DNA of 61,078 nt. Origin: a virus. A program made the translations under genes and the position numbers. Positions 1-61,078 of this stretch are shown here, piece by piece. How positions within the stretch are numbered: position 1 is the stretch's first letter; every line of letters starts with the position of its first letter. Below the pieces are notes generated by a model. That model did not search any database and had not been told where the DNA came from. It worked only from the letters and a program-made list of their open reading frames with translations. The stretch is taken from the IMG/VR virus record IMGVR_UViG_3300034103_001378, positions 1-61,078 of that record. One strand, 5' to 3'.

Positions 1-83
1 ATATCAACACGGACGACACGTTTGACGGCTACACGATTGCACAAGTAGTCAAAGCACTACGGAACGCCGGACTCTTAGCCTAA
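1..83 (+). CDS. Tail fibre protein, 3' end only (partial)
   Basis: These are the last 27 codons and stop of the tail-fibre gene whose full copy lies at 58594-60987. The reading ends DGYTIAQVVKALRNAGLLA in both copies. Five of the six base differences between the copies are silent and one changes Lys to Asn, so both are under protein-level constraint. It is cut by the window edge and is not a separate gene. Confidence 0.9.
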   Translation, partial: INTDDTFDGYTIAQVVKALRNAGLLA

Positions 84-174
84 CCCACAACCCACAAACC
101 CATGAAATCACTATTCGACATCCAAACTGAATCCGGCCAACTCTGGTTGGACATCTCCGCACAACTCGACGCAC
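1..174. repeat. Left copy of 174-bp terminal overlap
   Basis: This segment matches the last 174 bases of the window (60905-61078). Six positions differ (8, 20, 23, 35, 59 and 62) and the remaining 112 bases are identical. It covers the tail-fibre 3' end and the start of the next gene. Such an end-to-end match is expected from a circularly permuted or terminally redundant phage genome assembled through its own start, or from a true direct terminal repeat. Confidence 0.95.
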
Positions 175-578
175 TCCGCAAGGAAGGCGCGGACGCACTC
201 GCAGCGGCACAGGCCACGGCGAAAGAAGCCGCCGACAAAGCAGCCGCCGACGCCGCGACCGCCAAGGCCGCGAGTGACGCAGACCTCGCCGCCGCCAACG
301 CAGCGCGCGACAAGGCCACCTCGGAACTCGCCGCGATGACCGCGCAGGACCAGAAGCACGCCACGGCATTGCTCGCCGCGCTGGACTGGACCGCGATTGA
401 CGCGGAATACGCCGACTTGCAATCCAAGCTCGCAGCCAACAGCGCGAAATACGACGCCGCCCGCGCAACGCTGGCAACGCTAGCCGCCGCGATCAATGCG
501 CCGTTTGCCGAGCGCGAAGCCGCTGCCAAAGCCGCGCGCGTGAAGGAACTCGAAGCGCAACTCGCCGCCGTGAAATGA
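102..578 (+). CDS. Alanine-rich coiled-coil protein downstream of tail fibre
   Basis: The 158-residue product is not recognised by family. After a short N-terminal segment (MKSLFDIQTESGQLWLD) almost the whole protein is an Ala/Lys/Asp/Glu-rich helix with heptad-like spacing, so a long coiled coil is likely. It has no signal peptide or membrane segment. It follows the tail-fibre gene by 18 bases, counting through the circle junction, so it may be a fibre-associated, assembly or chaperone protein; that role rests on position only. The leader is A/C-rich (CCCACAAACCC) with no Shine-Dalgarno. A second, truncated copy of its start lies at 61006. Confidence 0.85.
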   Translation: MKSLFDIQTESGQLWLDISAQLDALRKEGADALAAAQATAKEAADKAAADAATAKAASDADLAAANAARDKATSELAAMTAQDQKHATALLAALDWTAIDAEYADLQSKLAANSAKYDAARATLATLAAAINAPFAEREAAAKAARVKELEAQLAAVK

Positions 579-582
579 AGCA

Positions 583-876
583 ATGAGCGACACCGAACAA
601 GAACAAAACAGAGCCGAGGCACGCCGTTGGAAATTCGACGGCACCGTGAACCTCGGGCACGTCCTCACTGCTGCCGTGATGCTCATTGGCGGACTCGGAG
701 TGTGGACGCAGGGGCGAGAAGTAATGATTCGGCAAGACGCTCGTCTGGCATTGGTCGAGACCACGATGGCTGAGGTTAAATCAAACCTGTCCAAAATCTC
801 CGAGTCGCAGCAGCTCGCAATCCGCACGCAGGATAAGCTGGCGGCAACCCTCGACGCCATCAGCCGGAAGCCGTGA
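583..876 (+). CDS. Small membrane protein of lysis block
   Basis: The 97-residue product has a charged N-terminus, one membrane segment at about residues 25-43 (LTAAVMLIGGLGVW region) and a C-terminal helical, probably coiled-coil, region. It starts four bases after the upstream gene and overlaps the next gene (a lipoprotein) by four bases. The arrangement of membrane protein plus overlapping lipoprotein beside an endolysin resembles holin or spanin pairs. Holin-accessory protein and inner-membrane spanin are both possible; the sequence alone does not decide. Confidence 0.8.
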   Translation: MSDTEQEQNRAEARRWKFDGTVNLGHVLTAAVMLIGGLGVWTQGREVMIRQDARLALVETTMAEVKSNLSKISESQQLAIRTQDKLAATLDAISRKP

Positions 877-1103
877 ACCGAACCCTCTACATCATCCTCG
901 CCATCATCGCGGCGCTCTGCATGTTCACCGGCTGTGCCACTAAACGCCACGGCAACGAGACGGCCCCACTCGTGCGGCACCTCACTACCGCCACGGCTGC
1001 GACTGCACGGGCACGGCACGACGGCAAGGAAGTGAAGCGGATTCTTTCCCGCGTGGACTATAAGGCCGGAAGGATTCTCCGGCTGCTGGAGGACGAACCG
1101 TGA
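873..1103 (+). CDS. Small lipoprotein, Rz1-like spanin candidate
   Basis: The 76-residue product starts with a hydrophobic signal (LYIILAIIAALCMFTGC) whose FTGC lipobox predicts cleavage and lipidation at Cys21. The mature part is short and basic. The start is GTG overlapping the previous stop, and the end overlaps the next gene. Outer-membrane lipoproteins of this size in lysis blocks are typically Rz1-type o-spanins, which would imply a Gram-negative host. Unlike lambda Rz1 it is not proline-rich and is not nested within another gene, so the role is inferred. Confidence 0.8.
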   Translation: MNRTLYIILAIIAALCMFTGCATKRHGNETAPLVRHLTTATAATARARHDGKEVKRILSRVDYKAGRILRLLEDEP

Positions 1104-1480
1104 GGCCGTGCCTGCCGTTGCTCATACTGTGGGTGTTGCTGGCGATGGCTAACTCGCAGACTGTCCCCACGGCACTCCCCGTTACTGACGGCAAGACGCG
1201 CACGGAGATCGTGAAGCTGGTGAAGCAGATGCAGGTGTTATTCCACGAAGCGCAGGCGCAGACGGACTCCGTTCTCGCACAACTCGCCATCCTCACGACC
1301 GCCCACAATGCCGCGCTCGTGGAGACGCAGGCCGTGCAGGGCACGCTCGACACACGCACGCGGGAGCGGGACAAGGCGCGGCTGGATGCGGCGAATCAGG
1401 CGAAAGCGAAGTGGATGTGGTTCTCTGCATTCAGCCTGACGGCCATCGGGTTTGCAGCCTTTGCATATTTCAAACGATGA
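1100..1480 (+). CDS. Coiled-coil membrane protein, possible spanin partner
   Basis: The 126-residue product has an N-terminal hydrophobic stretch (LPLLILWVLLAMANS) that looks like a signal sequence or anchor. A long helical, heptad-rich middle follows (about residues 30-105), then a C-terminal membrane segment (FSAFSLTAIGFAAFAYF). It starts at GTG overlapping the lipoprotein stop and ends with an ATGA overlap to the next gene. A coiled-coil periplasmic domain tied to the membrane is the i-spanin pattern, though the C-terminal membrane helix is unusual for that class. Function is uncertain. Confidence 0.75.
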   Translation: MRPCLPLLILWVLLAMANSQTVPTALPVTDGKTRTEIVKLVKQMQVLFHEAQAQTDSVLAQLAILTTAHNAALVETQAVQGTLDTRTRERDKARLDAANQAKAKWMWFSAFSLTAIGFAAFAYFKR

Positions 1481-1893
1481 AAGCCTTCCTTACCCGACTA
1501 CTTAAAACGCTGGCGATGAACTTCGCCTCGCGGAAATTCTTGATGACCCTGTTCGCCATCTGGACGGAATGGGGGCTGTATTGGGCGACCGTGAGAACCC
1601 TCTACACGTTCACCACGCCGGAGCAACTGACTGCATTCGTTTCGATCACTCAACACTTCCAGTGGGCGGTCACGACGATGTTGCTCGCCTATCTCGGAAT
1701 CCAGACGGCGGAGAATTTCTCCAACGCGGCGGCGGCGAAGTTCGAGAGTGTCGCGCAGAATGTCGCATCGAGCACCAAGAGCGAAGTGAAGACCGAGAAC
1801 GTGCAACGCATCGTCCATGAGTACGCCGAGCGATACAAGGACGACCCGAGCTACGCGCCGATCAAGAAAGACACCGAGGAGAAGTTCCGATGA
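1477..1893 (+). CDS. Holin-like membrane protein
   Basis: The 138-residue product starts at an ATG that overlaps the preceding stop (ATGA); an in-frame upstream start at 1411 would bury it in the previous gene and was not used. Two membrane segments are visible, around residues 20-40 (FLMTLFAIWTEWGLYW) and 60-80 (FQWAVTTMLLAYLGIQTAENF). A charged helical C-terminal tail follows. Size, two membrane spans and position directly before the endolysin (ATGA overlap) fit a holin. No specific holin family is recognised. Confidence 0.75.
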   Translation: MKAFLTRLLKTLAMNFASRKFLMTLFAIWTEWGLYWATVRTLYTFTTPEQLTAFVSITQHFQWAVTTMLLAYLGIQTAENFSNAAAAKFESVAQNVASSTKSEVKTENVQRIVHEYAERYKDDPSYAPIKKDTEEKFR

Positions 1894-2357
1894 ACTGGCC
1901 CACCGAAGCACAGTGCCCGAAGTTCTACGGGCCAAAGGGCGAGAACCAGACGCAGATCGTCCTGCCTTACCCGATGGTGTTGGACTGGGACAAGGCCACG
2001 CGCATCACCGAGATGACGTGCCACGAGAAGGTCGCAGATGCGATGCTGCGAGTGTTCACGAAGCTGAAAGGCGAATACGGCGAGGAGAAGCTGCGCGAGC
2101 TTGGGATCGATCAGTTTGGGGGCTGCCTGAACGTGCGGCTCAAGCGCGGGAGCAAAAGCGCGTGGTCAATCCATTCATGGGGGTGCGCCGTCGATCTTGA
2201 TGCGGACAGGAACATGCTCAAGGAGACGAAGCGCACTGCGCGGTTTGCCCGCCTCGAATACCTGCCGATGTGGAAAATCATCGAGGGCGAGGGCGCAGTC
2301 AGCTATGGCCGCGCGAGGGACTTCGACTGGATGCACTGGCAGTTTGCCCGGCCATGA
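1890..2357 (+). CDS. M15-family peptidoglycan peptidase (endolysin)
   Basis: The 155-residue product carries the zinc-binding pattern of M15 (VanY/DD-carboxypeptidase and L-Ala-D-Glu endopeptidase) enzymes. His95 and Asp102 lie in SIHSWGCAVDLD and His149 in DFDWMHWQF. These enzymes cut the stem peptide of peptidoglycan, so this is the likely endolysin. There is no signal peptide, so export should depend on the holin encoded immediately upstream with a four-base overlap. The length is normal for a single-domain M15 endolysin and no cell-wall-binding domain is present. Confidence 0.92.
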   Translation: MNWPTEAQCPKFYGPKGENQTQIVLPYPMVLDWDKATRITEMTCHEKVADAMLRVFTKLKGEYGEEKLRELGIDQFGGCLNVRLKRGSKSAWSIHSWGCAVDLDADRNMLKETKRTARFARLEYLPMWKIIEGEGAVSYGRARDFDWMHWQFARP

Positions 2358-2440
2358 ACTTCGCCGCCACTGGCATCCTCGCGGTGTTCATCTTCGCTGG
2401 CATCGTCGTGCTCTGCGCCACGCTTGGCGGGAAAAAATAG
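2354..2440 (+). CDS. 28-residue single-span membrane peptide
   Basis: A tiny reading frame begins with an ATGA overlap on the endolysin stop and ends at TAG. Nearly the whole product is one hydrophobic helix (GILAVFIFAGIVVLCATLG) ending in Lys-Lys. The coupled start and clear transmembrane character argue that it is translated. By position it could modulate holin timing or add to membrane damage; that is inference. Confidence 0.6.
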   Translation: MNFAATGILAVFIFAGIVVLCATLGGKK

Positions 2441-2451
2441 AAATCTGAACC
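2441..2451 (+). promoter_or_regulatory. Start-site motif AAATCTGAACC before ATG
   Basis: One copy of a motif (consensus AAATCCGAACC) found directly before start codons at 2452, 12862, 22792, 34196 and 34854, and in shorter form at 27293 (minus strand) and 10093. It is unlike a Shine-Dalgarno sequence. Here it lies outside any coding frame, so it is not explained by protein sequence. Confidence 0.6.
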
Positions 2452-2628
2452 ATGAACAAAACACTGCCGGCGGCATTCAACAGCGGGGGAGTCGAGGGAA
2501 ATCGCTACTCCCTGAACAACAAGGAGACCCGGAGGAAGCTGCGCGAATGGGAGAAGCGCAGGCCGAACGGGAAGTCGCACACCGTCGGCGTCCCTCGCGG
2601 AAAATTCGGATCGATCAACCCAGGGTAA
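2452..2628 (+). CDS. Small basic protein, unknown function
   Basis: The 58-residue product is Lys/Arg-rich (NKETRRKLREWEKRRPNGK) and follows the AAATCTGAACC start motif. No family is recognised. It sits between the lysis block and the scaffold gene. The basic helix could bind nucleic acid or acidic virion proteins, but nothing in the sequence fixes a role. The start is chosen because of the recurrent motif and because the frame is open from here to a clean stop. Confidence 0.6.
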   Translation: MNKTLPAAFNSGGVEGNRYSLNNKETRRKLREWEKRRPNGKSHTVGVPRGKFGSINPG

Positions 2629-2687
2629 CGACCGCGAAAGATTTTGCTTGCCATCCGCGAATGCGATGAAGCAGGCGGCGGATCGCA

Positions 2688-3782
2688 ATGGAAAACACAG
2701 CACCAGCGGAGGTCACAGATCCCGCAAGCGCAGCAGCGACAGCAACGCCCGCGGAAACGCAGGCGACTCCAACCGCGACCGGCGACCCCTTCGACGACGT
2801 TCTTGCACAGCAAGAGGCGGAGTTGGCGAGGATGCAGGCCGCGAACCAGCCAGAAACCGAAGCAGTTCCCGCAGCGATCACGACCGAACCGGAACCGCAG
2901 GCAGGCGAAACCACGCCGCCCGCGGACCCGAAATCGGATCGCATCCTGCCAAACCGCGTCTCCACCGCACAGTTCAGCGACACCGAGCAGCAAGCGATTG
3001 CGCTCGGCAAGGCGCTGAAGGATGCAGGGGAGACGGTGCCAAGCCTGAAGGAGCGCATCGAGATTGTCGAAGCGCGCCAGCAGAAGCAGGCGCCCGTAGC
3101 CACACCAGACCCCGAACCCGAACCACAGCACGGCGACGCGCTGACGGAACTGGACGAAAAGCTGAATGCGGCGATGGACCGGCGAAAGGAACTCGCGAAG
3201 TCACTCGGCACCGAGGAACTGGAGGAGGCCAAGGACGAGATCGAGCAACTGAGGCAGCAGAAGGCGGCCGTTGAATCGCAGCAGGCGAAAGCCGCCGCGG
3301 AAAAACAGGACGCATTCGCCACAGAACGCTCGAACTCAATCAAGGCCGCGAAGGGGCAATTCCCTTCATCCACTGATCCGAAGTCCGAACTGGCACAAGC
3401 CATCGCTGCACGCATCGAGTCGATCGCCAAAGATCCCGCTCGCAGTGTTCTCCTGAGTGATCCGAAGGCTCCCGAAGTCATCGCCGCCGAAGCCGCCATG
3501 CAACTGGCGAAACTGCGCGCCGCCGACAACGGAACCTCGGTCGCCAAGGAACTCGCCGCGCTCATGGAGTCGGACGCCCCCGCGCAAGCGGCAGCGACCG
3601 CAACCCAACCGACGCCGCAAGTCCGCAAGCCCACGACCGCAGGAGGGGCCGCGAGCATACCGCCCGCGACACCGCCCGCGCCAAAGGCCCTCTCGCTCGC
3701 AGAAGCCGCAAACATGAGTCTCGCAGACCTGGAGAAGCTATCACCCACTCCGGGGAACTCGGGATACGTGCTGCGCAGGTAG
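2688..3782 (+). CDS. Probable capsid scaffold protein
   Basis: The 364-residue product is acidic, rich in Pro/Ala/Glu/Gln and low in hydrophobic residues. It has a disordered N-terminal third, a central coiled coil (about residues 155-220, DEKLNAAMDRRKELAKSL onward) and a more compact C-terminal part. It lies directly upstream of the major capsid gene. Composition, predicted coiled coil and position fit a scaffold protein that guides capsid assembly and is then lost. No protease motif is visible. The exact start is supported by ATG after GATCGCA; there is no Shine-Dalgarno. Confidence 0.75.
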   Translation: MENTAPAEVTDPASAAATATPAETQATPTATGDPFDDVLAQQEAELARMQAANQPETEAVPAAITTEPEPQAGETTPPADPKSDRILPNRVSTAQFSDTEQQAIALGKALKDAGETVPSLKERIEIVEARQQKQAPVATPDPEPEPQHGDALTELDEKLNAAMDRRKELAKSLGTEELEEAKDEIEQLRQQKAAVESQQAKAAAEKQDAFATERSNSIKAAKGQFPSSTDPKSELAQAIAARIESIAKDPARSVLLSDPKAPEVIAAEAAMQLAKLRAADNGTSVAKELAALMESDAPAQAAATATQPTPQVRKPTTAGGAASIPPATPPAPKALSLAEAANMSLADLEKLSPTPGNSGYVLRR

Positions 3783-3822
3783 TCCACCAACAACCCAACC
3801 CAAATCTCACATCTCTAATCCA

Positions 3823-5409
3823 ATGAAAAATCGCAATATCTTCCGGCTGCTCTTCGTGGCCGCACTCGCATTCGTCTCCGGCCCGCTGGCTCTCGCCGCG
3901 CTGTTCGGATTCCTCACTGTCCCGGCGCTCGGCACGAGCTACCCGGTCGCCAACGCCACCACCAAGGGCGACCTCACCACGCAGAACGCCAATCTCGAAC
4001 AGGAGATTTGGGCGCTCAAGGTCGTGAAGGGCGCGGACGCCGCATACCAGGACAATCCGCTCGCGGATGGATTCATGGGCGAGGGCGACGCAGGCAAGGC
4101 CATCGTCAAGATCACCGACACCGAGAAAGTGTCCGGCTCCACCGTGCATGTCACGACCTACGGCGGCTTCGGCGGCCCCGGCGTGCAGGGCGCGGGCGTC
4201 CGCACCGGTTCGGCCAACAAGATTCAGGCCGGCTCGTTCGACGTGAAGATCGGTCGCCAGTGGTTCGGCGTGGGCTACCAGAGCGTCGCCCGCGACGAAA
4301 CGATGGTCGGCGGTCGTCTCGACGGCATGATCAAGCAAGGTCTGAGCCAGCAGCACGCCATCAAGAACAACGACGATATGCTTCGCCTCATGATCGCGAA
4401 GTCTGAGGCGTCCAGCCGGAACAAGATGTTCACGGTGGGCGGCCCTTCGACCATCGCGACGATCAAGACGGCGCACTACATGGACACCGCGACGATCGGT
4501 AACACGCGGAACATCCTCACCAGCAACGGCGCGCTTCCGATGGCGACCGGCGCGATGGACTCCGGCGGCAGCCGCGTGAAGAACTACATGGTCTTCGGCA
4601 CGCACTACGCCCTGAGCCACCTCAAGAGCGAAAGCGACTACCTCGCCGGCATCCGCCTGGCGGGTGAGCGCGGGGACAAGAACCCGCAGTTCAAGGGCAA
4701 CTTCGTGGATTGGGACGGCGTGGGAATCTACCGCTGGGACCAGCTCGATCACGGGAACTGGGGACCGATTGGATCCCTTCTCGCCCCGCGCCTCTACCTC
4801 GGAGCGGCACTCGCCCCGACGTTCAGCGGCACCACGGTCAATGGCGGCACCATCGCCGTGAAGGGCGGCGGCAGCGCGGCGGCGGCAGCAGTCACGCCCG
4901 CCCCTGAGTACACCCGCTACTTCAGCAACGCCCCGTGGACCTACCACTGGGGCGCCACCATCGCCGCGGACACCGCCACGCTGCGCTACATCCTCGTCAT
5001 CAACCCCTCGACGGGCGTGTGGGGCGTGTTCGGCTTCAAGGTCAACACCGGCCTCGAAATCACCCTGTTCAGCAAGGTCGTGCTCGGCCTCACCGGGGAA
5101 ACCACTGATTGGGCATTCCCGATCGGCTCCCTCGTGGTCGAGTGCAACATCCTCGGCACCCCGTTCGGTCGCTCGCTCGGCCTCGGCGCGGAAGCCCTTA
5201 TCTGCGGCGTCGGCACGATCAACGGCTCGAAAGTGAGCCCGCAGTTCGGCAAGCGCACCGAGGAGCACCTGAATCATGACATGGATCATGAAATCGGTGC
5301 GGAGAAGGTGTGGGGCGCGGCCCTTGTGGAGCGTTCTGACGGTGTGTGCCCCGGCTTCGTGGTCTCGTGCCACGCACTGCCTGTGCCCGGCGCTCCCGTC
5401 ATCGCCTAG
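3823..5409 (+). CDS. Major capsid protein (N4 gp56/DUF4043-like)
   Basis: The 528-residue product resembles the N4-gp56 (DUF4043) capsid family in its N-terminal half: the segments TTKGDLTTQNANLEQEIW, a Gly-rich stretch (GGFGGPGVQGAGVRTGSANK), and the region giving RQWFGVGYQSVARDE and NNDDMLRLMIAKSEA. The first 35 or so residues are odd for a capsid protein: FRLLFVAALAFVSGPLALAA reads as a hydrophobic signal-like helix. Either it is a processed N-terminal extension or translation starts later, although the next Met is well inside the conserved part. Scaffold gene upstream and a strong hairpin downstream fit high, separately terminated expression. Confidence 0.88.
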   Translation: MKNRNIFRLLFVAALAFVSGPLALAALFGFLTVPALGTSYPVANATTKGDLTTQNANLEQEIWALKVVKGADAAYQDNPLADGFMGEGDAGKAIVKITDTEKVSGSTVHVTTYGGFGGPGVQGAGVRTGSANKIQAGSFDVKIGRQWFGVGYQSVARDETMVGGRLDGMIKQGLSQQHAIKNNDDMLRLMIAKSEASSRNKMFTVGGPSTIATIKTAHYMDTATIGNTRNILTSNGALPMATGAMDSGGSRVKNYMVFGTHYALSHLKSESDYLAGIRLAGERGDKNPQFKGNFVDWDGVGIYRWDQLDHGNWGPIGSLLAPRLYLGAALAPTFSGTTVNGGTIAVKGGGSAAAAAVTPAPEYTRYFSNAPWTYHWGATIAADTATLRYILVINPSTGVWGVFGFKVNTGLEITLFSKVVLGLTGETTDWAFPIGSLVVECNILGTPFGRSLGLGAEALICGVGTINGSKVSPQFGKRTEEHLNHDMDHEIGAEKVWGAALVERSDGVCPGFVVSCHALPVPGAPVIA

Positions 5410-5428
5410 TTTGTGTGGTTCATAGCCG

Positions 5429-5460
5429 GCCCCGGCGGAGCGTCATGTCTCCGCCGGGGC
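5429..5460 (+). terminator. GC-rich hairpin after capsid gene
   Basis: An 11-bp perfect stem (arms 5429-5439 and 5450-5460, GCCCCGGCGGA with its complement) closes a 10-base loop 19 bases after the capsid stop. It is followed by a loosely T-rich stretch (TCTTTCAATTTT) rather than a clean T tract. A terminator or 3'-end RNA stabiliser for the capsid transcript is likely. Confidence 0.7.
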
Positions 5461-5485
5461 GCAGTCTTTCAATTTTCAATCCTCT

Positions 5486-6040
5486 ATGTCTGCCAAAATC
5501 AAACTCGTCACCTACGGAACCGCACGCAACGTCATGCCCTCTTTGCAGGGAAGGAGCGGCAGGGTCTATGACCGCGCCCACTTCCACGAGAAGGACATGC
5601 GACACCAGACGGCAGAGTTCGACCTGGACGAGTTCCAGAATACGATCCTGCCCGACATCGCGAAGCATCCGAACGTGATCAAGTGGTGGCCGGTGGTCGC
5701 GGTGGCCGAATCCGGCGACGACGTGAAGCGGCTGACGGAGGAACTTGCGGCGGCGAAAGCGGAGATCGCGCGCCTGAAATCGGAGATCGCGCGCCTGAAA
5801 TCCGAGCAGACAAACACCCGGACGCCGGATGCCTTTACCGGACTCGTGAACGCGACCGGAGCCAACGAGCCCGCCGCGCAAGCCGCGCGTCCGCTGGCCG
5901 AACTCGGACACCGCGAGCTTCGCGCGATGATGAAGGAGCGCGGAATCCCGCTGATCGGAAACCCGAACAAGGACGACATGATCGCCCTTCTCAGCGCGCC
6001 GAAACCCGATGCCGCGCCCGCTGACGACATCGAGACGTAG
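5486..6040 (+). CDS. Small head protein with coiled coil and SAP/HeH-like C-terminus
   Basis: The 184-residue product has a folded N-terminal part (residues 1-75), then a coiled coil of EIARLKS units at about 90-110, then a C-terminal segment (HRELRAMMKERGIPLIGNP then KDDMIALL) that resembles HeH/SAP or Rho-N helix-extended-loop-helix modules seen in phage head proteins. It lies between the capsid and adaptor genes, so a head-completion or minor capsid role is likely. A 21-bp tandem duplication lies inside the coiled coil. Confidence 0.7.
   Translation: MSAKIKLVTYGTARNVMPSLQGRSGRVYDRAHFHEKDMRHQTAEFDLDEFQNTILPDIAKHPNVIKWWPVVAVAESGDDVKRLTEELAAAKAEIARLKSEIARLKSEQTNTRTPDAFTGLVNATGANEPAAQAARPLAELGHRELRAMMKERGIPLIGNPNKDDMIALLSAPKPDAAPADDIET
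5761..5802 (+). repeat. 21-bp perfect tandem duplication
   Basis: The unit GGAGATCGCGCGCCTGAAAT plus C occurs twice head to tail, adding one EIARLKS heptad to the coiled coil. This is a likely site of length variation among related phages. Confidence 0.9.
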
Positions 6041-6060
6041 CAACCCCCCGGATCACCCCG

Positions 6061-7068
6061 ATGACGATCCACACGCTCGCCAAGCAACTGATGCGGGATC
6101 TCGGCCTGCGCACGCTCACCCCGGCTGGCGCGACCGACAACAGCGACACCCGCGGGCCTTCGCCGGGCGACCTAGACTCCATCTGCGCGGCCATCAACGG
6201 CGCGTATGTCGAGCTTTGGGACCGGAGCCCGAGCGCCATGTTCGAGCGGCGCACCGGTGCCGTTCTGCGGGCGCCCACGGCAGTCACCGTGAGCTGCACG
6301 CAATACTCGAACACGATCAGCATCACATCCGGCTACGCCTCATGGATGCTCGGCTGCACCATCGTCTTCGCGAGCGGCGACACGCAGGACAACGAAATCC
6401 TCGAATCCAGCACGCAGCTTCTCCGCCCGTTCCTCGGCGCGACCGGCAGCTACTCGGCCACGGTCTATTGCGACGCCATCCAGCTTCCGAGCACGGACAT
6501 GGTGATCCTCGACCCGGTGGAGATCCGCGGGCAGCGCGTGCTCTTGCCGGCATCGAGCTGGGAGGAGCTTCAGAGATATGCCGGCGTGATCCGAACCATG
6601 CACGGCTGGAACAGCGTCGGCTACGGCAGCGCGGCGATGAACAAACTGAGCGGACAGCCAGTTTCCTACTTTGTGGACACCCGGTATGAGCAGACCGGCA
6701 CGGCGACGCGCACGACCTACCTGCGAATCGGGCCGATGCCGTCGGCGGACTACCCGCTCGACTACCGGCTGCTGGCGACACCGCCCGTCGTCACGGCGGA
6801 CGACATTGACAACGGGGATCACACGACCGACCCGGGCACGGATACCGTAGTCTGGTTCCCTGAACTCACGATTTACGCGGTGGCGCGGCAGCATCTCAGC
6901 GGCGACCCTCTTTTCACGAACATCGCCGGGCGCGCGGAGATTTTCCGGCAGTATGAACTCGCGATCAAGTCGCTCCAGAATGCCAAACCGCAGGGAGCAA
7001 GCCAACAGGCGGCGAACTACACGCCGCCGTTCCGGGGGCGGCGTCGCGGCGCCGGATACCTCTATTGA
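6061..7068 (+). CDS. Head-tail adaptor/connector candidate
   Basis: The 335-residue product starts with TIHTLAKQLMRDLGL and continues with helical then beta-rich segments ending in a basic tail (PFRGRRRGAGYLY). The order capsid, small head protein, this gene, then tail proteins is where podoviruses encode the head-tail adaptor or tail-tube protein. Features such as LYAVARQHLSGDP-like helical C-terminal motifs are common in adaptor proteins, but the family call rests mostly on position. It overlaps the next gene by four bases (TTGA). Confidence 0.6.
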   Translation: MTIHTLAKQLMRDLGLRTLTPAGATDNSDTRGPSPGDLDSICAAINGAYVELWDRSPSAMFERRTGAVLRAPTAVTVSCTQYSNTISITSGYASWMLGCTIVFASGDTQDNEILESSTQLLRPFLGATGSYSATVYCDAIQLPSTDMVILDPVEIRGQRVLLPASSWEELQRYAGVIRTMHGWNSVGYGSAAMNKLSGQPVSYFVDTRYEQTGTATRTTYLRIGPMPSADYPLDYRLLATPPVVTADDIDNGDHTTDPGTDTVVWFPELTIYAVARQHLSGDPLFTNIAGRAEIFRQYELAIKSLQNAKPQGASQQAANYTPPFRGRRRGAGYLY

Positions 7069-8441
7069 GCCTCGGGGCGCGCAGGGACTACGGACTTTCG
7101 CAGGCGCAGAATCGGCTGCTTGAGCCATCCACGATCTACCCGACGGCCAACGTCCGGGATCTCGTGCTCGTGGAGGACGTGCTGCTCGACGCCGGTTACA
7201 CCCCGGTTCTCATTGGTACGCCACGGAAGGGCGCGAGCAACTACCGCCTCGTCTCGCAGAAAGAGGCGGATGGCGACGGGGACAAGCAATACATGCGGCG
7301 GGTGTGGGCCACGTCGCAGAACGCGCAGGAGGCGCACAATCTTTCCCTGAAGTATCTGGAGGGCGGCCACGCCGCGCCGACCTACATCCGCAAGTACACG
7401 ATCCTCAAGAGCGCCTACGCCGCGCTCACGGCCGGCACGCCGCTCACGGCGGTCATCGGCATCGCGCTCACCGCGGGCGGCAGCGGCTACCTGACAGCCC
7501 CCACGGTGACATTCAGCGGGGGATCAGGCACCGGGGCGGCGGCGATCGCGCAGATTCGCGACGGGGCCGTGGTCGCGCTTTTGCTCACGGCAGAGGGCAC
7601 CGGATACGTCACGACTCCCACGGTCGCATTCAGCGGCGGCGGCGGCACAGGCGCGACGGCAACGGCATCCATCCAAGACCAGACCGCGATCCTGATCGAC
7701 CAGGAGGCAGTGCCCGAGCAGGGCGAGATGGGGAACCTTTTCTACTCAGTCACGCGCGTATGGCAGACGCTACCGGGGCCGGCGACGATCCGCTACGAGA
7801 TCGACGGAGAGACGCAGACCGACGTTTCCGTGACGAAGCAAATGGTGGCGAAGCCGTCTGCGCCCTACACGCAAGTCGCCGGATCGGACATCATCTATCA
7901 GCCGATTTCCTCGGTTCACGGATGGAAAATCACAAGCACGCTGCTGGACTTCGCTGGCATCACCGTCACGAAGACCGACACGATGCAGATCCATTACCCT
8001 TCCGTGGTGACTGGATCGCCGACGCTGGATCACTTTGCCGGCAACGACGGCGCGGTGATCGTGAATCTGAACTGGCCGATTGTCTCCGGAGGTTCACGGC
8101 AGGCGATTGCTACCACCACTTTCACCTACGCGGGATCGCAGACCGCCGCCACGGTCAACGCCTACTTCACCCCGGAGACAAAAGACCTGATTTTCAGCGG
8201 CCTGTTCTACAACGTCTCGCTGCGCGGCGTTGCGGTGAACGGAACCGTGACGGTGCCGAACTTCAACACCGCGAGCAACAATCCGAAGTGGGGATACATC
8301 GGCGTGGTGGGGCCATCTTGGACTGGGACGAGCGGCGCGAGCGCGTTCCTGTCCGCGGTGTCCGGCATCGTGCATAGCTGCGACATCGTGCGCTGGAAGT
8401 ATCACCTTCTCCGCAAGGCCGTAACCACCGTCACCGGATAA
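7065..8441 (+). CDS. Beta-rich tail protein with internal repeat
   Basis: The 458-residue product begins at TTG overlapping the previous stop. Around residues 130-205 there are two copies of a Gly-rich motif, TAGGSGYLTAPTVTFSGGSG and TAEGTGYVTTPTVAFSGGGG. This is the GGSGYtsaPTVtfsGGgg repeat widespread in tail spikes and fibre-like phage proteins. The rest is beta-rich without membrane segments. It is probably a tail or tail-spike component. The stop overlaps the next start (TAATG). Confidence 0.7.
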   Translation: MSLGARRDYGLSQAQNRLLEPSTIYPTANVRDLVLVEDVLLDAGYTPVLIGTPRKGASNYRLVSQKEADGDGDKQYMRRVWATSQNAQEAHNLSLKYLEGGHAAPTYIRKYTILKSAYAALTAGTPLTAVIGIALTAGGSGYLTAPTVTFSGGSGTGAAAIAQIRDGAVVALLLTAEGTGYVTTPTVAFSGGGGTGATATASIQDQTAILIDQEAVPEQGEMGNLFYSVTRVWQTLPGPATIRYEIDGETQTDVSVTKQMVAKPSAPYTQVAGSDIIYQPISSVHGWKITSTLLDFAGITVTKTDTMQIHYPSVVTGSPTLDHFAGNDGAVIVNLNWPIVSGGSRQAIATTTFTYAGSQTAATVNAYFTPETKDLIFSGLFYNVSLRGVAVNGTVTVPNFNTASNNPKWGYIGVVGPSWTGTSGASAFLSAVSGIVHSCDIVRWKYHLLRKAVTTVTG

Positions 8442-9553
8442 TGGACGAACCCGACATCCCTGATGTGATCCTGCAAAGGATTCGCGAAGTCATCCCGCAC
8501 GCGCCGGGCAGGAATCAGCCGGAGACCGACCGGAACGAGTCGATGCCGTATCAGCGCCCCGAGGGGCTGCTGCCTGTGAACGGCGAGCGCGAGTTCGATA
8601 TTTCCGTGCTCGACCATGCCGGCCCGACCGTGAAGGTGATGGCGGGCACATGGATGGGTACCTCGTCTTTTGGCTCAACTAATATCGGCACGCGACGCGC
8701 CTACCACACGCTGACGGTTGCGAACGGCGACATTATTTACGTAAAATTCAACACCAACACTTGGGCCGTCACTGTGCTTGCTGGCGCGACCATGCCTGGC
8801 AATGATGAGCACATCGGATTGTATTATCGGTCCCTTGCCGCTGTGACCATTGCTGCCGGGGTTATTTCAGTTGCGCAATACGTTTGGGGACCATTTGAAT
8901 ACACCATGCGCTTCAACGACCGGCGCGAGTTCGACGTGGAGCCGTTCATCGGCGGCGCATCCGCAGTGTCGGTCAAAGGAGGGACATGGATGGGAGTCAA
9001 GGGGACAGGCACTGATCCGCTCACACGCTCAGAGTATTTCGGGCTGAACGTGGTAGATGGTGACACTATTTATGTCCATTACAACAGTTACTACAATACC
9101 CTGACTTACCACGCCGGAGCAACCATGCCAGCCGACGCGCCGGAAAACGCGCAGTTCTACGCGAGGCTTGCGACCGTGACTGTGACGGCTGGCGTCGTTT
9201 CCGTCAACCAATACCGATGGGGACCGATAGAGCATCTGCCACGGCAGAACGTCACATATCCTCTGGATTATGACGGATTGTCCTCAACCGCACACACGGA
9301 TTCTTGGTATAACTACGCACCGCGCGATTCGAGCGGAAACATCCGCACGGGATACAACGCCGTCACATGGATTGGCGACCGCCCCTATCAGTCAACGGTA
9401 GGAACGATCACGATCAGCGGCACCACGCTTCACATCATCGAAACGAAGCTCTTCAGCCGAACCGTGACCGTGGACAGCAACGGCTGTATCTCCAACATCA
9501 GCGCTGAGTTTCTGAAAGCGACGTGGACGTGGCTTTCCGACACGGCTATCTAA
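8441..9553 (+). CDS. Structural protein with two related beta domains
   Basis: The 370-residue product holds an internal duplication: a block at about residues 45-155 (VKVMAGTWMG...AGATMPGNDE...VISVAQYVWGPFEY) and a second at 160-270 (VSVKGGTWMG...AGATMPADAP...VVSVNQYRWGPIEH). A C-terminal beta-rich piece follows. The base composition of the repeats is visibly more A/T-rich than the flanks, suggesting later acquisition. Its place at the end of the structural block suggests a fibre, receptor-binding or tail-tip role. No family was recognised. Confidence 0.7.
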   Translation: MDEPDIPDVILQRIREVIPHAPGRNQPETDRNESMPYQRPEGLLPVNGEREFDISVLDHAGPTVKVMAGTWMGTSSFGSTNIGTRRAYHTLTVANGDIIYVKFNTNTWAVTVLAGATMPGNDEHIGLYYRSLAAVTIAAGVISVAQYVWGPFEYTMRFNDRREFDVEPFIGGASAVSVKGGTWMGVKGTGTDPLTRSEYFGLNVVDGDTIYVHYNSYYNTLTYHAGATMPADAPENAQFYARLATVTVTAGVVSVNQYRWGPIEHLPRQNVTYPLDYDGLSSTAHTDSWYNYAPRDSSGNIRTGYNAVTWIGDRPYQSTVGTITISGTTLHIIETKLFSRTVTVDSNGCISNISAEFLKATWTWLSDTAI

Positions 9554-9625
9554 GTGATTCCGCCCGCCCCGCGACGAGGCCGAAACGTCTTGCACCGAAC
9601 CGCGCCCGGCCATAAAACGGCAGCA

Positions 9626-10096
9626 ATGTCACCGGACGACCTCAGATCATTGACCGCGAAGGGCTACGTCCGCGGGGAGGGCGGCGTGTGGAGCAGACCG
9701 GATTCCGAGCGGCGGCCGGGCGCGCCGGCAGTGTCCGAAGTGGAAAAGCTCGCGAAGGCGTGCGGCCCGAAGGTGAGCCCGCTCGTGCGGAAGTTCGAGG
9801 AAATCTGGCGGCGGCTGCAAGGCCCGCACCTGACGCCCGAGCACCGATTCATGAAGGAGCGGAAGTTTCGCTTCGACTTCGCGCACCTGGTTACGCAGGT
9901 GGCGGTCGAATTAGAGGGCGGCATCCACTCAGGCGGACGACACACTCGGGCGAGCGGCTTCAAGAAGGACTGCGAGAAGTACAACTTTGCCGCGCGCGAC
10001 GGCTGGATCCTGTTCCGGCTCTGCACCGGCATGGTCACGGACGCGAACGTGATCCCGATCATCGCGGTCATCCGCCGCAAACTTTCCGAATCATGA
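9626..10096 (+). CDS. Phage PD-(D/E)XK-like endonuclease
   Basis: The 156-residue product (from ATG 9626; a GTG at 9554 would add 24 low-quality residues) contains RKFRFDFAHLVTQVAVELEG then GGRHTRASGFKKDCEKYNFA and WILFRLCTGM. That pattern (FDFA, VELEGG, R-H-x-R-A-x-G-F-x-x-D-x-x-K) matches small phage nucleases related to VRR/DUF559-type PD-(D/E)XK enzymes, often acting as resolvases or DNA-processing nucleases. It opens the recombination block and overlaps the SSB-like gene by four bases. Confidence 0.75.
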   Translation: MSPDDLRSLTAKGYVRGEGGVWSRPDSERRPGAPAVSEVEKLAKACGPKVSPLVRKFEEIWRRLQGPHLTPEHRFMKERKFRFDFAHLVTQVAVELEGGIHSGGRHTRASGFKKDCEKYNFAARDGWILFRLCTGMVTDANVIPIIAVIRRKLSES

Positions 10097-10404
10097 ACAA
10101 ACCATCCAAGATCAAGATCAACGTCTCGAAAATCCTAAAGGAGCACCTTTTCAAAGGGCAGAAGGGCACCTACCTCGACTGCGCCATCTGGCCGAACAAG
10201 AACGGCACCGGCGAATACGGCGACACGCACTACATCACGCAGGAGATTTCCAAGGAGGCGCGCGACCGCGGCGAGAGGGGCGCGATCATCGGGAGCCTCA
10301 CATGGATCGAGGAACCGAAAGCCGCGCCCGCCCCGAGGCCGTCGCCGCCGCGTCCGGCGAAGCTCGCCGATCCCGACGCGCTGGGTGATGATGTGCCGTT
10401 CTAA
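10093..10404 (+). CDS. Small SSB-like protein with DDVPF tip
   Basis: The 103-residue product has a short beta-rich N-terminal domain (KGTYLDCAIWPNKNGTGEYG region), a Pro/Ala-rich linker and an acidic C-terminus ending DPDALGDDVPF. Bacterial and phage SSBs typically end in an acidic tip with D-D-x-P-F that recruits partner enzymes. A compact single-stranded-DNA-binding role beside the annealase gene is likely. It starts at an ATG overlapping the nuclease stop, after CTTTCCGAATC, a variant of the recurrent start motif. Confidence 0.65.
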   Translation: MNKPSKIKINVSKILKEHLFKGQKGTYLDCAIWPNKNGTGEYGDTHYITQEISKEARDRGERGAIIGSLTWIEEPKAAPAPRPSPPRPAKLADPDALGDDVPF

Positions 10405-10541
10405 AAAAGCGCCACCAAAAAATAATTTCACCCGCGATTTCCGCGCAGCACGCAGGGAAAACAACCACTTACGAGGTCAAGCAGAATCTCGAAAAAAGAT
10501 TTCTGTTGCCAGATTGGGACATTTGGGGCCAAGTGTGCGGC

Positions 10542-10673
10542 ATGACAAAAGCAGACGATTACAGGGCACGCATTCCGAAAAGGCTGCTCGCCAAGATCAA
10601 AAGAAAGGCACGCGAGGCCCGAAGAACCATCCCGAGCGAAATCATTCTCGCCATCGAGAAGCACGTCGCCTGA
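10542..10673 (+). CDS. Small basic protein; true start unclear
   Basis: From ATG 10542 the product is 43 residues and strongly basic (IPKRLLAKIKRKAREARRTI). The frame stays open upstream to a stop at 10389, and the upstream translation looks coding (KRFLLPDWDIWGQVCG directly before the Met), but it offers no ATG; GTG 10533 and TTG 10506 are alternatives. The protein may therefore be longer than annotated. Function is unknown; a DNA-binding helix would suit the recombination block. Confidence 0.45.
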   Translation: MTKADDYRARIPKRLLAKIKRKAREARRTIPSEIILAIEKHVA

Positions 10674-10686
10674 AAAAATAACCGCC

Positions 10687-11079
10687 ATGTTCATCACCAA
10701 AAAACATCACGACCGCATCGTCGCCGACCTCAAGGCCAGCCTTAAAAATAGCGAGGACTGGGCGGAGGAAATGCGCAAGCAGCGCGACGCCGCGCAGACG
10801 CTCGGCCGCGTCCTCGATAAGCTCGCCGACAAAATAAACCTGATGGCGACCGGCTGCATCGTTTCCGGCCAACTCACATGCGCGACAATCAACGGCGTCA
10901 AGATTGACGACAGCATCGCGCGGTTCGTGCCTGACCACTTCGGCGGGCAGGTGCTCATCCAAGAAGCAACCAAGGTGATCGAGATCGCGCCGAGCGGCGA
11001 CATAAAGACCGGCGTGACGAAGCGAAAGCCGGACGCCGGATGCAGCTACGTGCTCGTTCGCGTGCAAGGAGCCAAATGA
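10687..11079 (+). CDS. Unknown protein of recombination block
   Basis: The 130-residue product begins with a charged amphipathic helix (HHDRIVADLKASLKNSEDW) likely to form a coiled coil, followed by a mixed region and a beta-rich C-terminus. No family is recognised. It overlaps the next gene by four bases and belongs to a run of tightly packed small genes leading to the annealase. Confidence 0.7.
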   Translation: MFITKKHHDRIVADLKASLKNSEDWAEEMRKQRDAAQTLGRVLDKLADKINLMATGCIVSGQLTCATINGVKIDDSIARFVPDHFGGQVLIQEATKVIEIAPSGDIKTGVTKRKPDAGCSYVLVRVQGAK

Positions 11080-11330
11080 CCACCGCGCCCATCTGGAAGC
11101 AGTTCAATGACTGCAAAACAATCGCTGACGCCGTGCGCGTGTCACACGCAATCTTTCAGGCCGTGGCGGACAACGGATTTTTCCGCGGTGAACCGCTCGC
11201 TACTGTGCCGCGCCCGATTCGTCGCCCCGATGATTTGAAGGGGTGGAGGAAGAAAGTGCTGAAATGGACGCGCACGCTGCCCGCCGCCCTCCTGAGTTAT
11301 TTCAAGAAAATCCACACACTCACCAAATGA
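11076..11330 (+). CDS. Unknown 84-residue protein
   Basis: The start ATG overlaps the previous stop (ATGA) and the end overlaps the next start in the same way, which supports translation. The product is basic, with a helical N-terminal half (IADAVRVSHAIFQAVADNGF) and a Lys/Arg-rich C-terminus. No family or catalytic motif is seen. Confidence 0.65.
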   Translation: MTTAPIWKQFNDCKTIADAVRVSHAIFQAVADNGFFRGEPLATVPRPIRRPDDLKGWRKKVLKWTRTLPAALLSYFKKIHTLTK

Positions 11331-11437
11331 AAAACACCCCGCTGTCTCCGCTGTGGAACCGCGCCCGGATCGCCATCGCCCTTGGAGCGGTCCTCGCCAT
11401 CGTCGTCGCCACTCAAATCCTCGCGAACCGCAAATGA
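11327..11437 (+). CDS. 36-residue membrane peptide
   Basis: This short frame is linked to both neighbours by ATGA overlaps. The product has one hydrophobic helix (ARIAIALGAVLAIVVATQIL) with basic residues on both sides, so it should sit in the inner membrane. Its function is unknown; like the 28-residue peptide at 2354 it is too short for standard gene finders but its coupling argues that it is real. Confidence 0.6.
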   Translation: MKNTPLSPLWNRARIAIALGAVLAIVVATQILANRK

Positions 11438-11718
11438 CTCTCGCCGACGCCGAAATCAAAACCGGACTCCAAGGCCGCGAAGTGCCGAGGATCGACCGGG
11501 AGAAGTCCAGCATGGGGCCAGCGCAGGCCGACCGCTTCAACTCCGCCGGCGATCCGCACCGCTGCCAGCTTGGGAAGTGGGTGCTGGAGAAGGGCGTCGT
11601 GACGCTCAAGGATAACGACGGCACCTATTACAAGGCGTGGTGGCAGGATCACATTTTCCACCTTGTCGGCTACGGCCCGACGTTCGCCGACGCCTGCGAA
11701 ATGGCGCTCGGCAAGTAA
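11434..11718 (+). CDS. Unknown 94-residue protein
   Basis: The start overlaps the previous stop (ATGA). The product is mixed alpha/beta with a conserved-looking segment YYKAWWQDHIFHLVGYGPTF and no membrane segment. No family is recognised. It lies just upstream of the annealase gene with a 29-base gap containing an A/C-rich leader (ACAACCAACCAACCACAC). Confidence 0.65.
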   Translation: MTLADAEIKTGLQGREVPRIDREKSSMGPAQADRFNSAGDPHRCQLGKWVLEKGVVTLKDNDGTYYKAWWQDHIFHLVGYGPTFADACEMALGK

Positions 11719-11747
11719 CTCAACAACCAACCAACCACACAACCACA

Positions 11748-12662
11748 ATGTCAGACCAACAACTCGCAGTTACCACCAACAAACCGAGCGCCCTCGCAGT
11801 CATGGCCGCGCGCTTCTCGCTTGAACCGAGCAAGCTCCTCTCCACGCTCAAGGCGACCGTATTCAAGGGCGCGTCGGACGACGAGATGTGCGCGCTCGTC
11901 GTCGTCGCCAATGAATATGGGCTGAACCCGCTCACGAAGGAAATCTACGCCTTCCCTGCCAAGGGCGGCGGCATCGTGCCTGTCGTCTCGATTGACGGCT
12001 GGATCAACCGCATGAACTCGCATCCGCAGTTCGACGGCATCGAGTTCGCCGACAGCTTCGACGCCGCCGGAAAGCCGGTGAGCGTCACAGCGTCCATCTT
12101 CCGAAAGGATCGCACGCGCCCGACCATCGTGACCGAATACTACGGGGAGTGCTACCGCAGCTCCGATCCGTGGAATAAGTGCCCAGCGCGGATGCTCCGG
12201 CATAAGGCGCTCATGCAGTGCGTGCGCGTGGCGTTTGGCTTTGCTGGCGTGCATGACGAGGACGACGCAGCCGCGATCACTTCATCTGTGACGATCTCCG
12301 AAATCCCGCGCGCCCAACTCACCGACACGCGCGCAGTCGAGGCGGAAGTGATCCCGCCGGACAAGAAGACCGAGCCGAAGCCGAAGGCGGAGAAGCCCAA
12401 GGCGAAGCCCGAACCCGCGCCCGAAAAGACGCCGGCATCCGCGAGTGATCCCGCTCCCGCTGACGAGACTCCCCACGGAAAGCTGCGCGCGATGCTCGCG
12501 GAAGGCGGATGGACCGATGACGAATGCGTGAAACTCGCGATCTCGGTGTTCCCGGCTCTCAAGCACATCAAGACCGTGGACGAGATCCCGGCCTCGAGGA
12601 TCGCTGACATCATCGAGGACTGGGCCACCGCCGAGGGCGCGATGAAGACGATCAGGGGGTAG
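11748..12662 (+). CDS. Single-strand annealing recombinase (Bet/RecT type)
   Basis: The 304-residue product carries the Bet/RecT core: ANEYGLNPLTKEIYAFP, GGIVPVVSIDGWINRMN and WNKCPARMLRHKALMQCVR. These proteins anneal complementary strands during phage recombination and replication. The C-terminal third is a charged Lys/Pro/Glu linker (about residues 205-245) followed by a small helical domain, a known feature of longer family members. Neighbouring nuclease, SSB-like and DUF2800 genes complete a lambda-Red-like module. The start follows the leader ACCACA without a Shine-Dalgarno. Confidence 0.92.
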   Translation: MSDQQLAVTTNKPSALAVMAARFSLEPSKLLSTLKATVFKGASDDEMCALVVVANEYGLNPLTKEIYAFPAKGGGIVPVVSIDGWINRMNSHPQFDGIEFADSFDAAGKPVSVTASIFRKDRTRPTIVTEYYGECYRSSDPWNKCPARMLRHKALMQCVRVAFGFAGVHDEDDAAAITSSVTISEIPRAQLTDTRAVEAEVIPPDKKTEPKPKAEKPKAKPEPAPEKTPASASDPAPADETPHGKLRAMLAEGGWTDDECVKLAISVFPALKHIKTVDEIPASRIADIIEDWATAEGAMKTIRG

Positions 12663-12664
12663 CC

Positions 12665-12865
12665 ATGCCCGAAGGCAAAAGGATCACCACGCTGGAGCAA
12701 CTCGCCGCGGCGAGCGCGGCGAAGAAGGCGATTGTCACACGCACTCAGTTCTTCACCAACCGGCACATGCCCGCTGCCTTTATCCTCAATATGTCCGGCA
12801 GCGTGCTCCACTGCATGATGAGGCAAGGAATGTTCATCTACACCCCGAAAAAATCCGAACCATGA
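12665..12865 (+). CDS. Unknown 66-residue protein ending KKSEP
   Basis: The product is compact (TRTQFFTNRHMPAAFILNMS in the middle). It begins two bases after the annealase stop and ends with an ATGA overlap to the nuclease gene. Its last four sense codons (KSEP) are written by the recurrent start motif AAATCCGAACC, so the C-terminus is at least partly shaped by a signal for the next gene. No family is recognised. Confidence 0.65.
   Translation: MPEGKRITTLEQLAAASAAKKAIVTRTQFFTNRHMPAAFILNMSGSVLHCMMRQGMFIYTPKKSEP
12851..12861 (+). promoter_or_regulatory. Start-site motif AAATCCGAACC before ATG
   Basis: Exact copy of the recurrent 11-base motif abutting the DUF2800 start codon. It overlaps the end of the previous gene. 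Confidence 0.6.
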
Positions 12866-13995
12866 TCAGATCATCCACATCCCCATCCAATTTGCACAGG
12901 CGCGTGCGCTGCCCTGGCTCGCACGCGGCTGAATTGGGCCTGCCCGAGCAGAACAGCGAATACGCCGAGGAAGGCACCCGCCTGCACGCCGCGCTGGAAG
13001 ACAGCGCGGGATGCGAAGGACTCGACGAAAAGCAGATCGAACTCGTGCTTTCGACACGGGAAATCTTCGCCGAGGTCATCGAGCGCACGGTCGCTGCGAT
13101 GGCGATTCCGCCGGATGCACCGTTCACAGAGGGCTACGAGCGCGAGCTTCGCGTGCGGAGCAAGCTGCGCACGGTGATGATCGGCCATTGCGACCATTGG
13201 CGCTACTACCCCGATCAGAAGGTGCTGGTGATCACGGACGCCAAGTTCGGATTCATCGAAGTCACGCCGGCCCCGCTTAACCTTCAACTGCGCGCATACG
13301 CGGTGATGGGCTCACAGGAGTGGGATGTTGAACATGCCGTCGTCGCCATCGCGCAGCCTCGCGCCGGCATGATCGACGACGCCGAGAAACTGACGATCGC
13401 GCAGTATGACCGCGCCGACCTCGCCCTAGCTCACGCGCAGATTCTTGAATGGGAGTGCGAATGGTTGAAGCCGTTCGCGCCGCGCGTGCCTTCCGAGGAT
13501 GCGTGCAGGTATTGCAAGGCCAAGCTGCTTTGCAATCAGTACGCCGAGCGGATGGGATCGCTGAAGGGTGATGTCGTCGCCGGGATTGCTGATCTGCCGG
13601 AGGATCGGTTTGCCCTGCTTTTCGAGGCGCTGAAAATCGCGGCGAAAGCCGACACGCAAAAAGCAATCTTGGCCGAGGCCCGCGTGCGCGTCGCCGAGGG
13701 GCGGCTACCCGGCTACCGACTCAAGCCGAACGCAGCGCGACGGTCGATCACCGACAACGCGAAGGCGTCGGCGATCCTTCGGGACGGGCTTGCGTTCACG
13801 CAGGATGAGATCGCGGAAGCGAGTTCGCTTTCACTCGGCGAGGCCGTGACCGTGCTTCGCCGCAAAGTGAAGTTCAAAAACGAGGCCGAGGCGACCAAGT
13901 GCCTGCGCGACACGCTGGCGTCGGTGATCGAACTCAAAACGCCGGAACCGAGCGTGGTTCCGGTTTCATCGCATGATGCTGCGAGGACTGTGTAG
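12862..13995 (+). CDS. DUF2800 Cas4/RecB-like exonuclease
   Basis: The 377-residue product matches the DUF2800 phage nuclease pattern. It has an N-terminal Cys/His segment (RVRCPGSHAAE), an acidic EGTRLHAALE, IGHCDHWRYYP and ITDAKFGFIEV (the D-x-K active-site signature of the PD-(D/E)XK fold), LQLRAYAV, and a Cys pair (CRYCKAKLLCNQY) that may bind an iron-sulphur cluster with the N-terminal Cys. Members act with single-strand annealing proteins to resect ends, as Red-alpha does with Bet; the annealase lies one gene upstream. Confidence 0.85.
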   Translation: MIRSSTSPSNLHRRVRCPGSHAAELGLPEQNSEYAEEGTRLHAALEDSAGCEGLDEKQIELVLSTREIFAEVIERTVAAMAIPPDAPFTEGYERELRVRSKLRTVMIGHCDHWRYYPDQKVLVITDAKFGFIEVTPAPLNLQLRAYAVMGSQEWDVEHAVVAIAQPRAGMIDDAEKLTIAQYDRADLALAHAQILEWECEWLKPFAPRVPSEDACRYCKAKLLCNQYAERMGSLKGDVVAGIADLPEDRFALLFEALKIAAKADTQKAILAEARVRVAEGRLPGYRLKPNAARRSITDNAKASAILRDGLAFTQDEIAEASSLSLGEAVTVLRRKVKFKNEAEATKCLRDTLASVIELKTPEPSVVPVSSHDAARTV

Positions 13996-13997
13996 CG

Positions 13998-15065
13998 ATG
14001 AAGCTCAAGGGATGCACCGGGAACGCGCTCCGAAACGGGACTGACTTCATGACTACCAACACGCCTCCTCAACTGAACGCCAGGGTGCCGTCCGTATCAT
14101 CCGCTGGTTCGGAGCCGGATTTAGTCGGCGCGAGCACACGATGCGATGGGAGCCGTGGCGGTGCGCGTGGTGTGCGGTCGGATTCAGATTTGGCACCGGA
14201 CAAGAGGCCCAATGGAGTCAGCGTGGCGCTTGCTTCCGCGCAAGGTAGTCCGGTGCCATTCACTTTGCTGGCTGGCGACTGCCGCGAGACTTTGCGCGGG
14301 CTGCCGGCCGCGTGCGCGCAATGCTGCGTGACCTCGCCGCCATACTGGAATCTCCGCGACTACGGGCACGCCGACCAAATCGGGCAGGAGGCGACGCCAG
14401 AGGAATACGTTGCCAGTCTCGTGAAGGTGTTTCGCGAAGTCCGGCGGGTGCTCGCGCCCGATGGGACACTGTGGCTGAACCTCGGAGATACCTACTGGAA
14501 GAAGCAACTCGTCGGCATCCCGTGGCGCGTGGCGCTTGCTTTGCAGGCGGATTCGTGGTGGCTGCGCTCGGAAATCATCTGGCATAAAGAAAACGCGATG
14601 CCGGAGAGCACGACGGACCGGCCAAGTCGTAGCCACGAAACAATCTTTCTGTTCGGTGCCTCCGAGAGCTACCGTTACGACGCAGAAGCAATCAAAGAGC
14701 CGATCCAGTCAGACCGCGCGCCGAGCCGAAAGGCGAAGGCCACTGGCGCGGGGCACTCCGAACTTCGAGGAGGCACACCCTACGACGGGAGCGGGACGCA
14801 TCGCAACCGCCGCACGGTCTGGACGGTGCCAACGGCACCGTATCCGAATGCTCACTTCGCCGTTTATCCGGCGACTCTCATCGCGCCTTGTATCCTCGCC
14901 GGGAGTCAGCCCGGCGAGGTGGTGCTCGATCCTTTCGGCGGGAGTGGAACGACGGGAGCCACCGCGCTGACTCTCGGGAGAAAAACGATCCTGTGCGAAC
15001 TCAACCCGGAATACGCGAAGCTCATCGAGCAACGCACGACAACCACCTTTGGATTGCCTCTATGA
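13998..15065 (+). CDS. DNA methyltransferase, beta class (N4-cytosine type)
   Basis: The 355-residue product has the beta-class motif order: motif IV TSPPYW (residues 112-117) before motif I DPFGGSGTT (from residue 311). SPPY rather than DPPY favours N4-cytosine methylation. The first 75-85 residues before LLAGDC are low-complexity and look like a repeat-derived extension, related at DNA level to the 5' ends of other genes in this block. A second ATG at 14049 follows GACTGACTTC, similar to leaders at 16320 and 19932, and may be the real start. Confidence 0.88.
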   Translation: MKLKGCTGNALRNGTDFMTTNTPPQLNARVPSVSSAGSEPDLVGASTRCDGSRGGARGVRSDSDLAPDKRPNGVSVALASAQGSPVPFTLLAGDCRETLRGLPAACAQCCVTSPPYWNLRDYGHADQIGQEATPEEYVASLVKVFREVRRVLAPDGTLWLNLGDTYWKKQLVGIPWRVALALQADSWWLRSEIIWHKENAMPESTTDRPSRSHETIFLFGASESYRYDAEAIKEPIQSDRAPSRKAKATGAGHSELRGGTPYDGSGTHRNRRTVWTVPTAPYPNAHFAVYPATLIAPCILAGSQPGEVVLDPFGGSGTTGATALTLGRKTILCELNPEYAKLIEQRTTTTFGLPL

Positions 15066-15283
15066 ACCGTCCAAATTACGACAACGTAGCTGACGCAATA
15101 CGCGGCGCAATGGCTAGGCTGTGCCGGGCTGTATCACGTCGAATGATGCCGGATGAACCAACGCCGGAAGATAGAATCGAGATGCTGGAGGCATACAAGG
15201 CGGCGTGCGCCTTGCTGGAGTCATGCCAGCCGAACGACAAGCTCTGCCGCGAGCAGGGCGGAAAGGACTCCGATGGCAGGTGA
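15062..15283 (+). CDS. Unknown 73-residue protein
   Basis: The start overlaps the methylase stop (ATGA). The product is helical (NVADAIRGAMARLCRAVSRR then EDRIEMLEAYKAACALLESC) with four Cys but no clear zinc pattern. No family is recognised; it belongs to the modification block by position. Confidence 0.6.
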   Translation: MNRPNYDNVADAIRGAMARLCRAVSRRMMPDEPTPEDRIEMLEAYKAACALLESCQPNDKLCREQGGKDSDGR

Positions 15284-15506
15284 ACCGCGGCGACATGGAG
15301 ACGGCGCAGCGCATGGTTCGCTTCCTCGCCTACCCGCAAGACCTTGGGTTGCGAGCCAGCAATACTCCATGCGCTTCATCCTCTCGCAAGACAACGAAAT
15401 TCTCTGGCGGTGTGACTTCGTGCCGATGCCGGTACTCAAGGCAATGGTGGACGCCGCCAATGCAGCAATGGAAGCGAACGCAAAGCTCTGCAACTCGCGC
15501 CCATGA
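15273..15506 (+). CDS. Unknown small protein; convincing only from residue 33
   Basis: From ATG 15273 the frame gives 77 residues, but residues 1-32 are low-quality sequence. A second ATG at 15369 begins the convincing part (MRFILSQDNEILWRCDFVPM then helical PVLKAMVDAANAAMEA). The stop overlaps the MT-A70 start. Which start is used is unclear, and function is unknown. Confidence 0.5.
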   Translation: MAGEPRRHGDGAAHGSLPRLPARPWVASQQYSMRFILSQDNEILWRCDFVPMPVLKAMVDAANAAMEANAKLCNSRP

Positions 15507-16306
15507 AACCGTCCGCCTTCACGCAAGATGCACCGCGCGTGTTTGCTGATGCGGCTGGTTCCCCGACTCTTGGTGAAATTACCATCGACACGGGATCGGA
15601 ACTGCCTCTTGGAGCGGGGGGTGCATCTGTTGTGCTCGCAGACCCGCCGTGGGCGTATGAATCGAATGGCGCTCCCGCAAGTGCGCGGCCAAGTCTCGAA
15701 CGTGGTGAGAAGCCGCACAGCGTCGAACACTACTACGGAACGCTGACGGCGGAACAAATCGCCGCGATGCCGGTCGCTGACATGGCCGCGCCTGACTCCG
15801 TGCTGTTCCTGTGGGCGACGGTGCCGCTACTGCCGGAAGCCTTCATGGTGATGAAGGCGTGGGGATACCGATACAAGACGATGCTGACGTGGCACAAGCT
15901 GAACGGGAAGGGCATGGGCTATTGGTTCCGTGGCGTGACTGAGCACTTGCTTCTTGGCGTGCGCGGGAACGTGAAGGCGTTCCGGTCGCTGCAAAGGAAT
16001 CTCATCGAATGCAAGGTGGGGAGGCACTCGGCCAAGCCGGACCAGTTCCACGAACTCATCGAAAAAGTGTGCGCGCCTCCGTATCTCGAATTGTTCTCGC
16101 GGCGTGCGCGTCCCGGCTGGTCGCACTTCGGGAACCAAGTGGAGCACGATCTATTTTCCGGCGTCGGCTTCGAGGAATGCGTGCCCGGTCTTCCGAAGGG
16201 TAGCGCCGACCCTCGGCACTCTGAGTCGGGGAACGCAGAAGTCAGCGAGCGCGGGCCGCTGGCGTCCACAAGCACAACAGGCGAAACCCGCGATTCGCTG
16301 CACTGA
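15503..16306 (+). CDS. MT-A70-family adenine methyltransferase
   Basis: The 267-residue product has the MT-A70 DPPW motif (Asp47-Trp50 in VVLADPPWAYES) and family segments SVLFLWATVPLLPEAFMVM, WGYRYKTMLTWHK, TEHLLLGVRG and FHELIEKVCAPPYLELFSR. Phage members methylate N6 of adenine in DNA to evade host restriction. The catalytic domain ends near residue 220. The last 45 residues are translated from a dispersed repeat (16169-16234) and following low-complexity DNA and are probably not functional. A 24-bp repeat shared with the PAPS-reductase-like gene lies at the 5' end. Confidence 0.9.
   Translation: MKPSAFTQDAPRVFADAAGSPTLGEITIDTGSELPLGAGGASVVLADPPWAYESNGAPASARPSLERGEKPHSVEHYYGTLTAEQIAAMPVADMAAPDSVLFLWATVPLLPEAFMVMKAWGYRYKTMLTWHKLNGKGMGYWFRGVTEHLLLGVRGNVKAFRSLQRNLIECKVGRHSAKPDQFHELIEKVCAPPYLELFSRRARPGWSHFGNQVEHDLFSGVGFEECVPGLPKGSADPRHSESGNAEVSERGPLASTSTTGETRDSLH
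15537..15560 (+). repeat. Repeat A, copy 1 (24 bp)
   Basis: GCGTGTTTGCTGATGCGGCT followed by GGTT, identical to 18515-18538. Both copies lie about 35-50 bases inside the 5' end of a modification gene and both encode VFADAAG. Confidence 0.9.
16169..16234 (+). repeat. Repeat C, copy 1 (66 bp) at MT-A70 3' end
   Basis: TTCGAGGAATGCGTG, six unmatched bases, then 45 bases identical to 19488-19532. The 45-mer can form small hairpins (AGGGT with ACCCT; GTCGG with CCGAC). It is read in one frame here and lies mostly outside any gene in the other copy, with a one-base length difference between them, so it is a DNA-level repeat and not a protein domain. Confidence 0.9.
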
Positions 16307-16319
16307 TTGGTTCGACTTT

Positions 16320-16931
16320 ATGACCTACGAATTTTGTCCAAAATGCAATTCCCGCCCGTGCCAGTGTGCGGAAGAAAGTAAATCGCTCTACAAAGAGCGG
16401 TCTCACGGTTCCTTTGGAACATTTGAAATCGAGATAACTGTCGGCGCAACCAAGCTGCCTGACCTCAACCAAAAGGAAATCTCATACGCGGCTTACGATG
16501 CCGTCAAGCTAGTGAAGGCCGCAGTGATGGCTGCTGTAGTTCGAGACAACCCGGAGGCAAAGGAGCGTGCAAAAAACGAACGTCGTGAACTGCTCGCTCT
16601 ATTCTCGGAGCCAATTCACGCGGAAGAAATCCCCAACGGCTATTGCTCAGACTGGTGCTGTAAGCATCTGCCGTGGTTTGTTGTCACAACCAAGGCGGGA
16701 CGATTCACAATCGGATGGCGAAAGCACGTCATTGAAATCAACTGGAAGGCTGTGGATGGGGCTGGCACCGCCGAGGATTTGTTTGCCGCCGAGAATGTCA
16801 CGAAAGACAAGACCATGATTCACGCTTGGAGCCTTGATGATGCACGTCGCTACATCGCGTCAATCGTAGTGAGCACCGAGAAGTCGAACGCCGGGCTTCA
16901 CCAACGCGCCGAGGACGCGCCCCCGCAATGA
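16320..16931 (+). CDS. Unknown protein with Cys-rich N-terminus
   Basis: The 203-residue product begins MTYEFCPKCNSRPCQCAEE, a likely small zinc-binding element, followed by a beta-rich region and a helical body. A second Cys cluster (CSDWCCKHLPWFVV) lies near residue 115. No enzyme family is recognised. The start follows GACTTT, a leader shared with 19932. It overlaps the XF1762-like gene by four bases, so a role with the modification enzymes is possible. Confidence 0.65.
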   Translation: MTYEFCPKCNSRPCQCAEESKSLYKERSHGSFGTFEIEITVGATKLPDLNQKEISYAAYDAVKLVKAAVMAAVVRDNPEAKERAKNERRELLALFSEPIHAEEIPNGYCSDWCCKHLPWFVVTTKAGRFTIGWRKHVIEINWKAVDGAGTAEDLFAAENVTKDKTMIHAWSLDDARRYIASIVVSTEKSNAGLHQRAEDAPPQ

Positions 16932-17590
16932 AGCCGCCTATCCAATCCGAACCGGAGCTTTTCAGCACGACGCCAGGCGCGTTTGGTGCAAGCCCTGGTT
17001 CTCCGCCCGATTTAGAGCCGCCCGTGGCAGCAGAGTTGGCGGGGAGTGGGAGGCCATACATGGTTCCGATGACGCTCCGAAAGGCGAATGATTTCGTCGC
17101 GCAGCACCACAGGCACAACGGCCGCACCGCACGCAACGGAGGCAAGTGGTCTGCCGGCGTGGCGGTGGATGGTCGGCTTGTGGGGGTCGCGATAGTCGGA
17201 AACCCGCTCTCGGCGACACTGATGGATGGATGGACGGCGGAGGTTCTCCGCGTCTGCACGATAGAGCCCGCGCCGAAGGGAACGTGCTCGATGCTGTATG
17301 CCGCGTGCTGGCGAGCGTGGGAGGCAATGGGGGGACGGCGGATGATTACGTACACCCTCGAAACGGAAAGCGGCGCGTCTTTGCGGGGGGCAGGCTGGCG
17401 GGTGGTGGGGAAGACGAAGCCCGTAAAGGATGGTTGGCGGAAGGATGACCACCTGAATGAAAAGCGGACTCACAGCCCGGTGATGCTCGAAGTGAAAAAC
17501 CGCTGGCAAAAAACCGCATCTACTCACAACGGCGCTGAGGCGGAGAACGTCGCGGTGAGCGACAAAGCCGCGCCGGGAGGGACGCCATGA
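16928..17590 (+). CDS. XF1762-family, Mom-like GNAT-fold protein
   Basis: The 220-residue product matches the XF1762 phage family: MTLRKANDFVAQHHRHNG near residue 40, then GVAVDGRLVGVAIVGNPLSA, AEVLRVCTIEP, GTCSMLYAACWRAWEAMG, MITYTLETESGASLRGAGW and a C-terminal basic segment (VMLEVKNRWQ). The layout resembles a GNAT fold and, in segment order, phage Mu Mom, which modifies adenine in DNA. That relation is inferred from pattern only. The first 40 residues are low-complexity and share DNA similarity with other 5' ends in this block. Confidence 0.75.
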   Translation: MKPPIQSEPELFSTTPGAFGASPGSPPDLEPPVAAELAGSGRPYMVPMTLRKANDFVAQHHRHNGRTARNGGKWSAGVAVDGRLVGVAIVGNPLSATLMDGWTAEVLRVCTIEPAPKGTCSMLYAACWRAWEAMGGRRMITYTLETESGASLRGAGWRVVGKTKPVKDGWRKDDHLNEKRTHSPVMLEVKNRWQKTASTHNGAEAENVAVSDKAAPGGTP

Positions 17591-17796
17591 GCACGCAAGA
17601 CGTTACCGGCGCGGATTTGTTCGCTCCACTGCGTGGTTCTGGGAACCCCGAACTAGAGCCGGGCGTCGAGCGCACAAGTGATGCGGTGCGGAGCGGAGTG
17701 GGCGGAGATTCTAAACCAAAGCGCCTGCGCCTATCTGGAAAAATGATCGTCATAGACATAACGCCCGAAGAACCCGAAGAAGATGAGCAACCCTGA
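17587..17796 (+). CDS. Unknown 69-residue protein with repeat-derived N-terminus
   Basis: The start overlaps the previous stop (ATGA) and the 3' end overlaps the next gene by 14 bases. Much of the N-terminal 45 residues comes from DNA related to the dispersed repeats (GGTTCTGGGAACCCCGAACT and GGAGATTCTAAA). The C-terminus is a short beta-like segment followed by an acidic tail (PEEPEEDEQP). It may be a relic of a cassette boundary. Confidence 0.4.
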   Translation: MSTQDVTGADLFAPLRGSGNPELEPGVERTSDAVRSGVGGDSKPKRLRLSGKMIVIDITPEEPEEDEQP

Positions 17797-18469
17797 TTTC
17801 CAAATTGTGAAGGTGCATCCGCACCTGATTTCCTTCGTGGACGGTCTGCAAAGGAAGAACGCCGAGGCGCTGAGCTTCTACCCGAAATGCGTATTCGAGC
17901 GCGAGTCGGAGAATGGGCGAATCTTCCTTGGGATGCTCAACGGTGAGCCGTGCGGGTATCTCTACGTCGGCGCGCAAGGGGCGGACGTGAAGTGCCATCA
18001 AGTGTGCATCGAATACGACGCGCGGCGGCGACTCTACGGGGCCGCGCTGGTGGCGGCGATGGAGGAATACGCGGAGGGCGCTTGCACGCTGACGCTTCGC
18101 TGCGGGTTCGACCTCGACGCGAATACGTTTTGGGCGGAGATGGGGTATCAGTGCATCGGCGTGCAGGACGGTGGAATCCGGCGCATGAGAAAAATCAACG
18201 TGTGGCGCAAGGCGATGCAAATCGAACTGTTCGCGGATGCCTCCGTGGTGCCAGCCGTAGGGAAAACTGACGCCTCTGTGTGGCGCAAGAATAAGCAGAC
18301 CGGACTCGTCACGCAGTTCATTCGCGGCAAAAGGATGCGCGACTATCGCGCACTCATTGTGGGCGGCGGGGGTGCGGAGCAGGTGGCGAACGTGATAGAG
18401 CGTGAGTCGGAGAGCGGCGCGGGTTCCCAGAACGGGGAGCACAGCAACACGCCGGAACCACGCGCATGA
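17783..18469 (+). CDS. GNAT-family acetyltransferase-like protein
   Basis: The 228-residue product reads as a GNAT domain in its first 150 residues: a beta strand FLGMLNGEPCGYLYVG, VKCHQVCIEYDARRRLYGAALVAAMEEYA (acetyl-CoA-site region) and ANTFWAEMGYQCIGV, the usual GNAT C-terminal strand. The C-terminal 75 residues are less ordered. Target unknown. Lying between the Mom-like and PAPS-reductase-like genes it could act in the same base-modification pathway or on a host protein. Confidence 0.7.
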   Translation: MSNPDFQIVKVHPHLISFVDGLQRKNAEALSFYPKCVFERESENGRIFLGMLNGEPCGYLYVGAQGADVKCHQVCIEYDARRRLYGAALVAAMEEYAEGACTLTLRCGFDLDANTFWAEMGYQCIGVQDGGIRRMRKINVWRKAMQIELFADASVVPAVGKTDASVWRKNKQTGLVTQFIRGKRMRDYRALIVGGGGAEQVANVIERESESGAGSQNGEHSNTPEPRA

Positions 18470-19443
18470 GCACGACACCTGAGATCCTCACTCCGCACGG
18501 CAGCACACCAACAGGCGTGTTTGCTGATGCGGCTGGTTATCTTTCCGCCGTTGAAGTTCACGACCCTGCCACGAAGCAGAGTGCATCTTTGGAGCGGGGG
18601 GATTCTAAAGCAAAAGCCGAAGGGCCAATTCACATCATCTCGCTCGGCGCTGGCGTGCAAAGCAGCACGATGGCACTGATGGCTGCGCACGGTGAAATCA
18701 CGCCGATGCCGGTCGCTGCGGTGTTCGCGGACACGCAAGCCGAGCCGCAGAGCGTGTATCGCTGGCTGGAGTGGTTGGAGCCTCGCCTGCCGTTCCCGGT
18801 GATTCGCGTGACGAAAGGCGACATGACGCACGCCAGCCTGCACTCGCGCACGAAGCGCGATGGCTCCGGGACGTGGACGAAAAGCCTCATCCCGGCCTTC
18901 GTGAAAAACCGGAACGGCACGCGCGGAATCATGGGGCGTGCCTGCACATGGGATTACAAGGTCTGCCAGTTGGAGAAGGCCGCTCGAAAACTCGCCGGAA
19001 TCAAGCGCGGGCAAAAGACCGTGGGCGTGGTGCAATGGATCGGAATCAGCCTCGACGAAGCGCACCGAATGAAGCCCTCGCGCAAACCGTGGTCTGAACA
19101 TCGCTGGCCGCTGATAGACGCGGGAATGAAGCGCCACGACTGCCTGCGCTGGATGGCGGCGAAGGGATACCCCGCTCCGCCGCGCTCCGCGTGCGTCTAT
19201 TGCCCGTTTCACAGCGACGCCGAATGGCGGCGCTTGCGCGACTCGGAGCCGGAAGAATTTGCGCGCGCTGTGCAATTCGAGCGGGACTTGCAACGCACGA
19301 AAGCCGCGAGCGACAACATGGGCGGCATCCCGTTCTTGCATTCGTCGCTCAAGCCATTGGACGAAGTTGATTTGACGACGGACATCGAACGCGGACAGGG
19401 CGAGATGTTCGGAAACGACTGCACGGGGCTTTGCGGCGTATGA
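18466..19443 (+). CDS. PAPS-reductase/adenine-nucleotide alpha-hydrolase-like protein
   Basis: The 325-residue product has the ATP-pyrophosphatase loop HIISLGAGVQSSTM near residue 60, FADTQAEPQSVYRWLEW, RACTWDYKVCQLEKAARKL and a Cys pair in SACVYCPFHSDAEW. The family includes sulphur-transfer enzymes such as DndC and PAPS reductase, and many phages carry members of unknown target. An adenylating or sulphur-transfer step on DNA or tRNA is plausible. The first 45 residues include repeat A and look non-essential. Confidence 0.8.
   Translation: MSTTPEILTPHGSTPTGVFADAAGYLSAVEVHDPATKQSASLERGDSKAKAEGPIHIISLGAGVQSSTMALMAAHGEITPMPVAAVFADTQAEPQSVYRWLEWLEPRLPFPVIRVTKGDMTHASLHSRTKRDGSGTWTKSLIPAFVKNRNGTRGIMGRACTWDYKVCQLEKAARKLAGIKRGQKTVGVVQWIGISLDEAHRMKPSRKPWSEHRWPLIDAGMKRHDCLRWMAAKGYPAPPRSACVYCPFHSDAEWRRLRDSEPEEFARAVQFERDLQRTKAASDNMGGIPFLHSSLKPLDEVDLTTDIERGQGEMFGNDCTGLCGV
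18515..18538 (+). repeat. Repeat A, copy 2 (24 bp)
   Basis: Identical to 15537-15560. A second short shared stretch, TTGGAGCGGGGGG, follows in both genes (15609-15621 and 18589-18601), and GGAGATTCTAAA-type sequence recurs near 17705 and 18600. Confidence 0.9.
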
Positions 19444-19467
19444 CTCGTGCAACCGCCAGCGTCCGCT

Positions 19468-19532
19468 TTCGAGGAATGCGTGTGGGGCTTCCGAAGGGTA
19501 GCGCCGACCCTCGGCACTCTGAGTCGGGGAAC
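19468..19532 (+). repeat. Repeat C, copy 2 (65 bp), intergenic
   Basis: Second copy of the element at 16169-16234, with a 45-base identical core. It lies between the PAPS-reductase-like gene and a lipoprotein gene. The two C copies flank a 3.2-kb segment holding the Cys-rich, Mom-like, GNAT and PAPS genes, which could let the segment be lost or exchanged by recombination. Confidence 0.9.
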
Positions 19533-19597
19533 AATCAAGCTCAGAGACCGCGAGCCGGGAGCGGGGCATCTGAAACAATACCGGCATCCAAAATACC

Positions 19598-19870
19598 ATG
19601 AAACACCGAATCCAAACCGCCAAGCTCGCGGTTCTCTGCAGCGCCTTGTTAGCCCTTGGCGCTTGCTCGAAAGACCCAATCAGCAAGGCCGGAACGAACA
19701 ATCCTGAAATCACCGTTGAACTCCTATTCGAGAAGGACGGCGTGAAGGTCTATCGCTTCACGGACTCGGGTAGAAGCATCTACTACACCGATGCGCGTGG
19801 GCGCACGGACTGGTCAGTGAACCAAGGCAAGAACGGCGTCCGTCACTTCGGCGTGGAGACAGCGCAATGA
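19598..19870 (+). CDS. Small lipoprotein, unknown function
   Basis: The 90-residue product has a signal sequence with lipobox (AVLCSALLALGAC), giving a mature Cys at about residue 23. A beta-rich domain follows (FEKDGVKVYRFTDSGRSIYY). Phage lipoproteins outside the lysis block are often made early to block superinfection or act at the host envelope, but this one has no recognised family. The long leader (19533-19597) holds no gene. Confidence 0.7.
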   Translation: MKHRIQTAKLAVLCSALLALGACSKDPISKAGTNNPEITVELLFEKDGVKVYRFTDSGRSIYYTDARGRTDWSVNQGKNGVRHFGVETAQ

Positions 19871-19931
19871 AAAGGGCTAACGAAAAGCTCACCGACGCGC
19901 CGAGATAGCGCCTCGCAAACACACTGACTTT

Positions 19932-20180
19932 ATGAAAAAGAAAACCGTCAAAAACACGAAGAAGGCGCGTTCGAGTGCAGCGCATGGTTCGGCGATTCCC
20001 GCGTCGAAGCTACTACGAGCCGAAGCAACCCGCCTCGACGTGCTGAAACACGCGATGCCAGATGCAGCCGAGGACATGATAGCGGCTCAGGTGTGGGCCT
20101 ACAACATGGCGGCGGCATACCTCGACGCTCTAGGCGCGCCGGAGAAACTGGTGCGCTACGTGCCTTCGCCGAACAGATGA
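19932..20180 (+). CDS. Unknown 82-residue basic protein
   Basis: A Lys/Arg-rich N-terminus (KKKTVKNTKKARSS) precedes a helical body (AEDMIAAQVWAYNMAAAYLD). The start follows CACTGACTTT, a leader shared with 16320 and 14049. No family is recognised. The basic tail suggests nucleic-acid or membrane contact. Confidence 0.6.
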   Translation: MKKKTVKNTKKARSSAAHGSAIPASKLLRAEATRLDVLKHAMPDAAEDMIAAQVWAYNMAAAYLDALGAPEKLVRYVPSPNR

Positions 20181-20205
20181 TTCCGCAGAAAAAAATCCGC
20201 ATATC

Positions 20206-20286
20206 ATGAAAAAGACAGAACTGATCGAACAGCTACAAATCGCGATTCGGCGCAAGCACTACAACTACGCGACCGTGAACCAATGA
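20206..20286 (+). CDS. 26-residue peptide coupled to helicase
   Basis: The frame starts after AAATCCGCATATC and ends with an ATGA overlap on the helicase start, so it is well placed for translational coupling. The peptide (ELIEQLQIAIRRKHYNYATV) vaguely resembles the N-terminal helix of integron-type tyrosine recombinases, so a remnant is possible, but the match is too short to rely on. Confidence 0.4.
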   Translation: MKKTELIEQLQIAIRRKHYNYATVNQ

Positions 20287-21854
20287 TCGCCCGCCCTTAC
20301 CAATCCGCCTCCGTCGAGAGCGTAGAGCAGGCATTTCGCGAGTTTTCCAAAGTGCTCGGCGTGGCTGCGACCGGGGCCGGAAAGACGATCGTGTTCTCGA
20401 TGTTCACGCAGCGGCACCTTGCGGAATCGGACACGAACCGCGTGCTCATCATCGCGCACCGCGAGGAACTGCTGACTCAGGCGGCGCAGAAACTCATGCG
20501 CGCGACGGGTATCAACTCCGAACTGGAGCGCGCGGATGCGCGCGCAAGCCTCGACGCCCGCGTGGTGGTCGCGAGCATTCAGACACTCTGCCGACGCTTC
20601 GAGCGGTTCCCGGCGAACCATTTCACGCGGATCATCGTGGATGAATGCCATCACGCACTGGCGGACAGCTACCAGCCGGCGCTCCAGTATTTCCTCGGCG
20701 GCGGCGCGAAAGTCTTGGGCGTGACTGCAACGCCGGGAACGAAGGGCAAGAAGGCGCTCGGGAATTTCTTCGAGACGATCGCTTTCGAGGTCGGGCTGAT
20801 TGAGTTGATCCGCGCGGGCTACCTATCCCCGATCAGCGTCAAGAGCTTCCCGCTCATCGGCGGGGGCGCGGAACCGATCTCGTTTGCGGTCAAGAATGGC
20901 GACTACGATCAGGAGCAGGTGGATCACGCCCTCGATCCTTACCTTGAGAGCATCGTTGCGCGGCTCGGCGCGGAGATTGGCGACCGTAAGACGCTCGTTT
21001 TTCTGCCGCTCATCAAGACGGTGGAGCGGTTCGTGGCGCTGTGCAATGCGGCGGGACTGAAGGCCGCGGGCGTGAGCGGCGTGAGCGAGGAACGGGCAGA
21101 CATCCTTTCCGCGCACGGCACGGACTTTCAGATCCTCGCGAACTCGATGTTGCTGACCGAGGGCTATGACGACCCGGCGATCTCGGCGATGATGATCCTG
21201 CGACCGACGCGCTCGGAGATTCTTTTCTCGCAAATGGTGGGGCGCGGCACGCGAGTCTATTGCCCGTGGGGATGCACCGAACGATGCACGCACGGATCGC
21301 GGAAGCGCAACCTGCTGTTGTTGGATCCGCTTTGGCTCCACGAGGACATGAACCTGGTGCGACCGGCGAACCTTGTGACCGGACGAGACGAGGACCGCAG
21401 GAGCATGAGCGAGCGCGTGGCGGCGAAGCAGGAGGAACTCGATCTTCTGAACATGCTCGCCGACGCGGAGCATGACCGGGAAAAATCACTCGCCGAGAAG
21501 CTGGCGCGCATGGAGAAGCGAAAGACGAAGACGATCAGCGTGGAGGAGTGGGCGGTGCTCGCGCACGCGCCGAACATTGCGGATTTTGAACCGACGATGC
21601 GGTGGCACGAATCGCCGATCTCGCCAAAGCAGGCGGAAATGCTGGTGCGCTTCGGCTTCGACGCCGGGAGCGTCCGGGGCCGCGGGCACGCATCGGCGCT
21701 GCTAGACGTGTTCTTTTCCCGCCGGAAGCAGGGACTCGCGACCGTGGCGCAGGTGCGGCTGATGACGAGGATGAAGCACCCGAACCCTGAGACGGAGACT
21801 TTCGCCGGCGCGAAGGCGTGGCTCGACCAACGATTTTCCAAAACCACAAAATGA
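20283..21854 (+). CDS. Superfamily 2 DNA/RNA helicase
   Basis: The 523-residue product has Walker A AATGAGKT (Lys34), LLIAHREELL-type motif Ia (RVLIIAHREELLTQAA), motif II DECHH (Asp120-His123), motif III VTATP and, in the second RecA-like domain, TEGYDDPAISAMMILRPTRS with QMVGRGTR (motif VI). This is a complete SF2 helicase of the kind that unwinds or remodels DNA in phage replication and recombination. A Cys-rich insert (CPWGCTERCTHGS) follows motif VI. The C-terminal 150 residues are family-specific. Confidence 0.92.
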   Translation: MIARPYQSASVESVEQAFREFSKVLGVAATGAGKTIVFSMFTQRHLAESDTNRVLIIAHREELLTQAAQKLMRATGINSELERADARASLDARVVVASIQTLCRRFERFPANHFTRIIVDECHHALADSYQPALQYFLGGGAKVLGVTATPGTKGKKALGNFFETIAFEVGLIELIRAGYLSPISVKSFPLIGGGAEPISFAVKNGDYDQEQVDHALDPYLESIVARLGAEIGDRKTLVFLPLIKTVERFVALCNAAGLKAAGVSGVSEERADILSAHGTDFQILANSMLLTEGYDDPAISAMMILRPTRSEILFSQMVGRGTRVYCPWGCTERCTHGSRKRNLLLLDPLWLHEDMNLVRPANLVTGRDEDRRSMSERVAAKQEELDLLNMLADAEHDREKSLAEKLARMEKRKTKTISVEEWAVLAHAPNIADFEPTMRWHESPISPKQAEMLVRFGFDAGSVRGRGHASALLDVFFSRRKQGLATVAQVRLMTRMKHPNPETETFAGAKAWLDQRFSKTTK

Positions 21855-22039
21855 ACCTGCCAACCTACAAGGAATACTCGTACGACGAGCCGATCCAGAA
21901 ACAGACCGCGATCCACATGAACCACCTGCTCGATTTCATCCACAACGCCAACCCGCCTTTGAAGGTGAAGGAAGCGGCGAAATTCATCGCTGACGAAATG
22001 GCGATGCACCGCGAGCTGCGCGAGGAGGACGAGGTATGA
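21851..22039 (+). CDS. Unknown 62-residue protein
   Basis: Coupled by ATGA overlaps to the helicase and to the Dam gene. The product is helical and acidic (KEAAKFIADEMAMHRELREE). No family is recognised; it may be an accessory factor for either neighbour. Confidence 0.6.
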   Translation: MNLPTYKEYSYDEPIQKQTAIHMNHLLDFIHNANPPLKVKEAAKFIADEMAMHRELREEDEV

Positions 22040-22545
22040 GCGATCTTTTTGGCGGAAAAAAAGACGACTGGGCGACCCCGCAGTGGTTGTTCGACGCGCT
22101 CGATGATGAGTTTGATTTCGGGCTGGACCCGTGCTGCTACGCGCACACGGCGAAGTGCGATCTGTTCTTCACCGAGGCGGACGACGGGCTGGCGCAGTCA
22201 TGGCATGGCCGGAGCGTGTACGTGAATCCGCCCTATTCCGAGATGAACGACTGGATGAGGAAGTGCGCGGACGAGTCGCGCAAGGGCGCGAAGGTGATCG
22301 TGGCGCTCGTGCCGGCGCGCACGGACACGAAGGCGTGGCAGGATACCGTGCTCCGAACCGCGGACGAGATCCGATTCATCCGCGGGCGCGTGCAATTTGT
22401 CGGCGCGGAGGCAGGGGCGAAATTCCCGAGCGCACTGGTGATCTGGCGGCACCGGCTGAACCTGCTCGACCGGAACCCGTCGCGGCATTCGCTGAAGGTG
22501 GGCGGTTTCGACATTCGCGCGCTGAAGCCGAAGGGGGCAAAATGA
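22036..22545 (+). CDS. DNA N6-adenine methyltransferase (phage Dam family)
   Basis: The 169-residue product shows the phage Dam (PF05869) pattern: DDWATPQWLFDALDDEFDFG at the N-terminus, LDPCCYAHTAKC, the catalytic NPPY at residues 64-67 in YVNPPYSEMNDW, VALVPARTDTKAWQD and FIRGRVQFVG. It should methylate adenine in phage DNA. Length is typical for the single-domain family. It sits in the replication block, apart from the other methylases. Confidence 0.93.
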   Translation: MSDLFGGKKDDWATPQWLFDALDDEFDFGLDPCCYAHTAKCDLFFTEADDGLAQSWHGRSVYVNPPYSEMNDWMRKCADESRKGAKVIVALVPARTDTKAWQDTVLRTADEIRFIRGRVQFVGAEAGAKFPSALVIWRHRLNLLDRNPSRHSLKVGGFDIRALKPKGAK

Positions 22546-22754
22546 GCGAGGCCGAGATCCACGCCGTCGCGAACCAGATCGCGACCGAAACGGCAACGAG
22601 GCTGTGCGCCGTGCTGCGGGACGGCGGCGCGCTGCCGCTTCTTGATTCTCAGGAGCCCGTAGCGCTCCTGTCACTGAAGCTGGCGGCGACGCAGGGCTTC
22701 GAGCAGGGATTCGCGGCGTGTGCCGCGATGACCGAGAGAACCCCAAAAGCATGA
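22542..22754 (+). CDS. Unknown 70-residue helical protein
   Basis: Starts with an ATGA overlap on the Dam gene and ends with another on a 14-codon minicistron. The product is Ala-rich and helical (EIHAVANQIATETATRLCAV). No family is recognised. Confidence 0.6.
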   Translation: MSEAEIHAVANQIATETATRLCAVLRDGGALPLLDSQEPVALLSLKLAATQGFEQGFAACAAMTERTPKA

Positions 22755-22795
22755 GTAACCACGCAATCCACCGCAGCCAGAAATCCGAAGCATGA
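22751..22795 (+). CDS. 14-codon minicistron leading into primase
   Basis: This frame (MSNHAIHRSQKSEA) joins two genes by ATGA overlaps on both sides, and its last codons are the start motif AAATCCGAAGC of the next gene. It may serve only to pass ribosomes on to the primase start. The peptide itself may have no function. Confidence 0.35.
   Translation: MSNHAIHRSQKSEA
22781..22791 (+). promoter_or_regulatory. Start-site motif AAATCCGAAGC before ATG
   Basis: One-base variant of the recurrent 11-base motif, abutting the primase-helicase start. Confidence 0.55.
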
Positions 22796-25077
22796 ACCTC
22801 GACGAAATCAAAGAATCCCTGCGCGAGCGCGCGGCAGAACTCGCAACCTTCCTTTTTCCCACCGGCAAGATGGCCGGCAGAGAGTGGCAGATCGGCGACG
22901 TGAGCGGATCGCCGGGATCGTCGCTTTCGATCTGCACGAGCGGCTTGAAGGCTGGCGTGTGGAAGGACTGGAGCACGGGGGAGACCGGCACCTTGCTCGA
23001 CCTCTGGGCGATGCGGCACGGCTACCACGGCGGCGACGGATGGGTGGCGAAGGCGGGCGAAGAGTGCGCGTCGTGGCTCGGCGGGCAATTTGAGAAGCGG
23101 CAGAAGGACGGCACGACGGCGCCCGCGGCGACCAATGGGAGCCATCCGGCGCCCGCCCGCCCGCGCGTGGCTTCACCCCCGCCGCGTCCGACGCCGAGGG
23201 TGAAGCCCGCGGCGCTCCCGGCGATGCCAAGCTACGCCGACGAATGGCAGAAGTGCGTGGAGGCCATGACGAGCAAGGCACTGGCGCAACTCTGCGAGCA
23301 ACGCGGCTTTTCGCTGGAGTTCGGCGGCTGGCTTGTGGCGCAAGGTCTCATCGGCCTGCATGAGACTCGGCACGGACTGGCACTCGCGCTGCCGGTGCAT
23401 GACGAGAGCGGCGCGGTGATCGCGGCGCACGTCCGCAATCGCCAGAAGGACGCCGCGGGTAACCCGATCGATCCGCCGCCGCCAAAGTGGCAGTATCGCT
23501 ACCACGGCGAGCAATCGCCCGGGACGCGGCCGCTCATCATCGGGGACATCGCCAAAGCATCGAAACTCTACACGTTCGAGTCCCAGTGGGATGCCTTCGC
23601 GGTGATCGACCGGCTCGGGCTGCACCGCGGCGAGGCTGAATGGCCGCCGATTGCGTTTTTCATCACGCGCGGGGCGTCGAACGCGGCGATCCTCGCCCGC
23701 TACATCACCGAGGGGCGCGCGCTCATTTTGTGGCCGCAGAACGACCAGCCGACCGAGGCGGGGAAGATTCCGGCGGAGGAGTGGGTGAAAAGCATCGTGT
23801 CGCTCGCTGGAAGTGTGCCGTGCAGGCGCGTGGCGACGCCGAAAGAATACGAGGATCCGAACGACTGGCTGAACAAGGACCGAGAGGCTGGCGCGATCCA
23901 GCTTTTTGAGGCGATCTCCCAAGCTGTGCCAGCGCGCACGACGAAGCTGCCGCCGATGCGGGACATGGCTTTCGCCATCCGGCCCGAGAATCGTTCGCCG
24001 GTTCCGCCGGAGGTGATCAAGGGCATCCTCCACCGCGGATCGAAGATGGTGATCGGCGGGACGAGCAAGGGGCGGAAATCGTTTTCCCTGCTCGATCTCG
24101 CTGTTGCTGTGGCGACCGGCGGCAAGTGGTGGGGCTTCGATTGCAATCAAGGGCGCGTGCTCTACCTCAACTTCGAGATCCAGCAGCCGTTCCTCGAGGC
24201 GCGCGTGTTCGACATCACGCAGGCGAGGGAGACGACGGTGATGCCGGGATATTTCCAAAGCATCTCGCTCCGCGGTTCGATCGAGACAGTGGAAGACCTG
24301 GCAAAAGACCTGATCGCCTACATCCTCGATTTGGAGCCATTCGCCATGATCATCTTCGATCCGGTGTACAAGCTCATGGCTGGCAAGGACGAGAACAAGG
24401 CGGGTGACGTAGGCACGATCATGGCGCACCTTGAGCGCGTGAGCGTGGAGACCGGCGCGGCGATCGTCTTCGGCGCGCATTACTCCAAGGGGAACCAGTC
24501 GGCGAAGGAGAGCATTGACCGCATCGGCGGCTCCGGCGTGTTCGCCCGCGATCCTGACGCGATCCTGACGATGACCGGGCACGAAGTGGAGAACGCTTTC
24601 ACCGTGGAGGCGACGCTTCGCAACTACAAGCCGATCGATCCTTTCGTCGTCGGCTGGCAGTATCCGCTTTTCTCGCGTGATGACTCGGGGCTGGATCCCG
24701 CGGCGCTGAAGATGCCGCCGGGGAAGAAGGGGGAGAAGGAGAAGGGCGGCGACCGATGGGAGGGCGGGCGCAACCTTCGGAAGAACGACCGGCTTTTGCC
24801 CGCGCTCGAACTGCTGCGACTCTGCTACACCGAGGTCCCGCGCGCCGTGCGGATGTACGACGCGACGCGGAAGGCGGTGGCGACGATGTTCGACGGTCTC
24901 GGCAACCCGCTGAAGGAGGACACGGCGAAGAAGTATTTCTACAAGCTGAAGGACGACGGTTACATCGTGAAGGATTCCGGTTCATCCAACTGGATCACCA
25001 CGAAGCTCGGCGACGATTACCTCGACGCGCAGGCCGCAAAAGATTCCGCAGAACCAACAACTGAACCAACAACATGA
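22792..25077 (+). CDS. Primase-helicase with Toprim-like and RepA-like ATPase domains
   Basis: The 761-residue product has an N-terminal domain resembling the DNA-entry domain of phage primases but without Cys zinc ligands. A Toprim-like middle region follows (about 170-370: TFESQWDAFAVIDR, ALILWPQNDQ). From residue about 400 comes a RepA/AAA_25-type helicase: Walker A-like GGTSKGRKS (422-430), LYLNFEIQQPFLEAR, IIFDPVYKLMAGKDEN (Walker B) and GAHYSKGNQ. The C-terminal part looks like a winged helix. It should prime and unwind at the replication fork. Confidence 0.85.
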   Translation: MNLDEIKESLRERAAELATFLFPTGKMAGREWQIGDVSGSPGSSLSICTSGLKAGVWKDWSTGETGTLLDLWAMRHGYHGGDGWVAKAGEECASWLGGQFEKRQKDGTTAPAATNGSHPAPARPRVASPPPRPTPRVKPAALPAMPSYADEWQKCVEAMTSKALAQLCEQRGFSLEFGGWLVAQGLIGLHETRHGLALALPVHDESGAVIAAHVRNRQKDAAGNPIDPPPPKWQYRYHGEQSPGTRPLIIGDIAKASKLYTFESQWDAFAVIDRLGLHRGEAEWPPIAFFITRGASNAAILARYITEGRALILWPQNDQPTEAGKIPAEEWVKSIVSLAGSVPCRRVATPKEYEDPNDWLNKDREAGAIQLFEAISQAVPARTTKLPPMRDMAFAIRPENRSPVPPEVIKGILHRGSKMVIGGTSKGRKSFSLLDLAVAVATGGKWWGFDCNQGRVLYLNFEIQQPFLEARVFDITQARETTVMPGYFQSISLRGSIETVEDLAKDLIAYILDLEPFAMIIFDPVYKLMAGKDENKAGDVGTIMAHLERVSVETGAAIVFGAHYSKGNQSAKESIDRIGGSGVFARDPDAILTMTGHEVENAFTVEATLRNYKPIDPFVVGWQYPLFSRDDSGLDPAALKMPPGKKGEKEKGGDRWEGGRNLRKNDRLLPALELLRLCYTEVPRAVRMYDATRKAVATMFDGLGNPLKEDTAKKYFYKLKDDGYIVKDSGSSNWITTKLGDDYLDAQAAKDSAEPTTEPTT

Positions 25078-26387
25078 CCACACCAAACAACACCCCGCTC
25101 CACATCGTCTCACTTGAGATCGAGAACGTAAAACGCCTGTCCGCCGTGCAGATCACGCCGGACGGGTCCACCGTCGTCATCGGCGGCGATAATGCCCAAG
25201 GCAAAAGCTCCGTGCTCGATGCCATCACGCTCGCCCTCGAAGGCCTCGGCGGCGCCACTGGGAAAAACACCACGCGGCCCGTGCACGGCGATGCGGCGAA
25301 AGGAAAGGTGGTGCTCGACCTTGGCGAGATCATCGTCACTCGCACCTTCACTCAGGCCGGAGGCGGCACGCTGACTGTCACCACGGCGGAGGGCGTGAAA
25401 TTCTCCAGCCCGCAGGCGATGCTCGACGCGATGCTCGGTAAGATCAGCTTCGATCCGCTCGCTTTCACTCGGCAGAAGCCGGCGGACCAGCTCACGACGC
25501 TGCGCGAGCTGTGCGGGATCTCCACGGCACTGCTCGACTCAGCGCGCGCGGCGACGTTTGAGGAGCGCACGGGAGTCAATCGCGCGGTGAAGGACAAGGA
25601 GGCGCTGATCGCCGGGATGCCGCACCATGACGACGCACCCGCGGAGCCGGTGAGCGCGGCGGCAATCACCGAGGAGCTGAAGGCGGCGAACGCAGCGAAC
25701 GCGGCGCGCACTGCTTTCATTGCGGCCGGCAAGGAAAAGGCGAGCGAGCACGCCGCGCAGGCCGATCGGATCGCGAAGCAGAAGGCGGAGATCGCCCGGA
25801 TGGATGCCGCGCTCAACGCGGAAAAAACGCGGCTCGCCGACATGGAACGGGGCGAAAAGCTGCTCGCAAGCGATCTGAGCGAGATGCGGATCAAGGCCGC
25901 GGAGATGCAGGAGACCGACACGGCGGCGCTGACCGCGAAGCTGGACCAGGTGGGCGCGCTGAACCAAAAGCTGCGCGAGAACCAGCAGGCAGAGGAGGCG
26001 AACGCGGTGCTGACCGCGCTGCGCGACAAGGCCGAGTCGCTGACGGCGAAGCTGGCGGAAATTGACGCGAAGAAGCGGGCGAAGCTCGACGGCGCGACGT
26101 ATCCGGTGAAGGGGCTGGCGCTCGGTGACGACGGGATCCTGTTCAACGGGCTTCCGTTCGCGCAGGCTTCGAGCGCGGAGCAGCTTCGTGTGTCCGTGGG
26201 CATCGGGCTGGCGAGCAACCCCCGGCTGCGCGTGCTGCTTGTGCGCGATGGCAGTCTCCTCGACCCTGCCAGCCTCGCCATGATGCGCGAAATGGCGGAG
26301 AGCGCGGAGGCCCAAGTGTGGATCGAGCGCGTTTCCAAGGGCGACGAGTGTACGGTGATCATCCAGGACGGGAGGATCGAGCCGTGA
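25074..26387 (+). CDS. SMC/RecF-like ATPase with coiled coil
   Basis: The 437-residue product starts with IVSLEIENVKRLSAVQI and Walker A GGDNAQGKSS (Lys44), typical of RecF/SbcC/SMC-type AAA_23 ATPases. A central coiled coil spans about residues 195-340. The C-terminal ATPase half has the SSAEQLRVSVGIGLASNP signature-like segment and LRVLLVRDGSLLDPASL (Walker B region, with Arg-Asp in place of Asp-Glu). Such phage proteins act in recombination-dependent replication or DNA repair. It overlaps both neighbours by four bases. Confidence 0.85.
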   Translation: MTTPNNTPLHIVSLEIENVKRLSAVQITPDGSTVVIGGDNAQGKSSVLDAITLALEGLGGATGKNTTRPVHGDAAKGKVVLDLGEIIVTRTFTQAGGGTLTVTTAEGVKFSSPQAMLDAMLGKISFDPLAFTRQKPADQLTTLRELCGISTALLDSARAATFEERTGVNRAVKDKEALIAGMPHHDDAPAEPVSAAAITEELKAANAANAARTAFIAAGKEKASEHAAQADRIAKQKAEIARMDAALNAEKTRLADMERGEKLLASDLSEMRIKAAEMQETDTAALTAKLDQVGALNQKLRENQQAEEANAVLTALRDKAESLTAKLAEIDAKKRAKLDGATYPVKGLALGDDGILFNGLPFAQASSAEQLRVSVGIGLASNPRLRVLLVRDGSLLDPASLAMMREMAESAEAQVWIERVSKGDECTVIIQDGRIEP

Positions 26388-26626
26388 TCACCTTCAAAAA
26401 CGCGACCGACAAGCACATCACCGCGGTAACCGGCACCGATTGGAGGGGCGGCTACATCGTGCTCGACGCGCTGCCAGGCTGCTTTGCTGGAACCGACAAG
26501 ATCACGCTCGACGACGCGCGCGAGCTGGCGCGGATCATCCGGCGGCGTGGCTTCACCGTGGATGAGGATGCGGGCGAGGGCGTGGACTTCTCGGTGGACT
26601 TCACCTTCTCGGAGGCGAAGCAGTGA
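26384..26626 (+). CDS. Unknown 80-residue protein
   Basis: GTG start overlapping the ATPase stop. The product is beta/alpha (WRGGYIVLDALPGCF, LDDARELARIIRRRGF). No family is recognised. It overlaps the next gene by four bases, again at a GTGA. Confidence 0.65.
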   Translation: MITFKNATDKHITAVTGTDWRGGYIVLDALPGCFAGTDKITLDDARELARIIRRRGFTVDEDAGEGVDFSVDFTFSEAKQ

Positions 26627-26898
26627 GCGCGCACCCGCGCACATCGGAATTGCTCGAGCGGATCCGCCGGCGGGATGGGCAGGTGGGCGTCAATCTCGGC
26701 AACGCACCCGAGGAGTGGGTGAATCTGGCGCGCGAGTTGGAAAGCGAGAACTGCACGCTCAAGGCCGAGCTGGACGAGGCGCGGCGCCGACTGGCGATCT
26801 ACGGAGCCGAGCGTGAGCACAACGCGATGAAGGCGCTGGAATACAAGGCCGAGCTGGATCATTACGCGAAGATGGGCATGATCGTCCGGCGGGAGTGA
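26623..26898 (+). CDS. Unknown coiled-coil protein ending the early plus-strand operon
   Basis: The 91-residue product from GTG 26623 has a helical, heptad-like region (ARELESENCTLKAELDEARR). No family is recognised. It is the last gene before the bidirectional terminator. Confidence 0.65.
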   Translation: MSAHPRTSELLERIRRRDGQVGVNLGNAPEEWVNLARELESENCTLKAELDEARRRLAIYGAEREHNAMKALEYKAELDHYAKMGMIVRRE

Positions 26899-26905
26899 AC
26901 ACGAA

Positions 26906-26942
26906 AAAGCCCGCGCCCTCAGTGACGAGGAGCGCGGGCTTT
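26906..26942. terminator. Bidirectional intrinsic terminator
   Basis: Arms AAAGCCCGCGC (26906-26916) and GCGCGGGCTTT (26932-26942) form a perfect 11-bp stem around a 15-base loop. With A's on the left and T's on the right it works in either direction. It lies between the ends of the plus-strand replication operon and the minus-strand operon, as expected for convergent transcription. Confidence 0.9.
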
Positions 26943-26961
26943 GGACGGGCGCGGTTCAGTG

Positions 26962-27150
26962 CTACGGCGAGATCCGATCGGCGAGCGCGCGGGCGTGTTC
27001 CGCGCGGATGCGATCCAACTCTGTGCGCTTGCGATTTTTCGCGCGCACGATATTTCCGCGGCGTCCGAGTTCCCGGCGCGCTTCGGCGAACGTGATGCCG
27101 TTGGCCGAGGCTGTGGCGAGGGTGAGGGTGTTCAGTGTGTGGGCGTTCAT
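26962..27150 (-). CDS. Unknown 62-residue basic protein
   Basis: Last gene of the minus-strand operon; its ATG overlaps the stop of the gene upstream of it (ATGA). The product has a small helical body (TFAEARRELGRRGNIVRAKN) and may contact nucleic acid. No family is recognised. Confidence 0.6.
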   Translation of the reverse strand: MNAHTLNTLTLATASANGITFAEARRELGRRGNIVRAKNRKRTELDRIRAEHARALADRISP

Positions 27151-27293
27151 TTGGTGGTGGTTTCGGGTTTGGGTTCAGTGAGTGCTTCGAGGAATCCAAG
27201 GATCGTCTCGGTCGGAGAGATCCCCGGCTGTTGGAGCAGTTCCGCGAGCTGTGCGGCTTTCTGCCATAGGTCGGTGTCGTGCGGTTTGTTCAT
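27147..27293 (-). CDS. Small 48-residue protein, minus strand
   Basis: The product (DTDLWQKAAQLAELLQQPGI then SPTETILGFLEAL) is helical and acidic. Its ATG is preceded on the minus strand by AAACCGAACC, a variant of the motif seen before several plus-strand genes, and its stop overlaps the next start. Those two signals support a real gene despite its length. Confidence 0.6.
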   Translation of the reverse strand: MNKPHDTDLWQKAAQLAELLQQPGISPTETILGFLEALTEPKPETTTK

Positions 27294-27367
27294 GGTTCGG
27301 TTTGTGGGTGGTTTGGGACTCGTCAGCGCGGGGCATTACCCGCGGACGCCTTTCGGCGTTTCGTCCT

Positions 27368-28132
27368 TTAGGATAGGCGGAGCGATGAGCCGAGGGCACC
27401 GCGGGCGCCGATGCTGATCTGTCCGCCGGCGATGCGACCCTGCGCGCGGGCGTTCGAGTCAAAGCGCGAGCCGGAGCGCGAGCGGGATCGGAGGCGGAGA
27501 ACCTTCTTCCCGTAGTCCTCGACCTCCTGCGTCTGCTTTTCAATCGTCGCGAGGCTCTTTTCGACGAGCGCAAGCGCCAGCGTGTTTCCGGCGGCGGTGC
27601 TGGCCGCGGCTGCTTCGACCTTCACCGAGGCGACCGTTTCGCGGGCGGCGGCGGAGAGGCGGGCGGTCACGGTTTCCACGGCACCGAGTCGGAAGTTGTT
27701 CCAGTAGGTGCGGCCGCAACCCGCGCATCCTTTCGCGGCGAGGCGATCAATCTCCTTGGTGAGCCATGCATAGAGGTAGCGCACGGCGTTCATGTCGCTC
27801 GGGCGACCGATCAGGCAATACCCGTCCGGCCCTGCGTAGAGTTTGCACTGGTTAAGCTTGGCGATCACCATTCCGAGTTGGCCCTTCCAGCGGGCGGAGC
27901 CGTCGCGATCAAGCGGATCCTGCGGGCAGTGGATCACGTTCTCGACGGGCTTGCTCCCGTCCAGCGCGATGTCGGCGCCGGAGAGTTTGAAGCGGTCCAT
28001 GATGTCTTGTGCCTTGGCAGCGGCCAGCGCGGCTTCGTGCGGGTTTGCGGACTGAGCGAGGCGGAGCAACTTTGCGGCTTTCGCGAGTGCTTCGTTGTGG
28101 GTCATGGGGGCGGATGATTCAGTAGTGGTCAT
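27368..28132 (-). CDS. DUF2786-domain protein
   Basis: The 254-residue product (start at the ATG giving MTTTESSAPM; an upstream in-frame extension is poor sequence) begins with the DUF2786 pattern EALAKAAKLLRLAQSANPHE and AAKAQDIMDRFKLSGADI. A Cys pair (CAGCGRTYW) and an Ala-rich helical region follow, then a basic C-terminus. DUF2786 proteins are common in phages and bacteria, and their function is not established. The leader is A/C-rich without a Shine-Dalgarno. Confidence 0.8.
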   Translation of the reverse strand: MTTTESSAPMTHNEALAKAAKLLRLAQSANPHEAALAAAKAQDIMDRFKLSGADIALDGSKPVENVIHCPQDPLDRDGSARWKGQLGMVIAKLNQCKLYAGPDGYCLIGRPSDMNAVRYLYAWLTKEIDRLAAKGCAGCGRTYWNNFRLGAVETVTARLSAAARETVASVKVEAAAASTAAGNTLALALVEKSLATIEKQTQEVEDYGKKVLRLRSRSRSGSRFDSNARAQGRIAGGQISIGARGALGSSLRLS

Positions 28133-28220
28133 GTGGTTTGGTTTTTGTGTGGTTGGTCGGTTCGGCGGACTGCCTCCCCGCTTGCGCGCCCCACACATGG
28201 CGAGGCGCGCAGCGGAGAGG

Positions 28221-28478
28221 CTAGCGGCGGAGTTCCGCGATGTATCCCCGCGCCTCGTTTTCCGAATCAAATGGACCGTATTCGTGCCGCACCGGGAAAT
28301 CAATCGGCCACCCGTTCCGGCACAATCCGATCAGATACCAGCCAGCCGGCATACAGCCATCACCGCCGTCATCATATTCCACGTTCCATTCGTAAGGAAT
28401 GTGGGCACCCTTGGCAAATGCCTCACTGGCCAGCCGGCGCTCCCAATCCCGCATTGATTCGACGCATGACGCACTCAC
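28221..28478 (-). CDS. Unknown 85-residue protein
   Basis: GTG start overlapping the upstream stop (GTGA), preceded by AAGGAGGTGCCAA, a clear Shine-Dalgarno that doubles as the upstream gene's last codons. The product is acidic with aromatic segments (WYLIGLCRNGWPIDF). No family is recognised. Confidence 0.65.
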   Translation of the reverse strand: MSASCVESMRDWERRLASEAFAKGAHIPYEWNVEYDDGGDGCMPAGWYLIGLCRNGWPIDFPVRHEYGPFDSENEARGYIAELRR

Positions 28479-28729
28479 TTGGCACCTCCTTTCGCTTTCC
28501 CGCGAGGAATCACGACAAGCCCCGCTCGCATTTCCGGCGCATACATCGGCGCGGCACCTAGGAACTCGACCGCGGGGATTTCCGCCTTGAGGATCCGCTT
28601 TGCATCATCGCTCAGCGGATCCCCCTTGTAGTAGTCACCGACGACCTTGCGACCGCGCTTCAGTTTCCCGAACTCATAGTATCGGAATCCAGCCCGCTCG
28701 AATGCCCTCATTAAGAGCCAGATGTTCAC
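28475..28729 (-). CDS. Unknown 84-residue protein
   Basis: The start is taken as the GTG giving VNIWLLMRAFERAGF, because it overlaps the upstream stop and has AGGAGGT nine bases before it; a longer frame to 28822 reads as low-quality sequence. The product has a helical N-terminus and basic C-terminus ending GKAKGGAK. No family is recognised. Confidence 0.65.
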   Translation of the reverse strand: MNIWLLMRAFERAGFRYYEFGKLKRGRKVVGDYYKGDPLSDDAKRILKAEIPAVEFLGAAPMYAPEMRAGLVVIPRGKAKGGAK

Positions 28730-29097
28730 TTGGCACCTCCTGTCGCTTTGGAAATGGCGGCGCGGGCGTTGATCATCGCGTCGTCCAGTTCGATAAGTGC
28801 TGCGGTGGTGATGGCGCGGCAATGAACGTCGACGGCGTTTGCCAGTCGCTCCAGCGCAACGAGCAGGTCAGGCGCGGCGGCGATCAGGCGGGCGTTGGCG
28901 GCGGCGCGTTCCGTCGGGTAATGCCGATACGATCCGCGCTCCCTTGAGAGCACGACCGCGACGCAAGTGGCCTCCACTGCATGAGGTTGTTCCCCGGTCA
29001 GTTCCGGCGCTCCTTGGATGGTGTCGCCGTCAATCACCCAATGTCCGGGCGTGTGCGCCGTCTGCGTCGCGACGGTGGTGGTGGTGGTGTTTTTCAT
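28726..29097 (-). CDS. Small phage protein with ANARLIAAAPDLL motif
   Basis: The 123-residue product has the pattern HTPGHWVIDGD near the N-terminus and AAANARLIAAAPDLLVALE in the middle, a combination very common in small phage proteins of unknown function. Its C-terminus (TGGAK) supplies a Shine-Dalgarno for the next gene. Role unknown. Confidence 0.75.
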   Translation of the reverse strand: MKNTTTTTVATQTAHTPGHWVIDGDTIQGAPELTGEQPHAVEATCVAVVLSRERGSYRHYPTERAAANARLIAAAPDLLVALERLANAVDVHCRAITTAALIELDDAMINARAAISKATGGAK

Positions 29098-29115
29098 GGT
29101 GGAGTTGGTTGAGAG

Positions 29116-29358
29116 TTAGCCGACCAGTGCGATGAAACGCACATCCGCCGGGGCGAACCATTGGGTGTCGTCGTGATCGAGCGCGTCCTCGATGTGGCCG
29201 CCCTTCATGGTGCGATACAGCGAATTGACGCCGATCATCTTGAGCATGGTTTCGCCGTCGTGGTCTTCAACGGCGATCACTTTGCCGAGCCAGCCGCACT
29301 CGATGGAGCGGGCATAGCGGGCGATGTAATTGGATGCGGGGGCTTGTGTGGTTTTCAT
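29116..29358 (-). CDS. Unknown 80-residue protein
   Basis: Start at the internal ATG giving MKTTQAPASNYIARYARSI; upstream residues are poor. The product is beta-rich with an acidic C-terminal part (IEDALDHDDTQWFAPADV). No family is recognised. The leader before ATG is CAAACCCAAACC, A/C-rich like other non-Shine-Dalgarno genes here. Confidence 0.65.
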   Translation of the reverse strand: MKTTQAPASNYIARYARSIECGWLGKVIAVEDHDGETMLKMIGVNSLYRTMKGGHIEDALDHDDTQWFAPADVRFIALVG

Positions 29359-29380
29359 GGTTTGGGTTTGGTTGAGAGAG

Positions 29381-29545
29381 TTAGCGGGCGCCGCACTTGC
29401 AGCAGTGGGACGCACCGCGGAGAACGGTGTGCAGGCCGTGAGTGGCCGCGACGCATTCGCCGACGGACTGAGTGAGGGCGACCGATGCGCTGCGATCGAT
29501 GCGGCTGATCATGATGGGCGGGCGGGGGTTGGCGGTGGTGTGCAT
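29381..29545 (-). CDS. 54-residue protein, first gene of minus-strand operon
   Basis: The product (MHTTANPRPPIMISRIDRS start) ends in CCKCGAR and has a further Cys, so a small metal site is possible. It is the gene closest to the divergent promoter region and would be expressed first. No family is recognised. Confidence 0.55.
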   Translation of the reverse strand: MHTTANPRPPIMISRIDRSASVALTQSVGECVAATHGLHTVLRGASHCCKCGAR

Positions 29546-29680
29546 GGATGGGAGTATGCAACAAAGTGAAAACCGCGCAAGAATTATTTTCGTAAAGTGC
29601 AATTTTACCTATGAAAAAAAGATTTACGAAAAGCGAAACGAGCACTTGCCAGCGTTGCGAATTTGTGAAAGCGTGGAGCG
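29546..29680. promoter_or_regulatory. Divergent control region between minus operon and regulator gene
   Basis: This A/T-rich 135-base stretch holds a 10-bp inverted repeat (TTTTCGTAAA at 29587-29596 and TTTACGAAAA at 29623-29632), an operator candidate for the adjacent regulator. It also has promoter-like boxes in both directions. On the plus strand CTTGC (29645-29649), 13 bases, then TTGTGAAAG (29663-29671). On the minus strand CTTGC (29581-29577), 12 bases, then TTGTTGCAT. The plus-strand pair recurs with identical spacing at 30082-30108. Confidence 0.7.
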
Positions 29681-30073
29681 ATGAAAAAGAAAAAGCAACC
29701 AGCGAAAAAAATGATCAACTACCGAGACCTGTCACCCGATGAGCAGGCGAAGACGGAAAAGGATATGGGCTTCGGAGTCGATCATGGACCACGACCCGAT
29801 CCGGCTCCGTTCGCGCACAAGCTGAAGACCGAGCGCCTCCGCGCGGGCCTCACACAGACCGAGTGCGCCAGGCTGTTGGACGTGTCGCTTCACACGATTT
29901 GCAAGTGGGAGAAAGGGGCGAGCGCGCTTTCGCTCACACAAGAAGCGGCACTCGGCAGACTGCGCGGAGCGAAGCCCGCGGTGCCCTCGCTCCAGCAGCA
30001 GTTGAGCGCGATGCCGCGGGCGAAGCTGGAGCGGCTCGCGGCCTCGTTGGTGAAGGGCGAAAATAAAAAGTGA
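29681..30073 (+). CDS. HTH transcriptional regulator (XRE/Cro-C1 type)
   Basis: The 130-residue product has a basic N-terminal tail and a helix-turn-helix in the middle (LKTERLRAGLTQTECARLLD then VSLHTICKWEKGASALS), the classic XRE pattern. The C-terminal part (LQQQLSAMPRAKLERLAASL) may dimerise. It is divergent from the minus-strand operon and next to the inverted-repeat operator candidate, so it probably controls that switch. No integrase accompanies it, so it is not evidence for lysogeny by itself. Confidence 0.85.
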   Translation: MKKKKQPAKKMINYRDLSPDEQAKTEKDMGFGVDHGPRPDPAPFAHKLKTERLRAGLTQTECARLLDVSLHTICKWEKGASALSLTQEAALGRLRGAKPAVPSLQQQLSAMPRAKLERLAASLVKGENKK

Positions 30074-30081
30074 AAATCGTT

Positions 30082-30108
30082 CTTGCGATCGTTTCCATAT
30101 TGTGAAAG
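30082..30108 (+). promoter_or_regulatory. Promoter-like pair CTTGC-N13-TTGTGAAAG
   Basis: CTTGC at 30082-30086 and TTGTGAAAG at 30100-30108, 13 bases apart, nine bases before ATG 30117. The same two boxes with the same spacing precede the regulator gene. They could be promoter elements or a shared binding site for the regulator. Confidence 0.6.
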
Positions 30109-30116
30109 AGTGCGGC

Positions 30117-30437
30117 ATGAACAAGACCAACACCAACACCAGCGCGGCCCGCGATGCAGGGCACCCATTGAACCGCCTCCGCCATCGCGTCACCGCCGCG
30201 ATCGAGCGCGGTGATGCGGTCGCTATCGTGGAGCGGCCCGCGCCGGAGCCGTTGACGCTTCACCGCTTCGCGCGGGAAATCGTCACGCAGTGCGACGGCG
30301 ATCTGGATGATGCACAGTTTCGCGCGTATGTTCGTTTCCGCGCCGAGAAGGTCCTAAGCGACATTCCCGATCCATCCGCCGAGATTGCCCGCTTGCGCGC
30401 AGCCCACACCGCCCTCGCCGGAAAGGGGGACAAGTGA
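30117..30437 (+). CDS. Unknown 106-residue protein
   Basis: ATG 30117 is preferred over GTG 30102 because the latter lies inside the TTGTGAAAG box. The product is helical and charged (LHRFAREIVTQCDGDLDD, IARLRAAHTALAGKGDK). No family is recognised. It overlaps the next gene by four bases (GTGA). Confidence 0.6.
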   Translation: MNKTNTNTSAARDAGHPLNRLRHRVTAAIERGDAVAIVERPAPEPLTLHRFAREIVTQCDGDLDDAQFRAYVRFRAEKVLSDIPDPSAEIARLRAAHTALAGKGDK

Positions 30438-30631
30438 GCGTCGCTCCACTGACAAAGGCGCAGCTTCGGAAGGAAATCACCAAGGTGAAGTTTGACATTC
30501 GTTACGCCGAGATTCACCACGGTTACAACAGCCCGCAGCGCGCCGAGGTGATCAAGCGACACACGGCCCTGCAAATGGCCCTTGGCGCAATCGAGCTTCG
30601 TGAACTCGGAATTGAACCCGTGAAATCGTAG
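30434..30631 (+). CDS. Unknown 65-residue protein
   Basis: GTG start overlapping the previous stop. The product is helical (LTKAQLRKEITKVKFDIRYA). No family is recognised. Confidence 0.55.
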   Translation: MSVAPLTKAQLRKEITKVKFDIRYAEIHHGYNSPQRAEVIKRHTALQMALGAIELRELGIEPVKS

Positions 30632-30678
30632 TGCGGACACAACTCAACGCCGAGCGCAAAAAAAGAAGGAAACAGCCA

Positions 30679-31299
30679 ATGAGCCGACACGCTGACACAT
30701 TTTTCCGGCGGGAGCCGATTTACCGCGCAATGTCGGACATGCCGGAGCTGACGCACTGGCGAGACCGAGGGCGACCGTGGACGCCGGAGCAAAGCGACGT
30801 GATCGCATGGGTGCTCGAGCGGTTCCCGAAACTGAGCATGGAGGAGTCGCGCAAGATTTGCTCCTCGACGAAGGGCAAAGGCGTCGTGGAGTTCACTTCG
30901 GGGAAACTCTGGCGAGGCACTGAGGACACACGGCGCCTCGACCAGATATGCGAGCTCCTCAGGAAGCGAGGGCAGACCACCAAGGCGCGGCGAAAGCCCA
31001 AGCAGCGCGCGGCGAAGCCCGCGCAGCGCAGCACGACACCGGCTCTGTCTCCCGTCCCGCGAGTCCGCACCAACGACCGCATGGCCGCGGCACTCGTCGT
31101 GTGCCAGCGATGGAGGAAGGCGAGCAAGGTGCCAGCGTGGACCTTCGCGGACCTCGTTCGCTCGTTCGTGATCCACTCGGGCGACGGGAAAGCCGACACC
31201 ATGCGACGCTACATCCGAGCCCTGCACGCGGCCGGATGGCTCGTCAAGGACGCGGATGGAATGCTCTCAGCCGCACCAACGGCACCGCCGACACCGTAA
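30679..31299 (+). CDS. Putative DNA-binding protein, unknown family
   Basis: From ATG 30679 the product is 206 residues; GTG 30631, overlapping the previous stop, would add 16 basic residues. It has a helical N-terminal domain (PEQSDVIAWVLERFPKLSME), a very basic linker (about 110-135) and a C-terminal helical segment (MRRYIRALHAAGWLVKDADG) typical of winged-helix replication or regulatory proteins. It ends the control operon just before a terminator. Role inferred only. Confidence 0.6.
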   Translation: MSRHADTFFRREPIYRAMSDMPELTHWRDRGRPWTPEQSDVIAWVLERFPKLSMEESRKICSSTKGKGVVEFTSGKLWRGTEDTRRLDQICELLRKRGQTTKARRKPKQRAAKPAQRSTTPALSPVPRVRTNDRMAAALVVCQRWRKASKVPAWTFADLVRSFVIHSGDGKADTMRRYIRALHAAGWLVKDADGMLSAAPTAPPTP

Positions 31300-31315
31300 G
31301 CTAGCCGCTCCAAGC

Positions 31316-31349
31316 AAGCCCGGCCTGCACGCAGCACGCCGGGCTTTTT
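31316..31349 (+). terminator. Intrinsic terminator
   Basis: AAGCCCGGC (31316-31324) pairs with GCCGGGCTT (31338-31346) around a 13-base loop and is followed by T residues. It ends the control-gene transcript 17 bases after the last stop codon. Confidence 0.88.
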
Positions 31350-31453
31350 GCTGCCTCAGTCAAAAGGTTAAGGTATGTTAGAAGGGACGATTCGGGATGA
31401 ATTTAAGGATGAATCATAAACCGTCCCGCGGGGGGCTCACACGGTGGGATGAA

Positions 31454-31508
31454 TGGAGGGATAATAGGTTGTTGTTTCCTAAGAGGGAAACAACCAACCA
31501 TCCCTCCA
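31454..31508. repeat. Long imperfect hairpin
   Basis: TGGAGGGAT (31454-31462) pairs with ATCCCTCCA (31500-31508), and inside it GGTTGTTGTTTCC pairs with GGAAACAACCAACC with one bulged base, around a TAAGA loop. No T tract follows, so it is not a standard terminator. Confidence 0.75.
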
Positions 31509-32216
31509 ATCGTCCCTCCAGTGAGCGGCGCATTTTTTTGGGGTCTCGGAAAAACTCAAAAACAAAACCGTCCCTAAATCCGTCCCGCCGATTCGAGGAG
31601 AAATCAGACGCTCAAAACCTGCACGCCGGAAAGCAGGGGCTGGGACAAGCCGGGGATCGGATTCCACCAGACCGCGCACGCCTTCGCGAGCCTTGCCGCC
31701 GCCCTGCCGCGTTCGGTATTCCACCAAGGGCAGGACAGCGGGCGACGAATAAAAAGCCCGTGGCGGGGCGTACAGCGCGTCGGATTTTTGGCGATCTGGC
31801 CGGAATTGGGCGTTTCGGGGCTTTTTGCGGGTTCGGGCCGCGGCCGGACCATTTTGTTGACGCCAACAAAATGATGACGGGGCGATGACGGGGCGCCAAT
31901 ATCGCACCTCGACCCCCGAGCTGCGATACAGGCCAGAAGGTTCGCGCACCTTTATTACGGAAGAAGCGTGAAAAGCCCAAAAAACAACAGGCAGACCGTG
32001 ATCGGGAAATCGAAAACTCCACACGGGGGGCCAAGCCTGCGCGCGAGGCGCGGGCGTGGGCATGGACGGCGAACATCGGGTCGGCGGAAGGCCAGGTGCC
32101 GGAGCGTGGTCACGGGTAGTCACACGGAAGCCGGAGCTTGACCGCGGTCTCGATGCTCGTCCACGATGCCAGCCGAGCCGGATCCGGTGCTCGAGCGAAT
32201 CGCGACCGGAATGCTG

Positions 32217-32258
32217 TAATTACCATAACGGAAAGACCGCCGGAAGTTATGGAAATTA
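32217..32258. promoter_or_regulatory. 13-bp inverted repeat, operator or recombination-site candidate
   Basis: TAATTACCATAAC (32217-32229) and GTTATGGAAATTA (32246-32258) are inverted copies with one mismatch, spaced by 16 bases. The A/T-rich arms stand out from GC-rich surroundings. The geometry fits a dimeric protein site or the arms of a recombination site; no recombinase gene was found. Confidence 0.6.
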
Positions 32259-32711
32259 GAGCGAATGCCGTAAGCGTCTCGGAATCAGCGACTTAGCAAA
32301 AGTGATAACATCCCACAATAGACAAAAAATCAAATTGAAACCGAAAAGCGAAAACCACCGACCGACGACCGCGGCCTCGACCGCCGAGCTGCACACCGTC
32401 CGCCTGCCTCGGTTTCCAATCCGACCTCGGCATCCGCTCAGCATGTTCGCGATTGCGTCGGCGACCACGGCCCACGGTGCCGGCCGGGGCGGATGGGCAG
32501 ACGTTCCATGCCGCCCGCTCCCGCCCACGGGCGATCTCGGGTTCACTTAACTGCCCCTCTCCCACTCGCAAAAATCTCCCGTGTCGAAGCCCCCTTTTCC
32601 TCTGAAACATGAACGCGAAATTCCCTCATCTTTTTCGCCCAAAAATTTCCAGAAAAACGGCCCGTGTCGAAGGCCCAACAGGGGGAGGCGAATTTTCCGC
32701 CATAAAAACAG

Positions 32712-32747
32712 CTTGACGAAAGCCGTTAATTTGCGGACAACCGAGCC
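32712..32747 (+). promoter_or_regulatory. Promoter candidate before packaging block
   Basis: CTTGAC at 32712-32717 in an A-rich context (CATAAAAACAG before it), followed by GCCGTTAATTTGCGGAC, ends just before ATG 32748. CTTGAC also opens the conserved elements at 39094 and 55030. The first gene after the non-coding region needs a promoter here. Confidence 0.5.
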
Positions 32748-33215
32748 ATGCCCGAGCCAAAGCCTGAGCCTCAGACCGTGAAAGTGCCGCTGATTGCGGA
32801 CCACGTTCAGCGTGCGCGGGAGTGGCGCGTGAAGGGTGGAAAGTCGCACTCGAAGGCGCACATGTCTGAGATGGGGAAAAAAGGGTGGGAAGCGCGGAAG
32901 AAGAAGATGCACAGAGGGGTGCCGTTCAACCAGATTTGGCGGTATCGGAAGTGCTTTCAGGGGACGCCAAAGGGGCTGGACAAGGGGACGTTGCCGGTGG
33001 TGCCGCCGTCGCCGACGAACCCTGAGATCAAGTGCCCGACGGAGCGGTGCAACTACTCGATGATCGCGAGCGACCGTGTGGCGAGGGTGATGCACGAGTA
33101 TCGGGCGTTTCGGTTTGAGTGCCCGAGGTGCGGGAAGAAGGCGATTGTTCGCCGTGGGAAAAAAAGCACGATCGGGGCGTTTTTCGCGTGCCGAGTGGAG
33201 GCTGTGAAGGAATGA
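32748..33215 (+). CDS. Zinc-ribbon-like protein, unknown function
   Basis: The 155-residue product has a basic N-terminal half (GKKGWEARKKKMHRGVPFNQ) and two Cys pairs in the C-terminal half (IKCPTERCNY and FECPRCGKKAIVRRGKK), consistent with a four-Cys zinc ribbon. DNA or RNA binding is likely. It opens the packaging block, so it could help terminase recognise DNA, but that is by position only. It overlaps the next gene by four bases. Confidence 0.7.
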   Translation: MPEPKPEPQTVKVPLIADHVQRAREWRVKGGKSHSKAHMSEMGKKGWEARKKKMHRGVPFNQIWRYRKCFQGTPKGLDKGTLPVVPPSPTNPEIKCPTERCNYSMIASDRVARVMHEYRAFRFECPRCGKKAIVRRGKKSTIGAFFACRVEAVKE

Positions 33216-33469
33216 ATATGCCCGCGCCCACACCTGAGACGGACGCAATGTTCACGGACAATGTGCCCGAGGACGCGCAAATCGTGGCCTTCTGCGAGCG
33301 GCTGGAGCGCGAGCGCAACGCAGCCCGCGCCGAGCGGGAGAAAATCCGCGAGTGGGCGGGGCGCTGTCAGCAGGAGATGGAGCACCAGGCGCGGATTGCG
33401 ATGGATTTCAAATCCGAGCGGGACGCACTCCTTACCGAACTCGACGAAGCCGCAAAGGGGAACGCATGA
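33212..33469 (+). CDS. Small coiled-coil protein
   Basis: The 85-residue product starts PAPTPETDAMFTDNVP, a phrase common in small phage proteins, and continues as a charged coiled coil (ERERNAARAEREKIREWAGR). ATGA overlaps link it to both neighbours. Function unknown. Confidence 0.7.
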   Translation: MNMPAPTPETDAMFTDNVPEDAQIVAFCERLERERNAARAEREKIREWAGRCQQEMEHQARIAMDFKSERDALLTELDEAAKGNA

Positions 33470-34185
33470 GCGGACGCCCGCGATCGAGGCAGCGCGAGGA
33501 GGACGAATACGCGAACGTGGAGCCGCCGCCGGAAGTGCCCGGGCAGTCTTGGATTGACGACATGGTGCAGAAAACGCGGGAGCCGGAGCCGATGGAAACG
33601 GAACCGCTGATGCCGGGCGAGGTGGATGAGGAAGTGGAGTTGCATCCGGTGGCGGAGCCGAAGGAGCCGCGGAGCAAGTCGGCGGCGTTGCTGCGCCGGC
33701 TGCCGCCGGAGATCATGAAGTATCTCGGGGCGTTGCGTGCGTGCCCGGCGCCTGCGATGGCGCGGAAGGCGGCGGGTGTCAGTGGCGTGAAGCTGGCATA
33801 TTGGCGGCGCGTGCCTGGGTTTTCGGATTTGGAGCGGGAAGCGACGAGTGACGCGAAGGACACGCTGCTCGCGTCGGCCTACAACCGGGCCGTGCACGGG
33901 GTGGTGAAGCCGGTGTTCCAACTTGGGAACCTGGTGGGCTACGAGCGGGAGTATTCGGACAAGCTCATGGAAGTTCTGCTGAAAGGGATGCGGGAGGAGT
34001 TCAAGCCGGAGCAGCCGAAGGAGGCCGGGACCACGACCAACATTGTCATCACGGATCCGGCGGCGATTGCGGACGTGGTGCGTCGGCTGAGTCCGACGAG
34101 CCAGCCGAAGCAAGCGCAGGCGATCGAGATTGAAGCGCCGAAGCCCATTGCGACACCCAACCCTCCGCCGGGGAGTGAATTTTGA
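33466..34185 (+). CDS. terS: Probable terminase small subunit
   Basis: The 239-residue product has an acidic N-terminal region, a helical DNA-binding-like segment (CPAPAMARKAAGVSGVKLAY) and then the pattern usual for small terminases: ASAYNRAVHGVVKPVFQLGN, YEREYSDKLMEVLLKGMREE and FKPE. Small terminases recognise the packaging site and load the large subunit. The large subunit lies 1.5 kb downstream on the same strand, with four small genes between. Confidence 0.72.
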   Translation: MSGRPRSRQREEDEYANVEPPPEVPGQSWIDDMVQKTREPEPMETEPLMPGEVDEEVELHPVAEPKEPRSKSAALLRRLPPEIMKYLGALRACPAPAMARKAAGVSGVKLAYWRRVPGFSDLEREATSDAKDTLLASAYNRAVHGVVKPVFQLGNLVGYEREYSDKLMEVLLKGMREEFKPEQPKEAGTTTNIVITDPAAIADVVRRLSPTSQPKQAQAIEIEAPKPIATPNPPPGSEF

Positions 34186-34195
34186 AATCCGAACC
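34185..34195 (+). promoter_or_regulatory. Start-site motif AAATCCGAACC before ATG
   Basis: Exact copy of the recurrent motif, here starting at the last base of the small-terminase stop and running up to ATG 34196, so it lies outside coding sequence. Confidence 0.6.
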
Positions 34196-34522
34196 ATGAA
34201 CCGACTCCAACCGATTGAAACAGAGGGCCAGAACCACGACGAAGCGCGGAAGATGGGGCGATTTGTCGCCTCGGTCGAAGTCATCAACTCGAGCGTGGAG
34301 GATGCGCGCGCGGTGATGAGCGGGATCGTCGTGCTCGAGGCCGTGACGCGCGACGGCATCATTCACTACGTGGCGCTGTGCGAGCAGTTCGCCGCGTTGG
34401 AGAATGGCGATGGCATTCCCGAGTATCGCGCGCTCATCGCGAAGCAGGACGGCAAGATCGTGTCGGTGCGGTGGGAGATGGTCGAAGCGCCGAGCACGCG
34501 CCGGCTGAATTGGGACAACTGA
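34196..34522 (+). CDS. Unknown 108-residue protein
   Basis: The product is compact alpha/beta (VASVEVINSSVEDARAVMSG, IVVLEAVTRDGIIHYVALCE, YRALIAKQDGKIVSVRWEMV) and looks like a genuine small domain, but no family is recognised. The start is fixed by the motif directly before it. Confidence 0.65.
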   Translation: MNRLQPIETEGQNHDEARKMGRFVASVEVINSSVEDARAVMSGIVVLEAVTRDGIIHYVALCEQFAALENGDGIPEYRALIAKQDGKIVSVRWEMVEAPSTRRLNWDN

Positions 34523-34530
34523 CAATCATC

Positions 34531-34857
34531 ATGGAGCCAAGCATGACGAACTACATTCTTGTGAACGAAGCCATGCGGCTCGCCAGGGATGTTAAGAACC
34601 AGCACGAACAGGAGCCAGTGCCAACAGTGGAGCTGCATGGCATAACCGACGCAAAGCAAGGAAGCCGCGTTCTTTTCAAGGTCACGCCATCCATCGCCGG
34701 GAAAACGATCACGCTCGACATCGAGAACAGCCTTGGTGCTGCGGCAGGCTTTTCAGCCACGCTGACGCGCAAGTTTCTCGACACTGAGGACCGAGCGATC
34801 CGTGCCGCGCTCGTCGCGCTCGGATGGACGCCGCCGCCGGAAAAATCCGAACCATGA
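34531..34857 (+). CDS. Unknown 108-residue protein ending EKSEP
   Basis: Starts at ATG 34531 (a second ATG at 34543 is also possible). The product is beta-rich (SRVLFKVTPSIAGKTITLDI). Its last codons (KSEP) are the start motif of the next gene, the same arrangement as at 12851-12865. No family is recognised. Confidence 0.6.
   Translation: MEPSMTNYILVNEAMRLARDVKNQHEQEPVPTVELHGITDAKQGSRVLFKVTPSIAGKTITLDIENSLGAAAGFSATLTRKFLDTEDRAIRAALVALGWTPPPEKSEP
34843..34853 (+). promoter_or_regulatory. Start-site motif AAATCCGAACC before ATG
   Basis: Exact copy of the motif abutting the metallopeptidase start and overlapping the end of the previous gene. Confidence 0.6.
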
Positions 34858-35342
34858 CCGGACTCAAAATCGCGCAACGCATGATTCGCCTTCTGCCCGG
34901 AGTCACCGCCGGGGTCGGAACGTGTGACTGGTATGAGCCGCGCATCCGGCGTGTGCATCTGAGCCCGCGCACGGCGCGCGGAGAGGACATGCGCGCCCTT
35001 GCTTGCGCCGCGCATGAGGCGGCGCACGCGGTTCAGCACGTCCGGCTTCACGGGATCAGCTTCCGTGTGTGGCAATCGTGGCCGGTGCAGTCGCCGCTTG
35101 TTCCGCTCGGGCTTTTTTCCGCGACGCTCGCGGCGGTGGCGATGAAGTGGCATCCGTGGCCGGTGGCGATCTTCGCGGCGTGCGTGGCACTGGGGCGCGT
35201 GGCCGCAGTGATGCTCATGGAGTGGGAAGCGAGCACGATCGCGCTCGGCTGGCTGAAGCTCCACGGCTTCGAGCATCCTGACTCCGCGCACTATCTGCGC
35301 CGACTGTGGCGCTCCTATCTCTGGATCGCGATTGGACTCTAA
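34854..35342 (+). CDS. Membrane zinc metallopeptidase-like protein (YugP-like)
   Basis: The 162-residue product has a zincin HExxH motif in CAAHEAAHAVQH near residue 54, followed by two to three membrane segments (SPLVPLGLFSATLAAVAM, WPVAIFAACVALGRVAAVML) and a possible third ligand in WEASTIALGWLK (Glu). The HEAAHAVQH context resembles the bacterial YugP/neutral zinc metallopeptidase family. In a phage it could process virion proteins or act on host membrane proteins; substrate unknown. The family is usually over 200 residues, so this is a short member. Confidence 0.7.
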   Translation: MTGLKIAQRMIRLLPGVTAGVGTCDWYEPRIRRVHLSPRTARGEDMRALACAAHEAAHAVQHVRLHGISFRVWQSWPVQSPLVPLGLFSATLAAVAMKWHPWPVAIFAACVALGRVAAVMLMEWEASTIALGWLKLHGFEHPDSAHYLRRLWRSYLWIAIGL

Positions 35343-35389
35343 ACCACAACGAATAAACTCACCATAATTACAGCGCTTTAATCCCAAAC

Positions 35390-35737
35390 ATGAAAACCGT
35401 ACTCACAGAAAAATCCGACGTTGAAATCGCCGAGCTTCTTTTGAACGATGAAGTGAATAACAACGCCGTCTTTATCGCCGCGCTCATTCGCGAAGCACTT
35501 TCGCGGCTTTTGCTGTGTAAGGCAAGGGAGGTTAATTTGCTTCATCATGAAACGCTTGAAAGAACGAATCACGGAACCGATTGGTGTCTCGGTCGCGAGT
35601 TCCTGCACAAAGGAAAGCGGGAATGGGTAGGATTTAGCTGGACCCAGGATTCCTCATCCACACAACTCGACAAGCTCATGCAGGCTAGGGCCGCGCTACC
35701 TGAGCTTATTCAAAAATTCATCGAAGAGCATCCGTGA
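35390..35737 (+). CDS. Unknown 115-residue protein
   Basis: The product is helical and Leu-rich (VFIAALIREALSRLLLCKA). The DNA is somewhat more A/T-rich than neighbours. It overlaps the terminase start by four bases (GTGA), so the two should be co-translated. No family is recognised. Confidence 0.65.
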   Translation: MKTVLTEKSDVEIAELLLNDEVNNNAVFIAALIREALSRLLLCKAREVNLLHHETLERTNHGTDWCLGREFLHKGKREWVGFSWTQDSSSTQLDKLMQARAALPELIQKFIEEHP

Positions 35738-38700
35738 CCCGCGAACTCATCAGTGGCAAGCTATCCGTCGGCGACCGGGCCGCGTGCAATGCGCCGCGCC
35801 TTCATTCCGCCGGGAAATCCGCGTGCATCGTGCATGGATGCAAAACGTGCCACCAGGCGAAGGCGGGGAAGCTGTCACCAACGGACAAGCGGTATCTCAG
35901 TTTCGTGGAGCAGGGCGATCTTTACCTGAACCTGATCGACGCGACGACAGCCTACTTCCAGACGCAGAGCTTCACAGCGTTCCTGAGATTCGCGCGCGAC
36001 AACTGGCTCGACGATCGACCGATCACGATCCACTGCGACCAGGGCCGGAGCCGCGCGCCCATGTTGGCCGTGCTGTTCATGGCGAAGGTCTTGGAGATCA
36101 TCCCGAACACGAGCCTCGACGACGCGATGGATGCTTTTGAGGCGCAGCACGGGAAGCTGGAGCCGAGCGAGGGCATCGAGACCTACCTGCGCAAGAACTG
36201 GCACGGCATCGAGTCTATGCCGGTGAACTACCGGGGGCCGAACCGTCGCAGCCAGCAATACCGGCCGCCGGACACGAGCCAGATCACGAACGACGAGGCC
36301 GTGGCGCTCATCCAAGGCAGCCCGATTGTCCACTTCGCGACGATGGTGGAGATCGAAGACAAGGATCACAACATGGTGACGCCCGTTCCGAACATCCTCC
36401 AGATGCGGATCAACGAGGCGTATGAGTGGTGCATCGAGAACGGCATCGCGCCACGGTTGCAGGCGCTCAAGCCGCGACAAAAGGGATCGAGCACGTTCTT
36501 CGGCGAGCTTTTCTATCACCATGCGCGCCGCTTCCACACCGACGGGCTGATCATCGGGGACGAGAGCAGCCGCGTGATGAAGGTGTGGCAGATTTTCACG
36601 GAATACAGCATCCGCGACAAGTTTCCGTGGGACTCGAAGTTCGCCTACGACACAAAGAAGGCGAGCTTCACCTACGCCGACGGCACGAAGGGGCTTTGGG
36701 AGTATGACACCGCCAACGACCCGAAAGCCGGCATCTCGGGCACGCGCCAGGCGATTTGGTACACTGAGGCCGCGCGCTACCCGAAGTCCGGATCTCGGAC
36801 GGACGTGAAAGTTATCACGGCGTCGCTGGCGTCGCTCTCGAAAGGGCCGCGCTCGCTGGCCGCGATGGAGTCCACGGCGGAAGGCGCGAACGGCTTCTTC
36901 TACAACAATTGGCAGGGTGCCGTGTCGCTGGAGGACATGAAGGCCGGGAAGTTCGGCAACGGCTGGATCAAGATTTTCGCGGCGTGGTTCGAGTTCGCCG
37001 ACGGCGTGCTGCCGCGCGCGCCGCACTACGAGGAGCACTTTCACACGACCTACTCCTACCGGGAGAAGCGCGGACGCCAGCTTTACGGGTGGACCGCGGA
37101 ACAAATCGCGTGGAGGCGCTACACGATCGCGAGCGAGTGCGACGGGGATGAATCGATCTTCGATCAGGATTACCCGGAGAACGATCGGGACTGCATAGGC
37201 GGCGACGTTCGCATTGGAACAAGTGACGGGTTGATTCCGATCCGCGATGCCCGAATTGGAGCGCGCTGCGACCACGGCATCATTGTTGCCAAAAAACGCA
37301 AAGGCGTGAGGGCGACGATCGAGGTGACGACCAAACTTGGATACAGGGTTACATGCACGGCGGATCACCGACTCGCAATGCCGAATGGCGATTTCGTCAT
37401 GGCGCACGAGTCACTCGGACAGACCATCGCGCTACAACCTCCGATCTTCTCAGAGACGATTCATGAGGCAACTTGGGATGGATTTGCGGGAACGAAGGTA
37501 TCGCTTACGATCACTGAGAAATGGGGAAGATTGCTTGGTTACTTCATGGGGGATGGATCGTTTCACGGCGACTGCATTTCATTCTGTTGCTGCGATGAAG
37601 ACATGGATGTTGGCGAGGATATTGCGTCACTCGTGAATGAACTGATGGGTGAATCGTCCACCCGGCAATTCAAACACGCCAACGCGCACGAAGTCAGACT
37701 GAGCCGGAACAAGTTGAGCGAACTACTCACCGGGCTTGGGGTTATTGACACGTACGTTGACCATCGCGGCGTTCAGTCATACCGGCGAAGAATCACGGTG
37801 CCGGAGTGCATCTGGAGAAGTCCGCGCTTTGTGGTGCGGGAGTTCCTGCGCGGGCTGTTCGAGAGTGACGGATGGGTTTCCAAGACCGGACGCAGCGTGA
37901 AGTTCTTTGCGAAAGACCCGGAGCTTTGCCAGCAGGTTCAGCTTCTTCTTCTCGGGTTCGGAATCCACTCGAACATCAACCACGTCATCAAAAAGACCGG
38001 CGGCAAGGAGTATCCGGGCTGCGAACTGGCGCTTTGGGTGAACGACGCGCTCCGATTCATGGAGGTAATCGGATTCGTGTCAGCCAGAAAGCAATCCCGG
38101 CGCGCGACAAGTCGCTACTGCGGGCGCGGACGGAAGCCGGTCGAGATCGGAATGGCCGATACCGTCGTTGGCGTTGAGTATGCCGGTGAATCTGACGTGT
38201 GGGACATTCAAATTGAAGGAACCGCCCCCGTGTTCGGAGCCGGCGGCATTCTCGTTCACAACTGCTTCCTCCAGTCAGGCCGCCCGCGCTTCGACGACGA
38301 CGGCGTGACGAGGCTGGAAATCATGGCCGAGCGCGAGCACGACCTTGCCGAGCGCGGAATCCTCACCGGGAGCGAGGCGAACGTGATTTTCGTGCCGCAG
38401 AAGGAGGACGCATGGCTTTGGCTGAAGGAAAAACCGATCCGCGGGTGTGCCTACATCGTCGCGATCGATCCATGCCAGGGATCACAGAGCAATGGCGCGA
38501 AAAATCCCGACGCGCACGCCTGCGTGGTGCTTCGCCAGCCCTACATTTGCGAGAAGAACGTGCTGCATCCGGTCGCAGTCGTCGCGGCGATCCATGTGGA
38601 GCCGAGCGGGTGTCGGTGGGATGATTCGATCATCGCGGAGCGCGCGGTGATGCTCGCGAACTTCTTTGGCAGCGTGATGATCGTGCCGGAGACTGGCAAC

Positions 38701-39084
38701 GGACTCGGCGTGCTCGTGAAGCTGCGTGATTTTGGCGGGAACATCTACCAGCGGCAGAAACCGGACTCGTTCATCCCCGGCAAGATGCTCCCGACCGCCG
38801 GATGGGAAACGAACTCAGCCACGCGCGACATGTGGGTGGGCGCAATCGCCGATGCAATCCGCGAGGGGCTTTTTGACTGCGCGTTCAGGCCGGCGGTGGC
38901 AGAGTTCCGCACGTTCGTCATTGACGACCGAGGGAAAGCGCAGGCCGCGCCGAGCAAGCATGATGATTTCGTGGCCGCGATCGGCATCGGGCTCTACTGT
39001 TTGAATTTCGCGGGCGTGTACAAGCCGATCCCGCCGCGCTCGATGTTCGCGGGCGACAAAAAGAGGTCTTCGATGTTCTCGTGA
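35734..39084 (+). CDS. terL: Terminase large subunit with N-terminal phosphatase-like domain and an intein
   Basis: The 1116-residue product has three parts. Residues 1-160 resemble a dual-specificity phosphatase: HCDQGRSRAP gives HCX5R (Cys101, Arg107), with Asp69 exactly 32 residues before the Cys. Residues 487-843 are an intein. The rest (759 residues with the intein removed) is a large terminase: ATPase KPRQKGSST (246-254) and AIWYTEA (Glu345), then nuclease IVAIDPCQGS (Asp912), VPETGNG and KHDDF (Asp1077-1078). It should cut and pump DNA into the capsid. The start is GTG overlapping the previous stop; an alternative initiation after the phosphatase-like domain is not excluded. Confidence 0.92.
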   Translation: MTRELISGKLSVGDRAACNAPRLHSAGKSACIVHGCKTCHQAKAGKLSPTDKRYLSFVEQGDLYLNLIDATTAYFQTQSFTAFLRFARDNWLDDRPITIHCDQGRSRAPMLAVLFMAKVLEIIPNTSLDDAMDAFEAQHGKLEPSEGIETYLRKNWHGIESMPVNYRGPNRRSQQYRPPDTSQITNDEAVALIQGSPIVHFATMVEIEDKDHNMVTPVPNILQMRINEAYEWCIENGIAPRLQALKPRQKGSSTFFGELFYHHARRFHTDGLIIGDESSRVMKVWQIFTEYSIRDKFPWDSKFAYDTKKASFTYADGTKGLWEYDTANDPKAGISGTRQAIWYTEAARYPKSGSRTDVKVITASLASLSKGPRSLAAMESTAEGANGFFYNNWQGAVSLEDMKAGKFGNGWIKIFAAWFEFADGVLPRAPHYEEHFHTTYSYREKRGRQLYGWTAEQIAWRRYTIASECDGDESIFDQDYPENDRDCIGGDVRIGTSDGLIPIRDARIGARCDHGIIVAKKRKGVRATIEVTTKLGYRVTCTADHRLAMPNGDFVMAHESLGQTIALQPPIFSETIHEATWDGFAGTKVSLTITEKWGRLLGYFMGDGSFHGDCISFCCCDEDMDVGEDIASLVNELMGESSTRQFKHANAHEVRLSRNKLSELLTGLGVIDTYVDHRGVQSYRRRITVPECIWRSPRFVVREFLRGLFESDGWVSKTGRSVKFFAKDPELCQQVQLLLLGFGIHSNINHVIKKTGGKEYPGCELALWVNDALRFMEVIGFVSARKQSRRATSRYCGRGRKPVEIGMADTVVGVEYAGESDVWDIQIEGTAPVFGAGGILVHNCFLQSGRPRFDDDGVTRLEIMAEREHDLAERGILTGSEANVIFVPQKEDAWLWLKEKPIRGCAYIVAIDPCQGSQSNGAKNPDAHACVVLRQPYICEKNVLHPVAVVAAIHVEPSGCRWDDSIIAERAVMLANFFGSVMIVPETGNGLGVLVKLRDFGGNIYQRQKPDSFIPGKMLPTAGWETNSATRDMWVGAIADAIREGLFDCAFRPAVAEFRTFVIDDRGKAQAAPSKHDDFVAAIGIGLYCLNFAGVYKPIPPRSMFAGDKKRSSMFS
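37192..38262 (+). mobile_element. Intein with LAGLIDADG homing endonuclease inside terL
   Basis: The 357-residue element runs from Cys487 (CIGGDVRIGTSDG) to His842-Asn843 (GGILVHN), followed by Cys844. It has a Hint block B (TCTADHRLAMPNGDFV) and two LAGLIDADG motifs (LLGYFMGDG at 600-608, LRGLFESDG at 705-713) with the expected Asp residues. Removing it joins DYPENDRD to CFLQSGRPRF, a continuous terminase sequence. All splicing residues are intact and the frame is open, so splicing and homing activity are both plausible. Codon use is slightly more A/T-rich than in the flanks. Confidence 0.95.
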
Positions 39085-39093
39085 GACTTTCCG

Positions 39094-39123
39094 CTTGACC
39101 TCGCCGATCCGATGCAGGATGCG
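39094..39123 (+). promoter_or_regulatory. Conserved element CTTGAC-N9-CCGATGCAGGATGCG, copy 1
   Basis: CTTGAC (39094-39099), nine bases, then CCGATGCAGGATGCG (39109-39123), lying 6 bases before the ATG at 39130. The same structure with one base change in the second box occurs at 55030-55059 before the portal gene, where it is in a different frame relative to the gene, so it is conserved as DNA. A promoter or protein-binding site for late genes is likely. Confidence 0.7.
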
Positions 39124-39129
39124 CGAAAC

Positions 39130-40890
39130 ATGCCGCCTACATACCACTATCCAGGCCGACGCGATCCCGAGCAGGAAGCTGAAGACAAGAGGCGCACGCG
39201 CACCTCGAATCGCGACGCAATGGAGGCGGCCGCCCGAGCAGAGCGCGCCGCGTTCCTCGCCCATATCCGGGGCACGCCGGGAGAGTTGAGCGTGCGGAAC
39301 ATGATGCCGTCGTGGGACACCTACAAAAACTCGCCCGAGATGAGCGGGAACACCGCGATGACCGATTACATTTCTCGATACAACGCGAAGAACCCGCAGC
39401 GCGCCTTCAAGCCGGAAGTGTACACGCCGCAGGCAAGACAGGCCGCGCCCGCAGTGGCTCCCGCCGCCCCGCAGAGCCGCGTGATGCAGAATGCGCCCGC
39501 GGTCGGTGTACAGGCGGGGGCTCCGCTCGCGCCGCAATCCAAGACAGCCGCTGAGATGGAAAAGCGCACCAGCGGAGGAATGGAGGACGCGCTAAACGCG
39601 CAGGGCGCAGTGCAGGACATCGCGAAGAAGAACCTGACCCCGGATCAGATGAACGAACGCGCGAGCGCCGTCCAGCAACCCGGCCCGCTCGACACGCTTC
39701 GCGATGACACGGCGGCGCGGCAGCGTGTGCTGAACCGGGACTTTAGTGGCCCGAAGCCGGATGGTCGGCCCGACGTGGTGTACGGATGGGCGGGCTACGG
39801 AGGAACCGGGCGGCAACTCGTCTCAGTGCCGAGCGGCGAGCGCAGCGGGATGGCTCACTTGGATGCACTCGGGGAGTTCCAACGGAGGCAGCAGCAGGAC
39901 AGGGCCGACGCCTACGCGGGCACGTTGCAGCGCGGACAGAAGCCTTCAGCCGAAGGCTTCGCAGCATGGAGCAAGGCGAACCCGGTGAATTACGACATGC
40001 AGTCCAGGGCAGCGCAGGCGTATGCCGACGCAGCTGTGGCACCGCGCCCGGTGGCTTTCTATGCGCCTCCGACGGCACTGAATCAGGCTCAAGCCACCGC
40101 AGCCGGAGCACCGTCAGATGCGTTCAACGTGATGAGGATGCCGGATGGCAGCTTGGGCTACGCCCGGCCCGAAGGCTCACCCACACTCACGGCCGGGCGA
40201 TCCGCGTCCGTCACGATGCCAAACGGCAAAGTGGAGCGCAGGGCATTTTCAGACACGCCGCTCACGGACGCCGTGACCAACGCGAGCATCGGGCTTGGTG
40301 GTGCCTCCGGTCTCGCGATGACCGCTGGCGCGATGGGTGCCGGGGCGATGAATACCCGAGGGGGCAGCATGATCGCGCAAGCGGTAAAGCCGCCCGGGTC
40401 AGACACCGCGGACCCGAACAGCATCGCATCGCAGGCGAAAGCAGCCACATCATCGGTTGCGAACACCCCGATGCCGATCACCAGCGCAGTGAAGCAGGCC
40501 GCGACAGGAGCCGCGACGCTGCCGACGGGATATGAAGCCGGAAAGTCGGCCTTTGGCGCACTGAAAACTGGCGCTGGACTTATCGAAGGCGGAATCAAGA
40601 ACACGAGCGACGCCATTGGCGGAACCGTCAAGGCCGCAACGAACTTCGCTCGCGGCTTTGCTGGCGCGTCACCGCTGGACAGCCTGAGCGGCCCGCAGAT
40701 CATTAGCACGGAAACCCGACGACCGGGCCCGCTGTGGAATCCGCCGCCCGACACTACGCCGCCCGCGGTTTCTGATGACGAGATGGCAAAGTGGCGCGCG
40801 AGCGTTGGCGCGCCCGATCCGAAGGAAGGCAAGGGCAATCCTTACGACAAGCGCAAGCGCAACGGAGCATACGCCTCCCTGACTCCGTAA
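39130..40890 (+). CDS. Probable virion/ejection protein
   Basis: The 586-residue product is Ala/Gln/Pro-rich with few aromatic residues and a disordered N-terminal half. A Gly/Ala-rich hydrophobic stretch (ASIGLGGASGLAMTAGAMGA) lies near residue 395, like those in proteins that cross membranes during podovirus DNA ejection. ATG 39130 is preferred over 39112, which lies inside the conserved DNA element. It precedes the giant virion protein by 12 bases. No family is recognised; role inferred from composition and position. Confidence 0.6.
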   Translation: MPPTYHYPGRRDPEQEAEDKRRTRTSNRDAMEAAARAERAAFLAHIRGTPGELSVRNMMPSWDTYKNSPEMSGNTAMTDYISRYNAKNPQRAFKPEVYTPQARQAAPAVAPAAPQSRVMQNAPAVGVQAGAPLAPQSKTAAEMEKRTSGGMEDALNAQGAVQDIAKKNLTPDQMNERASAVQQPGPLDTLRDDTAARQRVLNRDFSGPKPDGRPDVVYGWAGYGGTGRQLVSVPSGERSGMAHLDALGEFQRRQQQDRADAYAGTLQRGQKPSAEGFAAWSKANPVNYDMQSRAAQAYADAAVAPRPVAFYAPPTALNQAQATAAGAPSDAFNVMRMPDGSLGYARPEGSPTLTAGRSASVTMPNGKVERRAFSDTPLTDAVTNASIGLGGASGLAMTAGAMGAGAMNTRGGSMIAQAVKPPGSDTADPNSIASQAKAATSSVANTPMPITSAVKQAATGAATLPTGYEAGKSAFGALKTGAGLIEGGIKNTSDAIGGTVKAATNFARGFAGASPLDSLSGPQIISTETRRPGPLWNPPPDTTPPAVSDDEMAKWRASVGAPDPKEGKGNPYDKRKRNGAYASLTP

Positions 40891-40902
40891 CTTTACACAC
40901 AC

Positions 40903-43900
40903 ATGGGATTCGACGCATACGAACAGCTCGCAGTTGATCCGGGGGCGGTGGGCGATGTCGCCCGATCCATTCTCGAGACACCCTCACAGCCCGGCGAAAG
41001 CTACGCCGACACGCAATACCGCAGCGCGCAACAGGCCGGAGCCACCGCGCGCATCCAAGCGATCAAGGGCAAGCAGTGGGCCGCCCGCGGCGTGCCAAGC
41101 TACCAGGACATGCAGGGCAACACGAAGCCCGTCGTGGACGACACCGGATCGCCGCTGAGCAAGCTCGATCCGAGGCACAACATCGCCTACGACTCCACCG
41201 GCTCGCCGAAGAAGATCGATTTCGACGTGGCTGGCGGATCGCCCGTGCTGAAAGATCCGTTTGAGGGACTGGAAACCACCACCGACCCGAAGACGGGGCA
41301 CCAATACAAGATCGCGCCCGGTCTCCCGTGGCGATGGGTGAGCACGGACGCGCAGCTTGCGCAGAAGGCGGAATTTGCGCGGCAGGACGCATGGCTTTCC
41401 AGAGCCAGCGCATCCGAAGGTCGCAAGATCACGCTCCTCGAATACGGCGCAAAACCCCACCACGACGCCATCAATGACGTGCGCTCGCAGTTGAAGCAAC
41501 TCGGCGTTGCCGACACGGACCCCGTGACCGGCGATCCGCTCGACTACGACAGCCTCGTGGCCGGCATCAACAGCCAGTTCGACGGGCAGAAAAATGACAA
41601 GAACTGGGCCGGAAACGCGAAGGAATACTTCGGGATGGGCGGCTACAAGCCCGAGGCGCTGAAGGCGCAGGCCGATCTTGAACTCCAGCGCGCCGCCGCA
41701 CTCCGCGCCGCGGCCAAGGGCCACGCGCACGCACAGACGCTCGACGGAATCCGGCAGCAGGCGGAAGCCGTGCGCGCGCAGCGGATGATGATCGAGCAGA
41801 CGAGGCTCGACCACGAAACCGAGATTCTGAAGGCGCAGGGAATTGACATTTCGCAGCCGCCGCCGGACGCGCCGCAACCCGACGACTCACAGCCACAGGA
41901 AAACACCGCGCCCGACGGCAAGCCGCTGCCTCCCGCAGCACTCGCCTTGCGCGATGCACAGGCGGGAAAAAAGTCTTACAAGATTGACGAGAAATTTCAG
42001 CCGCAGTTTTCCGCCGAGCATCCGTTCGATGACCTGATGGCGATGAAAGCTGACGGATTGGTGGACGCGGAGTTTGAGAAGAAATACGCCGGCAAATTCA
42101 AGGAGGCGCAGGATCATTACGCGCAAATCGTGAAGGACGCGGGCGGCGCATCGCAGGCGAAGGCACTCATTCACGGACTCGGGCCGGCGGCGGCATTCAT
42201 GGCGGGATTCGGCCCCGGCGCCGCGGCAGGTGCCACGGTCGGCGGCGGGATTGGTGCCGCGATTGGCGGGGCAGTGTCAGCTCCGACAGCGGGGATCGCG
42301 GCACCGGCCACGGTTCCGGCGGGCGCAGGCATCGGCGCAGGCATCGGAAGCGTGATCGGCGGACTCGCCGCCGGCACAATGGCGGCATGGGCGGCTCACA
42401 AGGCGATGAACGCGCTCGGCGAATACAGCGACGTGATGAAGTCACTGAACGCCGCGGCGGAAATGCACCCGATTCTCGATGAAGTGGGCGGCCTGCTCGC
42501 ATTCTCGACCGGCGCACCGAAAGCGATCGCGAACTTGAGCAAGGTGGGCAAAATCGCGAACGCCTCCCGCGCAGCCGCGATTGCCGCGGGCGTGCCGCTG
42601 GAGGAGGCTGGCGCGACGGGCGCGAAAGTGATCGCCGCTCAACTCGCCAAGGGTGCGGCGGGCGGGCTGGCGTTTGAAGGGCTGGCACGTCCGGGATTCG
42701 ACGCCACCGTGAACCTTGTGGCCGACGGACTCGGCATCGAGCACGAGCAACTGCAATCCCCGACGGTCAAATCCCTCGCAGTGAATGCCGCGCTCGGTGT
42801 ATTGCTCGCCGGGAAGCATATTCAATTCAAGGACTTCAACGCGCAGGAAGTCGCCAGCGTGGCGCTTCGAGGACAGTTGCGCAAAGCGATGGGAGTCGGA
42901 TACGACGCGCCGCTCGACCCCGCGCAGGTGGCTCCCGTGGCTGAGAAGATGGGAATGGACAGCGCAAAGGTGGCGGAGATGGCGCAACCGATGAATCCGC
43001 AGGAAGCCGCGCTCTACGAGCAGATCGGCAAGCAAGTGGACGCCATGAAGAAAGCGGGCAGTTTCGATAACCTCAAGTTGTCGAAGCTGGAAGCGCAGCA
43101 GGCTTTCATTCCAGGACTGACGCCGGGCAAAGGCACCGCCATCACCTCGGCGACCATCGGCGGCGAGCGGGCGGAACCCGGCGCACCGGAAGGACGCGCG
43201 GGACTCGGTGGCCCCGAAGCCCCAACCCCGACAGCGCCCGGCGGAGAGCGCAACATCACGCCGAAGCCGGAGCCGACGAAGCCCGCAGAACCCGGCACGA
43301 CGAACATCGGGGAAAAACTTGGAAGCGAACTCGACAAGGTGGAGGTCACGCCGGAGCCGCCAGCGCCCACGGAACCCGCGCCTGCGGCGGTCGCGAAGGT
43401 ATCACCGGAAATCCCGAGCGACCTAGATCAGCGCATCGCGCCGGTCATGGAAGATTTCACGCAGCGCCTCGCCGACGCCGACCGCAAGATCGCGATGGCG
43501 AAAGGGCAAGGGAACAGCGACGTGATCGCCGAAGCGAAGGCGGAGAAGGATGCGATTTTCGAGGACATGAAGCAGCGTCTCGGCACGGACATTCCCGAGC
43601 AGGTGCCGCAGATCGTCCGCGACCGGCTCGAAGGCGGCGCGCACGATTGGGAGGACGGGAAGGGGCTGCGGGAGAAAAAAGCCTACCGCTACGTCATTGA
43701 CCAGCACGAAGGCGAGCAAGGAATGGGAGAGCCGTCGTTCTACGTGATCCGAAACTTGGATACCGGAAAGGAATCCGATCCTTACGAGAAACGAGAGGAT
43801 GCAGAGGCTTTCTTGCGCGCTCATGGAAAAGGCGGAGTTGCGCCGGAAGGGTGGGTTGAACCAGAGAAACCATCGGTGCTTCCAGACGCGAAGCCTCCGC

Positions 43901-46900
43901 ACGAAAAGATCATTGGCGAAAGCCAGTTTCATTCGGACAGGCGTGAACTTGGAAAGCCGACTACCTTTAAGACATGGGAGGCGTATGATAGTTGGCTGAA
44001 AACCAAGTCTGACAAGTTCCTGACGGATGCGCTAGGAACCCAGGCGAAAAATCTAATTGATCAGATTAAGCAAGAGGCTTCCGGGATGCGTATTCCGAAG
44101 AGCGATCGGTCGAATCTGGAAACCAGAATCAACATCGGTGCGGTGTTCAAGGAGGCGTTGCGTCGTGGATTGCCAGTACCTGAATCCGAGGGGCTTTCGC
44201 AATACACGGGATCAAGACCGGCGCGAAAGGAAGCGCCTAGACAAAATGCATTACCAGAACCACCCGCACCCAATGAGCCAAAGCTACCCGCAAGCGAACG
44301 CAACGACCAAAGCAAACCTGAAGGCGCAAAGCCCGCAGGTGGAGCAAGCGAAGTGGCGAAAACCGAAGAAGGCAAACCCGGCGGCGAGCCCGCTGGACAG
44401 GCTGGCGGTAAGCCCGATGCGGAAACGGTAGAGCGGCGGAAGAAGATCGTCGGCACGGTGAACGTCGCCATGCGCGGCCACGCGAAGGAGTTGAGCAATC
44501 TCGGCCACATCGCCCGCGCGCACGAGGCGGAGCTTCCCGAATCGAACAAGAGCGGAATCGCGCTCCACAATGGCAAGATCACTGTGGATGCCGCGAAGCT
44601 CGACGCGGCGACGGAGCAAATGACGCCAAAGGAGCGCGAGACCTACATCAACGCGGCAATCGGCGAGGAGGTTCTTCATAAAGGATTCAAGAACTTCGTC
44701 AATGAGTCACCCGCGAACCGCGCGCGCGCGCTGAAGCTCATCGAGGACGAGCCCGCCGCGGTGGAGTATCTGCAAAAACACTACAAGGGATTCGACGCCC
44801 TTGATCCGGAACACAAAGCGGCCGAGATCGCCCGCGTGATCATGCAAGGCAAGGCCGGAGTGACCACCGAGAGCACTTGGAAATTTATCGAGGACTTGAT
44901 CGCGCACATCAAGCGCATCCTCGGCAACATGACCGACGCGACGCGCAAGCTGATCGCGGACATCGAGGCGCGGATGAAGGGCGCGGAGACGGAGAAGGCA
45001 GCGAAGAAGCCGAAGGCCGAGAAACCCGCAACCCGTCCAGAGCGGCGCGATCTTAATCCTGACGAGCAGCGGAAGGTTGATGCCTTGCGCGCGGAGATCA
45101 TAAAGCTGATCCAAGGGCGTCCGGTCGCTTACGACATGGCGATGAACGACAAAGGCGCATCGCTTGCGCGTCTCGAAAAACAGATCGCAGAGAAGCAGGG
45201 TGAGATCGATGGGATTTACGACAACGCGCGCAAGGCAGAAACGCCAGAGAAACCAAAGCCCAAGAGCAACAGCGTCGGAGTGAACGAGAGGGGGCAGCAG
45301 CTTTACGAGGACGAAAACGGCGTGCGCTACCGCATCGAGGACGGCGTGAAGATTTCCGCGCCCGTGTATATCGTGCCGACTCGCGCGGGCGTGAAAGCCC
45401 AGAAGCAGACACCGGAAGGCGAATGGCGCACCGCGGAAGAAGCCGCCGCCGAGAAACCGAAATCCCCGCTCCCGAACTTAGAGTCCCAAAAGCCCGCCGT
45501 TCTTGAACCGCACGCCACATTTGCAGAACGCCGCGCGCTGTCCGAGAAGTGGCTGAATACGCTCTCGCCGGATGCGCTGCTGAAGAAGATGGCGGAATAC
45601 GGCATCCCGGCCAAGCGCGCACAAAAGGTGTGGGACAAGGCACGCAACCGGAAGCCCGACGACACCAAGGACTACGCCGAGGACTTCCAGCTCGAAGCCG
45701 GAGACGATCTTTCATTCTGGGAGAAGTCCGCGAAATCCCCGCTCCCGAACCGGGGCAGCGTGCTGCCGGAGAAGAAGGCGGATGCGCCGAAGCTCTCGCC
45801 GGGCGCGCAGGCCATCAAGGACAAGCTGGGTGATCTGTTTTCAGCGGCGGCGCCTGAGCCGCGTTACGACGCTCCGATCCCGCGCGAGAAGCGCGATGCA
45901 CTGAACTCTCTGACGGCTGACCTGATTGACAGCCACGGCGTTGACACTCCTGAGAAGCTGGCCACCGCGCTGACGGAACTCGGCCCGAAGGCGTTGGCGT
46001 TCTCGCAAAACATTTGGTTCAAGATGAAAAGCGAAGGGGCGCAAGGTTCGGCTGAACCGGACTGGAAATCCATCTACGCGCAGCTTGCGCCCGAACCGAA
46101 AACCGATATCGTAACACCAGATGAGCAACCAGCCACTACCCCCGAACTTGAAAGTCCTGCGGATGATAATGGCGATGGTGGAACAACGCCTGGAGGCGCA
46201 GAATCCGGGGCTGGTGGAAAAATTACAGGAGGAGGGAAAGTGGAAGGCGCAACTGGCGGAACGGGCGAAGAACCTGTTTCAGACGGAGAGGGCGCTTCTT
46301 CAGGAGGGAAGATCAAAGCAGGAAGCGAGGGAGACAGCGATGAACGAGTGGGCGACATTTCCGCCGGACGCGGAAACCTCCGACTCGAACTCAGCGACGG
46401 CATCGGCGAAGGCGGACTGACCCGGAAGTTTCGCGACAACGTATCCGCGATCAAGACGCTTCGCGCGATCGAAGCGGAACGCCGGGACGCAACGCCAGAG
46501 GAACAGAAGACGCTCGCGCGGTATGTCGGATGGGGCGGGCTGGCTGAAAAGGCATTCCAGCCTGGCGGGGAGTTCTACGACGAGATGCAGGCACTCGGAC
46601 TGAGCGACGACGAGATGGCGAGCGCGCGCCGCAGCACGACAAACGCGCACTACACCGCCCCGGAGATGGTGCAGGGCATTTGGGGCGCGCTCGCTAAGAT
46701 GGGATTCCAGAGCGGGCGCATCACGGAGCCTGCAATGGGCCCCGGGAGCTTCTACGGCTTCATGCCGGCGGAGATCGCGCGCTACTCCAGCTTGACCGGC
46801 ATCGAGATGGACAATCTCACGTCTCGGATCGCCAGGGCGCTCTATCCTGAGTCAAAAGTATGGAACCGCCCGTTCGAGAAGCACGTCATGGCGGACAACT

Positions 46901-49900
46901 CACAGGATCTCATCGTGAGCAATTTCCCGTTCAGTGACGCCGATCACCCGAACGATCCGCGCTACAACAAGATCAACCCGAACCTGCACGATTATTTCTT
47001 CCTGAAATCGCTCGATAAGGTGCGACCCGGCGGATTCGTGGTCGCCATCACTTCGATCGGCACGATGGATAAGATGGGATCGGCGGTGCGTGAGGTTCTT
47101 TCCGCGAAGGCGAATCTTGTCGCGGCGTTCCGACTGCCGAACACGATGTTCAAGGGGAACGCGGCCACGGAAGTCACGACCGACCTGATCATCCTGCAAA
47201 AACGGGGCCCCGGCGTTCCAATGGAGCATAAGGACTGGCTAAACCCTGTCCACATCACCACGAGGACCGGAGACGAGATCCGCATCAACCAGTATTTCCG
47301 AGACAACCCCTCAAACATGCTCGGGATCATGACGAGCGAAGGGAAGATGTACGGCAAGCCGACCACTGGCGAGGACGGCAAGAAAGTCGGAAGCAAGGCG
47401 CTTCTCTCGGATGGCCGAACCGTCGCCCAACTCATCGAGCAGATCAAAAAAACGCTCCCTGAAAACATCTTTGTTCCCGAAGACAAGCAGGCGGCGACCA
47501 TCCGCAATGCCGACGAACTAGAATTTGACCCGAACTCTGAAAAGGACGGATCGTTCGTTCTGCACAAGAACGAGGTGAGAGTGTTCCGCGGCGGAGAAGT
47601 CGAGCGCCCGAGGAAGGAGATTTCACCCACCACGAAGCGGCACACGCTGCTTTCCGGCTACATCGAGAGCGGTCACGTCGAGATTGACGACGACGGCACC
47701 GTGAAGCGCACCGGGGCGGCGTGGCCGGAATCGAAGAACCCGACCGACATCAAGCTGCGCGCCGAAATCGAGGCCGGCGACATCACGGGCGAGCAATACA
47801 AGGAGTTCCGCGAGGTCGAAGAAAAATACGAAGACCCGCTCACCGGATCGGAGCGAACCACCACCGTTGAGAGGCAGTTCAGCACGTATGCCTTCGATGG
47901 GGATTTCACCAAGGCGGACTACGAGCGGATCAAGCAGTTGATCCCGTTGAGAAAGTCGCTGAAGGCGGTTCTACACGCCCAGGTCACGAATGCGGACGAC
48001 GCCACGCTTGCGGCGATGCAGAAGGATCTGAACGTGTTCTACGATACCTACGTAAAGGAGAACGGATTCCTGCACGAAGGGAAGACGCGCGCGGCGTTTC
48101 AGGATGATCCGTTCTACCCGGCGCTGATGGCGCTCGAGGATTACGACGCCACGAACAACGAGACGACCAAGACGGACATTTTCAGCAAGCGGACGCGCCC
48201 GCGCAAGGAACCGCTCACCGGACTGACCGGGACCACTCGCGAGAACATGACAAAGATCATGGCGCAGACCGGCAAGGTGGACGTGGAGCTTCAGGCGAAG
48301 CTCTCCATGAGAGATCCCGATGAACTCGGGGACGAGATGGTGCGCGAGGGGCTTGTGTTCCGGGATGCCGTCACCGGCAACTACGTCGAGCGCGAGGAGT
48401 ATCTTTCCGGCAACATCTACGAGAAGCTGCACGCCGCAGAGGAAGCGGCGAAGTCGGACGAATCATTCCGCAAGAACATCGAGGAACTGACGAAGGCGAT
48501 CCCTGAACTACGCCCCGTTGAGCGGATCGGATTCTCCTTGGGTGCTGCGTGGATCGATCCGCACACCTATTCCGAGTTCGTAAAGCACATCTACCGCGAC
48601 CGGGGGCAGGCTTCGGAGTTCAAATACAAGAACGGCAGATGGGAGGTCAATGTGCCCGTGCGCGGAAACGCCGAGGGATTTGGAACCGAAGACGTTTCCA
48701 CCGAGGAACTGATCTCGCAGTCCATGAATCTTTCGTCCCCGACGGTTCGCAAGCGATTCGATGACGGATCATCCGTCGTGCTCGAAAAGGAAACGAAGCT
48801 GGCGCGGATGGCTCAAAACCGACTGAAACAGGAGTTCAAGAACTTCATCCTCGACAACCCGGACATCCACGAGCCGCTGGTGAAGAAATTCAACGAACTG
48901 GCGAACGCAATCCGCCCGCGCACGTACGATGCGCCCTACTCCACGCTGGAGGGGATGAATCCTGAAATCTCGCTTCGGAAGCATCAGCTCGATTTCGTTT
49001 GGCGCGCGACCGTGGACGGTAAGGCGGTGGCGGCGCACGTAGTCGGCGGGGGGAAGACGTTCGCCTTCATCGGCGCGGGCATGGAGTGGAAGCGCATGGG
49101 GCTCGCGAGCAAGCCCATGTATATCGTGCCGAACCATCTTCTGCGCAGTGGGCAGACCGCATCGGACTTCTACCGGATGTATCCGACCGCGAAGATTCTC
49201 ACGGTGACGGAACGCGATTTCACGGCAAAGCGCCGACAGAGGCTCATGGCGCGGATTGCAACGGGGAATTGGGACGCCGTGCTGATCGGTCACAGCCAGA
49301 TCGGATCGATCCCGGTGTCGCCGGATCTCATGGCCGCGCACATCCAGGGCGAGCTTGCGGAACTTGAGGAAGCATTGCGCGCCACGAAGGACGAGGTGGA
49401 TCCAAACTCCAAGCAGGGGAAGAAGCGCATCAAGGCGCTAGAGGCGTCGCTTGCGGCAAAGCGGAGCAAGATGGAGAAGCTGCTCGATCCGCGGCGCGCG
49501 GACAAGGCACTTTACTTCGAGGAGCTTGGCGTGGATGCCATCATTATTGACGAGGCCCACGAGTTCAAGAATCTGAACTTCTGGACGAAGCTGAACAACA
49601 TCGGCGGCCTTGGGAGCGCGAACACGGAGACGATCAAGACCGCGCAACTGAAGGTGAAGACCGACTACATCCTTCGGCAGAATAATGGCCGCAACCTACT
49701 GTTCGCCACTGGCACGCCGATCACCAACACGATCGCCGAGGTCTATCTGCTTCAGAAGTACATCGCGCAGGATCTCCTAGACGCCGCCGGCATCAAATAC
49801 TTTGACGAGTGGGCGCAGATGTTCGCGGACGTGCGCGAGGTTGCGGAAATCTCACCCGACGGGCAGACGTTCCAGAACAAGGCGAAATTCGTCGAGTTCA

Positions 49901-52900
49901 AGAACATGCAGAGCCTTATCACGATGTTCCGACGGTATGTGGACATCCAGCGCCAGGAGCAACTGAACCTTCCGGTCCCGCCCCTCTTTGGCGGCAAGAT
50001 TCAGAACATCGTGTTCCAGCCGACTCAGGTTGTTCAGGACTACATGGCCGAGGTCGTCGAGCGCGCGGAGGCGCTGCGCGGCGGGAAAGTGGATCCGAGG
50101 GTGGACAACTGGCTCAAGCTGAACACGGACGCCCGAAAGATCAGCACGGACCCGCGGTTGATTGACGCGAATCTGCCGGACGATCCTGAATACAAATCCT
50201 CGCGCATCGCGAAGAACACCTACGAAATCTGGAAGGCGAACGACTACCGCAAGGGCACGCAGATCGTATTTTGTGACCTGTATTCCAACAAGGTCGAGCG
50301 CGCCAGGAAGAATGCCTTCGGGGAGCCGGAGCGTTACAAGCGCGGACCGAAACGCGGGCAGCCCATCGTCGAGAAAGTTGAACTGTTCAACGTGTTCACC
50401 GACATGAAGGACAAACTGATCCGCATGGGCGTGCCGGAGGACCAGATCGCCATCATCCACGATTACGAGAAGGATGAGGACAAGGAGGAACTGAAAAGCG
50501 ACTTCAACGCCGGCAAGATTCGCGTGCTTCTCGGCACAACAATGAAGCTCGGCACCGGCATGAATCTTCAGCGGCGGATGGTCGCGGTTCACAGTATGGA
50601 CGCCAATTATCGCCCTGACCAGATGACGCAGCGCGAGGGCCGCGGCATCCGGCAGGGAAACCTTTTCCACGAGGCGACCATTGGCGGCAAGAAGGCGCCG
50701 GGACGGATGCCACAGCAACCGAGCTACGAACTCAGCAAGGACGGCGCGCTCACGACCGGGCCGGGCGGAAAATTCGGCCCTTTCAACATCATCATCACGC
50801 GCAACGCGGTAGAGCGCACGCTGGACAGCCGTATCTACCAGACGATCACGACGAAAACGAAGATCGTCGAGGATCTGCTGAACGGAGATTACAAGGGCGA
50901 CACCGCTTCCGACATCAGCGACGCCGAACTGCGCGGGCAGGAAATGATCGCCGCGGCGAGCGGGAACCCGCTGGTCATGGAGCGCTTCACGCTCGAAAAC
51001 GAAGTGCGCGATCTGAAGATCAGTCAGGAGGACTTTGACAGGCGACAGGCGCGAATCCGAAAGGAAATCCGCGAACTCACAAGCGGCATCGAGGAAAATG
51101 ATCGCGCCATCCCGCATGTGGACGCGCTTCGGGATGCCCACCGCGCTGCCGACGCCGACATTGATCGCCGGGTCAAGGAGGGCGAGGAGGCCAAGCAAAA
51201 GGAACTCTCGGACAAGCATGTATTCGACCCGGAGACGCCTTTCGTCGTGACTCGGGACGTGAAGAAAAAGGGAAAGCAAACCGAGCTTGAGCTTGCGAAG
51301 GAAAAGATCGGAGAGGGCGAGAAGGAGGAAGTCCCGATGACGATTCTGGACATGCTCAAGGAGCCGCTGAAGAAGACGAAGAACAACCCGGACGGCGAAC
51401 TCGAATTGCGCGCCTTCGGATTGAATGGGCGACTCACGCGGAAATCCGAGCGCATCGAGGCGGCGCAAAGTCTCACGGGAGAATCACGCCTCCGCCACAC
51501 GTTCAGTTGGAATTACACCGGAGCCAGCGCGTCGAAGTTTGAATTTGCGACGCAATACAACGACGAGGCGCCAGAGCTTTACAAATACTCAGGAGATAGC
51601 CCGCTGCCGAAGTTCAAGGAGCAGCGCGATTACCTCATCGAGCGCGCCGCGCATCAGTGGCTTTACGACAATGCGAGGCAGACCGATGTTGAAGTGGGCG
51701 GAACTCGCTTCACGACATTGCAGGAGGCAGTCAAGGCACTTGAGCCAAAGCTGAACGCGCTGAAGAAAGGCGAATCGCTTTCGTTCAAAGAGAACGGCGT
51801 GGATGTGAGCGTGAAGGCGGAGGAAAAGAAATCGCTCACCGAGGACGAGAAGAAGAACGCCGACATGCTCGGTGTTGTTCCGATGCTCTATCACGCCAAT
51901 TTCCCGGCGCTGAAGGACGTTGGTGCGCAGGCTTACAATCCGCTCGCTTCAAGTGATGCCAGCCAACTGATTTGGCACATCGCCAATTCCCTGAAGTGGA
52001 TCCCGTCGTCGGAGCAGATTCAAAAGAACGTCGCCGATCAGAAGAATCAGTTGAAGATGAAGCAGGACGCAGTTCAGACGGCGTTCCCGGAGGCGGATCA
52101 ACTGGACGAGAAACAGGCGCGACTCGCGGAGGTGGTGCGTCTCACATCCGGCGATCCGCACGCGCGAACCGCGGATCCGAATGACGATGACGGGCAGATT
52201 GCTGACGACGGAAGCGGCGAAACCTTCTCCGCCGCCGCGCCGGAAAGAAAAGCCACCGACGCCGTGGCCGCAGGCGCGAAGGGGCGCGAGGAGACGAAGG
52301 AAGACCGCAAGGCGGCGCAGGCCGCCACGTTCGCGACGAAGCCCCCGGGTGTCGCGTCGCAGATTTGGGATGCCATCAAGACCGCGGGCAGCGCGACGAA
52401 AAGGTGGTGGGGCGAGATGCCAGCCTACGACCCGATCGACAAGGCGATCGGGCAATGGCTCGGGGCAGGGGACAGCGCACCGCTCAAGGGCACCGACATC
52501 GTGATCCCTGGCAGACAGAAGGCCGCGCACGAATCCCGCAAGCTCGTGGAGACGATCGTGAAGCAGTTCCCGAACGTGCTCACGCGCCAGGCGATCAGCC
52601 GCTACATGGAGGCCGACGGCGACAGGGCCACGCTGCAAAAGTGGGCGGACAAGTCGAAGCCGGAAATGAAAACGGTGTATGAGCGCGCGCTGAACCTGAA
52701 CGCCGCGGAGAAGGCGATGGCGGACACGGCCAAGACGTTCTTCAAGGAGAAGGGCGAGGAGGCGCAAAAGCTCGGGCTGCTCGGCAACCTGCTGGAGAAC
52801 TACGTCACGCACTTTGTCGAGAAGGCGCCGGCCAACCAGCGCAGCGGACTCATGGCGCGCATCCTCGGCGATCTCGCCAGCGACACGCCCGCGAGCAAGC

Positions 52901-54780
52901 TGAAGACGAAATTTGACCACGCCATCAAGCGCGTGTTCTCGAGCATGTTCGATCTGGAACAGGAAGGGCACTCGCTGCGCGGCGGCGGCGACATCGCGGG
53001 CACGCTCGGAGCCTACGCGCAGGCGGCGAACAACACGGTCGCGGATCGGGTGTTCGTGAAGTCGCTCACCGACATCATGGCGCGCGACGGCCGCCCGATG
53101 GCAGTGCCGAGCGGGGCAATCACCAGGACGGACGGATCGGCGGACTCCCCGCTGCTCATCAAGCCGCACACGCACCCGGCGGACACTTCCGACTACCGCC
53201 CGATCTCGCACCCGGCGCTTCGCAAGTGGAAGTGGCTCGGCAAAGAAGGCGAGAAGGACGTTCTAGTGGAGGGCGAACTGCTCATCCACCCCGACCTCTA
53301 CAAGCGGCTGAAAAACACGCTCGGCACCTCGGCGCTGAACAACGTGCCGATCATCAAGGCTGTCGGCGAGTTTCAGGCCATCGTGAAGCAGTTCATGCTT
53401 TCGTTCTCGCCGTTCCATTTCGTGCAGGAGGGCACGCACGCCATCGGCCACAAGGTCAACCCCTTCAAAGTGGCGGAGATCGACATGGACGATCCGGCGA
53501 CACGCGAATTGGTGAACGCCGGGCTCATGCTCGCGAACTGGAATGCCAAGGCGGAATTTGGCGAGGGATTGACGGCGAACGGCATGGAAAAGCTGCTCTC
53601 TCACATCGGACTCGGGAAGCTCGGGAAGCTGAACGACACGATGAGTTCATTCCTTTTCGAGAAGTACATCCCCGGTCTGAAAATCGCGATGGCGAAGGAG
53701 GCGATGGTGCGCAACATGGAACGGTTCAAGAAGGATCTGGCCTCCGGCAAGATGACGCGCGAACAGGTCGCACAGAAGACCGCGCAGCAGGCCAACGACG
53801 CATTCGGCGAACAGAACAACCTCTACGCGGGCAACAACCCGACGCGCCTGCACTTCGAGCGCCTGCTTTTCCTCGCCCCGGACTTCCTGAAGTCGCGCGC
53901 CAAGTTCTTCGCCGATGCGTTCCGCAAGCACGGCGGCGAGCAACGCAACGCGCTCATCCTGCTCGCCGTCGTCCTCGCAGTGACCGCGAAGCTCCTTGAG
54001 CGGATGCTGACCGGCAAGAACGATTGGGAGAAGCCTTTCAGCGTGGTGACAGAGGGCCGCGAATACGAGCTGCGCAGCGTCCCCGGCGACGTGATCGCGC
54101 TGCTCAAGAACAGGCGGCAGTTTGTCATGGGGCGTATTTCCCCGCTCATCAGCCGCACCGCGCTCGAAGCGGCCACCGGGCGCGACTGGCGCGGCCAGCA
54201 GCGTTCCGGCGCGCAGCAGGTGAAGGATCTCGCCATGACGCCGCTCCCGCTTGCCCTGCGCGGCGTGATCGACCCGGAGGCACCGGACATCTCCGCGGCG
54301 GAGTCGCTGATCAGTTCCTCGGGACTGCGCACAATCCGACACAGCGAAATCACCAAGGCCCGCAAGCTCGGTCGCGAGTGGCAGAAGGCCAACGGAAGCG
54401 AGCATGTGGACGAAGTGCATCCGCCGTCGAAATACGTCGGTATCAAGAACGCGCTCGAAGACGGCGACAACGCGCGGGCGATGAAGGAATACGGGAAGCT
54501 GCTCGCCACGATGCCGAAGGATAAGGCGGACACCGGATTCCGCTCGTCGCTCATGAAGCCGTTCAGCGGGAGCCTCGCAAACGAGAAGGCGTTCGTCGCC
54601 TCACTCGATGCCGACGACCGCGCCACGTATCAGGCGGCGATGACGAAGCGCGGCCGGATGCTGGCAGCCTTCACGCGCATGTCCGCGACGACGCGCGCGC
54701 CGGCCAATGCGCCACGGGCCGCGGCGAAGGCCGCACCGATCGGGAGCCGCAATCTCACGGTGAAGGAGTTCTTCCGGTAG
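40903..54780 (+). CDS. Giant polyvalent virion protein (DarB-like methylase-helicase)
   Basis: One 4625-residue frame. It has an N-terminal virion-like part with a Gly/Ala-rich hydrophobic region (about 425-505), a zincin-like relic (IGEEVLHKGF, near 1253), a low-complexity linker (about 1735-1830), an N6-adenine methylase-like domain (RYVGWGGLAEKAFQ, AMGPGSFYGFMP near 1942, IVSNFPFSD near 2004), and an SF2/SNF2-like helicase (GGGKT 2715-2719, DEAH 2883-2886, QREGRGIRQG from 3243). The C-terminal region has a membrane segment (ALILLAVVLAVTAKLL, near 4350). P1 DarB and the roughly 4600-residue Bcep22-group proteins share this plan; they enter the cell with the DNA and protect it from restriction. 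Confidence 0.9.
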   Translation: MGFDAYEQLAVDPGAVGDVARSILETPSQPGESYADTQYRSAQQAGATARIQAIKGKQWAARGVPSYQDMQGNTKPVVDDTGSPLSKLDPRHNIAYDSTGSPKKIDFDVAGGSPVLKDPFEGLETTTDPKTGHQYKIAPGLPWRWVSTDAQLAQKAEFARQDAWLSRASASEGRKITLLEYGAKPHHDAINDVRSQLKQLGVADTDPVTGDPLDYDSLVAGINSQFDGQKNDKNWAGNAKEYFGMGGYKPEALKAQADLELQRAAALRAAAKGHAHAQTLDGIRQQAEAVRAQRMMIEQTRLDHETEILKAQGIDISQPPPDAPQPDDSQPQENTAPDGKPLPPAALALRDAQAGKKSYKIDEKFQPQFSAEHPFDDLMAMKADGLVDAEFEKKYAGKFKEAQDHYAQIVKDAGGASQAKALIHGLGPAAAFMAGFGPGAAAGATVGGGIGAAIGGAVSAPTAGIAAPATVPAGAGIGAGIGSVIGGLAAGTMAAWAAHKAMNALGEYSDVMKSLNAAAEMHPILDEVGGLLAFSTGAPKAIANLSKVGKIANASRAAAIAAGVPLEEAGATGAKVIAAQLAKGAAGGLAFEGLARPGFDATVNLVADGLGIEHEQLQSPTVKSLAVNAALGVLLAGKHIQFKDFNAQEVASVALRGQLRKAMGVGYDAPLDPAQVAPVAEKMGMDSAKVAEMAQPMNPQEAALYEQIGKQVDAMKKAGSFDNLKLSKLEAQQAFIPGLTPGKGTAITSATIGGERAEPGAPEGRAGLGGPEAPTPTAPGGERNITPKPEPTKPAEPGTTNIGEKLGSELDKVEVTPEPPAPTEPAPAAVAKVSPEIPSDLDQRIAPVMEDFTQRLADADRKIAMAKGQGNSDVIAEAKAEKDAIFEDMKQRLGTDIPEQVPQIVRDRLEGGAHDWEDGKGLREKKAYRYVIDQHEGEQGMGEPSFYVIRNLDTGKESDPYEKREDAEAFLRAHGKGGVAPEGWVEPEKPSVLPDAKPPHEKIIGESQFHSDRRELGKPTTFKTWEAYDSWLKTKSDKFLTDALGTQAKNLIDQIKQEASGMRIPKSDRSNLETRINIGAVFKEALRRGLPVPESEGLSQYTGSRPARKEAPRQNALPEPPAPNEPKLPASERNDQSKPEGAKPAGGASEVAKTEEGKPGGEPAGQAGGKPDAETVERRKKIVGTVNVAMRGHAKELSNLGHIARAHEAELPESNKSGIALHNGKITVDAAKLDAATEQMTPKERETYINAAIGEEVLHKGFKNFVNESPANRARALKLIEDEPAAVEYLQKHYKGFDALDPEHKAAEIARVIMQGKAGVTTESTWKFIEDLIAHIKRILGNMTDATRKLIADIEARMKGAETEKAAKKPKAEKPATRPERRDLNPDEQRKVDALRAEIIKLIQGRPVAYDMAMNDKGASLARLEKQIAEKQGEIDGIYDNARKAETPEKPKPKSNSVGVNERGQQLYEDENGVRYRIEDGVKISAPVYIVPTRAGVKAQKQTPEGEWRTAEEAAAEKPKSPLPNLESQKPAVLEPHATFAERRALSEKWLNTLSPDALLKKMAEYGIPAKRAQKVWDKARNRKPDDTKDYAEDFQLEAGDDLSFWEKSAKSPLPNRGSVLPEKKADAPKLSPGAQAIKDKLGDLFSAAAPEPRYDAPIPREKRDALNSLTADLIDSHGVDTPEKLATALTELGPKALAFSQNIWFKMKSEGAQGSAEPDWKSIYAQLAPEPKTDIVTPDEQPATTPELESPADDNGDGGTTPGGAESGAGGKITGGGKVEGATGGTGEEPVSDGEGASSGGKIKAGSEGDSDERVGDISAGRGNLRLELSDGIGEGGLTRKFRDNVSAIKTLRAIEAERRDATPEEQKTLARYVGWGGLAEKAFQPGGEFYDEMQALGLSDDEMASARRSTTNAHYTAPEMVQGIWGALAKMGFQSGRITEPAMGPGSFYGFMPAEIARYSSLTGIEMDNLTSRIARALYPESKVWNRPFEKHVMADNSQDLIVSNFPFSDADHPNDPRYNKINPNLHDYFFLKSLDKVRPGGFVVAITSIGTMDKMGSAVREVLSAKANLVAAFRLPNTMFKGNAATEVTTDLIILQKRGPGVPMEHKDWLNPVHITTRTGDEIRINQYFRDNPSNMLGIMTSEGKMYGKPTTGEDGKKVGSKALLSDGRTVAQLIEQIKKTLPENIFVPEDKQAATIRNADELEFDPNSEKDGSFVLHKNEVRVFRGGEVERPRKEISPTTKRHTLLSGYIESGHVEIDDDGTVKRTGAAWPESKNPTDIKLRAEIEAGDITGEQYKEFREVEEKYEDPLTGSERTTTVERQFSTYAFDGDFTKADYERIKQLIPLRKSLKAVLHAQVTNADDATLAAMQKDLNVFYDTYVKENGFLHEGKTRAAFQDDPFYPALMALEDYDATNNETTKTDIFSKRTRPRKEPLTGLTGTTRENMTKIMAQTGKVDVELQAKLSMRDPDELGDEMVREGLVFRDAVTGNYVEREEYLSGNIYEKLHAAEEAAKSDESFRKNIEELTKAIPELRPVERIGFSLGAAWIDPHTYSEFVKHIYRDRGQASEFKYKNGRWEVNVPVRGNAEGFGTEDVSTEELISQSMNLSSPTVRKRFDDGSSVVLEKETKLARMAQNRLKQEFKNFILDNPDIHEPLVKKFNELANAIRPRTYDAPYSTLEGMNPEISLRKHQLDFVWRATVDGKAVAAHVVGGGKTFAFIGAGMEWKRMGLASKPMYIVPNHLLRSGQTASDFYRMYPTAKILTVTERDFTAKRRQRLMARIATGNWDAVLIGHSQIGSIPVSPDLMAAHIQGELAELEEALRATKDEVDPNSKQGKKRIKALEASLAAKRSKMEKLLDPRRADKALYFEELGVDAIIIDEAHEFKNLNFWTKLNNIGGLGSANTETIKTAQLKVKTDYILRQNNGRNLLFATGTPITNTIAEVYLLQKYIAQDLLDAAGIKYFDEWAQMFADVREVAEISPDGQTFQNKAKFVEFKNMQSLITMFRRYVDIQRQEQLNLPVPPLFGGKIQNIVFQPTQVVQDYMAEVVERAEALRGGKVDPRVDNWLKLNTDARKISTDPRLIDANLPDDPEYKSSRIAKNTYEIWKANDYRKGTQIVFCDLYSNKVERARKNAFGEPERYKRGPKRGQPIVEKVELFNVFTDMKDKLIRMGVPEDQIAIIHDYEKDEDKEELKSDFNAGKIRVLLGTTMKLGTGMNLQRRMVAVHSMDANYRPDQMTQREGRGIRQGNLFHEATIGGKKAPGRMPQQPSYELSKDGALTTGPGGKFGPFNIIITRNAVERTLDSRIYQTITTKTKIVEDLLNGDYKGDTASDISDAELRGQEMIAAASGNPLVMERFTLENEVRDLKISQEDFDRRQARIRKEIRELTSGIEENDRAIPHVDALRDAHRAADADIDRRVKEGEEAKQKELSDKHVFDPETPFVVTRDVKKKGKQTELELAKEKIGEGEKEEVPMTILDMLKEPLKKTKNNPDGELELRAFGLNGRLTRKSERIEAAQSLTGESRLRHTFSWNYTGASASKFEFATQYNDEAPELYKYSGDSPLPKFKEQRDYLIERAAHQWLYDNARQTDVEVGGTRFTTLQEAVKALEPKLNALKKGESLSFKENGVDVSVKAEEKKSLTEDEKKNADMLGVVPMLYHANFPALKDVGAQAYNPLASSDASQLIWHIANSLKWIPSSEQIQKNVADQKNQLKMKQDAVQTAFPEADQLDEKQARLAEVVRLTSGDPHARTADPNDDDGQIADDGSGETFSAAAPERKATDAVAAGAKGREETKEDRKAAQAATFATKPPGVASQIWDAIKTAGSATKRWWGEMPAYDPIDKAIGQWLGAGDSAPLKGTDIVIPGRQKAAHESRKLVETIVKQFPNVLTRQAISRYMEADGDRATLQKWADKSKPEMKTVYERALNLNAAEKAMADTAKTFFKEKGEEAQKLGLLGNLLENYVTHFVEKAPANQRSGLMARILGDLASDTPASKLKTKFDHAIKRVFSSMFDLEQEGHSLRGGGDIAGTLGAYAQAANNTVADRVFVKSLTDIMARDGRPMAVPSGAITRTDGSADSPLLIKPHTHPADTSDYRPISHPALRKWKWLGKEGEKDVLVEGELLIHPDLYKRLKNTLGTSALNNVPIIKAVGEFQAIVKQFMLSFSPFHFVQEGTHAIGHKVNPFKVAEIDMDDPATRELVNAGLMLANWNAKAEFGEGLTANGMEKLLSHIGLGKLGKLNDTMSSFLFEKYIPGLKIAMAKEAMVRNMERFKKDLASGKMTREQVAQKTAQQANDAFGEQNNLYAGNNPTRLHFERLLFLAPDFLKSRAKFFADAFRKHGGEQRNALILLAVVLAVTAKLLERMLTGKNDWEKPFSVVTEGREYELRSVPGDVIALLKNRRQFVMGRISPLISRTALEAATGRDWRGQQRSGAQQVKDLAMTPLPLALRGVIDPEAPDISAAESLISSSGLRTIRHSEITKARKLGREWQKANGSEHVDEVHPPSKYVGIKNALEDGDNARAMKEYGKLLATMPKDKADTGFRSSLMKPFSGSLANEKAFVASLDADDRATYQAAMTKRGRMLAAFTRMSATTRAPANAPRAAAKAAPIGSRNLTVKEFFR
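46121..46420 (+). CDS. Candidate overprinted gene inside the giant ORF
   Basis: In the +1 frame relative to the giant gene, ATG 46121 opens a 99-residue frame that reads like a real protein. It has an amphipathic helical core (LPPNLKVLRMIMAMVEQRLE, NPGLVEKLQEEGKWKAQLAE, RSKQEARETAMNEWATFPPD) with balanced hydrophobic and charged residues. Over the same bases the giant frame encodes only Gly/Ser/Asp/Glu low-complexity linker, as expected if the second frame carries the constraint. No Shine-Dalgarno is present, in line with most genes here. Function unknown. Confidence 0.5.
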   Translation: MSNQPLPPNLKVLRMIMAMVEQRLEAQNPGLVEKLQEEGKWKAQLAERAKNLFQTERALLQEGRSKQEARETAMNEWATFPPDAETSDSNSATASAKAD

Positions 54781-54789
54781 GATTTTCCA

Positions 54790-54818
54790 CTTGCCAACGC
54801 GCGGGGAATATCCGAATC
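54790..54818 (+). promoter_or_regulatory. Promoter candidate for structured RNA, tRNA and portal
   Basis: CTTGC (54790-54794) and 13 bases are followed by ATATCCGAATC, ten bases after the giant gene. The first box matches the control-region promoters, while the second position differs. The end matches the recurrent start motif and leads to a five-codon frame (MTAVL, 54819-54836) whose stop codon touches the base of the structured RNA. Confidence 0.4.
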
Positions 54819-54833
54819 ATGACCGCAGTTCTT

Positions 54834-54935
54834 TGAGTTGCGCGGGGAACCGGGGCAACACCTCGAAAGGGTGCCGGGTCCAGCCTGAGTGGTCCGCAAA
54901 ACCGCGAAGCGGGTAGCAGCCGCCCGCGCAACTCA
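54834..54935 (+). ncRNA. Structured RNA of unknown class
   Basis: A perfect 13-bp stem (TGAGTTGCGCGGG at 54834-54846 with CCCGCGCAACTCA at 54923-54935) encloses 76 bases that can fold further (CACC-TCGAAA-GGGTG; CCGC-GAA-GCGG). No gene covers it and no T tract follows, so it is not a plain terminator. It lies ten bases before a tRNA. I do not recognise it as a known riboswitch or ribozyme. Confidence 0.6.
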
Positions 54936-54945
54936 GGGAACAAAT

Positions 54946-55022
54946 CGCAGGATGGCGCAGTCCGGTAGCGCGCTTGGCTCATACCCAAGAGGACGCGGGT
55001 TCAAATCCCGCTCCTGCAACCA
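54946..55022 (+). tRNA. tRNA with CAU anticodon, initiator-like
   Basis: A complete 77-base cloverleaf with encoded CCA. The acceptor stem has six pairs plus an unpaired C1-A72, the hallmark of bacterial initiator tRNA. The D stem is GCGC/GCGC, the anticodon stem CTTGG/CCAAG with loop CTCATAC (anticodon CAU), and the T stem GCGGG/CCCGC with loop TTCAAAT. The rest is mixed: C11-G24 is elongator-like, and only two of the three G-C pairs of initiator anticodon stems are kept (29-41 is T-A). It may serve initiation, Met elongation or, if modified, Ile AUA decoding. Confidence 0.95.
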
Positions 55023-55029
55023 ATTTCGG

Positions 55030-55059
55030 CTTGACTCCGCGAAACCGATGCAGGACGCG
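55030..55059 (+). promoter_or_regulatory. Conserved element CTTGAC-N9-CCGATGCAGGACGCG, copy 2
   Basis: Second copy of the element at 39094-39123, between the tRNA and the portal start codon (55070). The 15-base second box differs at one base and the spacer length is the same. Here ATGCAGGAC is out of frame with the portal gene, showing that it is not a conserved N-terminus. Confidence 0.7.
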
Positions 55060-55069
55060 GCGGACACTC

Positions 55070-57313
55070 ATGGAACTTCCCAAGCCACAGCCCGCGTTTG
55101 ACGGGAACGATTTCACCGTTCTACCCCCGGCCCCGGCGCCGACGCGGTTCAAGACGAACCTGCAACTCACGCCCGACCAACGCGAGGAACTGAAACACCG
55201 ATGCCTGACGCGGATCACGGAGCTTCAGCGCGAGATGGGACTGAGCGGCGAGGGCGCGGTGGACGGCGGATCGTGGATGGACCGGAGGAAGCGGTATCAG
55301 GATCTCTTTGACAACGACAACTCCTGGCGCGCGGCGATGTATGGCGGCGTCTTCGACAAGAGCAACCTGACGCTCGGCACGGCACAGCGGTTCGTGCGCG
55401 AGATGCACAGCAAGGCCGCGGACGATCTTCTCGGCACGCGCCCATTTTTCGCCGCGGTGAAATATCAGAACGTGGGCGACGACCAGACGGCGCGCGCGGT
55501 GGAGGAACTGGTGCAGCAGCGCGTGGACCAGAGCGACGTGCAGACCGAACTTCGCTCGGCGCTACGCAGCGCGCTCATCCGCAACGAGTGCGTGGTGAAG
55601 ATCCGATGGATCAAGCGCAGCACGCCCTACGTCAGCCCCGCGGTGGTGCTCGTGGACGCGAACGGCGAGCCGATCAAGACCCCGAACGGCCTCATGGTCT
55701 ATGAGAACGACGACTTTCTGCCCGACCCGAACGTGGAGGGGCTGGCGCGGCTGGAGAAGGATCCGCTGTTCGCGATGCGGCAGGGGGAGTTTCAATACAA
55801 GCAGTTCGACCGGCTTTTGCAGGAGTTGATCCAATTTGAGGGCGTCGAGTGTCGCGAAGTGGACTACCGATCATACCTCTGCCCGCTCCGGTGCCCGGAC
55901 ATTCACGAGGCGGACGCGGTGTTCCAGCTTTACGACGACACGCCGCAGCACATCAAGGAGACCTACGGCGAATACGAGGGCTTCGACGAGTATTGGGCCG
56001 GCAGCGTGACCGACGAGGGCAGCGGCGAGATGCGCGCGAAGGAGACGCACGGCGAACAGCGCGATACCGTCGTGAGCCGCCTGAACATCTTCCGGCGCAT
56101 GGCCGAGTGCTACGTGCGCTTCGATGCCGACGGCGACGGATTCGAGGAGGAGATTTTCTGCGTGCTGGACCGGAGCTGTGAAGACCTCGTGTATTACGAA
56201 TACCTCGCGAACGTGATGCACAAGCGCCCGTTTGAAGTGATCCCCGGCGTCGCCCGCGTGCCGAACCGCTGGTATGGCGAGGGCGTGATCCAGGCGGTGA
56301 TCGATCAGGACACCTACATTGACGCGCAGTTCAACCGCTTCAACATCAAGGACAGCAAGGAGAACAGCGTCACGTTCCGCGACCCGATGGCGGTGCGCGA
56401 GTGGAAGAACGGCGCGCAGGTGGAATTTGGCGGCGACAAGATTTACGACGTGGAGCCGGGCTACGACAAGGATCACCGCCCGCCGATGTGGAACGTGAAC
56501 CTCACGGAGAAATCCGAGATCGGGCTGGAACTGCTCACGATGGCGCAGCAGCAGCTCAACCTGATGTTCGGCGTGATCGGCGCGAAGGACGCCAGCGCGA
56601 GCGACCTGAATAGCAGCCGGACGGCGACGGGCATCCTGAACATCGAGCGCACGAGCAACCTGCTCATCAAGAACAGCGAGATCCAGCACCAGAAGGCGAT
56701 CATCGGGATCATGGGCCAGGTGGTGACAATCGTGCTGGAGAACATCCGCGACACCGAGCTTCTGCTTTCCAAGGACGGCAAGATGCTGCTCACGATCAAC
56801 CGCGAGGAGGCGCGCACCATCGAGCGGGAAATCCGACTCCTGCTCACGCGCTCGCGTTCGTCCGAGATGCTTTCCACAAACCAGCAGGCGCTCGCAGTGG
56901 CGGAGAAATACCACATGACGCGCGCGCAGATGCCGGAAGTGGCGCGCACGCTGCGTCCGCTATTCCTCTCGCAACTCAAGGCGCTCGAAGTGGCCGATCC
57001 CGATGAGCTTTGCCCGAACATCTCCGACGAGGAGATCAAGGTGTGGCAGGAAAAGAGCCAGCAGTCCGCACAGGCGCAACTCCGCCGCGAGACGCGCGAA
57101 GCCATCGCCTACAAGGACTGCCCGCCGAGCGTGCAAGCGCAGTGGGAAACGGAGATGGGATTCCAGCCCGCGAGCCCCGAGGAGCGAGCGCAGAAGGCCA
57201 AGCAGGACTTCACGCTCAAAAATCCCGAGTTTGTCATGCCGGCGGTTCCGCAGCCCGGCGCGCACGGCGCGGAAGAAGCCGGCGAAACCGAAACCGGAGC
57301 ACCCGCGCAGTGA
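55070..57313 (+). CDS. Portal protein
   Basis: The 747-residue product fits large podovirus portals: an N-terminal RKRYQDLFDNDNSWRAAMYG region, TAQRFVREMHSKAADDLLGT, NRWYGEGVIQAVIDQDTYID and a long C-terminal helical tail. MELPKP is the start; an upstream in-frame ATG lies within the tRNA and is rejected. The portal is the packaging and ejection channel at one capsid vertex. Size and position next to the giant protein agree with Bcep22-type phages. Confidence 0.85.
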   Translation: MELPKPQPAFDGNDFTVLPPAPAPTRFKTNLQLTPDQREELKHRCLTRITELQREMGLSGEGAVDGGSWMDRRKRYQDLFDNDNSWRAAMYGGVFDKSNLTLGTAQRFVREMHSKAADDLLGTRPFFAAVKYQNVGDDQTARAVEELVQQRVDQSDVQTELRSALRSALIRNECVVKIRWIKRSTPYVSPAVVLVDANGEPIKTPNGLMVYENDDFLPDPNVEGLARLEKDPLFAMRQGEFQYKQFDRLLQELIQFEGVECREVDYRSYLCPLRCPDIHEADAVFQLYDDTPQHIKETYGEYEGFDEYWAGSVTDEGSGEMRAKETHGEQRDTVVSRLNIFRRMAECYVRFDADGDGFEEEIFCVLDRSCEDLVYYEYLANVMHKRPFEVIPGVARVPNRWYGEGVIQAVIDQDTYIDAQFNRFNIKDSKENSVTFRDPMAVREWKNGAQVEFGGDKIYDVEPGYDKDHRPPMWNVNLTEKSEIGLELLTMAQQQLNLMFGVIGAKDASASDLNSSRTATGILNIERTSNLLIKNSEIQHQKAIIGIMGQVVTIVLENIRDTELLLSKDGKMLLTINREEARTIEREIRLLLTRSRSSEMLSTNQQALAVAEKYHMTRAQMPEVARTLRPLFLSQLKALEVADPDELCPNISDEEIKVWQEKSQQSAQAQLRRETREAIAYKDCPPSVQAQWETEMGFQPASPEERAQKAKQDFTLKNPEFVMPAVPQPGAHGAEEAGETETGAPAQ

Positions 57314-57642
57314 GCCCCGCCCAGGCGCACAACCACAAGATCGCCGCCGAAGGGCTCGGGCGCATCACCCGCCTGATCGCGCAACCGGACTTCATCTGGT
57401 TCCTGCGCGAAGCGGCCGGAAAGGAACTCACGAGGCTCGACAATCTCATCCATGACCGCAAAGAATCGAAGGAAGATCGCGAGGCCGCACTGTCCGAATG
57501 GCTCGCCGTGAAGCGGCTCGCCGAGTGGCCGGAAACCTTTGCGAATGATTGCGGGAAAACCCTCGGGCACGAGCACCGAATTACGCTTGACATCACCGAA
57601 CCGAAACCGGACGCAGCCCGCGCCACCGAAACCACCACCTAA
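57310..57642 (+). CDS. Small protein following portal
   Basis: GTG start overlapping the portal stop. The 110-residue product is helical (LGRITRLIAQPDFIWFLREA, KELTRLDNLIHDRKESKEDR). Similar small helical proteins follow the portal in many phages, with no set role; head assembly is likely. No family is named. Confidence 0.7.
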   Translation: MSPAQAHNHKIAAEGLGRITRLIAQPDFIWFLREAAGKELTRLDNLIHDRKESKEDREAALSEWLAVKRLAEWPETFANDCGKTLGHEHRITLDITEPKPDAARATETTT

Positions 57643-57651
57643 AACACTCTC

Positions 57652-58263
57652 ATGAATCAAATCGAACCTCGTACCGCTGAAACCCTCAAAACCAATCTCG
57701 GCGTCTCAAACGCGGAGCCGCCTGCGGCCACGCTCGCGCGCGGCCTCGTGGATGTGAACGGAAACATCCGACTTCAGGCTCCGAACAACGCCATCTCGCC
57801 TCGCGGCATCAACACCGGAGAGCACCCGGCGAGGGCCTCGACCGACGGCACCGATTCCACGCCGGTCATCACCGAAACCTATCTCAGTGAAATTCATGTG
57901 CCAGCAAACTGCACCATCACCGGAATTGAGCTTTTCAACGGAAGCAACGTGACAGGGAACGTGACCGTCGGACTCGCGGACGCGCTCGGAAACCCTATCG
58001 CGGCGGCTCAGTCGGCCAGCACTGCCGGCAGCGGCACGGACGCCTACCAGCGCATTCCGTTCGCTGCGCCCTATGTCGCCAGTGGTCCGGCCACCTATTT
58101 CATTCAGGTCCAGTACAGCAGTGCGACCGCGCGCTATAATACGCACGCGGTCGGCAGGCACGCCACCGGAAAGCAGACCGGACAGACCTACGGAACCCTC
58201 ACGGCATTCACTCCGCCGACCACTTTCACAACGGCCATTGGGAATATCGCCGGCCCTTACTAA
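57652..58263 (+). CDS. Beta-rich structural protein
   Basis: The 203-residue product has a disordered N-terminus and a beta-sandwich-like body (CTITGIELFNGSNVTGNVTV, YFIQVQYSSATARYNTHAVG). No enzyme motif is present. It lies between portal and tail fibre, so a capsid decoration or fibre-anchoring role fits. The leader is AACACTCTC without a Shine-Dalgarno. Confidence 0.7.
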   Translation: MNQIEPRTAETLKTNLGVSNAEPPAATLARGLVDVNGNIRLQAPNNAISPRGINTGEHPARASTDGTDSTPVITETYLSEIHVPANCTITGIELFNGSNVTGNVTVGLADALGNPIAAAQSASTAGSGTDAYQRIPFAAPYVASGPATYFIQVQYSSATARYNTHAVGRHATGKQTGQTYGTLTAFTPPTTFTTAIGNIAGPY

Positions 58264-58269
58264 ACCGAA

Positions 58270-58533
58270 ATGCGAACCCTCGACCTCAACTCGATCTACG
58301 ACGCGAACGGCGGTGTGTATGTGACCGGCACAAGCGCCAACACCGGTCCGTTCTCCGGCATCATCGCCCACACCGACACCGTGATCGCGTCCCTGACGTG
58401 CGCCAAGTGGACGGGATCGCCCGCATCCGTCACCGTGAAGGCGGGGACATTCCTGATGTTCCCCGGCGGCGCGACCGCCGTGACGCTCACCAGCGGAACC
58501 TGCACCTTGATGAATCGCCCCGCCTCACAATAA
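58270..58533 (+). CDS. Small beta-rich structural protein
   Basis: The 87-residue product (YVTGTSANTGPFSGIIAHTD, VTVKAGTFLMFPGGATAVTL) is all-beta and Gly/Thr-rich, like small capsid-decoration or fibre proteins. It follows the previous gene by six bases. The sequence 58534-58593 before the tail fibre holds no gene. Confidence 0.65.
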   Translation: MRTLDLNSIYDANGGVYVTGTSANTGPFSGIIAHTDTVIASLTCAKWTGSPASVTVKAGTFLMFPGGATAVTLTSGTCTLMNRPASQ

Positions 58534-58593
58534 CCCCCGCGCCGGCTCGACCTCACCGGGCTTCACGACGTTTAGCGGAAAAATACTTCCAAT

Positions 58594-60987
58594 ATGGGAC
58601 TCACCTGCACGCTGACCGGAACCATTTACCGCGACGACGGCGCGGTGGCAACAGGCGCGGTGGTGAGCTTCACGCTCTGCGCGCCTCGGAACACGCACTG
58701 GACATCGAACAACCGCGTCGTCCTGCGTGCGGTTCTTTCCGCGACCACCGACGGGAGCGGGAACTTCTCGCAGGTGGTCGCCCGGAACGATGAACTCACT
58801 CCGGCCGGAACGTATTGGAAGGTGGAATGCGCCGATGCCGCGCTGCTGAAGCACATCGCGGCGAACGCGGACACGCTGAACGTGATCGACGCGCCGGATC
58901 TGGATGCCTCCGCGCAGGTGTTCAGCGGATTGGACGACCCGGATGCGGATTGGGTGGCGCACGGGCACGCGCAGACGCTCACGGCGGCGGAAAAGCTGCA
59001 AGCCGCAACGAACCTCGGACTGAACCTGTCCGCGTCGCAACTGCTCGGACAGGCTTCGAGCGGCGGCACCGGGCTTCCGGTTGCTGTCACGCTCGGCACC
59101 GGCCTGGCGATGAGCGGCACGACGCTGAATGTTACTCTCAGCACTGGCCTGACAGTCGGCACCACAGCCATCGCCAGCGGCACCACGGGCCGCATCCTCT
59201 ATGACAACGCGGGCGTGCTTGGGGAGCTACCAGTCGGCACCGGGGTCGCGACGGCACTGGCGGTCAACGTGGGCAGCGCAGGGGCGTTCCTGACATCGGC
59301 TGTAACCTCCATCACCGGCACGGCAAACGAAATCACAGTCACCGGCACGACGACGCCGACGCTCTCGCTTCCGAGCGCGCTGACATTCACCGGCAAGACG
59401 GTGACGGGCGGGACGTTCAATTCGCCGACGCTATTCGAGCCTAGTTCCATAAATTACAAGATTCTCGATAACCAAGACGGAACCATGAAAGGCCGTCTTA
59501 CTAACGATTTTACGCACGTATATTTAGACGCCGGTGGTGATGTATTTTTGCGGTCATCCGATTTCGTAAGCAGCTATCTCATCCTCGCTCATTTCTCCGC
59601 TTCAACGGGGCGCATGTCATTAGGCCACTCAGCATTTTTATCCGGGAAAATCGGATTCAAGAACGCTACATCGACGGGAACTACAACCCTCGACTCCGCA
59701 AACGCTTCTGCAAACGACTACACGGTTACACTGCAAGCTGCGACAGGCACGCTCGCGCTGACCTCCGACATCACAGGCGGCACACGCGCGGGCAGCTTCA
59801 CCACGCTGACGGCAAGCTCCACCACGTCCCTCCTCCTCGGCACCGCAGGCAGCGCCGTTGGCAACGTGGGCTTCCGCAACGCCACCTCTGGCACCACGAC
59901 GCTTGCGCCTGCTACGGGCGCGCTCGGCACGGGCACGGTGACGCTCCCGCTGAGTGGCACGCTGGCGACGCTGGAGGGGAGCAACACCTACACCGGCACG
60001 ACGAACACCTTCACGCTGCCAACCACGACCGGCACGACCACGACCAGCGGCATCGCGGTTGCGGCCAACAGCCTCACGACCGGCACGGGCATCTACGCGG
60101 CCTCCTCATCGCTTACGAGCGGCAAGCTGCTTGACCTGCAAGTGAGCGGCACGGCGGCGGCGGCATCGCAGACCGCGCTGAACGTCGCCACTGCGGGCGC
60201 GAATGGCACGAGCGGCATCACCAGCAAGGGTGCGGTGATTTCCAACACGCACACCGGGACGACCTCGACTAATGTGGCGTTGGAATTGACTGCGAGCGGC
60301 GGGACGACGAACACGGCGCTGAATGTGACGGCGGGGAATACATTTCTTTCAGGCAATCTACTATTTACAGACAGCACTTACGATATTGGTAACAGTGGAG
60401 CGCCGTTTTATCGTGTGCGTCACATTTACAGCACTGGAACCATCACCGCCCTGCAGTCAAACATAACCGTTTGCGGCGCTACCTATTTCAGCGACGCTTT
60501 AAACACGAAAACGTATGTGGACACGACAGGCACGGGGTGGATTATCATCCCGCGCGCAACAACGACTGTCCCATTTACCTGTCGAGGCACGGCATCGCAA
60601 ACCGCAGACCTGCAACGCTGGACAGATTCATCTGCTTCCGTTTTGGCGAAAATAGCGGCGGATGGATCATTTACCACCACAGGCACTCTCGCCGTGACCG
60701 GAGCCAGCACGCTTACAGGGCTTCTCACTGCTAACGGCGGAATCACTTTAGGCGATGCGCAGAACATCGCTTTCAACACGACGACCGGAACGAAGATAGG
60801 CGCGGCAACAACGCAGAAACTCAGCTTTTGGAATGCGACGCCAATCGTTCAGCCAACAACGGCAGTTGCCAGCGCAACCGTTGCTCACACGGGCGGGGGG
60901 ACAAATATCAAAACGGACGACACTTTCGACGGCTACACTATTGCACAAGTAGTCAAAGCACTGCGAAACGCCGGACTCTTAGCCTAA
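58594..60987 (+). CDS. Tail fibre protein
   Basis: The 797-residue product has a folded N-terminal domain (residues 1-130, likely virion attachment), a helical link (TAAEKLQAATNLGLNLSASQ) and then hundreds of residues of Thr/Gly/Ser/Ala-rich beta repeats (GTTTTSGIAVAANSLTTGTG) ending in DGYTIAQVVKALRNAGLLA, a fibre C-terminus seen in other phages. It probably binds the host receptor. Two segments (about 59440-59740 and 60340-60660) are clearly more A/T-rich than the rest, suggesting mosaic exchange. The 3' end differs between the two window ends. Confidence 0.85.
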   Translation: MGLTCTLTGTIYRDDGAVATGAVVSFTLCAPRNTHWTSNNRVVLRAVLSATTDGSGNFSQVVARNDELTPAGTYWKVECADAALLKHIAANADTLNVIDAPDLDASAQVFSGLDDPDADWVAHGHAQTLTAAEKLQAATNLGLNLSASQLLGQASSGGTGLPVAVTLGTGLAMSGTTLNVTLSTGLTVGTTAIASGTTGRILYDNAGVLGELPVGTGVATALAVNVGSAGAFLTSAVTSITGTANEITVTGTTTPTLSLPSALTFTGKTVTGGTFNSPTLFEPSSINYKILDNQDGTMKGRLTNDFTHVYLDAGGDVFLRSSDFVSSYLILAHFSASTGRMSLGHSAFLSGKIGFKNATSTGTTTLDSANASANDYTVTLQAATGTLALTSDITGGTRAGSFTTLTASSTTSLLLGTAGSAVGNVGFRNATSGTTTLAPATGALGTGTVTLPLSGTLATLEGSNTYTGTTNTFTLPTTTGTTTTSGIAVAANSLTTGTGIYAASSSLTSGKLLDLQVSGTAAAASQTALNVATAGANGTSGITSKGAVISNTHTGTTSTNVALELTASGGTTNTALNVTAGNTFLSGNLLFTDSTYDIGNSGAPFYRVRHIYSTGTITALQSNITVCGATYFSDALNTKTYVDTTGTGWIIIPRATTTVPFTCRGTASQTADLQRWTDSSASVLAKIAADGSFTTTGTLAVTGASTLTGLLTANGGITLGDAQNIAFNTTTGTKIGAATTQKLSFWNATPIVQPTTAVASATVAHTGGGTNIKTDDTFDGYTIAQVVKALRNAGLLA

Positions 60988-61078
60988 CCCACAACCCACA
61001 AACCCATGAAATCACTATTCGACATCCAAACTGAATCCGGCCAACTCTGGTTGGACATCTCCGCACAACTCGACGCAC
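60905..61078. repeat. Right copy of 174-bp terminal overlap
   Basis: Matches 1-174 with six substitutions, all within the tail-fibre coding part (positions 60912 to 60966). See the left copy. Confidence 0.95.
61006..61078 (+). CDS. Start of the alanine-rich coiled-coil gene (partial duplicate)
   Basis: First 73 bases of the gene whose full copy is at 102-578, identical in sequence. Present because the contig overlaps itself; not a second gene in the circular genome. Confidence 0.85.
   Translation, partial: MKSLFDIQTESGQLWLDISAQLDA

Follow-up and report, generated by a model that had tools for sequence, protein, structure and literature searches.

The two ends of the window, meaning the whole 61,078-nucleotide stretch of IMG/VR virus record IMGVR_UViG_3300034103_001378, overlap imperfectly, and the question raised by this locus is what such an overlap represents. 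Positions 1-174 and 60905-61078 align without gaps and are equal at 168 of 174 bases (blastn E 3e-78); this is the sole overlap with less than 25% mismatch among terminal overlaps of 100-399 nt, and the second-best self-match of the window is 103 nt long at 85% identity. The mismatches are at overlap positions 8, 20, 23, 35, 59, and 62, where the start and end copies read C/A, G/T, T/C, G/T, A/G, and G/A, respectively, and positions 63-174 (112 nt) contain none. With random placement, the probability that all six fall within the first 62 of 174 nt is 0.0017. All six are inside the fibre gene and five are silent (P = 0.004-0.007 for at least five of six by chance); at position 8 the end copy encodes Lys and the start copy Asn. 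The first-pass annotation described this overlap correctly, including its length, the clustering and silence of the differences, and the identical remainder. Its statement that the variation is confined to the 3' end of the tail-fibre gene is not supported in that form, since the start copy merely begins there, the upstream bases have no counterpart, and relatives vary over the whole distal fibre and often in the next gene as well.

Whether both versions are genuine can be judged from related sequences. The 3' block that contains the overlap was aligned with 15 relative loci, some of which are near-copies of one another, with further near-copies left out. Every one of the five silent sites is represented by both bases in these loci, and the five-site haplotype of the start copy is present in four of them (L011, L013, L018, and L026). 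A 65-mer of the start copy carrying the five silent alleles (window 9-73) has an exact match in three other IMG/VR contigs; the corresponding 65-mer of the end copy has no exact match in IMG/VR, although its silent alleles are all present, individually, in relatives. Summed over 13 relatives, the fibre part of the 3' block has 240 silent and 54 amino-acid-changing differences, where about 27% silent would be expected by chance. The silent bias within the overlap is therefore what diverged working alleles produce, which makes error very unlikely for five of the six sites, and both alleles look natural from these comparisons.

The identical part of the overlap is not invariant among relatives. 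Over the aligned part of these 112 nt, 13 of the 15 relatives have 5-14 differences, with L006 at 0/112 and L010 at 1/112, so the start and end copies share one downstream haplotype while having two upstream haplotypes in the fibre gene. The change from 6 differences in 62 bases to none in 112 lies within a continuous alignment, as is the case in exchange by homologous recombination, and this pattern, seen over 174 bases only, strongly indicates a recombination mark near the fibre stop codon. Of the earlier proposal that at least two phage variants, or recombining fibre alleles, were present, the recombination is well founded, but the second allele need not come from a variant of this phage. 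The L006 locus is the same as the start copy at 36-196 and differs at two of the first 62 positions (8 and 35), and its 25.9-kb record yielded neither the portal gene nor the major capsid gene of the window; another phage could consequently be the source of the second allele. The single contig suggests that both alleles coexisted in this sample.

The gene at the window's end is taken to be a tail-fibre gene from its position, composition, and modularity; its protein has no match in Pfam, PHROG, NCBIfam, or PDB sequences, and an AlphaFold model of its C-terminal 101 residues (mean pLDDT 40) was left unused. Comparison with two close relatives, G006 and G027, delimits a cassette (Table 1). Identity to these records is 98.6-99.2% up to position 59135, which is fibre residue 181, and 94-96% from 576/580 to 1500, but the content between differs: in G006 it comprises a fibre of 625 residues plus three other reading frames, in G027 a fibre of 829 residues plus its own version of gene 102-578. 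The three sequences thus have similar flanks with alternative content, as in a genomic island. The cassette is not the only difference among them, as several other stretches are unmatched or match at 77-91%. At window 7567-9580, 14633-18425, and 39136-43262, G006 and G027 match poorly, partly, or not at all, and these are further variable regions of the phage group.

Table 1. Coordinates of the fibre cassette, the terminal overlap, and the putative recombination genes in the window
Feature	Position	Strand	Remarks
Overlap, start copy	1..174	+	Final 83 nt of the fibre gene with stop (second allele), 18-nt spacer, and 73 nt opening gene 102-578
158-aa Ala-rich protein gene	102..578	+	Coiled-coil-like composition; often after the same fibre 3' end; no family match
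Right border	580..878	+	Backbone back at 576-580 in G006 and G027; L006 similarity continues through gene 583-876
Bet/RecT-like single-strand annealing protein	11748..12662	+	PF03837 E 2e-25; phrog_252 E 7e-67
Putative partner exonuclease	12862..13995	+	PD-(D/E)XK, DUF2800; family matches
Putative tail-fibre gene, 797 aa	58594..60987	+	N-terminal ~181 residues conserved with backbone; distal part modular
Exchangeable distal fibre part	59136..60987	+	Identity to close backbones (98.6-99.2%) ends at 59135
Shared DNA module opening the distal part	59149..59289	+	4-6/29 records
Shared DNA module (hub)	59302..59418	+	7/29 records
Shared DNA module (hub)	59791..59979	+	10-16/29 records over most; also in the otherwise different G006 and G027 fibres
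Shared DNA module (hub)	59958..60090	+	9-10/29 records over most; 16 at first bases
Shared 3' block	60682..61078	+	Fibre C-terminal 101 residues, stop, spacer, start of gene 102-578; 20-22/29 records over most, 88-97% DNA identity
Overlap, end copy	60905..61078	+	First allele of the fibre 3' end

In DNA terms, the distal fibre of the window consists of successive modules, and the records sharing them, among 29, differ from module to module (Table 1). Between the modules, 59440-59780 and 60100-60660 are shared by only one to three of 29 records, always including G001, and several module borders recur at or near the same base, in part through near-copy records. The 29 records were retrieved with fibre and gene 102-578 queries, and module counts are not prevalences. 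This arrangement suggests a conserved N-terminal attachment part, up to about residue 181, followed by distal modules that are exchangeable, with short hubs of conserved DNA separating them. Gene 102-578 often accompanies the fibre 3' end, and its product is possibly a fibre-associated protein. In other phages the swapped distal part of the fibre binds the host receptor, and by analogy the swapped part may do so here.

The position of the overlap inside this cassette, together with the ends of related contigs, bears on how the window came to be cut. In two near relatives a single contig spans the fibre gene through window position 580 and beyond (locus L007 of record G005 and L008 of G006). 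The G006 ends have an overlap of 177 nt, with a single mismatch, at window 32383-32559, and the G027 contig ends at window 537 and 576. Such scatter of ends over one map suggests a circular map that was broken during assembly, and circularity is most likely for the genome in the window as well. The end overlap of G006 (L070 1-177 and L071 3824-4000) is itself imperfect and lies elsewhere on the map: its first 127 bases are exact and base 128 differs. Those 127 exact bases presumably fit an assembler k of 127. In the 185,656-base record G025, the end overlap is 95 bases long and exact, and it falls between two modules belonging to this fibre family. To our knowledge, the exact stretches of 112 bases in the window and 95 in G025 match no familiar k-mer size, which for the window is a point against an assembly fork.

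Contig ends are enriched at the cassette. The 3' block is 2 kb or less from a contig end in 11 of 24 records, with 4.2 expected (simulated P 0.0006), and in six of the seven records of at least 40 kb, with 0.44 expected. The set consists of the window and 23 of 24 block-matching records (G028, whose 25-nt hit lies 6.7 kb from the nearest end, was excluded), and placement is uniform under the null; the window and G001 are included and several records are near-copies that are not independent. Leaving out the window and G001, the counts are 9/22 overall and 4/5 for records of at least 40 kb. A second, overlapping set without these two, made up of the 25 of 49 loci that cover roughly half of the block or more at an identity of 88% or above, has 10 of 25 contigs near an end where 4.8 are expected (P 0.009). 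G001, from sample 3300042476, departs from the window at a single base in 18 kb of compared sequence; its contig end, at 60717, falls 36 bases inside the block. Two different contigs of sample 3300042549 reach the block, of which one contains all of it and the other stops after its first 150 nt. Loci L010 and L023, from samples 3300042549 and 3300049596, are 99.8% identical over the 12.25 kb compared.

The overlap is thus likely to be an assembly fork inside a recombining fibre cassette, or metaviromic island, of a circularly mapping and near-complete genome that the assembler cut within the cassette. Such a sample would hold at least two sequences with a common junction of fibre stop and next gene and with different sequence upstream, and the assembly graph would fork there. 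The contig would end on one branch and start 62 bases upstream on the other, so that its two ends agree downstream and show mostly silent divergence upstream.

Several other explanations can be set against this one. An end overlap of 174 bases resembles a short terminal repeat, and the two ends might be copies of a true direct repeat that have drifted apart. This is very improbable, as G005 and G006 cross the junction within one contig, the G006 ends overlap at another place on the map, and there are six differences where a repeat would have identical copies at fixed ends, with relatives ending elsewhere. Replication keeps the copies of a repeat alike, and 10% divergence beside 112 identical bases is unexpected. 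If the contig were not circular but carried two fibre genes with similar 3' ends, both copies would be coding and their differences mostly silent, as they are; nonetheless, none of the 24 matching records, many of them fragments, has two full copies of the 3' block (three have a second match of 38 nt), and G005 and G006 have one fibre gene between the same flanks, which leaves this explanation improbable. Sequencing or assembly error would suit position 8, near the contig start, where all 15 relative loci have A and the C of the start copy is private; being eight bases from the contig start, that C may reflect an error at the end of the contig or a change unique to this copy. For the six differences as a whole, error has very little probability, given that the other five are silent with each base found in relatives and that their haplotype occurs exactly in three contigs, and the earlier rejection of sequencing error is borne out. 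Least probable of all is a dedicated generator of diversity, either mutagenesis by a retroelement or site-specific inversion of the fibre by an invertase. The variation does lie at a fibre 3' end, where systems of this kind act. The exchange of lambda-type side tail fibre genes has been ascribed to phage invertases in a study that deals mostly with temperate phages (PMC3945230). Against such a system, a profile search of the window matched none of the RVT_1, Resolvase, and Phage_integrase families. Five of the six differences, moreover, leave the protein unchanged, and the inverted repeats around the fibre end are only 16-25 nt at 72-88% identity. A diversity-generating retroelement was rejected on the lack of an RVT_1 match in the window and on changes that are of several kinds and mainly silent, and an invertible fibre segment on the lack of a Resolvase match and the shortness of those repeats.

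The remaining alternative concerns the owner of the second allele. It might have come from a different phage that occurred alongside and had the cassette end in common, in which case the first 62 bases would be an assembly chimera. The L006 record, in which the portal and capsid of this phage were not found, matches the start copy as described above, and a shared stretch of that length would probably fuse in a short-read graph. On the other side, L006 departs from the start copy at two positions, and sister strains carrying other cassettes are also known (G006 and G027). A chimera is accordingly a possibility to be entertained, although we do not favour it; it is compatible with most of the assembly-fork explanation, from which it differs just in whose allele was joined.

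Pieces of the cassette are also common to phages without this backbone, at approximately 85-97% DNA identity. The portal of the window phage is of the SU10 type, and a portal homologue is present in 5 of the 29 records, its absence from short records being weak evidence because these are fragments. Three long records are more informative. G019, G020, and G025 have the 3' block at 90% identity, but G019 and G020 have no DNA match to window 1000-59135 and G025 has only one, of 31 nt (E 5e-4), with 40 of 53 and 40 of 51 candidates of G025 scored in two parts of this DNA comparison. No homologue of the portal or major capsid was found in the three records. These records therefore share modules with a genome to which they show no further relation, as exchange would produce. 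G026 shares the end of the block and a few further pieces at 71-91%, together with short exact pieces. The phage itself is apparently uncultivated. The DNA of window 1-6000 has no match in 50,697 phage records, nor does the fibre protein, and of 103 candidate stretches from genome contigs of bacteria and archaea, not one was verified as related to the 101-residue C-terminus. It may tentatively be suggested that phages of unrelated backbone, ranging from the 61-kb one described here, with its SU10-type portal, up to one of 185.7 kb, take their distal fibres from one pool of DNA modules, with the hubs kept at the DNA level as joining points.

Exchange of modules, by recombination at the hubs, probably takes place among close strains as well as across phages whose backbones differ. 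The Bet/RecT-like annealing protein and the putative exonuclease encoded in the window probably assist this recombination and are a plausible engine of the exchange. Among 16 partner records RecT turned up in two, G019 and G025 not being among them, so that its part in the partners is at most putative.

The phenomenon is a real and familiar kind of phage variation. In metaviromic islands, similar backbones have alternative host-recognition genes, as here (Mizuno 2014, PMC3909814; Bellas 2020, PMC7468147), and Bellas 2020 reports that the assembler stops at such islands and that many incomplete virus contigs seemed to be broken there. In the present case, by comparison, the island is deduced from contigs and its modules also occur in other backbones, one of 185.7 kb. 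Recent mosaicism across phage groups has been described in tail fibres, and the shuffling of receptor-binding-protein domains likewise combines a similar N-terminus with swapped C-terminal parts (Smug 2023, PMC10684548); the shared pieces here, in contrast, are DNA modules of about 116-400 nt, and the fibre family has no match in the family and PDB-sequence databases searched. In the distal tail fibres of T-even phages, recombination between conserved motifs swaps adhesin specificity, to judge from a title (Tetart 1998, cited in PMC7468147); the motif-based swap appears alike, with the motifs here known from DNA comparison alone. Lambda Red Gam is reported to give high yields of recombinants at 22% divergence (PMC2327257). 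The hub divergence here, about 4-15%, is below that value, and the window also encodes an annealing protein and an exonuclease. Unlike in Red/RecT relaxed recombination (PMC2327257; PMC3945230), the exchange at this locus is deduced from sequence, and 14 of the 16 searched partner records show no RecT.

Other genes of the window include a 1116-aa terminase-like protein (35734-39084) with a LAGLIDADG domain at 700-780, matches to intein-containing proteins at approximately 523-854, and a terminase match at 966-1082; it probably represents a large terminase subunit that contains an intein. One reading frame of 4625 aa (40903-54780) occupies 23% of the window and has DarB-like antirestriction, methyltransferase, and helicase family matches, and a tRNA-Met gene (CAT; 54946-55022) lies between this giant frame and the portal gene. 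Genes for DNA modification are present at 13998-22545 (N6/N4 methylase, MT-A70, and Dam), with a Mom-like protein at 16928-17590. A PAPS-reductase-like gene is at 18466-19443, and a 103-nt direct repeat of 85% identity occurs at 16158-16258 and 19456-19557, 3.3 kb apart.

Imperfect overlaps between the ends of viral contigs are therefore informative, and this one, instead of a terminal repeat, most likely reflects circularity of the map and a contig break within a recombining host-recognition cassette. The locus adds a phage group unmatched among 50,697 phage records, as judged from the DNA of window 1-6000 and the fibre protein, whose fibre modules are shared across different backbones. If the proposal of a common pool is true, the fibre would evolve as a community-wide kit, and not as the gene of one phage.
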